IMG/VR virus record: IMGVR_UViG_3300032116_011554 | Location: 1-27,391 of that record | Reading direction: 5' to 3' (one strand) | DNA: 27,391 nucleotides | DNA from: a virus | In this document: piece by piece, positions 1 to 27,391 of the stretch | Layout of the letters: every line of letters begins with the position of its first letter | Position numbering within the stretch: position 1 is the stretch's first letter | The notes under the pieces: generated by a model | Databases searched by the model: none | The model's input: the letters and a program-made list of their open reading frames with translations, nothing else | What the model was told of the DNA's origin: nothing | Translations under genes and position numbers: made by a program

Positions 1-234
1 TTCTTCCGTGTTGCCAAATTGGTTAATAGTAAAGATCCTGTTGGTAAACAGATTATTGAAAGAATGGTTAAGGAGATTAAGGAATATATCTATAACAAGG
101 AGCAAGGTGATGATGAGGATGATGATTATGGATATGATGACGAGGGACCAACACCTCCAGACTCAGATTTACCGAGTGATGATGAGTTTGATGATTTCTT
201 AAAAAGTTTAGGAATTAGTAGGTCAGAAGACTAA
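1..234 (+). CDS. Partial acidic protein upstream of terminase (possible small terminase gp16 C-terminus)
   Basis: The reading frame is open to the left edge, so only the last 77 residues are present. A TTG at position 19 in the same frame is not a convincing start because the frame continues upstream of it. The visible part has a short basic helix followed by a strongly acidic tail (runs such as GDDEDDDYGYDDEG and SDDEFDDF) ending in SRSED. In T4-like genomes the gene just before the large terminase is often the small terminase gp16, and this placement is the only reason for suggesting it. No diagnostic motif is visible, so it could equally be an unrelated structural or accessory protein. A hairpin terminator follows 8 bases after the stop. 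Confidence 0.6.
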   Translation, partial: FFRVAKLVNSKDPVGKQIIERMVKEIKEYIYNKEQGDDEDDDYGYDDEGPTPPDSDLPSDDEFDDFLKSLGISRSED

Positions 235-242
235 AATATTTG

Positions 243-268
243 AAAGGGGATTTTTAATCCCCTTTTTT
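243..268 (+). terminator. Rho-independent terminator
   Basis: A perfect 10-bp stem (AAAGGGGATT with AATCCCCTTT) encloses a 3-base loop and is followed by a T run to 268. It lies after the partial gene that stops at 234. It separates that gene from the terminase, which therefore needs its own promoter, consistent with the TATTTATA box at 271-278. Confidence 0.88.
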
Positions 269-270
269 AA

Positions 271-278
271 TATTTATA
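271..278 (+). promoter_or_regulatory. TATTTATA box, candidate late promoter element for terminase
   Basis: The octamer TATTTATA lies between the terminator ending at 268 and the terminase ATG at 282, leaving 3 bases to the start codon. Exactly the same arrangement (TATTTATAGTTATG) occurs in front of the minus-strand gene starting at 19666. If it is a -10-type element, the transcript would be practically leaderless. A translation-related role is the alternative. Confidence 0.5.
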
Positions 279-281
279 GTT

Positions 282-2048
282 ATGGCACTTACAAAAGAGC
301 AAATCTTAATAGAATATGCAAGGTGTATGAAAGATACACCATATGCACTGAGAACGTATTTACAGACTTATGATAATACGGTTCAAAAATATGTACCTGT
401 AGATTGTTTTCCCGATCAAATCGGATTATTAAACGACTATGATACGTATAATGAAAACATTGCACTAAAATATAGACAGGCGGGGGTTTCTACGGTTACC
501 GCTGCGTGGGCAAGTAAAAAATTGGTTTTTGCAATGAAACAAAAACCTGAAAAGATTTTGATAATTGCCAATAAGTTAGACACTGCCGTGGAAATGGCAA
601 ATAAGGTTAGGGGGTTTACAGAACAATGGCCTGGTTGGGTTGGTGTTGGATTCTCACCTGAAAAAAACTCACAGAGACATTTCAAGTTAACAAACGGATG
701 TGAGGTTAAAGCGGTTGCAACTTCTAAGGATGCACTTCGTGGTTATACCCCAACGATATTGATATTTGACGAGGCGGCGTATATTGAAGCCGATGGTGAT
801 TTTTGGGCAGCATGTATGGCATCACTATCTACGGGTGGTAAGGTAATTGTTATCTCAACCCCGAATGGTTTTGATCCGATTTATTATGAGATCTATGACC
901 AAGCGGTTAAAAATATGAACGATTTCAAAATATCTGAGATGGTTTGGTGGAAGGATCCGAGATATACTAAAGATTTATATTTGGTTAAAACAGAAAACAT
1001 TATTCATTACTTTTTGAACAGGGAGGAATATGGTAAAGAAACTTTGATTGATTATTCTTCAATACCATTTGAAAATAGGGATTTTGATGAGATCCGTGAT
1101 TTATTAAAGAATGGGTATTCACCATCTTCAGATTGGTTTGAAAAGATGGTAAAGAAGTTAAAGTTTGACAAACGAAAAGTTTCTCAAGAGTTGGAATGTA
1201 ACTTCCTTGGTTCGGGTGATAACGTATTTGATCAGACGGATATTGCGAGAATCAATAACAACTTAATTCAAGAACCTGCGGGAAGAATGTTGGGGGGTGC
1301 TCTATGGATATGGAAAGACCCCATACCGGGTCATAAATACATTATGGGGGTCGATGTATCAAGAGGGGATAGTGAGGACTTTACGACGTTCCAAATCGTT
1401 GATTTTGATGATCAGGAACAAGTTGTGGAATATCTTGGAAAAATACCACCTGATGTTGCTGCGGAGATCTGTTATAAATGGGCAACAATGTATGATGCGT
1501 TTATTGTGATTGATATTACCGGTGGTATGGGGGTATCCACGGCAAGGAAACTTCAAGAACTTGGATATAAGAATTTATTTTTTGATGGTGTGGATTATCA
1601 GAATAGATGGAAGTTTGACCCTAAAGCAGCAAATAAAGTTCCTGGTTTGAATTTTAATAGTAAGAGAGAACAGATTATTGGTGCGTTGGAGGAGAAGGTA
1701 AGACACGGATATAAGATTAGAAGTAATCGTTTGTTAAACGAGATGAGAACGTTTGTGTATGTCAATGGTCGTGCTGATCACCAAAAAGGACAACACGATG
1801 ATTTATTGATGTCCCTTGCTATGGCGATATATGTTGGTGAAAATTCTTTTTCATCATTGACAAAAGTTACTGAACAAACTAAAGCATTGATTGATGCGTG
1901 GCAGGTGGCGGAAAGTCCTATGTTAAAAGAGAACTTTTTTAGTCCGATGACCCCATCATTTAATAATCAACAACACGTAAGAAAAAACGGACCTACAAGA
2001 CAGGATTACCAAAATTATAATTGGTTGTTCGGTGGAAAGGGAAGATAA
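282..2048 (+). CDS. 17: Terminase large subunit (T4 gp17-like)
   Basis: This is the DNA packaging motor ATPase and headful nuclease, which docks on the portal and pumps genome into the prohead. At 588 residues it is close to the usual gp17 length. The N-terminal ATPase has a deviant Walker A, KYRQAGVST (residues 63-71). It has V69 where the usual lysine of GK[ST] would be, and R65 or K63 may substitute. Walker B with the catalytic acid is ILIFDEAAY (D163, E164), and the STPNG coupling motif follows at 192-196. The C-terminal RNase H-like nuclease shows GVDVSRG (D358), VIDITGG (D411) and GQHDDLL (D506, D507), the expected three acidic clusters. The start at 282 follows a terminator and TATTTATA box and has no Shine-Dalgarno. 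The portal gene follows after 36 bases. T4 has tail sheath and tube genes (18, 19) in that position, and they are missing here. Confidence 0.96.
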   Translation: MALTKEQILIEYARCMKDTPYALRTYLQTYDNTVQKYVPVDCFPDQIGLLNDYDTYNENIALKYRQAGVSTVTAAWASKKLVFAMKQKPEKILIIANKLDTAVEMANKVRGFTEQWPGWVGVGFSPEKNSQRHFKLTNGCEVKAVATSKDALRGYTPTILIFDEAAYIEADGDFWAACMASLSTGGKVIVISTPNGFDPIYYEIYDQAVKNMNDFKISEMVWWKDPRYTKDLYLVKTENIIHYFLNREEYGKETLIDYSSIPFENRDFDEIRDLLKNGYSPSSDWFEKMVKKLKFDKRKVSQELECNFLGSGDNVFDQTDIARINNNLIQEPAGRMLGGALWIWKDPIPGHKYIMGVDVSRGDSEDFTTFQIVDFDDQEQVVEYLGKIPPDVAAEICYKWATMYDAFIVIDITGGMGVSTARKLQELGYKNLFFDGVDYQNRWKFDPKAANKVPGLNFNSKREQIIGALEEKVRHGYKIRSNRLLNEMRTFVYVNGRADHQKGQHDDLLMSLAMAIYVGENSFSSLTKVTEQTKALIDAWQVAESPMLKENFFSPMTPSFNNQQHVRKNGPTRQDYQNYNWLFGGKGR

Positions 2049-2084
2049 TATTTAATTGTAAAGAAAAAACCGTAAGTTTATAAT

Positions 2085-3899
2085 ATGGAAAATAAAAAAC
2101 TAACTATTTGGCAGAGATTGTCAAAAACAATGGGTCCTGACTCATTGATTAATAATGATTATCCAACATTCAAATTTGATAAGGAGGTTCTATTAAAAAC
2201 CACTGATAAGTCGGAATATGAGAAGGAAAAACTCCAAGCAAAACAATCAAAATATTTAACGGGGCATTGGGCTAAGATTGAGAACAATTTATATCAACAA
2301 TCAATATATTATGGTCCTACTAGATTGGCGGCGGCGTATGATTACGAAAGTATGGAATATACCCCCGAAATATCTGCGGCACTTGATATATATGCTGAAG
2401 AATCCACAACTGTGGATGAAAACGGTCACATTCTTCAAATTTATTCTGAATCAAAAAGAATAAAATCAATATTGGCGGATTTGTTTAATAACGTTTTGGA
2501 TATCAATACAAATTTGGCTATGTGGACAAGAAATACTTGTAAATATGGTGACAACTTTGTGTATCTAAAATTAGATCCCGAAAATGGTATTGTTGGTAAC
2601 TTCCAATTACCAAATATTGAAATTGAACGTTTGGAACGTGGAATGCATATGGGACCAAGAGTTGGTGAGGGTGCTCCCGAAATGAAATCAATGAAGTTTG
2701 CATGGAAGAATAAGCAATTAGAGTTTAACACTTGGGAAATCGCTCACTTTAGATTATTGGGTGATGATAGAAAACTACCTTATGGTACTTCCATGTTAGA
2801 AAAAGCAAGAAGAATTTGGAAACAATTGGTATTAGCGGAAGATGCGATGTTAATTTATAGAACATCACGAGCACCCGAAAGAAGGGTGTTTAAAGTGTTT
2901 GTTGGAAATATGGATGATGATGATGTGGATTCTTATGTACAAAAGTTTGCGAACCGTTTTAAACGACAACCGATTGTTGATGACCAAACGGGTAACGTTG
3001 ATTTGAGGTATAATCAAATGGCGGTAGATCAAGATTATTTTGTCCCTGTTCGTGATGTTGCACAAGCATCACCGATTGATACCTTACAAGGTGCTCAAAA
3101 CTTATCCGAAATTGCCGATATTGAATACATACAAAAAAAGTTGGTTACCGCACTTAGAATACCTAAAGCATTTTTAGGATTTGAAGAAGTTGTGGGTAAT
3201 GGTAAAGATTTGGCACTTTTGGATATTAGGTTTGCAAGAACCATTAATCGTATTCAAAAAAGTATGTTGCAGGAATTAAATAAGATTGCAATTATACACT
3301 TGTTTATTTTAGGGTTTGAAGATGAATTATCAAACTTCACATTGAGTTTAACAAATCCATCAACACAGGCAGATCTATTGAAGATTGATGTTTGGAAAGA
3401 AAAATTGATGGCGTATAAAGACACTGTTACACCTATTGAGGGTATTGCTCCCGCATCGGTTTCTTGGGCTAAAAAGCACATTCTCGGATTTTCTGATGAG
3501 GATATTAAGTTAGACTTACAACAACAGAGAATTGAAAAAGCGGTATCCACAGAACTTACAAATACACCAAATGTTATTAAGAAAACCGGTTTATTTGATA
3601 CGTTGGATAAGTTATACACTGAGGGTCCAACACCTACTGATGCTGCAGCAGCACCCGCGGCAGCACCCCCTCCACCCGGAGGAGGTCTTGAAGGTGGTTT
3701 AGGTGGAGGATTGGGTGAACCACCACCACCCCCACCACCCGGAGGTCCTGAACCAGGGTTAGAAACTGCAAGTGTTGATAAAAAATTCAATTTAATTTTT
3801 GAATCTGAATTAAGTGTTGATGAGTATTTTGATCTAAAAAAGGGAAATAAATCAATTGATGACTTAAATGAAGAGTTTAATAAGTTATTAAACGATTAA
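2085..3899 (+). CDS. 20: Portal protein (T4 gp20-like)
   Basis: This is the dodecameric portal at the unique head vertex, which nucleates prohead assembly and is the channel for DNA packaging. Signature stretches of the gp20 family are visible: EISAALDIYAEESTTVDENG (95-114), NTNLAMWTRNTCKYGDNF (141-158), LPYGTSMLEKARRIWKQL (231-248) and AEDAMLIYRTSRAPERRVF (251-269). The family-typical body ends near residue 515. After it comes an unusual low-complexity Ala/Pro/Gly linker (about 520-558, with runs of four and seven prolines). A short charged helix-forming end then begins KKFNLIFESEL. The I-F-E-S there fits the T4 gp21 cleavage rule ([LI]-x-E before a small residue), so E573 may be a processing site removing the last 31 residues. 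It lies between terminase and an unknown 232-aa gene. Confidence 0.96.
   Translation: MENKKLTIWQRLSKTMGPDSLINNDYPTFKFDKEVLLKTTDKSEYEKEKLQAKQSKYLTGHWAKIENNLYQQSIYYGPTRLAAAYDYESMEYTPEISAALDIYAEESTTVDENGHILQIYSESKRIKSILADLFNNVLDINTNLAMWTRNTCKYGDNFVYLKLDPENGIVGNFQLPNIEIERLERGMHMGPRVGEGAPEMKSMKFAWKNKQLEFNTWEIAHFRLLGDDRKLPYGTSMLEKARRIWKQLVLAEDAMLIYRTSRAPERRVFKVFVGNMDDDDVDSYVQKFANRFKRQPIVDDQTGNVDLRYNQMAVDQDYFVPVRDVAQASPIDTLQGAQNLSEIADIEYIQKKLVTALRIPKAFLGFEEVVGNGKDLALLDIRFARTINRIQKSMLQELNKIAIIHLFILGFEDELSNFTLSLTNPSTQADLLKIDVWKEKLMAYKDTVTPIEGIAPASVSWAKKHILGFSDEDIKLDLQQQRIEKAVSTELTNTPNVIKKTGLFDTLDKLYTEGPTPTDAAAAPAAAPPPPGGGLEGGLGGGLGEPPPPPPPGGPEPGLETASVDKKFNLIFESELSVDEYFDLKKGNKSIDDLNEEFNKLLND
3642..3758 (+). 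repeat. Low-complexity Ala/Pro/Gly coding segment in the portal tail
   Basis: Codons for about 39 residues of alanine, proline and glycine make a locally GC-rich island in AT-rich DNA. It looks like a flexible or polyproline linker between the portal body and a short C-terminal peptide. It also creates a long spurious antisense frame. Confidence 0.75.
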
Positions 3900-3904
3900 T
3901 AAAG

Positions 3905-3912
3905 TATTTATT
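3905..3912 (+). promoter_or_regulatory. TATTTATT box before the post-portal gene
   Basis: TATTTATT lies just after the portal stop and 13 bases before the ATG at 3926, in the same orientation as the box before the terminase. An A-rich leader without Shine-Dalgarno follows. Confidence 0.4.
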
Positions 3913-3925
3913 AAAAAAAGAAAAA

Positions 3926-4624
3926 ATGGAATTAGGATTATTATTCTCTAAGGTTGAGAAAAAATTAAATGACTCATACATCAATCAAACATTCAAGACT
4001 GAAATAAGTAATTTCAAAAATATTGTTATTTCAAACAAAATGCTTAGTGAATGTTATTATTTATATTCGAACCTTACAACTAAGCAAGGTATGAGTTCGG
4101 ACGTTGCCAAGGAATATTTGGAAGAAAGTATCAAAACAATTAAAAATAAAAAAGATCATTTATTTTTAATTGATCTTAAAAATTGGGTTAAGGATGTTGT
4201 TTGTGAAAATCAATATGTTAAAATAGATTCTTTATTAAAAGAGGACGTGTTAAAAATCACGGAAAATATTGAAAACAAAAAACAATTGGTTTCAACTTTA
4301 ACTGAATCCAAAGATGTTGTGAAAAAACAATTTGTTCCTTTTGTTGAGAACGTCGTTAAATACAATTTGGAAAAATATATTGATGGTTTGGAACCCGAGG
4401 TGTTACAACAGCTGGATGAAGTATTTTCCAAAAAAGAAGATGAATTAAAACCTGATTTTGATGTATTAAAAGAAAATACGTTAATTAAGTTGAAGAATCA
4501 CATATTAACAAATAATGATGAAGAAATTAAACAGAAACTCAATGAGACTGTTCAAACAGTTGAAAAGGAACCGTTTAATAAAATTAATTACTTAAAACTA
4601 CAAAACTTATACGAAGGACTTTAA
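3926..4624 (+). CDS. Unknown helical protein between portal and protease (prohead core candidate)
   Basis: I do not recognise this family. The 232 residues are rich in Lys, Glu, Leu and Asn, have no Cys-rich or catalytic motif, and look largely alpha-helical or coiled-coil (for example residues 75-190). In T4 the place between genes 20 and 21 is occupied by the small prohead core proteins gp67 and gp68, so a scaffold or core role is a positional guess. The C-terminus ends ...LQNLYEGL. L-Y-E-G fits the gp21 protease cleavage rule, which would be in keeping with a processed core protein. Its stop codon overlaps by four bases (TTAA) with the stop of the convergent bS21 gene, inside a hairpin. 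Confidence 0.82.
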   Translation: MELGLLFSKVEKKLNDSYINQTFKTEISNFKNIVISNKMLSECYYLYSNLTTKQGMSSDVAKEYLEESIKTIKNKKDHLFLIDLKNWVKDVVCENQYVKIDSLLKEDVLKITENIENKKQLVSTLTESKDVVKKQFVPFVENVVKYNLEKYIDGLEPEVLQQLDEVFSKKEDELKPDFDVLKENTLIKLKNHILTNNDEEIKQKLNETVQTVEKEPFNKINYLKLQNLYEGL

Positions 4625-4643
4625 TCTAAGTCCTTCTTTTTTT
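4613..4643 (+). terminator. Terminator hairpin made from the ends of two convergent genes
   Basis: GAAGGACTT (4613-4621) pairs with AAGTCCTTC (4628-4636) across a six-base loop, and seven Ts follow. The hairpin contains the last codons and stop of the plus-strand gene ending at 4624 and the last codons and stop of the minus-strand bS21 gene ending at 4621. The T run serves the plus strand. On the minus strand no good T run follows, so termination there is doubtful. Confidence 0.75.
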
Positions 4644-4809
4644 GATTATATTTTGCTTTGTTAATCTCAGTTCTACGTTTAACAGATTTTTTAACATATT
4701 CTCTGTTACCATACAGAATATCCATCTGTTTTGTTTTAATCACTTTCATCTTATAATGTTTAAGTGCTTTATCAAGTGATTTAAAATCACTTACTTCAAC
4801 TATTATCAT
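4621..4809 (-). CDS. rpsU: Phage-encoded ribosomal protein bS21
   Basis: The 62-residue protein reads as a complete bS21. It has the N-terminal strand MIIVEVSDFKSLDKALKHYK, a K/R-rich helix, and the family-typical stretch EYVKKSVKRRTEINKAKY (37-54) ending in lysines. bS21 sits on the platform of the 30S subunit near the 3' end of 16S rRNA. From published work on Flavobacterium ribosomes, as I recall it, bS21 with bS18 and bS6 holds the anti-Shine-Dalgarno. An aromatic residue of bS21 near position 54 contributes to this, and Y54 is present here. Phage-borne bS21 copies are known from marine and large phages. The gene is inverted within the head operon, convergent with the 3926 gene and divergent from the 4879 gene, so it is an independent transcription unit. 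No Shine-Dalgarno is seen upstream. Confidence 0.88.
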   Translation of the reverse strand: MIIVEVSDFKSLDKALKHYKMKVIKTKQMDILYGNREYVKKSVKRRTEINKAKYNQKKKDLD

Positions 4810-4849
4810 TTTTGACTTTTTGGTTTTTATGTTTTATGTATTATGTAAA

Positions 4850-4857
4850 AATAAATA
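4850..4857 (-). promoter_or_regulatory. TATTTATT box in the divergent gap before bS21
   Basis: Read on the minus strand the sequence is TAATATTTATTTTTA, about 40 bases before the bS21 start codon. On the plus strand the same bases read AATAAATA, 21 bases before the ATG at 4879, and resemble the classical T4 late box. Which gene it serves cannot be decided by eye. Confidence 0.35.
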
Positions 4858-4878
4858 TTACTAATATGTTATTAAATA

Positions 4879-5325
4879 ATGAAGAAGGGTAAAACTTCTA
4901 AATTAAGTGGGTATAAGAATACGAAAGTTACATACGGCACGGTAGATTCAAAAGAATTAAAATCAATTTACATCAATTTTCAATCGTGGTTATCACCAAC
5001 CAAAGAATTTGAAAAATGGAATAAACCAATTACAATCTTACAAAGAAATATAAAACAGGTTGTTACAGACACCATAGATAAAAAATTATTCAAAGAAAAT
5101 TTCATTATTGATTTGGATGTTAAAATGAGTGGGTTATCTTATGGTAAAAAAAGTTTCGGAAATTTGGAAATAACCTTATTTACCAATCAAAATATAGATT
5201 TCAGAGAAACAATTATTAAAGACAATATTAAAGAAATTTGTGACTCAATATATGTTGATTGTTTCATAAATTCAGATGACTTTAATTTTTCATTATCAAA
5301 AAAAGAACCACAGATGGAATATTGA
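4879..5325 (+). CDS. Conserved-looking hypothetical protein, 148 aa
   Basis: I do not recognise this protein. It has a basic N-terminus (MKKGKTSKLSGYKNTK) followed by a mixed alpha/beta body. It lacks a signal peptide, membrane segment or cysteine pattern beyond two isolated cysteines near residues 115-121. It sits in the T4 position between portal and prohead protease, with only 15 bases to the protease start, so co-expression with head genes is likely. A minor prohead or head-completion role is possible but rests on location only. Confidence 0.78.
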   Translation: MKKGKTSKLSGYKNTKVTYGTVDSKELKSIYINFQSWLSPTKEFEKWNKPITILQRNIKQVVTDTIDKKLFKENFIIDLDVKMSGLSYGKKSFGNLEITLFTNQNIDFRETIIKDNIKEICDSIYVDCFINSDDFNFSLSKKEPQMEY

Positions 5326-5327
5326 TA

Positions 5328-5335
5328 TATTTATA
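5328..5335 (+). promoter_or_regulatory. TATTTATA box before the prohead protease
   Basis: TATTTATA within GATATATTTATATC starts three bases after the stop of the 4879 gene (5325) and ends 5 bases before the protease ATG. The spacing matches that of the box before the 10750 gene. Confidence 0.45.
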
Positions 5336-5340
5336 TCAAA

Positions 5341-6084
5341 ATGACGTTTATGAAAATTTTAGGACCAAACGAAATAGGTAAAGGAATATTAGTTGAGTGG
5401 GACGCGGGATATATCGATCCACAAGATAGAATGAATAGAAAAGTTTTGGAAGAATCAAAGAATATGTTAGATTATTCCAAACCTTTTGAATTTTATGCTG
5501 TGTTACAAAAATATAATACACCAAATAGGAACGGTAGGATTTATCCCGAAAGCATATTAAGAAGAGAGGTTGATAACTATAAAAAGGCAATCAACAAGGG
5601 AACTGCTTTATCCGAATTAAACCACCCCGAGTCATCATTAATTGATCTTGATCGTGTATCACATGCGATAACCGAAATATGGTGGGATGGAAATGTGTGT
5701 TTAGGAAAACTTAAACTACTAACATCACCAGGATTCCATGAAAGAGGTATTGTATCAACAAAAGGTGACCAAGCAGCAAACCTATTAAGACAAGGGGTTA
5801 CATTAGGGATTTCTTCAAGGGGTGTTGGATCACTTAAAAAAGTTGGAGAACAAAACGAAGTTCAAGGTGATTTTGAGTTAATTTGTTTTGACTTGGTATC
5901 ATCTCCATCAACACCCGGAGCTTATTTATTTTCCAATCCCGACGATAGGTTTAAATTTGAAGAAAATTTGGATGAGGAAAAAAGAATTAGGGATAATCAA
6001 ACATCAACTCCTAAAAATAATTCTTCTTTTGAAAACAAATCGCTTGACCTTATGAAAAAACTTTCGCATTATTTGGGTAAGTAA
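5341..6084 (+). CDS. 21: Prohead core protease (T4 gp21-like)
   Basis: This is the serine protease that is built into the prohead and cleaves scaffold and capsid proteins before packaging. The 247 residues show the family layout. There is an N-terminal strand region, PNRNGRIYPESIL (61-73), then the catalytic histidine in ELNHPESS (H95). The catalytic serine lies in TLGISSRGVGS (S158/S159) and the downstream acid in ICFDLVSSPSTPGAY (D184). The C-terminal 45 residues are charged and low in complexity, probably a removable tail. A second ATG three codons in (MKILGPNE) is an alternative start. It lies between the 148-aa unknown and the DUF4494-like gene, and is followed by scaffold and major capsid as in T4. 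Confidence 0.95.
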   Translation: MTFMKILGPNEIGKGILVEWDAGYIDPQDRMNRKVLEESKNMLDYSKPFEFYAVLQKYNTPNRNGRIYPESILRREVDNYKKAINKGTALSELNHPESSLIDLDRVSHAITEIWWDGNVCLGKLKLLTSPGFHERGIVSTKGDQAANLLRQGVTLGISSRGVGSLKKVGEQNEVQGDFELICFDLVSSPSTPGAYLFSNPDDRFKFEENLDEEKRIRDNQTSTPKNNSSFENKSLDLMKKLSHYLGK

Positions 6085-6093
6085 ATTTATATT

Positions 6094-6309
6094 ATGGAAG
6101 AAAAATATTTTGTAGCAAAAGTTCAATACGATTTACCTGATGAAAACACAGGTCGTATTAAAAAAATTCGTGAAGAGAAATTGGTTAATGCAATATCGGT
6201 TACCGATGTTGAAGCAATTGTAACGAAGAAATATGAAGGGTTCCCTCACGAATGGAGGATCACTTCAGTATCAGAGAGTAAAATCAATGAAGTTTTTGAT
6301 AAAGACTAA
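6094..6309 (+). CDS. Small DUF4494-like protein
   Basis: The 71 residues read MEEKYFVAKVQYD, then a charged turn, then EEKLVNAISVTDVEAIV and a short C-terminal strand WRITSVSESK. This resembles the Bacteroidota-restricted DUF4494 family as I remember it: a small beta-alpha protein beginning W/YFxVKVxY with ...LVxALSxTEAEA.... The function is unknown. It follows the protease after 9 bases and precedes a strong terminator, so it ends the protease transcription unit. The assignment is by eye and tentative; existence as a gene is likely because of its spacing and codon use. Confidence 0.78.
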   Translation: MEEKYFVAKVQYDLPDENTGRIKKIREEKLVNAISVTDVEAIVTKKYEGFPHEWRITSVSESKINEVFDKD

Positions 6310-6331
6310 TTGTTTTTAATTTTTAGGGTTA

Positions 6332-6359
6332 ACCCTCGGCGAAAGTCGGGGGTTTTTTT
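6332..6359 (+). terminator. Rho-independent terminator with GAAA loop
   Basis: ACCCTCGGC pairs with GTCGGGGGT (two G-T pairs) around a GAAA tetraloop, followed by seven Ts. It lies 22 bases after the stop of the DUF4494-like gene and isolates the scaffold gene, which has its own TATTTATT box at 6400. Confidence 0.88.
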
Positions 6360-6399
6360 GTTTTTATATGTAACAAAGTGATTTTTTGATTTTTCCATA

Positions 6400-6407
6400 T
6401 ATTTATT
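6400..6407 (+). promoter_or_regulatory. TATTTATT box before the scaffold gene
   Basis: CATATATTTATTAAC lies between the terminator and the scaffold ATG (18 bases downstream). The isolation of this unit by the terminator at 6332 makes a promoter here necessary. Confidence 0.5.
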
Positions 6408-6425
6408 AACAAAACTATAATTAAT

Positions 6426-8027
6426 ATGGCAGACAAAAAGTCATTAGCTGAAGATGTGATGAACCAAATCAAAGGTTTGGAAGAAGTCATCGCTGAAAAT
6501 GCAAAAGGAATACTTTCTTCTACAATGAAGGAAGAAATCTCTGAATTGGTAAAAGAGTCTTTGATGGTAGAGGCTAAAGATAAACCCGAAGAAGACGAGG
6601 ACGAAATGGAAATTGATGTTGACATGGAAGATGAGGACGAAATGGATTCTGACGAAAATGAGGATGAAATGGAAGACGAGGACGAAATGGAGATTGATAT
6701 GGACATGGAAGACGAGGACGAAATGGAATTTGATATGGATATGGAAGATGATTCTGAAACCTTAGATCTTACTAACGCTAGTCCCGAAGAAGTTGCTGCT
6801 GTTTTCAAAAAACTTGGACCTAACGACAAAATTGAAGTTGTTAAAGATGGTAATTTTTTAAACATCAAAGACGAAGAGGATGATTCTGAATTTCTTATTC
6901 GCATGAATGAGGAAGAAGATGAGTTAGACGAGATGGAAGATGAATTTGATTTTTCCGATGAAGATTCTGATGAACTTATGGACAAACTTTTCAGTGAAAT
7001 GTATGATGAAGAAGAAGAATCTTACATGAACGAAATGGATGAAGAATCCGAAGAAGAAGAGGAAGAAGAAGGTATCATGTACGAAATCGAAATGGAAGAA
7101 GACATGGACATGGAAATGGGTATGGATGATGATGAAATGGACATGGAAATGGATATTGATGACATCATGTACGAAATTGAAATGGAAGAAGAAGACATGG
7201 AGGAAGAATCTTATATGAACGAGTCTATGAAAAAACCAATGGGTAAAATCAAACCTGTAATGTCTATGGGTATGATGGGTAAATCTAAAATGACAAAACC
7301 ATCTAAGAGATCTACACATAAAGAAATGGGTGAATCAAAACCCGTTGTAGGTAAAGGTGCTAAAACAGGTAAACCTTCTTTTGATTACAAAACAAATCAA
7401 AAATCTGATTTTGATAAAGGTAACACTGGTGGAAAACACGAATATAAAATCGGTAGTGGTGCAAAATTAGGTAAAGCTAAGTTTGAATTCAAAGAAGGAT
7501 CCTTGGATGGTGCTATGAAAAAAGAAATGAGACCTTTCAAAAAAGAAACTAAAGAAGCTTCAAGATCATACGCATTTGGTTCTAAGAGCGGACGTGGTTT
7601 AAGAAAAGGTTTTACGCCGAACAGAAATTTAAATCTTGAAAGTGAAATTGATGTTTTAAGATCAAAAAATGAAGAGTATAGAAAAGCATTGAATATTTTC
7701 AGAGACAAATTAAATGAAGTTGCGGTATTCAACTCAAACTTGGCTTACGCTACAAGATTATTCACTGAGCATTCAACAACAAAACAAGAAAAGATTAACA
7801 TTTTGAAACGTTTTGATAGTGTTGAAACATTGAAAGAATCTAAGTCAGTGTATAAAACAATCAAAGATGAGTTGGGATCAAAAACTGTTGCAATGAATGA
7901 GTCAATAGAACAAAAAATTGAAAAGCCGATTTCAACTGGTTCTTCAAATGTTTTGGTAGAATCTAAGACTTATGAAAATCCTCAGTTTTTAAGAATGAAA
8001 GACATTATGTCAAAAATTGTAAAATAA
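6426..8027 (+). CDS. 22: Prohead scaffold / core protein (T4 gp22-like) with hyperacidic repeats
   Basis: This should be the scaffold around which the capsid assembles, cut up by gp21 afterwards. It directly precedes the major capsid gene as in T4. The C-terminal part (about 401-483) is a helical block, with ESEIDVLRSKNEEYRKAL, then NEVAVFNSNLAYATRLFTEH and KQEKINILKRFDSVETLKES, which I recognise from gp22-type scaffolds. The N-terminal half differs: residues about 57-265 are an Asp/Glu/Met repeat zone (EDEDEMEID, DMEMGMDDDEMDM, IMYEIEMEEEDME). A basic Lys/Gly-rich segment follows (about 270-395, e.g. GKIKPVMSMGMMGKSKMTK). At 533 residues it is roughly twice T4 gp22. LVES and YMNES sites may be gp21 targets. 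Two antisense frames across the repeats are artefacts of composition. Confidence 0.9.
   Translation: MADKKSLAEDVMNQIKGLEEVIAENAKGILSSTMKEEISELVKESLMVEAKDKPEEDEDEMEIDVDMEDEDEMDSDENEDEMEDEDEMEIDMDMEDEDEMEFDMDMEDDSETLDLTNASPEEVAAVFKKLGPNDKIEVVKDGNFLNIKDEEDDSEFLIRMNEEEDELDEMEDEFDFSDEDSDELMDKLFSEMYDEEEESYMNEMDEESEEEEEEEGIMYEIEMEEDMDMEMGMDDDEMDMEMDIDDIMYEIEMEEEDMEEESYMNESMKKPMGKIKPVMSMGMMGKSKMTKPSKRSTHKEMGESKPVVGKGAKTGKPSFDYKTNQKSDFDKGNTGGKHEYKIGSGAKLGKAKFEFKEGSLDGAMKKEMRPFKKETKEASRSYAFGSKSGRGLRKGFTPNRNLNLESEIDVLRSKNEEYRKALNIFRDKLNEVAVFNSNLAYATRLFTEHSTTKQEKINILKRFDSVETLKESKSVYKTIKDELGSKTVAMNESIEQKIEKPISTGSSNVLVESKTYENPQFLRMKDIMSKIVK
6590..7230 (+). repeat. Imperfect tandem repeats encoding Asp/Glu/Met-rich peptides
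   Basis: Units such as GACGAGGACGAAATGGA recur several times between 6590 and 6750. A second family, ATCATGTACGAAAT(C/T)GAAATG, is found at about 7074 and 7165. Copies differ mainly at synonymous sites, indicating old or selected repeats rather than fresh slippage. They make the acidic arm of the scaffold protein. Confidence 0.75.
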
Positions 8028-8056
8028 AAAATAAATTTCCTTAAATAAAAATTAAA

Positions 8057-9919
8057 ATGGGAGCATTATTAGAAAGCGGTCTTGTTGGTAACATTGGTCT
8101 TAAGCACCTAAAAGTTATCAAAGAAGATACTATTAACAAATGGAACAAGCTTGGGTTCCTTGAAGGTTTGAGCGGTCACTTGAAAGAGAACATGGCTCAA
8201 TTGTATGAAAACCAAGCATCTTTTTTAATAAACGAATCAACATCGACTGCAGATTCAGGTTCTTTTGAAACGGTTGTATTTCCTATCATCAGACGTGTAT
8301 TCTCTAAGTTGTTAGCAAATGATATCGTTTCTGTACAAGCAATGAACTTACCTATCGGTAAATTGTTCTACTTCGTACCTAAAATTCAGGGTTATAGTGG
8401 TGGTAGTAACTATTATCAAACTAATGGTGCTTCAGGACAACATATTCCACCTATCGGTTCTCCAGGTAACTATCCTGGTGATCCAAATGGAGGATATACA
8501 ACAACACTTGGTACCGGTAACTATAACAACACATATTCAAAAAATCTCTATGATTTGTTCTATGAAGGAACTGAACCTGGTTTAGACCCAGCAGGTCTTT
8601 TCGACTATTCTAAAGGTCCTTGGTGGTTAGTAACTGCTGACACTGCAACATTTGCGTTTGATAGTAATGGTGCTTTGGTACCTTCAGCATATGCTTTTGA
8701 CGCAAACACTAAAAAAGTAATTATTGGTATGTCAGGGTTTTCTAACGTAGGTAACGGTAAACTTATTGGTCCTGATGGTCAAGAAATGGATACAGAATCT
8801 TTCTTATCTGATTTGAGAATTCTTGGGTCATCAAGTAACCCATTCACATCAGCGAACCAATATAACCCTTACTTATTTAGAGTTGTGACTCAACAATATG
8901 GTAAAGGTATAGTTCAGTACGGTACAAACACTACCACAAGTTGGAATAACTCACTCCTTTCGACTAACACACCGGGTAACGGAGGAGCATTCTTCAACAT
9001 CGCATCACAAAATGGTATTATTTTCTTAGAAGTAGATCTTACATCACCAGCAACATTTGGTTCTAATTCTTTAGATGGTTACACAGGTGCGACATTCTCT
9101 TCTCAAACAGCTATCAATACTTCATTCAGAGCGGTTTATAGAAGATATAAAGAGTTAGAATTTGAAGATGCTATCGGTGAAGTTTCTTTTGATTTGGAAT
9201 CTGTAACTGTATCGGTAACAGAAAGAAAATTAAGAGCACAATGGTCTCCTGAATTGGCACAAGACGTTGCAGCATTCCACAACATTGACGCTGAAGCTGA
9301 ATTGACAGCATTGTTGTCAGAACAAGTTGCTGCGGAAATTGACCGTGAAATTCTTCGTGACCTTAGAAAAGGTGCGGCTTGGAACTTGAGATGGGATTAT
9401 AATGGTTGGAAGAGAATTTCTTCTACATCATTCGCACCTTACACTCAAAAGGACTGGAACCAAACTCTTATCACAGCAATTAACCAAATCTCCGCTCAAA
9501 TTCACAAATCAACTTTGAGAGGTGGTGCTAACTGGATCGTTGTATCTTCTGAAGTATCCGCTATCTTTGATGATTTGGAATATTTCCACGTATCAAACGC
9601 GGCTCCTGAGCAAGATCAATACAACATGGGTATTGAAAGAGTTGGTACATTAGCAGGTCGTTACCAAGTGTATAGAGATCCTTACTTCCCACCAAACCAA
9701 GTATTGTTGGGTCACAAAGGTACTTCTCTATTGGATACTGGTTACGTTTACGCACCGTATGTACCTCTACAATTAACTCCAACGATGTACAATCCATTCA
9801 ACTTCACGCCTATTAAAGGTATTATGACACGTTACGCGAAGAAGATGGTCAACAATCGCTTCTATGGCCGTATTACCGTTGATGGTGTTAGAACATTCGA
9901 TTTGAGAGAATTGAGATAA
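8057..9919 (+). CDS. 23: Major capsid protein (T4 gp23-like)
   Basis: This is the hexamer-forming shell protein. Diagnostic gp23 stretches are present: MNLPIGKLFYFVPKIQ (about 96-111), the long helix block VTERKLRAQWSPELAQDVAA and AEAELTALLSEQVAAEIDRE (about 380-435), GRYQVYRDPYFPPNQVLLG (about 533-551), and the C-terminal YAPYVPLQLTPTMYNPFNF with ITVDGVRTFDLREL. The N-terminal 60 residues look like the T4 delta-piece. FLINESTST gives I58-N59-E60 before S61, matching the gp21 rule and close to T4's cleavage after residue 65. A Gly/Asn/Tyr/Pro-rich stretch (about 113-190) is an apparent surface insertion, which with other loops makes the protein (620 aa) longer than T4 gp23 (about 520). A strong terminator follows. 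Confidence 0.97.
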   Translation: MGALLESGLVGNIGLKHLKVIKEDTINKWNKLGFLEGLSGHLKENMAQLYENQASFLINESTSTADSGSFETVVFPIIRRVFSKLLANDIVSVQAMNLPIGKLFYFVPKIQGYSGGSNYYQTNGASGQHIPPIGSPGNYPGDPNGGYTTTLGTGNYNNTYSKNLYDLFYEGTEPGLDPAGLFDYSKGPWWLVTADTATFAFDSNGALVPSAYAFDANTKKVIIGMSGFSNVGNGKLIGPDGQEMDTESFLSDLRILGSSSNPFTSANQYNPYLFRVVTQQYGKGIVQYGTNTTTSWNNSLLSTNTPGNGGAFFNIASQNGIIFLEVDLTSPATFGSNSLDGYTGATFSSQTAINTSFRAVYRRYKELEFEDAIGEVSFDLESVTVSVTERKLRAQWSPELAQDVAAFHNIDAEAELTALLSEQVAAEIDREILRDLRKGAAWNLRWDYNGWKRISSTSFAPYTQKDWNQTLITAINQISAQIHKSTLRGGANWIVVSSEVSAIFDDLEYFHVSNAAPEQDQYNMGIERVGTLAGRYQVYRDPYFPPNQVLLGHKGTSLLDTGYVYAPYVPLQLTPTMYNPFNFTPIKGIMTRYAKKMVNNRFYGRITVDGVRTFDLRELR

Positions 9920-9940
9920 TAAATTGAACTAATTTTTAAC

Positions 9941-9969
9941 AAAAGGTCAGAGAAATCTGACCTTTTTTT
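9941..9969 (+). terminator. Terminator after the major capsid gene (copy A)
   Basis: A perfect 11-bp stem (AAAAGGTCAGA with TCTGACCTTTT) closes a GAAA tetraloop, with the T run reaching 9969. An identical hairpin occurs at 10699, on the other side of the HNH gene. Confidence 0.93.
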
Positions 9970-10010
9970 GTTTCTTTAAGTAATAGTTGATTTTTTGGTC
10001 GTATGTGTTA

Positions 10011-10018
10011 TATTTATT
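10011..10018 (+). promoter_or_regulatory. TATTTATT box before the HNH gene
   Basis: GTTATATTTATTATT ends directly at the ATG at 10022, with the box 3 bases from the start codon. It comes after terminator copy A, so the HNH cassette has its own candidate promoter. Confidence 0.42.
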
Positions 10019-10021
10019 ATT

Positions 10022-10699
10022 ATGAAGAAATATATCCCATCTGAAGAAGAATTAATTAATATTCTTAAAATGTATAATGACGAATTATTAGGTTCACAAT
10101 CAATATCACAAAAAACTGGTTTATCTAAACCTGTTATTTTAAGAGTTTTAAGGGAAAACAACGCTAAATTAGGTCCTTCCGGTAGACGATTCATAGGGGG
10201 TAAAAAAGTTGCCGACAAAAAATATCGTGAAAAAAATAAAAAAAAATTATCTGATAATCATAAAAAATGGTATGAAGAAAATAAGGAAAAATGGAACGAG
10301 TATATAAAAGAATACCGTGAAAACAATAAAGAAAAAATTAGAGAAACTAAACGTAATTACGAAAGAACTCGTAAAGCTAATGACCCCATCTATAAGTTAA
10401 TCAACAATTTCAGAACGGCGATTTATCAGGTATTGAAAGAGAATAATGTTCAAAAGAATGGTCATTATTTTGATATCTTAAAATATTCACCCGACGATTT
10501 GATTGATCATTTAGAAAAACAATTTATGGATAATATGACGTGGGACAATTATGGGCAATGGCACGTTGATCATATCCAACCAATATCATCGTTTGATATC
10601 CGAGAGATTGGGGATGATAAGTTCATGGAGTGTTGGTCTTTAAGAAATCTACAACCGTTATGGGGTGAAGAAAATATCAGAAAATCCAATAAGTTTTAA
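10022..10699 (+). CDS. HNH endonuclease, probable free-standing homing endonuclease
   Basis: The 225-residue protein carries an HNH nuclease at its C-terminus: WHVDHIQPISSF (180-191; H181, D183, H184), then SLRNLQPLWGEENIRKSNK (206-224; N209, N218, N223). Near the N-terminus is a helix-turn-helix-like segment, SQSISQKTGLSKPVILRVLR (25-44). The middle (65-118) is a highly charged Lys/Glu/Tyr/Asn helix with a repeated YxEKNK/YRENNKEK pattern. Such genes spread between T4-like phages by cutting sites next to their own location. I chose ATG 10022 because it sits behind the TATTTATT box; a TTG nine codons upstream is unlikely. The gene stands alone between two identical terminators, downstream of the major capsid gene, which suggests a mobile cassette. 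Target and activity are not deducible here. Confidence 0.9.
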   Translation: MKKYIPSEEELINILKMYNDELLGSQSISQKTGLSKPVILRVLRENNAKLGPSGRRFIGGKKVADKKYREKNKKKLSDNHKKWYEENKEKWNEYIKEYRENNKEKIRETKRNYERTRKANDPIYKLINNFRTAIYQVLKENNVQKNGHYFDILKYSPDDLIDHLEKQFMDNMTWDNYGQWHVDHIQPISSFDIREIGDDKFMECWSLRNLQPLWGEENIRKSNKF

Positions 10700-10726
10700 A
10701 AAGGTCAGAGAAATCTGACCTTTTTT
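10699..10726 (+). terminator. Terminator after the HNH gene (copy B)
   Basis: This has the same 26-base hairpin as at 9941 (stem AAAAGGTCAGA, GAAA loop) with six Ts. It starts at the last base of the HNH stop codon. The pair forms a 28-base direct repeat flanking the HNH cassette. Confidence 0.93.
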
Positions 10727-10736
10727 GTTTTGTTGA

Positions 10737-10744
10737 TATTTATA
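10737..10744 (+). promoter_or_regulatory. TATTTATA box before the 10750 gene
   Basis: GATATTTATATTAAT leads into the ATG at 10750 with 5 bases between box and start. It follows terminator copy B. Confidence 0.48.
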
Positions 10745-10749
10745 TTAAT

Positions 10750-11661
10750 ATGGGACTAAGAGATACTATAATTAAAAATTTACGAGAGGGTGTTGGCACG
10801 GGTGGTCATGCCGGACAATTTACAATGCCATTATCGTTGGGTCTTAAGAAGTGGGAAAAAACAACATTACATCCTTTTGATATTGGAGTTTCTCGTTATG
10901 AGAATCCTCAACTAAATTATGATGATTTGGATGGTAAATTAGATGTTAGTAAATCCGTTGCTCAAAAAATGGAAAAAATGTCGAGTAAAAACCAAGGTTA
11001 CCACGTTACACACTTCCAACAAAACGACGAGAGTGTTGATGACAGGTATGATTTAATTTTTGAAAGCGATACTTCTATTTCTGCGGGTGAGTATTCGGGT
11101 CCAATAGAACTCGGTATGAAAAAATGGAAAAAAAACCAATTAGGTCCATTTACCGAATTTTCCGATCATCCTGTTAACGATGAAAAGGTGAGAAAGACAT
11201 TAAGAAATAATTTGAAAAAAATTGTTGGTGTTTGGGAAAAAGATAATGATGGATCATATAAGATGGACACACACGATGTTCATACAATAAATGAAGATTT
11301 AGGTGTGTGGTTTGGTACTAAAAAGAAACCGAAAGGTTCTAAACAACCAAAGGGTCCTTGGGTGAATATATGTAGAAAGGTTGATGGTAAGCATCCACCT
11401 TGTGGAAGACCCGAAGCGTCGGATAAAGGATATCCAAAATGTAGGGCAGCGGGAGTTGCTTCTAAAATGACAGATTCACAGAAAAAATCAGCATGTGCTC
11501 AAAAACGTAGAGCGGAAAAAACACACAGTAAAACAGGTACGGGTAATAAACCAAAGATGGTTTCTTATAAACCAAGAAAGAAGAATGAGAGTGTTAATGA
11601 GAATTTGAGGGATTTATTATTAAAAAAAGTAATAATGGAAATAAATAAAAAAGGGACCTAA
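10750..11661 (+). CDS. Putative virion/head-associated protein with duplicated motif and Cys-containing basic C-terminus
   Basis: Family name not recognised with certainty. An 18-residue motif occurs twice: MPLSLGLKKWEKTTLHPF (26-43) and GPIELGMKKWKKNQLGPF (117-134). Between them is DDRYDLIFESDTS (97-109), whose L-I-F-E-S matches the portal tail and fits the gp21 cleavage rule, so the protein may be cut into two similar halves. The C-terminal third is basic with four cysteines (C208, C218, C231, C249) in PWVNICRKVDGKHPPCGRPE and GYPKCRAAG. It resembles short Cys/Lys modules that I recall at the ends of marine phage virion proteins, possibly DNA- or metal-binding. It closes the plus-strand head block and ends in a bidirectional terminator. 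Confidence 0.78.
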   Translation: MGLRDTIIKNLREGVGTGGHAGQFTMPLSLGLKKWEKTTLHPFDIGVSRYENPQLNYDDLDGKLDVSKSVAQKMEKMSSKNQGYHVTHFQQNDESVDDRYDLIFESDTSISAGEYSGPIELGMKKWKKNQLGPFTEFSDHPVNDEKVRKTLRNNLKKIVGVWEKDNDGSYKMDTHDVHTINEDLGVWFGTKKKPKGSKQPKGPWVNICRKVDGKHPPCGRPEASDKGYPKCRAAGVASKMTDSQKKSACAQKRRAEKTHSKTGTGNKPKMVSYKPRKKNESVNENLRDLLLKKVIMEINKKGT

Positions 11662-11676
11662 AGTCCCTTTTTTTTA
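11649..11676. terminator. Bidirectional terminator between convergent genes
   Basis: AAAAGGGAC pairs with GTCCCTTTT around a five-base loop holding the plus-strand stop codon, with a T run on the plus strand and an A run on the other side. It can end both the plus-strand gene at 11661 and the minus-strand gene ending at 11674. Confidence 0.85.
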
Positions 11677-12114
11677 TTCACTAACGAGTTTAGTTCCCTT
11701 AACGTGTTCTAATATCGTTTCTAACGAATGTCCGATTTGTGACAACATTTCTTTTTCATAGGTTGTTCTGCGAAGTTCCGTTTCTCTATCAAACATTCCG
11801 ATAACTCGTTCGATGTTCTTATTTGACAATTCAACGTTGTAATGATAAACGTGATTTACGATATCTATTTGTTTATCTTTAATGATAATGAAGATACCGA
11901 GTTTCTCATTTCGGATATATCGTTTTTGAGACATCGGGGCGTATAACAATTCCGAATCTTGAAGATGCATGGTTCTTCTACAAATATTCATCGCGTTTGT
12001 TTGAATTGACGATCCATTTGTTGGTTCATCTTCCCAAATACCTCGCTTAACAAAAATTTTGAAGCGGTAATACATTCTCATTCCGATTCTTTTGAAAAAT
12101 GATTTAAGTGTCAT
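11674..12114 (-). CDS. Hypothetical protein with its own host-type promoter
   Basis: I do not recognise this 146-residue protein. It is basic at the N-terminus (MTLKSFFKRIGMRMYYRFKIFVKRG). It has a central beta-rich part containing RYIRNEKLGIFIIIKDKQID and a C-terminal helical part (ERVIGMFDRETELRRTTYEKEM). No catalytic motif, signal peptide or clear membrane helix is seen. It is unusual here because the start is preceded by a full Bacteroidota housekeeping promoter (12136-12166) instead of the TATTTATW box, so it is probably expressed early by the unmodified host polymerase. An early host-takeover or regulatory role is an inference from that alone. It is convergent with the 10750 gene and divergent from the 12224 gene. 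Confidence 0.82.
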   Translation of the reverse strand: MTLKSFFKRIGMRMYYRFKIFVKRGIWEDEPTNGSSIQTNAMNICRRTMHLQDSELLYAPMSQKRYIRNEKLGIFIIIKDKQIDIVNHVYHYNVELSNKNIERVIGMFDRETELRRTTYEKEMLSQIGHSLETILEHVKGTKLVSE

Positions 12115-12135
12115 AGTTTATTTGATTTGATAAGT

Positions 12136-12166
12136 CAAAGGTAAATGATATTTTTTAATTACCAAA
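12136..12166 (-). promoter_or_regulatory. Bacteroidota sigma-A type promoter (TTTG - 19 bp - TAnnTTTG)
   Basis: On the minus strand TTTG (12166-12163) is followed after 19 bases by TACCTTTG (12143-12136). This is exactly the -33/-7 arrangement described for Bacteroides and Flavobacterium (TTTG or TTG, 19-21 bp, TAnnTTTG). The -7 box ends 21 bases before the ATG at 12114, leaving room for a short leader. In the other gaps between genes I found no second full match. Confidence 0.78.
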
Positions 12167-12201
12167 ACTTTTTTTAACTTTTTTTTTAACTTATGTGGTT
12201 A

Positions 12202-12209
12202 TATTTATT
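12202..12209 (+). promoter_or_regulatory. TATTTATT box before the 12224 gene
   Basis: GGTTATATTTATTAAA lies 14 bases before the ATG at 12224, in a gap that also holds the divergent host-type promoter of the 12114 gene. Confidence 0.42.
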
Positions 12210-12214
12210 AAAAA

Positions 12215-12218
12215 AGGA
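12215..12218 (+). promoter_or_regulatory. Possible Shine-Dalgarno (AGGA), unusual for this genome
   Basis: AAAAAGGATTTAA precedes the ATG at 12224, with AGGA five bases from the start. Other starts in the window lack a purine-rich GG-containing site at this distance, as expected for Bacteroidota, so this one stands out. Confidence 0.35.
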
Positions 12219-12223
12219 TTTAA

Positions 12224-13414
12224 ATGGATTATAAAGAACTATTAAGATTATTAGGTTATGACGACACATCATTATATGGTTATCGTAGTGATGAAGAATA
12301 TGAAAAGCGAATTAAATTTTTGGTTAAAATTATTTCTTGGATTGAAAGAAATAATAAATACACGGAGTTTAAGTCAAAAATTGAAGATCATTTACTTGAT
12401 GTTAGAAGGTCGTATAACTCACATATTAAAAAACAGAATGAGTTTTTACATCAAAAACAGATGGCTCAAGAAATGTTGGAAGAGGGTGAATTTTTAGATG
12501 AACCTTATTTATTAGTTGCGTATAACTTCCTTTGTAATGAAGGTTTCTTTATATATGACAATTATGAGGAAATGTATGAAGTGTACAAAAAATTAAAAAA
12601 GGATGAGGAGAAGGTAGATATTTTAAGATCAAAAATAGATAAGATCAAAGATCCGGCAAAAAGAAAAAAGGCTGAAGATTATATAACTAAGTATGATGAG
12701 GATCTTGAGGTATTTAATGAAAACTCAATTGGTCTATTATATCACACGGGACATTATAGAGAACTTGCGGAATATACTGTCCTACAAGGTAATTACTATA
12801 CTGCTAGAAACGTAGTTATTGTCGGTAATGAGGATGATTGGGATACATCACTTAAAGATTGGGTTGAAGATTTAGACTTTGAAAATTGGGGTGATGAATA
12901 TATTGAGAGTTACTTAAATTCAAATGAAATATATAACTATATTGAGGACGGTGAAAGGGAAAATTATGAAGAGAGGATTAGAGAATCACCATCAAGTTAT
13001 TTTGAAACAGATGAACTGATATTAACGGAATCTCAACAGGAAACAATACAAGAATTGGAAAATGAACTATCCACTCTTGATCCAAACGAAGATGAGGATA
13101 GAATTAAGGAAATTGAAGATGAAATTCAAGAAATTAAAGACAATCCCGAAGGTCTTGATGAGGATTTAATTGATGACAAAATTGATGACAAAATTGATGA
13201 AATACTAAGTGATATTAAAGATGAAATTGAGGATAACCCTGCAAGATATCTAAGAAACAATGGGTTGGATCCTGATCAATTTTTTGATCGTGAAAGGGCT
13301 GTCCGAGATTATCTTTATGATACAAATTATGGTGCACTAACATACGATGATAATTACGATTCATTTAATATAAATGGTACTGTAATATACGTTGGTTGGT
13401 ATAATAAACCATAA
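12224..13414 (+). CDS. Large acidic protein of unknown function, 396 aa
   Basis: Not recognised. The N-terminal 170 residues are charged and helical, with coiled-coil-like stretches (KKLKKDEEKVDILRSKIDKI, about 124-143). A middle part, GLLYHTGHYRELAEYTVLQG, is followed by an acidic, aromatic region rich in Asp/Glu/Trp/Tyr. Then come Asp/Glu/Ile repeats (IDDKIDDKIDEILSDIKDEI, about 310-330) and a C-terminal beta segment ending INGTVIYVGWYNKP. No membrane segment, cysteine cluster or catalytic signature is visible. The strong negative charge could suggest DNA mimicry or an inhibitor of a DNA-binding host protein, but that is speculation. It is a single-gene unit with its own TATTTATT box, a possible Shine-Dalgarno and a terminator. 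Confidence 0.85.
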   Translation: MDYKELLRLLGYDDTSLYGYRSDEEYEKRIKFLVKIISWIERNNKYTEFKSKIEDHLLDVRRSYNSHIKKQNEFLHQKQMAQEMLEEGEFLDEPYLLVAYNFLCNEGFFIYDNYEEMYEVYKKLKKDEEKVDILRSKIDKIKDPAKRKKAEDYITKYDEDLEVFNENSIGLLYHTGHYRELAEYTVLQGNYYTARNVVIVGNEDDWDTSLKDWVEDLDFENWGDEYIESYLNSNEIYNYIEDGERENYEERIRESPSSYFETDELILTESQQETIQELENELSTLDPNEDEDRIKEIEDEIQEIKDNPEGLDEDLIDDKIDDKIDEILSDIKDEIEDNPARYLRNNGLDPDQFFDRERAVRDYLYDTNYGALTYDDNYDSFNINGTVIYVGWYNKP

Positions 13415-13446
13415 AAAAACCCCCATTATTAACAGTGGGGGTTTTT
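13414..13446. terminator. Bidirectional terminator between convergent genes
   Basis: ACCCCCA (13419-13425) pairs with TGGGGGT (13436-13442) around a ten-base loop. It is flanked by an A run on the left and a T run on the right, so it works for the plus-strand gene ending at 13414 and the minus-strand gene ending at 13449. Confidence 0.85.
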
Positions 13447-13448
13447 GA

Positions 13449-13922
13449 TTAACAATAAGGTGGTGAACACCTCTTTTTTCCGTCAAGACCAGGTTTAGTT
13501 CCTTTACATACTTGTACTCCGTAACCATTACTATATGCAGAGGGGTAGACCTTAAATTTGGATTTTGCTGCGGATTTACCACGAGCACATAATTTTGTTC
13601 CCGCTTTTTTACGACCTTCCATCATTATCATATCATCGTGGAATGAGTGGTCATCAATATCTTGTTCACCATCACCTTCAATCTCATTCATAAAGAAATC
13701 AAAAACTTGATCCATATTTTCTTTAGCGACGGTGATATGATCATCAGCCCAATCATGACCATTAGATAGGATTTGTTCTATCATTTGTTCATCTTGTTCC
13801 AACAATAATTCGGCTTGTCTTTTAATTTGTTGTAGGTTACTGAAAAACATATATCTTTCAGTGCTGTGTTCTGCTTCGTGAAGTTTTCTCAAAGCGGTTC
13901 TAATTTGATTATCTGTTATCAT
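13449..13922 (-). CDS. Small protein with basic Cys/Tyr C-terminal module, putative virion protein
   Basis: The 157 residues fall into two parts. Residues 1-100 are helical and acidic (TALRKLHEAEHSTERYMFFS, then NMDQVFDFFMNEIEGDGEQD). Residues 101-157 form a basic module, AGTKLCARGKSAAKSKFKVY, then PSAYSNGYGVQVCKGTKPG and KKRCSPPYC at the very end. I recall similar KLCxxGKxAAKxKFxVYPSAYxNGY modules on small proteins of marine T4-like phages, but cannot name the family with certainty. The linker MIMMEGRKK contains M-M-E-G, which resembles a gp21-type site. It is the last gene of the minus virion block; its start overlaps the stop of the upstream fibre-like gene by four bases, pointing to coupled translation. 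Confidence 0.78.
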   Translation of the reverse strand: MITDNQIRTALRKLHEAEHSTERYMFFSNLQQIKRQAELLLEQDEQMIEQILSNGHDWADDHITVAKENMDQVFDFFMNEIEGDGEQDIDDHSFHDDMIMMEGRKKAGTKLCARGKSAAKSKFKVYPSAYSNGYGVQVCKGTKPGLDGKKRCSPPYC

Positions 13923-15397
13923 TTTCTATTTACGATTTGAAATTTTAATGTTCTTTTATAAATATCTACTTGTCCCGATGTTTGGATTTTAATATCTATA
14001 AAATATTCGTTTGGTATTTTATCTGTTGTATCAAACATAAAATAAAGTTCATTTGGTGTTCTATTAACTTCAGTCCAATCTTGAACTTGAACTTCGGTTT
14101 GACCTTCACGAACGAACACTCTATAATAACATTGTATTTTATTAAGTATTTGTTGTGATGTGTAAGCTTTTTTGGCTATCACCCCTACTTTTCTTATTTC
14201 TGTATTTAATATTTTTTCATCTTGTTTTATTCCGTAAAAATCAAAACCATATTCTACGGGTTCCCTACTTTCGGTTCCTATCTCAAAGAAATTAGTATAA
14301 GATTGTAGTATGAAATAATTGGTTATATTTGTTAATAAATTACCATCAATGGTTAAACCGCTCCACACATCACTAAATTCACAAGGTGTTGTATAACCTG
14401 TTATTGGTGGAATTGTTACTTCATATATCCCTGTTGTTATTTTTGTTGTTGTAAGTGCAGATAAACCGGGAACAATATCATCATTTGGATCATATATATT
14501 AACCAACGGATTGTTGTCCAAGTTACGATAATCACCATTTGAATATACATATAAATATAAATGGTTGGTTCTGTTTGAAACAAACAAGTTTCTATCATCC
14601 GTGATCAAGTCATCGTATGTTGTTTCTAAAAACGGTTGATAATATGTTTGAGTGTGTCTCGTAAAGAACCCAACTGAATAGTTTTCTGTTAAACCCGAGA
14701 TATTCTCAAATGCGGGTAAATATGCAATACCGTATCCCGTTACACCTGTGGTGGATCCCGTTAATATTGAATTTATTTCATTTGTCATATTAAATACAAC
14801 ATTTTCATTACCCAATTCAAAATGTTGTGTATCTATAATGGTAAGAGCCGAGTAATTTAAACCACTACCCGTTGCAGAATTTACGTTATTATAAATCCCA
14901 GGTGTTGTCCAACCCGATAAAGTTGTCTTTTTAAACCAATTGCTCGGTCTATCAGAATATGATTTATCTGACTCCAAGGTTTCTAACGTTAATTGACCCG
15001 TTGATGATGTTTTTGCTAATGTTGTATCCAAAAAATCATATCCCACACCTTCATCCCAAGTTTGACCCGTTATCCTAAATAAAAACAAATCAAAGGAGGT
15101 CGCCCTTCTTGATGTGTCCGACATTGTGGTATTTAACAACTCTGTGTCAAATGACGACGTATTAGTCATTCTAAGAGTATGTGTCATGGGGTTTGACGTG
15201 TTTATTGTTCCCGAAGAGATCTTTGATTGTAGGGAAGATAAATCCAAATTAAAGATAAACCTTGTAAATCCAACAGGATTCAAAGTATCATTGGGTGATC
15301 CAAAATACAATTGAGTTACAGGATTCCTACCTGTATTAGTATATGAACCATTAATTAAAGTATTGTTCTTGTTAAAGTATGAAAAATGAACCGACAT
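13919..15397 (-). CDS. Putative virion appendage protein (fibre or adhesin-like)
   Basis: The 492-residue protein is rich in Thr, Ser, Asn, Tyr and Gly with almost no Cys and looks wholly beta-structured, typical of extracellular or virion appendage proteins. The N-terminal 270 residues (GFTRFIFNLDLSSLQSKISS, WDEGVGYDFLDT, GYGIAYLPAFENISG, FFTRHTQTYYQPFLETTYDD) resemble DNRLRE-type beta-sandwich domains seen in secreted Bacteroidota proteins and phage structural proteins. Further beta repeats follow (VNIYDPNDDIVPGLSAL..., then QCYYRVFVREGQTEVQVQDW). Its position after the gp5-like baseplate gene favours a baseplate- or tail-attached role, possibly receptor recognition. No enzymatic motif is seen. 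It has its own TATTTATA box. Confidence 0.82.
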   Translation of the reverse strand: MSVHFSYFNKNNTLINGSYTNTGRNPVTQLYFGSPNDTLNPVGFTRFIFNLDLSSLQSKISSGTINTSNPMTHTLRMTNTSSFDTELLNTTMSDTSRRATSFDLFLFRITGQTWDEGVGYDFLDTTLAKTSSTGQLTLETLESDKSYSDRPSNWFKKTTLSGWTTPGIYNNVNSATGSGLNYSALTIIDTQHFELGNENVVFNMTNEINSILTGSTTGVTGYGIAYLPAFENISGLTENYSVGFFTRHTQTYYQPFLETTYDDLITDDRNLFVSNRTNHLYLYVYSNGDYRNLDNNPLVNIYDPNDDIVPGLSALTTTKITTGIYEVTIPPITGYTTPCEFSDVWSGLTIDGNLLTNITNYFILQSYTNFFEIGTESREPVEYGFDFYGIKQDEKILNTEIRKVGVIAKKAYTSQQILNKIQCYYRVFVREGQTEVQVQDWTEVNRTPNELYFMFDTTDKIPNEYFIDIKIQTSGQVDIYKRTLKFQIVNRK

Positions 15398-15407
15398 ATC
15401 TTTTTCA

Positions 15408-15415
15408 TATAAATA
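15408..15415 (-). promoter_or_regulatory. TATTTATA box before the appendage gene
   Basis: On the minus strand GATATTTATATGAAAAAGAT leads to the ATG at 15397, with 10 bases between box and start. It overlaps the end of the short gap after the gp5-like gene. Confidence 0.45.
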
Positions 15416-16996
15416 TCAATTTATTCTGATATTTTTATTTAAAACTTTTTGATATGCTTCTTGTAGTTGAGTTAATACATCTAATGACGTTGTTCCGTCC
15501 TGTCCTACGGGAACCGGAGGTAATCCGTGATAAGCGTGGACGTGAGATATTAAGTATCTAACAATAAGATCAATTAACTCCAATAGTTCTTCACCCCTAA
15601 CCATTGATGATGTGTTTGGGATGATTTCGTTTTGAAATTGTGTTGCATCAATACCCTTAACATTGTTTTGCATATTAATCTTTGTTTTGCCCGGTATTGA
15701 TGAATCGTGGGATAAAAACGCAATTTGATTTGCACCCAAAGATGCAAAAGTATCCTCAACAACTTCAGCCGATTTGTTCTCAACAAATTCCAAACTTGTT
15801 TTCGGTTTTAATCCGTATGTGTCTTTTGAACCAACAATTCCGATACCCGCTTTTTTAACACCACTATTAAATTTAACACCAAGATATATTTGTGTAATAT
15901 TTGTAAATGCAATGACATTATCAACCCCATTGAAATTGGTGGGATTAATCCATGAATATGTTGGGGGCGCAGGTCTATAACCATAAGGGAATTGATCTGT
16001 AATCGTAACGGTTGATAAGTTAGAATTACCTGGTTTTGATATTACATTAATTAATGTGCCCGAATTTACGTCTTGAATAAATTTATTAATGAATATTATA
16101 GTATCATTTAATGATTTTGATTGAAACGTTTTATAAGTGATTAGACTTTTTTCCGTTTCCAAATTAGTGGTTAATTTAAAATTAGTTGATAATGTATTAC
16201 TAGATGGTTTTAATTTATATAGATAAATTGTTCCTGTAAAACTATCCGCAGCATTTTCGGGATTCGTAATTAACCATTCAATCACATATTTTAAGTTTTG
16301 AATGTTCTGAGAAAAATTAACAATAGTGTCAAACCCTTCAGATTTTTCTTTAGATCCAAATTTACTTAATTGTAAGTATGATCTGTTTGGGTTTGTTTGT
16401 GGTGCTTTATTAATATTGAATGGTAAGTTTCTACCCGCTCTTAATAAGACATCATTTGGTTTAATAATTAAGTCTGAAGTTCCTTTACCAACCAAACCAA
16501 CGTCATCGGGTTCGGGGAAAATACCCTCACTTTTGGGATTAGGATATGAACCATCTTGGTTTTTTACCGAATAAGTATCTTTAACGTTAGAACCATAAGT
16601 CGTTAAATTTTCCGATTGTTCTTTTACCTCATTTTCTACGGACATAGGTGATGATAGCATAGCACCAATATAAAACATACCCCTTTTCTCAAACCTGTTT
16701 TCCAAGTTTTGTAACATGATATTTACCGCATCATTTACAGATGGAACGGGTGAATTAATATAAAAAGGTAATAACGGCAAACAAATAAACGGATCATTAT
16801 CTTTCCACTTATCGGTTTCTTCATTAAAACCCACAGTAGCGGTTACAATGTCTTCCTTAGTCCAAAATTCAGGATTTACTCTAATTCTACCAAGCATTTT
16901 TGGATCAACGTTATCCAATACCGTCCCACGATAAATTAATTTTCTTAAATCTCTTCTAGGTAGATTAGATTGTGGTTGATTCAAAAAACTACTCAT
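15416..16996 (-). CDS. Baseplate hub/spike protein with gp5-like OB domain
   Basis: The N-terminus has the OB-fold signature of T4 gp5 and VgrG-like spike proteins: LIYRGTVLDNVDPKMLGRIR (20-39), then ICLPLLPFYINSPVPSVNDA. A long middle region of beta-rich sequence follows. The C-terminal part has NQIAFLSHDSSIPGKTKINM, a helix EELLELIDLIVRYLISHVHA and HGLPPVPVGQDG, reminiscent of the base of spike proteins in marine T4-like phages. I see no lysozyme domain between OB and C-terminus, which T4 gp5 carries, and no long VxVxxxxx beta-helix repeat. The role would be at the tail tip or baseplate centre. Its start overlaps by one base with the stop of the upstream 66-aa gene. Confidence 0.8.
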   Translation of the reverse strand: MSSFLNQPQSNLPRRDLRKLIYRGTVLDNVDPKMLGRIRVNPEFWTKEDIVTATVGFNEETDKWKDNDPFICLPLLPFYINSPVPSVNDAVNIMLQNLENRFEKRGMFYIGAMLSSPMSVENEVKEQSENLTTYGSNVKDTYSVKNQDGSYPNPKSEGIFPEPDDVGLVGKGTSDLIIKPNDVLLRAGRNLPFNINKAPQTNPNRSYLQLSKFGSKEKSEGFDTIVNFSQNIQNLKYVIEWLITNPENAADSFTGTIYLYKLKPSSNTLSTNFKLTTNLETEKSLITYKTFQSKSLNDTIIFINKFIQDVNSGTLINVISKPGNSNLSTVTITDQFPYGYRPAPPTYSWINPTNFNGVDNVIAFTNITQIYLGVKFNSGVKKAGIGIVGSKDTYGLKPKTSLEFVENKSAEVVEDTFASLGANQIAFLSHDSSIPGKTKINMQNNVKGIDATQFQNEIIPNTSSMVRGEELLELIDLIVRYLISHVHAYHGLPPVPVGQDGTTSLDVLTQLQEAYQKVLNKNIRIN

Positions 16997-17196
16997 TACG
17001 GGTTTCTTTTAGAATATTCTTTATTTATTTTGTTGTATGTTGCTTCTATGGTATCTAAGTGATACGTCAAATCAACAATTCTTTGTTTTGTAACGTCAAA
17101 ATCGTTTTGTAAAAAATCCATCATATCTGTTAATACAGAATTTGATTGTTCATTTAACTTTGGTAAAAGTTCTTGTATTTTATGTTCATTCATCAT
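16996..17196 (-). CDS. Small coiled-coil protein in the baseplate block
   Basis: The 66 residues (MMNEHKIQELLPKLNEQSNS... DLTYHLDTIEATYNKINKEY) form an amphipathic, heptad-like helix with a basic end. No family recognised. It overlaps both neighbours by a few bases (ATGATGA with the upstream stop, TAATG with the downstream start), so translation is coupled with the two large structural genes. It is perhaps a small baseplate or chaperone component. Confidence 0.75.
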   Translation of the reverse strand: MMNEHKIQELLPKLNEQSNSVLTDMMDFLQNDFDVTKQRIVDLTYHLDTIEATYNKINKEYSKRNP

Positions 17197-19289
17197 TTTG
17201 GTATTCCGAAAAGTCTGGCACCTGCACCCGATGCGGTTCCCGGACCTGCCAATCCCGGTACTGCAACAGGTAACACTAATTTATTTAAGGATATCTCAAC
17301 TTGACCGTTTTCATCCTGTTCTTTATACATAGCTTTAATACTAGCAAATTGTGACACTAAATCAAGATTCGGTGATCCATCGGGTAATGCACCCGTAGGT
17401 AATCCAAGTTCTTGCATTATTCCAATATTTTTCATAAAAGCACGAGTAGCACTAACACCGGGTCTTGCAGCTGCTTGATCCAAAGCTAACAAGGGTAGTC
17501 GATAAGGTTTAGTAACCTTATCAATTATCTTAAACAATCTTATTAAATTATCAATAACACTCTTACACCTTCTAAAATCTCTAATAGTATCTCTAATTTC
17601 AAAACCGGCTTGTAATAATGACACATAGATTGCATATTTTTTATCAATTTTCTCTTTCAATAAATCAGTCACTATCGAACTTAATAATTTTTTAATATCT
17701 CTTGATATTATTTTATAAAGTTCTTTAACAAATAATGAAAATATTTTACCAACTATATTATTTACTAATAATCTAAATTTTGTCATGAAAGTTCTAACAT
17801 CCTCAACACTATCAACAATATTGTTACCCAATGCTTTTAACATTATCATCAATGGAAATATTGCCTTTGGTGAGAACGCAACTCTACATAATGCTTGAAC
17901 CAATGACTTAATGATACCTTTTTTCCATGAAAATACCGGAAATTTTGGATATAATAATTTCCATTGTTCTAATGCGGTATCTTCGGATTGATCAGATAAC
18001 TCAATTTCTTCACTTGGTGATGTTGCATCATTCATCTTAAGTAACGAATTTATAATTGAGGTAGAATCCACAGGAAAATCTACGGTTCCACAACCCTCAA
18101 ATTGAACAACACCTCGTTGTATGTTAGAAATTTCATTTTCTAATTCTACATTATCTTCGGGTGTTAATTCAAAAAAGGTTTCATCAAATTCATCACCAAC
18201 AGCAATTTTGGCAATACCACTAACACCTATTTCGGTTGTATTGTCTTGGCATTGACCGAAAATTCTTTGTATGATTTTACCGAAATATTTTTCGTTGGTA
18301 ATATAATTACTATCGGGATTTTGCCCAATTGTTAGTGCGTTGGTTAAAATATTCATAACCTCAGAAAAAACTTTCCTACTCTCGGCTATTTTAATTTTCT
18401 TATAATAATCAACAATAAATCTTTCCACAGATTGAACAGTTTGGGTAAATCCCGAAGTTCCATAAGTTTCAAAATCAGAAACTGAAGGGATACGTTCTTT
18501 AAGTGTTACTTTAAAGTAATCACCACTTTCCCCGTTTGGACCAACCTTTGTATAAACAAAATCAAAAAGTTCTTGTAGTGAAGATCCTTTATAACTAGCC
18601 CCATATTCAGTATTAAACGATAAACCTGGATTATTCAATCTATGATTTAATTGACGGTTCATTGGGTAATTTTTAGTAACATTATTGTTAAAACTATTAC
18701 CCAATTCATAATACAATTTACCAACAGGATCTTCGGGACTTTGTTTTAAGTTACCAAAAAAATCAATACTTGAAACTTTAATATAGATGTCACTATTTGT
18801 TGGATATGTTTGGTTTTGAGAACAACCAATCGCTCTTAAAACCTCTTTATTAATAATCTCTTGAATTTGTGGCTCTACTTTTGTTACCGCTTCCTTAAAT
18901 GATTTTTTAATGAAATCCACAGTAGATGCGCCGGCAGAATTAAAATTACTTGATATCCCTGAAAATCTTGTATTTTGAACTACACCGGAAAAATTCAACT
19001 TATCTATTTGACGTTGTAATGATGATTGTGCTTTAGTCTGTAAATTAGGGCCTAAACTCTCAGCTATTTTAAGTAACTTATCTATTTGATTTCCTTGAAC
19101 CTCTTCAAACTTTTTGGTTTTACCAATGGCGTTTTGATACCCCCCTTGGACGGTATCTGCAACATCACTTAACCTAGCACCTTGTCTTTTGATTAATTCA
19201 TCATAATCATTCTTCGCCCTTTTATATGTGGTTGCTTCTTGGATTAGTGCTGCTAATCCCTCATATCCCGATGTTAAGTTAAGTGCCAT
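17193..19289 (-). CDS. Large putative baseplate/tail structural protein, 698 aa
   Basis: Family not recognised with certainty. The N-terminal 130 residues are coiled-coil (YKRAKNDYDELIKRQGARLS, FEEVQGNQIDKLLKIAESLG). The middle is mixed alpha/beta (DIYIKVSSIDFFGNLKQSPE; FFELTPEDNVELENEISNIQ). Then comes a strongly helical, partly hydrophobic region, about 440-610 (FSWKKGIIKSLVQALCRVAF, SPKAIFPLMIMLKALGNN, IKKLLSSIVTDLLKEKIDKK). The C-terminus is Gly/Ala/Pro rich and ends ASGAGARLFGIPK. The gene order (coiled-coil unknown, this gene, a small gene, gp5-like spike) and its size suggest a baseplate or tail-tip component. The hydrophobic region could interact with or cross the host membrane at DNA ejection. 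It starts 5 bases after the stop of the 123-aa gene. Confidence 0.78.
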   Translation of the reverse strand: MALNLTSGYEGLAALIQEATTYKRAKNDYDELIKRQGARLSDVADTVQGGYQNAIGKTKKFEEVQGNQIDKLLKIAESLGPNLQTKAQSSLQRQIDKLNFSGVVQNTRFSGISSNFNSAGASTVDFIKKSFKEAVTKVEPQIQEIINKEVLRAIGCSQNQTYPTNSDIYIKVSSIDFFGNLKQSPEDPVGKLYYELGNSFNNNVTKNYPMNRQLNHRLNNPGLSFNTEYGASYKGSSLQELFDFVYTKVGPNGESGDYFKVTLKERIPSVSDFETYGTSGFTQTVQSVERFIVDYYKKIKIAESRKVFSEVMNILTNALTIGQNPDSNYITNEKYFGKIIQRIFGQCQDNTTEIGVSGIAKIAVGDEFDETFFELTPEDNVELENEISNIQRGVVQFEGCGTVDFPVDSTSIINSLLKMNDATSPSEEIELSDQSEDTALEQWKLLYPKFPVFSWKKGIIKSLVQALCRVAFSPKAIFPLMIMLKALGNNIVDSVEDVRTFMTKFRLLVNNIVGKIFSLFVKELYKIISRDIKKLLSSIVTDLLKEKIDKKYAIYVSLLQAGFEIRDTIRDFRRCKSVIDNLIRLFKIIDKVTKPYRLPLLALDQAAARPGVSATRAFMKNIGIMQELGLPTGALPDGSPNLDLVSQFASIKAMYKEQDENGQVEISLNKLVLPVAVPGLAGPGTASGAGARLFGIPK

Positions 19290-19294
19290 AAAAA

Positions 19295-19666
19295 TTAAAA
19301 TTTGTATGTGGTGTCATCGTTGTTACCTTTTTCCACATCTTTCAAAATCAAACTTTGTAAAAGTTCATCATCAATCTCTGATAGAGTAACACTTTCTTGT
19401 GAGTTGCTAGTTTTTTCCCAAAGGGATGATTGTAATTTCCCCAATTGTAATTTTTTATCAACACAATCATTTATAATTTTTTGTTGTTTTTCTATGACAG
19501 GACCTAAAACAGTCATGTCTTCGGGGGTTTTTAACATTACCACCAACTTGTTTTGTAACCTCAAAGCGGTAGTTCTCTGTTCAACAAGTTCATTATATAC
19601 TTCTTGTAACAGTGCTAAAACTGAATCCTTAGTTAGGTTAATCTCTTTTTTTCTTGGTTTTGACAT
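19295..19666 (-). CDS. Hypothetical coiled-coil protein heading the virion block
   Basis: The 123 residues are mostly helical: DSVLALLQEVYNELVEQRTT, LRLQNKLVVMLKTPEDMTVL, VIEKQQKIINDCVDKKLQLG. A short acidic tail follows. No family recognised. It is the first gene of the minus-strand block that contains the baseplate genes, preceded by the TATTTATA box at 19670-19677 with the same 3-base spacing and flanks as the terminase gene, which argues for late expression. The antisense frame over it (19302-19682) is a shadow. Confidence 0.8.
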   Translation of the reverse strand: MSKPRKKEINLTKDSVLALLQEVYNELVEQRTTALRLQNKLVVMLKTPEDMTVLGPVIEKQQKIINDCVDKKLQLGKLQSSLWEKTSNSQESVTLSEIDDELLQSLILKDVEKGNNDDTTYKF

Positions 19667-19669
19667 AAC

Positions 19670-19677
19670 TATAAATA
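19670..19677 (-). promoter_or_regulatory. TATTTATA box heading the minus virion block
   Basis: On the minus strand AATATTTATAGTTATG is almost identical to the region in front of the terminase gene (AATATTTATAGTTATG at 269-284). It lies in the 27-base gap after the late sigma factor gene. Confidence 0.52.
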
Positions 19678-19693
19678 TTTAGTGTGTTTATTT

Positions 19694-20437
19694 TTAATCA
19701 ATCATACCATTAAGAGTTATTCCATATAGTTTTTTAAATTTCTTAATTGATGTTCTAATCTCTTTTGTTGATAGATTTGTCATCTCACGAAGAGTTAATA
19801 AAATTACATTTTTGTTAAATTTATTATTATCTGAACTAGGAAAAGTTTCCTCGTAGTTTTCAAAAATAACAATTAACGCCTCACCCAATTTTCTCTCACT
19901 GTGTGTCATTTCACTTTGATCCATAAATTTTTTTAAGTCTAACTTAAACTTATTTATAATATCTTCAGCATCAATCATGTCATTATCAATATAATAAACC
20001 ATGTCGGGTCTATTCTCTAAATTACTTGAAATATCTTCGTATGATATTTTTCTATTTGTATCTTTTTGGTCTTTGATGATTTGACCCATTAAATAGTTTT
20101 TACAAATAGTTCCAAAATAAGAATACGCTTTTTTCTCTTTTGATGGTGAAAACTTCTCGATCTTGGTCATAAGAAACGAGTGGGTGTCAATATGAATTTC
20201 ATCAAAATTCATATCTTTTCGATACAATTTATATCTTCTAATAATTGAAGATATCATTTTATCTAAAGGATCTCTTAAAAACTCGTTGTATATTTTATTT
20301 CTTTCATTAAAAGTGGTGGCGGTTAAGAACATCCTAACCGCCATTTCCTCTCTAACATCAAAATAGTTATCCTTGAGTGTTTTTCTACCCTTTCTTCTGA
20401 ATTGTATTGTGGTCTCTTCAGTTGAAGCGGATAACAT
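19694..20437 (-). CDS. 55: Late-transcription sigma factor (T4 gp55-like)
   Basis: This is a minimal sigma-70 family factor that directs host RNA polymerase to phage late promoters. In T4 it works with the clamp gp45 and the coactivator gp33, neither of which is in this window. The 247 residues include a sigma region 2-like core at about 55-135: DPLDKMISSIIRRYKLYRKD, then SFLMTKIEKFSPSKEKKAYS and YFGTICKNYLMGQIIKDQKD, which I recognise from gp55 proteins. A C-terminal helical end (TNLSTKEIRTSIKKFKKLYG) may be a partial HTH or clamp-contact part. It is the last gene of the sugar-modification operon; its ATG overlaps the stop of the upstream glycosyltransferase (TAATG). The candidate target is the TATTTATW box. 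Confidence 0.86.
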   Translation of the reverse strand: MLSASTEETTIQFRRKGRKTLKDNYFDVREEMAVRMFLTATTFNERNKIYNEFLRDPLDKMISSIIRRYKLYRKDMNFDEIHIDTHSFLMTKIEKFSPSKEKKAYSYFGTICKNYLMGQIIKDQKDTNRKISYEDISSNLENRPDMVYYIDNDMIDAEDIINKFKLDLKKFMDQSEMTHSERKLGEALIVIFENYEETFPSSDNNKFNKNVILLTLREMTNLSTKEIRTSIKKFKKLYGITLNGMID

Positions 20438-21243
20438 TAAGAAATAGGTTCGTATTTTATGCTTCTATCCTGATTAAAGAAATATTCTTTTTTTGCGGTA
20501 TTTAACCAAAACTTAACCTCATCATCGACAATTTTATCTTCACCAAATTTATAATTCCAAAAAATAGAACCTTCTCTTAAATTTTCGTGCTTATATCCCA
20601 TCTTTGGGATTGTCATGATTTTAACCGAATTGTAGGTCATTCGCAACAAGAACTCATAAACAAAGGTTAGTTTCATAGATGGTTTGATTCCACCAAAATC
20701 TAAAAATTGTTCTCTTTTCATAACCATTCCCGAACTTTGGAAGTTTTGATAGTCGTGTAACATGTCGTTGGTTAAATAACCAATCTCTGTTGTAAATCCC
20801 GCTGCGAATGTTGCTTCATTTGTAAAACCGGCAAACACCCCTTTATTATCAACATCCACAACAATAGGAAGATAAGCATCAACCTCATCTTGATAGATCT
20901 CATCATATTTTTTCACATTATCAAACCATATTGTTGCATATTCGTCATCAAATTCCAAAATAGAAATCCATTTAGATGTTGCGTTTTCGACCCCAAAATT
21001 AACCTGAGATGCAAAATTAGGTTCACCCACAAAAGGAACGATCTTTACATTAAGATCCCCAAAGTCATAACTTTTTAATAAAGTGTTTAGAGATTCTTCT
21101 TGTGTTGGAACAATGATAACCTCATTCAATGAAACCTTTTGTAATCTCAAAGAGTTGATTGATTTTTCAAAGTAAGTGTCAAAATCTTTAACCTTAGAAG
21201 ATTTAATTGGTAGTATTACTGATATATCAAATTTGTTTTCCAT
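20437..21243 (-). CDS. GT2-like glycosyltransferase (GT-A fold)
   Basis: The N-terminus is FDISVILPIKSSKVKDFDTY, then EKSINSLRLQKVSLNEVIIV, the usual opening of family 2 glycosyltransferases. The metal-binding acidic motif is ILEFDDEYA (about 94-102). A conserved acceptor-side region reads SSGMVMKREQFLDFGGIKPS. It has 268 residues and no membrane segment, so it is a soluble transferase. With the upstream nucleotide-sugar genes it is likely to attach a sugar to a phage virion protein, phage DNA or a host glycan; the sequence does not decide which. It lies 1 base after the stop of the next upstream gene, and its stop overlaps the start of the late sigma gene. Confidence 0.85.
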   Translation of the reverse strand: MENKFDISVILPIKSSKVKDFDTYFEKSINSLRLQKVSLNEVIIVPTQEESLNTLLKSYDFGDLNVKIVPFVGEPNFASQVNFGVENATSKWISILEFDDEYATIWFDNVKKYDEIYQDEVDAYLPIVVDVDNKGVFAGFTNEATFAAGFTTEIGYLTNDMLHDYQNFQSSGMVMKREQFLDFGGIKPSMKLTFVYEFLLRMTYNSVKIMTIPKMGYKHENLREGSIFWNYKFGEDKIVDDEVKFWLNTAKKEYFFNQDRSIKYEPIS

Positions 21244-21244
21244 A

Positions 21245-22306
21245 TTATTGATTGTTTAATTGCTGACTGAATACGTCTTTACGTTTATTTGAAAAGTCAC
21301 TGAATAATGCAACAACTTCCTTAGAGAATTTTTCATTATTACTAAATTTTTCCGCAGTTTCAATACCATTAGTGTATAATTCTGAATTAATGTTATCTTC
21401 CAACCAATTTTGTAAATAATTAGCCAAAACATTAACCATATCTAATTGATTCTCTACCCAAACACCGTTTTCTTGTTTCATCCATTCATGTTTCAAATTA
21501 GGTGTCTTACCAATTACCGGAACCCCCATTTTCATAGATTCTAATGGATAAGTCCCAAAAGAACTCGTGGGGTCAATCCAAACCGATACGAAACAATCTT
21601 TAATGGTGTTAGCCAATTGTTCCTCTGACATACCTCTCATATCACGGAAGGTAACCCATCTAAATTGTGGAAATTTCAAATAAAACTGTTTGATGAAGTT
21701 TAGTCCATCTCTTTGTTCTCTTGAATGAACCGCGACGATTGGTTTTGCGGGATACTTGTCTTTAGTGAAATGTTGGGAAATTATTGGTTCGATAATTGTA
21801 TATGAAATACTTTTCATAATATCGTCCATATAATTCTTCATGTTTTCTGACGTAACAACACACTTCAAAAATCCAAATTGGTTCCATGTTGTACCTGGTG
21901 CTAAGGTTTCAAACACATGATCATATGCTTGACATAAAACGATCTTTCCGCAAGGAAGATTTGCAACTTGTTCCATCACATAACCAAATATTTCAGGAAT
22001 AACTAAAATATCTTCGGGAGCGATAGCCAAATTTTGACCCTCAACAGATTGATGCTCAAGTTCGTCAAACTCAGCACCTAACCATTCACCTACCTTAATG
22101 TAGTCGGGTTTTTCATGTAACATGATCGGATTATAACCTTCGGTTTTTAATGACATTGCCATACGATAGATGTATGATAAGGACGCTTTGGCGTTTCCTT
22201 TTGTGTCTTGAACAAAGAAATAAATTCTAAATTTTTTAGATTCTATGTTCGAAATAGACAATTTTACTTTTTCAATCAAATTTTGATCCATATTATAAGT
22301 GTTCAA
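21245..22306 (-). CDS. GT-B type glycosyltransferase
   Basis: This 353-residue protein has the two-domain GT-B layout. The N-terminal part, FRIYFFVQDTKGNAKASLSY, contains a Gly-rich donor loop region. The C-terminal part has KPIVAVHSREQRDGLNFIKQ and FVSVWIDPTSSFGTYPLESM, then KMGVPVIGKTPNLKHEW, the typical nucleotide-sugar binding helix-loop of GT1/GT4 enzymes (E in PLESM). Two starts are possible. The ATG at 22306 overlaps the previous gene by 14 bases; the ATG five codons later (22291, MDQNLIEK) sits just after the previous stop and may be the true one. The substrate is unknown. It is co-transcribed with gmd, fcl and the GT2 enzyme. Confidence 0.84.
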   Translation of the reverse strand: MNTYNMDQNLIEKVKLSISNIESKKFRIYFFVQDTKGNAKASLSYIYRMAMSLKTEGYNPIMLHEKPDYIKVGEWLGAEFDELEHQSVEGQNLAIAPEDILVIPEIFGYVMEQVANLPCGKIVLCQAYDHVFETLAPGTTWNQFGFLKCVVTSENMKNYMDDIMKSISYTIIEPIISQHFTKDKYPAKPIVAVHSREQRDGLNFIKQFYLKFPQFRWVTFRDMRGMSEEQLANTIKDCFVSVWIDPTSSFGTYPLESMKMGVPVIGKTPNLKHEWMKQENGVWVENQLDMVNVLANYLQNWLEDNINSELYTNGIETAEKFSNNEKFSKEVVALFSDFSNKRKDVFSQQLNNQ

Positions 22307-22568
22307 TAAATTTATGTTTAAGCATTGTGTTGAAAGCTAGTTTGAAAGGTAGTGATGCGTTCTTAGCACTTTTAAGTCCTAAGTTATCATCAAAGTCTTC
22401 TTCCTCACCCATAACAACATCGATCATGGTTTTAACCACCTCGTATTTAACAACACTGATATGTTGTTCTCCCGTATCACCACTAACAGTTTCTTGTTTA
22501 GGGATGTTAATGAATTGTTCTATTTTTTCAATATCGATAAAATAGTGTTCTCCGAATAATTCAATCAT
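22293..22568 (-). CDS. Small hypothetical protein, 91 aa
   Basis: Not recognised. It reads MIELFGEHYFIDIEKIEQFI, then a Thr/Gly turn, a helix VVKYEVVKTMIDVVMGEEED and a conserved-looking end SLPFKLAFNTMLKHKFIEHL. There is no motif for catalysis. It overlaps the upstream HAD-like gene by 4 bases (ATGA) and may overlap the downstream glycosyltransferase, so it is translated as part of the operon. Its place between the HAD-like gene and the glycosyltransferase gives no clear hint of role. Confidence 0.75.
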   Translation of the reverse strand: MIELFGEHYFIDIEKIEQFINIPKQETVSGDTGEQHISVVKYEVVKTMIDVVMGEEEDFDDNLGLKSAKNASLPFKLAFNTMLKHKFIEHL

Positions 22569-23161
22569 TTTATTTCTTTTTTAATTAGTTCGTTAAATTC
22601 CTTAAACGTGTCAACGTTCCAAGTAATTTTACTGTTTTTATTATATTCAGTATTATATTTTATCAATATAGTAAAAATTGTAACTTTTGAAAGTAATTCG
22701 GGGTCACTTGTTAAAATTAAATCATAATCTTCCCAAAGTCTATCTACGGTTGTTTGATTATAAAATTTAACAGATTCTACCTCACAACCAAATTTAGACA
22801 GGAAAAACAGGGTGGCAGGTTTAGTTTTACCCTTTTCTTGTGAAAATATAGTTATTTCATGTTTATCCCTATTTTCCAAATAAAAATCTTGTAAATCGTG
22901 AAAGGTTGAAAGTTCTGTGGAACCTGCGTGACCAAAAATCTGCATTGGAAATTCTTCAAACATAAATGACAAATACTCCTCTTCATCCTTAAATGTAAAG
23001 TGATTAGTCAAAGTTAGTGAATCAATAGGTTCTGTGATTTTATATTCAAACTCGTCATTTTCAAAAACCTCAGATTTCTCGATCAAAAATTTTTCATAAG
23101 TTTGTTTGAATTTACCGATGGTGTCCCGAAGAACACCATTTACATCAATACCAATCCTCAT
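22565..23161 (-). CDS. HAD-like hydrolase (5'-nucleotidase-like) with altered motif I
   Basis: The 198 residues begin MRIGIDVNGVLRDTIGKF, in the form of the HAD motif I (hhhDxDGV). The second aspartate is replaced by asparagine (D6, N8), which in HAD phosphatases is the general acid/base. Later stretches, HEITIFSQEKGKTKPATLFF and DYDLILTSDPELL, are compatible with motifs II-IV. The size and N-terminus are like those of 5'(3')-deoxyribonucleotidases and phage HAD proteins. Because of N8 it may be a weak or non-hydrolytic enzyme, or a binding protein. It overlaps PhoH by four bases upstream and the 91-aa gene downstream. Confidence 0.68.
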   Translation of the reverse strand: MRIGIDVNGVLRDTIGKFKQTYEKFLIEKSEVFENDEFEYKITEPIDSLTLTNHFTFKDEEEYLSFMFEEFPMQIFGHAGSTELSTFHDLQDFYLENRDKHEITIFSQEKGKTKPATLFFLSKFGCEVESVKFYNQTTVDRLWEDYDLILTSDPELLSKVTIFTILIKYNTEYNKNSKITWNVDTFKEFNELIKKEIK

Positions 23162-23877
23162 TCTTCGTATTTTTTTAATATTTTAGAAATAAGTGGGTTT
23201 CTAACTACGTCCTCATTTGAGAATTCAAAGATACCAATGTCGTTGATATCGTTAAATCTCTGAAGTGCGTCGTACAATCCCGATTGTGTTTTTTCTTTAT
23301 ACCTATCAGTCTGTTCTAGGTCACCTGAGATGAAAAACTTACTGTTATACCCAATACGTGTCATAAGTAATTTCATTTGCTTAGGAGTTGCGTTTTGACC
23401 CTCCTCGAAGATTAAGATAGAGTTGTCAATGTTCATACCTCTCATATAAGCCAATGCGAATACCTCAACCACCTCATTTTCTACCAATTTTTCTTTAGCG
23501 TCTTTACCAATGATTTTACTTAATAGGTAATAGGATGGGAAGATATACGGATCCAACTTTTCTTCTAAATTGCCGGGTAATGCACCTAACTTTTCTTCTG
23601 CTTCAACAGCCGGTCTTACAATGATAATTTTTTCATAAGGAGTGTTGTGATCAACCAATAAATCCACCGCGGCTTTCATAGCGATAAATGATTTACCAAC
23701 ACCCGCAGGTCCTGAACAGATAGTTATTTGGTTACTAACCAAAGTATCATAATACTTTTTTTGATTATCTGTTAAAAATTTATCTTTTGATTTCTTTGTA
23801 ACAATTTTGTTAATAATGTCCTTTTTTGATAAAGGTTTTGATTCCTCCAAAGACAAATTTGATTTACGTCTAGTCAT
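23158..23877 (-). CDS. phoH: PhoH-like P-loop ATPase
   Basis: Clear PhoH family member. It has Walker A GPAGVGKS (56-63), the family stretch RPAVEAEEKLGALPGNLEEK (88-107), Walker B ILIFEEGQNATPKQMK (154-169) with Glu in place of the usual Asp, and SGDLEQTDR (184-192). At 239 residues it is the short, single-domain phage form. PhoH genes are very common in marine T4-like phages; a role in RNA metabolism or phosphate stress is proposed in the literature but not settled. It has a basic Ser/Lys-rich N-terminus (MTRRKSNLSLEESKPLSKKD). It sits 4 bases after the fcl stop and overlaps the HAD-like gene. Confidence 0.94.
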   Translation of the reverse strand: MTRRKSNLSLEESKPLSKKDIINKIVTKKSKDKFLTDNQKKYYDTLVSNQITICSGPAGVGKSFIAMKAAVDLLVDHNTPYEKIIIVRPAVEAEEKLGALPGNLEEKLDPYIFPSYYLLSKIIGKDAKEKLVENEVVEVFALAYMRGMNIDNSILIFEEGQNATPKQMKLLMTRIGYNSKFFISGDLEQTDRYKEKTQSGLYDALQRFNDINDIGIFEFSNEDVVRNPLISKILKKYEE

Positions 23878-23881
23878 TTAA

Positions 23882-24784
23882 TTATTTTCTTAAAATATTA
23901 TAGTTTTTTACAAAAAATTCAATAGTCTCCTCGAGACCTTTTCTTATTGGGGTAAACTCAAAGTCACCAATAATAGATAAAAGTTTTGTATTATCAGATG
24001 GTTTTCTATATTGACCATCGGGTTTTGTGGTATCATAAATAACGTTACCTTTAAACTCCATAATATCCACAATCATTTCAACAACTTCACGTATTGTTAT
24101 TTCTTGCGATGTGGATAGAATTATAGGTTCCGTATTATCATATTTTTCAAGAAGGATCATACAAATTTTAGCAACGTCTTTTGAATATATGAATTCCCTT
24201 AATGGTTCACCCGATCCCCAAATAATTAGATCGGTATTATTTTTCTTAGCTAAATAAGTTTTATGTATTAAAGATGGAATAACGTGTCCATTTTCTAAGT
24301 TATAGTTATCGTTTGGACCGTAAATATTACAAGGTATTACTGAGAAGTATTTGGTTCCGTATTGTTTATTATACGCATCAATTTGGACTTGTGCCATTCT
24401 TTTAGCGTATGCATAACCAAAATTAGATGAGTGAGGAGGGCCTAGTTGGATCTTTTCTTCAGTTAAAGGATATTCGACATTATCAGGAAAAACACAAGTA
24501 GATAAGAAACATATTAGTTTCTCAACACCATAAATTCTACAACTTTCAATGATATTAGTATTCATCATGATATTGTCATAATAGAATTCACCTAACATAT
24601 TCATATTAGCACCTAAACCCCCAACTTTACCCGCGGTATGAATAACATACTTTGGAGTGTGATGATAAATTAAATCATCTGACACAATTTTGTTTCTCAA
24701 ATCAAACTCAGATCCGGTTTTAGTCACATCGGTAAATTCAGATCCGATAAGACCCTTACCTGTTACTAATATTTTATTTTCCAT
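23882..24784 (-). CDS. fcl: GDP-L-fucose synthase
   Basis: This short-chain dehydrogenase converts GDP-4-keto-6-deoxy-D-mannose to GDP-L-fucose with NADPH. The 300 residues have the nucleotide-binding turn GKGLIG (9-14). The catalytic set is S95/C97 in FLSTCVFP, Y124 and K128 in FGYAYAKRM, and H167 in NGHVIPS. All five are displaced by exactly 12 from the E. coli enzyme residues as I recall them (S107, C109, Y136, K140, H179), a strong functional match. NIYGPND (153-159) is also typical. It overlaps the gmd stop by 11 bases, so the two pathway enzymes are translationally linked. Its product would feed the glycosyltransferases downstream. Confidence 0.93.
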   Translation of the reverse strand: MENKILVTGKGLIGSEFTDVTKTGSEFDLRNKIVSDDLIYHHTPKYVIHTAGKVGGLGANMNMLGEFYYDNIMMNTNIIESCRIYGVEKLICFLSTCVFPDNVEYPLTEEKIQLGPPHSSNFGYAYAKRMAQVQIDAYNKQYGTKYFSVIPCNIYGPNDNYNLENGHVIPSLIHKTYLAKKNNTDLIIWGSGEPLREFIYSKDVAKICMILLEKYDNTEPIILSTSQEITIREVVEMIVDIMEFKGNVIYDTTKPDGQYRKPSDNTKLLSIIGDFEFTPIRKGLEETIEFFVKNYNILRK

Positions 24785-25745
24785 AATAAGCTAACCAATA
24801 TTCTATCATTTCATCCAACATAGATTCAAAAGTATAATCATGAACCCATCCGGTCTTATTTTTTAATTTAGTTGAGTCACCCTTTAAGTCATTTAATTCT
24901 TCAGGTCTTAAGAACTTCTCATCTTGTTTAACATATTCAGACCATTCTAACCCAAGTTTTGTGAAAACATATTCACATAATTCTTTTACTGAATGTGATA
25001 CCCCCGTAGAACATACAAAATCATCAGGATCCTCTAATTGTAATATTTCCCACATGGCTTTCACATAATCTTTGGCGTGTCCCCAATCTCTTGTAGCATC
25101 AAGATTTCCTAATTTTAGTTCATTGGATAAACCTAATTTGATTTTTACCGCTTCTTTACAAACTTTGTTAGTTACAAAATTAGTTCCTCGTCTTGGTGAT
25201 TCGTGATTAAATAGAATACCGTTAGAGATGAACATACCATATGAATTTCTATAATTACGACATATGTTGTAACTAAATACCTTAGCACAACCATAAGGTG
25301 AAACAGGATTCATCGGTGTTGTTTCTCTTTGAAATCCATCAGGATCTATAGAATTACCAAACATCTCAGATGAGGATGCTTGGTAAATCTTAGTGTCGGG
25401 TTTGATGAGTTTAACCGCTTCTAATAAATTCAGTGTCCCTATACCAGTAACATTTGCGGTGTATAATGGTTGGTCAAATGAAATTCTAACGTGTGATTGT
25501 GCTGCTAAATTATAAATTTCATCAGGCATCACTTTCTGAATTACAGAAATTAGTGATGACATATCTGTTAAATCAGCGTAATGTAATATGACTTTATCAT
25601 ATACATGGTCTAACCGAGATGTTTGGTTTTCTGAAACAGAATTTCTTTTTAAGGTTCCATGAACTTCGTAACCTTTATTTAATAAAAATTCACACAGGTA
25701 ACTCCCATCTTGACCGTTAATACCGGTTATCAATGATTTTTTCAT
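24774..25745 (-). CDS. gmd: GDP-mannose 4,6-dehydratase
   Basis: This enzyme makes GDP-4-keto-6-deoxy-D-mannose from GDP-mannose, the first step to GDP-L-fucose and related 6-deoxyhexoses. The NADP-binding GINGQDGSY lies at residues 8-16. LTDMSSL is at 59-65 and the catalytic SSSEMFG at 124-130. YGCAK (Y151, K155) and NHESPRRG (180-187) are standard for the family. The length of 323 residues is slightly shorter than typical bacterial enzymes. I place the start at 25745 (MKKSLITG). A longer frame to 25790 would add 15 residues lying wholly over the FkbM gene and lacking family similarity. It starts two bases after the FkbM stop. Confidence 0.94.
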   Translation of the reverse strand: MKKSLITGINGQDGSYLCEFLLNKGYEVHGTLKRNSVSENQTSRLDHVYDKVILHYADLTDMSSLISVIQKVMPDEIYNLAAQSHVRISFDQPLYTANVTGIGTLNLLEAVKLIKPDTKIYQASSSEMFGNSIDPDGFQRETTPMNPVSPYGCAKVFSYNICRNYRNSYGMFISNGILFNHESPRRGTNFVTNKVCKEAVKIKLGLSNELKLGNLDATRDWGHAKDYVKAMWEILQLEDPDDFVCSTGVSHSVKELCEYVFTKLGLEWSEYVKQDEKFLRPEELNDLKGDSTKLKNKTGWVHDYTFESMLDEMIEYWLAYYGK

Positions 25746-25747
25746 TC

Positions 25748-26419
25748 TTAGATTTTTACAAATAAATAATCTTGGTGGTTCCCAGGCCATCCTGGGGTAT
25801 TATCAAATCTAAAGTTTGAAATATTTTTGATGTTTTTATATCCCTTTTCTAATAAGAAATTTTCTAAAAATTCTAATGTGTAACTATCGGAATTAACCTC
25901 AATCAACATAAACCCAAAAGTTGTTGTATCAAAATTAATACCCTTCAAAACCTCAATCTCATAACCTTCAACATCTAAACTAAGAAAATCAACATGTTTA
26001 ATATTTTTTTCTGTTAGTAATGAATCTAAAGTTCTTGCGTTAGACACGATGTTTGAATTCGGATTAACTACAGATCTAGGGGTCCCATCAAAGTTACCAC
26101 TAATCAACGGATTCTGATAGTCAAATGATACTAAAGCACAATTCTCAACAAACGAAGTTCGGTTAATTTTACATTGTTCATATACAGACTTTGATGGTTC
26201 AATTAATAAACCGGTCCAACCAAGATCCTCAAGAATTTTAGTATTGGACTGAAAAAGTCCGTCATGTGCACCCGCCTCAACAAATACACCATTCTCAATA
26301 TCCTGTAAATAAGGTAACACTTTTAATTCAACTCTACCCTGATCGTTATGAACTAACCATTGGTCAAATTCGCCTTTATTTAATTCTAAAAACTCTTTAA
26401 TTTTTGTGTTATTTTCCAT
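25748..26419 (-). CDS. FkbM-family methyltransferase
   Basis: This is an S-adenosylmethionine-dependent O-methyltransferase of the FkbM type. The SAM-binding motif is VFVEAGAHDG (45-54). LLIEPSKSVYEQC (71-83) has the ribose-binding acid E74. LDSLLTEKNIKHVDFLSLDV (131-150) with EGYEIEVLKG (151-160) is the hallmark of the family. It has 223 residues and no signal peptide. In phages and Bacteroidota such enzymes often cap or decorate sugars; next to gmd and fcl it plausibly methylates a deoxyhexose. It directly abuts the upstream gene (26420) and gmd downstream. Confidence 0.9.
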   Translation of the reverse strand: MENNTKIKEFLELNKGEFDQWLVHNDQGRVELKVLPYLQDIENGVFVEAGAHDGLFQSNTKILEDLGWTGLLIEPSKSVYEQCKINRTSFVENCALVSFDYQNPLISGNFDGTPRSVVNPNSNIVSNARTLDSLLTEKNIKHVDFLSLDVEGYEIEVLKGINFDTTTFGFMLIEVNSDSYTLEFLENFLLEKGYKNIKNISNFRFDNTPGWPGNHQDYLFVKI

Positions 26420-27391
26420 TTAATTTTTAATTAAAATTTCATCATTTATTAAGTTATCATAAGATAACATATTTTTATCTAATTTTTTAGCCATATCATA
26501 CAAAAAATCATTTTCAATTAATAATTCTTCAGTGACATCACTAAATGATTTTACAAAAAGTACGGGTAATCCCTTAAAGATGGTTCTAAGATATTCCGAA
26601 TCTTTAACGATCGGTACCCTACCCATATATAATACCTCCCAATCTCTATGACATTCACAACCGATAGCGTTACCGTCTGGACATATCATAAACTTATGAT
26701 TTAATATGTTTGTTAAGTAATTTTCATAATTGTGAACACCTGATGAGGTTGCACAAGTTACCCAAGGTTTATTAGATAACATTTCATAAATTAATGCACG
26801 TTCATTATTATGGTTGGTGTGGTTAACGTATAGAAGTTTTATAGGTTCAATACTATTGTTAGAATATCTTAGAATAATATCATGTCTATTGTCAAATTGA
26901 TGTAATTTTCGTTGGACACCGTAAGGTATTGGAATTACCTTACCACCAAAAACAATCGCGTTGGATGCATAAATCCTCAAAACATTTTGAGGGATATTTT
27001 CAAATATGTCCTCATCTATGGGGGTATCCTCAAACCCTGTGAAAATTATAAAATTCATATCAGGCAACTGAGAACATAACTTTAAAAGATTTTGTTCATT
27101 GTCCGAATAGTAATATTGTTGAACGATGTTATCCTTAGCGTTTTTATTATACTCATTAATCAATTCTATTGCGGTATATTTGATATTTTTTCGTGAGTAT
27201 AACCGAATATTGTCAATAAATAATGTCATTACATTTTTTTCAGACTTTATTCTATTATATACTTCTAAAAATTCTAAGTTTTTAATATTTGCATTTTTAA
27301 ATTCACAAATACCGTTATGGTAACCTGATTGATCACCAAACGAATAATCTACACTATTTGATATAAATGTTGGGTCTAAAATTCTACTCAT
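26420..27391 (-). CDS. Exostosin/glycosyltransferase-like protein, possibly complete
   Basis: The 323 residues include PQNVLRIYASNAIVFGGKVI, then PIPYGVQRKLHQF, LLYVNHTNHNNERALIYEML and HKFMICPDGNAIGCECHRDW followed by EVLYMGRVPIVKDSEYL. The last block (a CPxGN..C.R.WE.L..G.vPI pattern) is characteristic of exostosin/GT47-like and related GT-B transferases of marine phages and bacteria. The ATG lies on the last three bases of the window (27389-27391), so it may be the true start or an internal methionine of a longer frame. It is the first visible gene of the sugar operon, and the substrate is unknown. Confidence 0.8.
   Translation of the reverse strand: MSRILDPTFISNSVDYSFGDQSGYHNGICEFKNANIKNLEFLEVYNRIKSEKNVMTLFIDNIRLYSRKNIKYTAIELINEYNKNAKDNIVQQYYYSDNEQNLLKLCSQLPDMNFIIFTGFEDTPIDEDIFENIPQNVLRIYASNAIVFGGKVIPIPYGVQRKLHQFDNRHDIILRYSNNSIEPIKLLYVNHTNHNNERALIYEMLSNKPWVTCATSSGVHNYENYLTNILNHKFMICPDGNAIGCECHRDWEVLYMGRVPIVKDSEYLRTIFKGLPVLFVKSFSDVTEELLIENDFLYDMAKKLDKNMLSYDNLINDEILIKN

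Follow-up and report, generated by a model that had tools for sequence, protein, structure and literature searches.

The window analysed here is the whole of the virus fragment IMGVR_UViG_3300032116_011554, with a length of 27,391 bases. It contains homologues of gp17, gp20, gp21 and gp23 in order, the head block of a T4-like myophage, and a gene for ribosomal protein bS21 lies in this block, reversed relative to the genes of the terminase large subunit (TerL), portal, prohead protease and major capsid protein (MCP) (Table 1). An earlier note on this DNA had described a bS21 inverted inside a T4-like head block, and the Pfam matches of the four head proteins confirmed this description. An endonuclease VII-like gene (9995-10699, plus strand; phrog_1035) is located downstream of the MCP gene. 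A sugar-modification block adjoins the tail genes on the minus strand of 20437-27391; it encodes glycosyltransferases, GDP-mannose dehydratase, an epimerase, an FkbM methyltransferase and PhoH.

Table 1. Positions of the bS21 gene, its neighbours and the associated signals in the window.
Feature	Position	Strand	Remarks
TerL, T4 type	282-2048	+	PF03237
Portal protein gp20	2085-3899	+	PF07230
232-aa protein, function not assigned	3926-4624	+	convergent neighbour of bS21; stop codon overlaps the bS21 stop codon by 4 bases
Intrinsic terminator of the 232-aa gene	4613-4643	+	hairpin 4613-4636, then T-run; antisense to the last bS21 codons
bS21, 62 aa	4621-4809	-	ATG start; PF01165, 7jil_z, purifying selection
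Degenerate promoter-like site of the 148-aa gene, TTGACT-N17-TATGTA	4812-4840	+	read by eye
TATTTAT box, candidate late promoter element	4851-4857	-	same strand as bS21, 48 to 42 nt upstream of it
148-aa conserved protein, function not assigned	4879-5325	+	divergent neighbour of bS21; present in bS21-less relatives too
Prohead protease	5341-6084	+	PF03420
DUF4494 protein	6094-6309	+	PF14902
Probable scaffold	6426-8027	+	between protease and MCP; strongly acidic composition; without family match
MCP gp23	8057-9919	+	PF07068
Candidate late sigma factor (gp55-like), 247 aa	19694-20437	-	phrog_234, E 0.0036, weak

The profile search that the earlier note had suggested as a check gave a match of the bS21 product to PF01165 with 32.6 bits (cut-off 27; E 6.8e-8) over profile positions 2-54 of 55, which agreed with its reading of a full bS21. 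The closest solved structure is the bS21 of Flavobacterium johnsoniae (7jil chain z, E 7e-8), which is of the same family and length register. The alignment to this chain is gapless over residues 1-60; therefore, Y54 of the window protein corresponds to Tyr54 of the F. johnsoniae ribosome, and the note was right that this residue is kept. Helices were predicted at residues 12-36 and 41-61 (pLDDT 87, pTM 0.46), and the sole match of the predicted model in a PDB fold search was a bS21 chain, which at E 3.7 and with no Z of at least 2 is not significant. A chance open reading frame was ruled out by the PF01165 score, the match to 7jil_z and the purifying selection described below. The gene is best explained as a working bS21 of Bacteroidia type that a known group of T4-like Bacteroidetes phages carries at a fixed place in the head block.

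Chen et al. (2022; PMC9723584) reported 47 mostly freshwater Bacteroidetes phages in whose TerL-portal-protease-MCP region bS21 lies on the reverse strand, flanked by two hypothetical genes. Thus the setting, which the earlier note had singled out for attention, is not new. The window resembles these phages in the reverse-strand bS21, the flanking hypothetical genes, the head genes and the aromatic residue that they also reported at position 54, as well as in PhoH, the FkbM methyltransferase and the sugar genes; the window is a 27-kb fragment, and the likeness is one of gene order and bS21 features. The bS21_CN gene of Chen et al. was matched to neither the 232-aa nor the 148-aa neighbour.

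The hairpin and T-run that terminate the 232-aa gene are complementary to the bS21 codons KKKDLD-stop, and terminators were found at the equivalent place in relatives without bS21 and in the clade of locus L007. On the other side, most relatives have a consensus TTGACA-N17-TATnnT promoter for the 148-aa gene, with its -35 box near the bS21 start codon, and a promoter of this TTGAC type is also kept in the bS21-less relatives. The sequence TTGTCAAAA beside the bS21 start was considered as a leader motif and rejected; it corresponds to the reverse-complemented -35 box of the promoter of the 148-aa gene and showed no enrichment in the window. The 148-aa protein gave a confident alpha/beta model and one strong match, the uncharacterised Myoviridae protein A0A8S5L9A5. 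Its model had no significant match in the PDB, and the fold search gave no function. We rejected this gene as a bS21 partner, since it is found at all five of the loci that have no bS21 and is therefore not tied to bS21 here.

Relatives were collected by a TerL scan, which gave 76 viral loci, and by a bS21 scan, which gave 11; some of these loci are on the same contigs. bS21 was found in 53 loci (the window included, L001 excluded, and the loci of both scans counted apart), which hold 25 distinct proteins. In all bS21-bearing loci where both genes are covered, it lies on the opposite strand between the 232-aa and 148-aa genes. Tyr54 is present in 25 of 25 distinct phage bS21 and in 45 of 45 distinct Flavobacterium-type host bS21. 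In pairs of related phage bS21, dS is several-fold higher than dN (0.56 and 0.10 for the window type compared with L005). Judged from these substitution patterns, phage bS21 is under purifying selection.

In a tree of host and phage bS21, which had also been suggested with the earlier note, the phage copies formed one clade (99/89), and their nearest sampled cellular relatives were Flavobacterium-type bS21. The alignment has 64 columns, in which the row L190 is in a wrong reading frame, and the inner order of the tree is not reliable because of this small number of columns. The cellular sample outside Flavobacterium consisted of the best-scoring 30 of the loci of 198 phylum members and is therefore biased. 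bS21 itself was found in 197 of the 198 phylum genomes, mostly as a single copy. A first scan of genome contigs with the phage bS21 protein as query gave no match, and among the GenBank phage records searched for bS21 relatives the matches were huge metagenomic phages only, with identities of no more than 50%. The DUF4494 family is found mainly in Bacteroidota. The bS21 type, the DUF4494 gene, the published relatives and the genes without Shine-Dalgarno (SD) sequences indicate that the host of the window phage is probably a member of Bacteroidota, and the suspicion of a Bacteroidota phage in the earlier note is upheld in the sense of a Bacteroidota-type phage.

Five relatives (L033, L047, L061, L066 and L073) have no bS21 at the head-block site. 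Most bS21-bearing relatives have the gene flanked by the 232-aa gene end on one side and by the TTGAC-type promoter on the other, whereas in L047, L061, L066 and L073 the terminator is directly followed by the TTGAC-type promoter of the 148-aa gene. L033 has a bS21 pseudogene at 12552-12685, in which the first 16 codons are followed by a deletion and a frameshift, and its TerL groups among those of the bS21 carriers. The rest of these five fragmentary records gave no bS21. On the unrooted TerL tree three changes of the bS21 state are needed, of which gains and losses are not separable without a root. bS21 is not always needed, since five relatives do without it at this site, including one with a broken copy in a bS21-bearing clade. 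One broken copy and four further absences might also be taken as signs of a decaying hitchhiker without function. We find this hardly credible in view of the purifying selection, as the pairs that were compared had a much lower dN than dS, and the place of the gene is conserved across distant clades.

The sequence TATTTAT, tied with the overlapping ATATTTA, was the top 7-mer in the 60 bases upstream of the window genes on the sense strand, where it precedes 11 of 28 genes. The corresponding values were 0.63 on average in random windows (0 of 5000 reached 11), 1.5 in shuffled upstream regions (0 of 2000) and 2 on the antisense strand. The upstream regions had been viewed by eye before the motif was chosen, so this test was not blind, and the relatives give it partly independent support. 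In these the box was found upstream of the genes for TerL (20/27), portal (19/35), the 232-aa protein (28/29), protease (23/23), scaffold (17/23) and DUF4494 (4/20), for the most part within a narrow range of distances. The MCP leaders lacked it (0/20). Several genes of Flavobacterium phage immuto are also preceded by the box. Of 19 distinct bS21 leaders, 12 have it on the bS21 strand at -43 to -48; the exact box is missing in the other seven, most of which have a one-mismatch form at a similar position as read by eye. Boxes in the window stand before head and tail genes, for example at 271-277, 5328-5334 and 19671-19677, and the box is missing before the sugar-gene block from 20437 on.

We put TATTTAT forward as the mark of a candidate class of late promoters in these related phages; a published late motif of this sequence for such phages was not found in the literature searched. 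The late promoters of T4, which depend on gp55 (PMC7892883), are likewise short AT-rich -10-like boxes before late genes, and the window has a weak match to a late sigma factor. T4 has TATAAATA on the non-template strand, whereas the sense strand of the window has TATTTAT, its reverse complement. We infer that the box would be read by a late sigma factor, and the protein encoded at 19694-20437, which had no Pfam match, is a possible reader judging from its sequence. An AATAAAC element adjoining the box persists in the phages without bS21; therefore, some of this upstream stretch possibly acts for the 148-aa gene.

The box on the bS21 strand points to a late timing that bS21 would have in common with the head genes, and Chen et al. 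reported from RNA data that phage bS21 is expressed late, with the head genes (PMC9723584). The earlier note had taken the inversion as a sign of separate timing; this is not supported, because bS21 has the box of the head and tail genes on its own strand and because of these published data. Chen et al. also suggested that bS21 may be packaged in the virion, and the placement among head genes would fit such a role outside the ribosome, or one as an RNA-bound protein. However, both the ribosome-facing Y54 and the basic helices have been conserved, and we consider a role of this kind very unlikely.

The SD sequence was measured as the longest exact match to AAAGGAGGTGATC within 19 bases before the start codon. 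Among the Flavobacterium-type rpsU genes, 71 of 80 had a match of at least 6 nt, mostly AGGAGGTG. This strong SD is expected, as McNutt et al. (2023; PMC9976891) demonstrated that bS21 of F. johnsoniae is autoregulated via ribosomes lacking bS21, and that loss or mutation of bS21 shifts the ribosomes towards SD messages. On the other hand, the strong SD seen in many Flavobacteriales rpsU genes was not seen in the phage bS21 leaders, including that of the window; the longest match among 26 distinct leaders was 4 nt. The other phage head genes were much like them, with at most 5. As its leaders are without SD, phage bS21 has the coding sequence without the host control. The absence of SD is no rule for all phage bS21, because L201, the bS21 of a 735-kb phage outside the window group, keeps a strong SD (AAAGGAGG); the long open reading frames around this gene (near 5001) are mostly without SD. 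The absence of SD, the own-strand TATTTAT box, the antisense terminator and the bS21-less relatives with a pseudogene are new compared with the text of Chen et al. (PMC9723584), in which an SD comparison, the box, the terminator overlap and a pseudogene are not mentioned.

Taken together, we think it somewhat probable that late phage bS21 replaces or tops up host bS21 and keeps the anti-SD sequestered, so that the ribosome stays SD-independent. The gene would be transcribed late from its own opposite-strand promoter along with the head and tail genes, and we infer that its product would enter the host 30S subunit. There Tyr54 would keep the 3' tail of the 16S rRNA sequestered, and the host ribosome would be held in the SD-independent state used by the SD-less phage messages. 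Entry into the host 30S is supported by analogy with the bS21 of Pelagibacter phage HTVC008M, which enters E. coli ribosomes and leaves about 5% of translation activity (PMC6375957); this bS21 is also carried by a myophage, but it is of alphaproteobacterial origin and from a different host type. Replacement of host bS21, as raised in the earlier note, is therefore plausible. Its alternative, in which the phage copy would release the anti-SD, is improbable, as every distinct phage copy retains Y54 and the phage genes are SD-less.

The 5% figure might also be read as a sign that phage bS21 poisons host translation instead of aiding phage translation. However, it was obtained in a foreign ribosome, and late expression with the head genes coincides with the greatest need of the phage for translation; we regard such a shut-off as improbable. 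It is rather unlikely, though less so, that phage bS21 forms specialised ribosomes that actively select phage over host messages. The window protein has diverged from F. johnsoniae bS21, with M21, V23 and Q28 in place of R, F and T. At position 23 in F. johnsoniae numbering, V is found in 25/25 distinct phage proteins and F in 45/45 distinct host proteins; this position and positions 21 and 28 are fixed differences between phage and host. In the reading of specialised ribosomes, the protein would differ where the mRNA passes. These three positions match divergent positions of Chen et al., who gave 21, 23, 25 and 28 (PMC9723584); unlike in their report, our alignment shows lysine at 7jil position 25 for phage and host alike. 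Divergence of sequence is by itself no proof of selectivity, and no selectable leader feature is known, since SD sequences are largely lacking in phage and host messages alike. For the same reason, it is as credible as selectivity that phage bS21 supplies a subunit which is needed.

In the reading that we prefer, the phage bS21 gene should escape the host bS21 feedback because it has no SD, and ribosomes filled with phage bS21 would silence the SD-dependent host rpsU. The SD contrast suggests that phage bS21 may turn off host rpsU and itself stay outside that control. We offer tentatively, and as doubtful, the stronger idea of a one-way switch, in which the SD-less late phage bS21 would fill the ribosomes and deplete the bS21-deficient ones that host rpsU needs, so that host synthesis stops and phage synthesis continues. 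McNutt et al. proposed the opposite emphasis, in which autoregulation is a host counter-defence (PMC9976891).

Flavobacterium bS21 conceals the anti-SD and also sets its own synthesis via SD recognition. Phage bS21 is reportedly the commonest virus-encoded ribosomal protein. The pairing of a strong-SD host rpsU with an SD-less phage bS21 offers a direct, inexpensive way to test if phages make use of this feedback loop, and the close relatives with and without bS21, together with a fresh pseudogene, provide natural comparison pairs. If the one-way switch is true, the phage would turn the host's own feedback loop to the replacement of a ribosomal protein.
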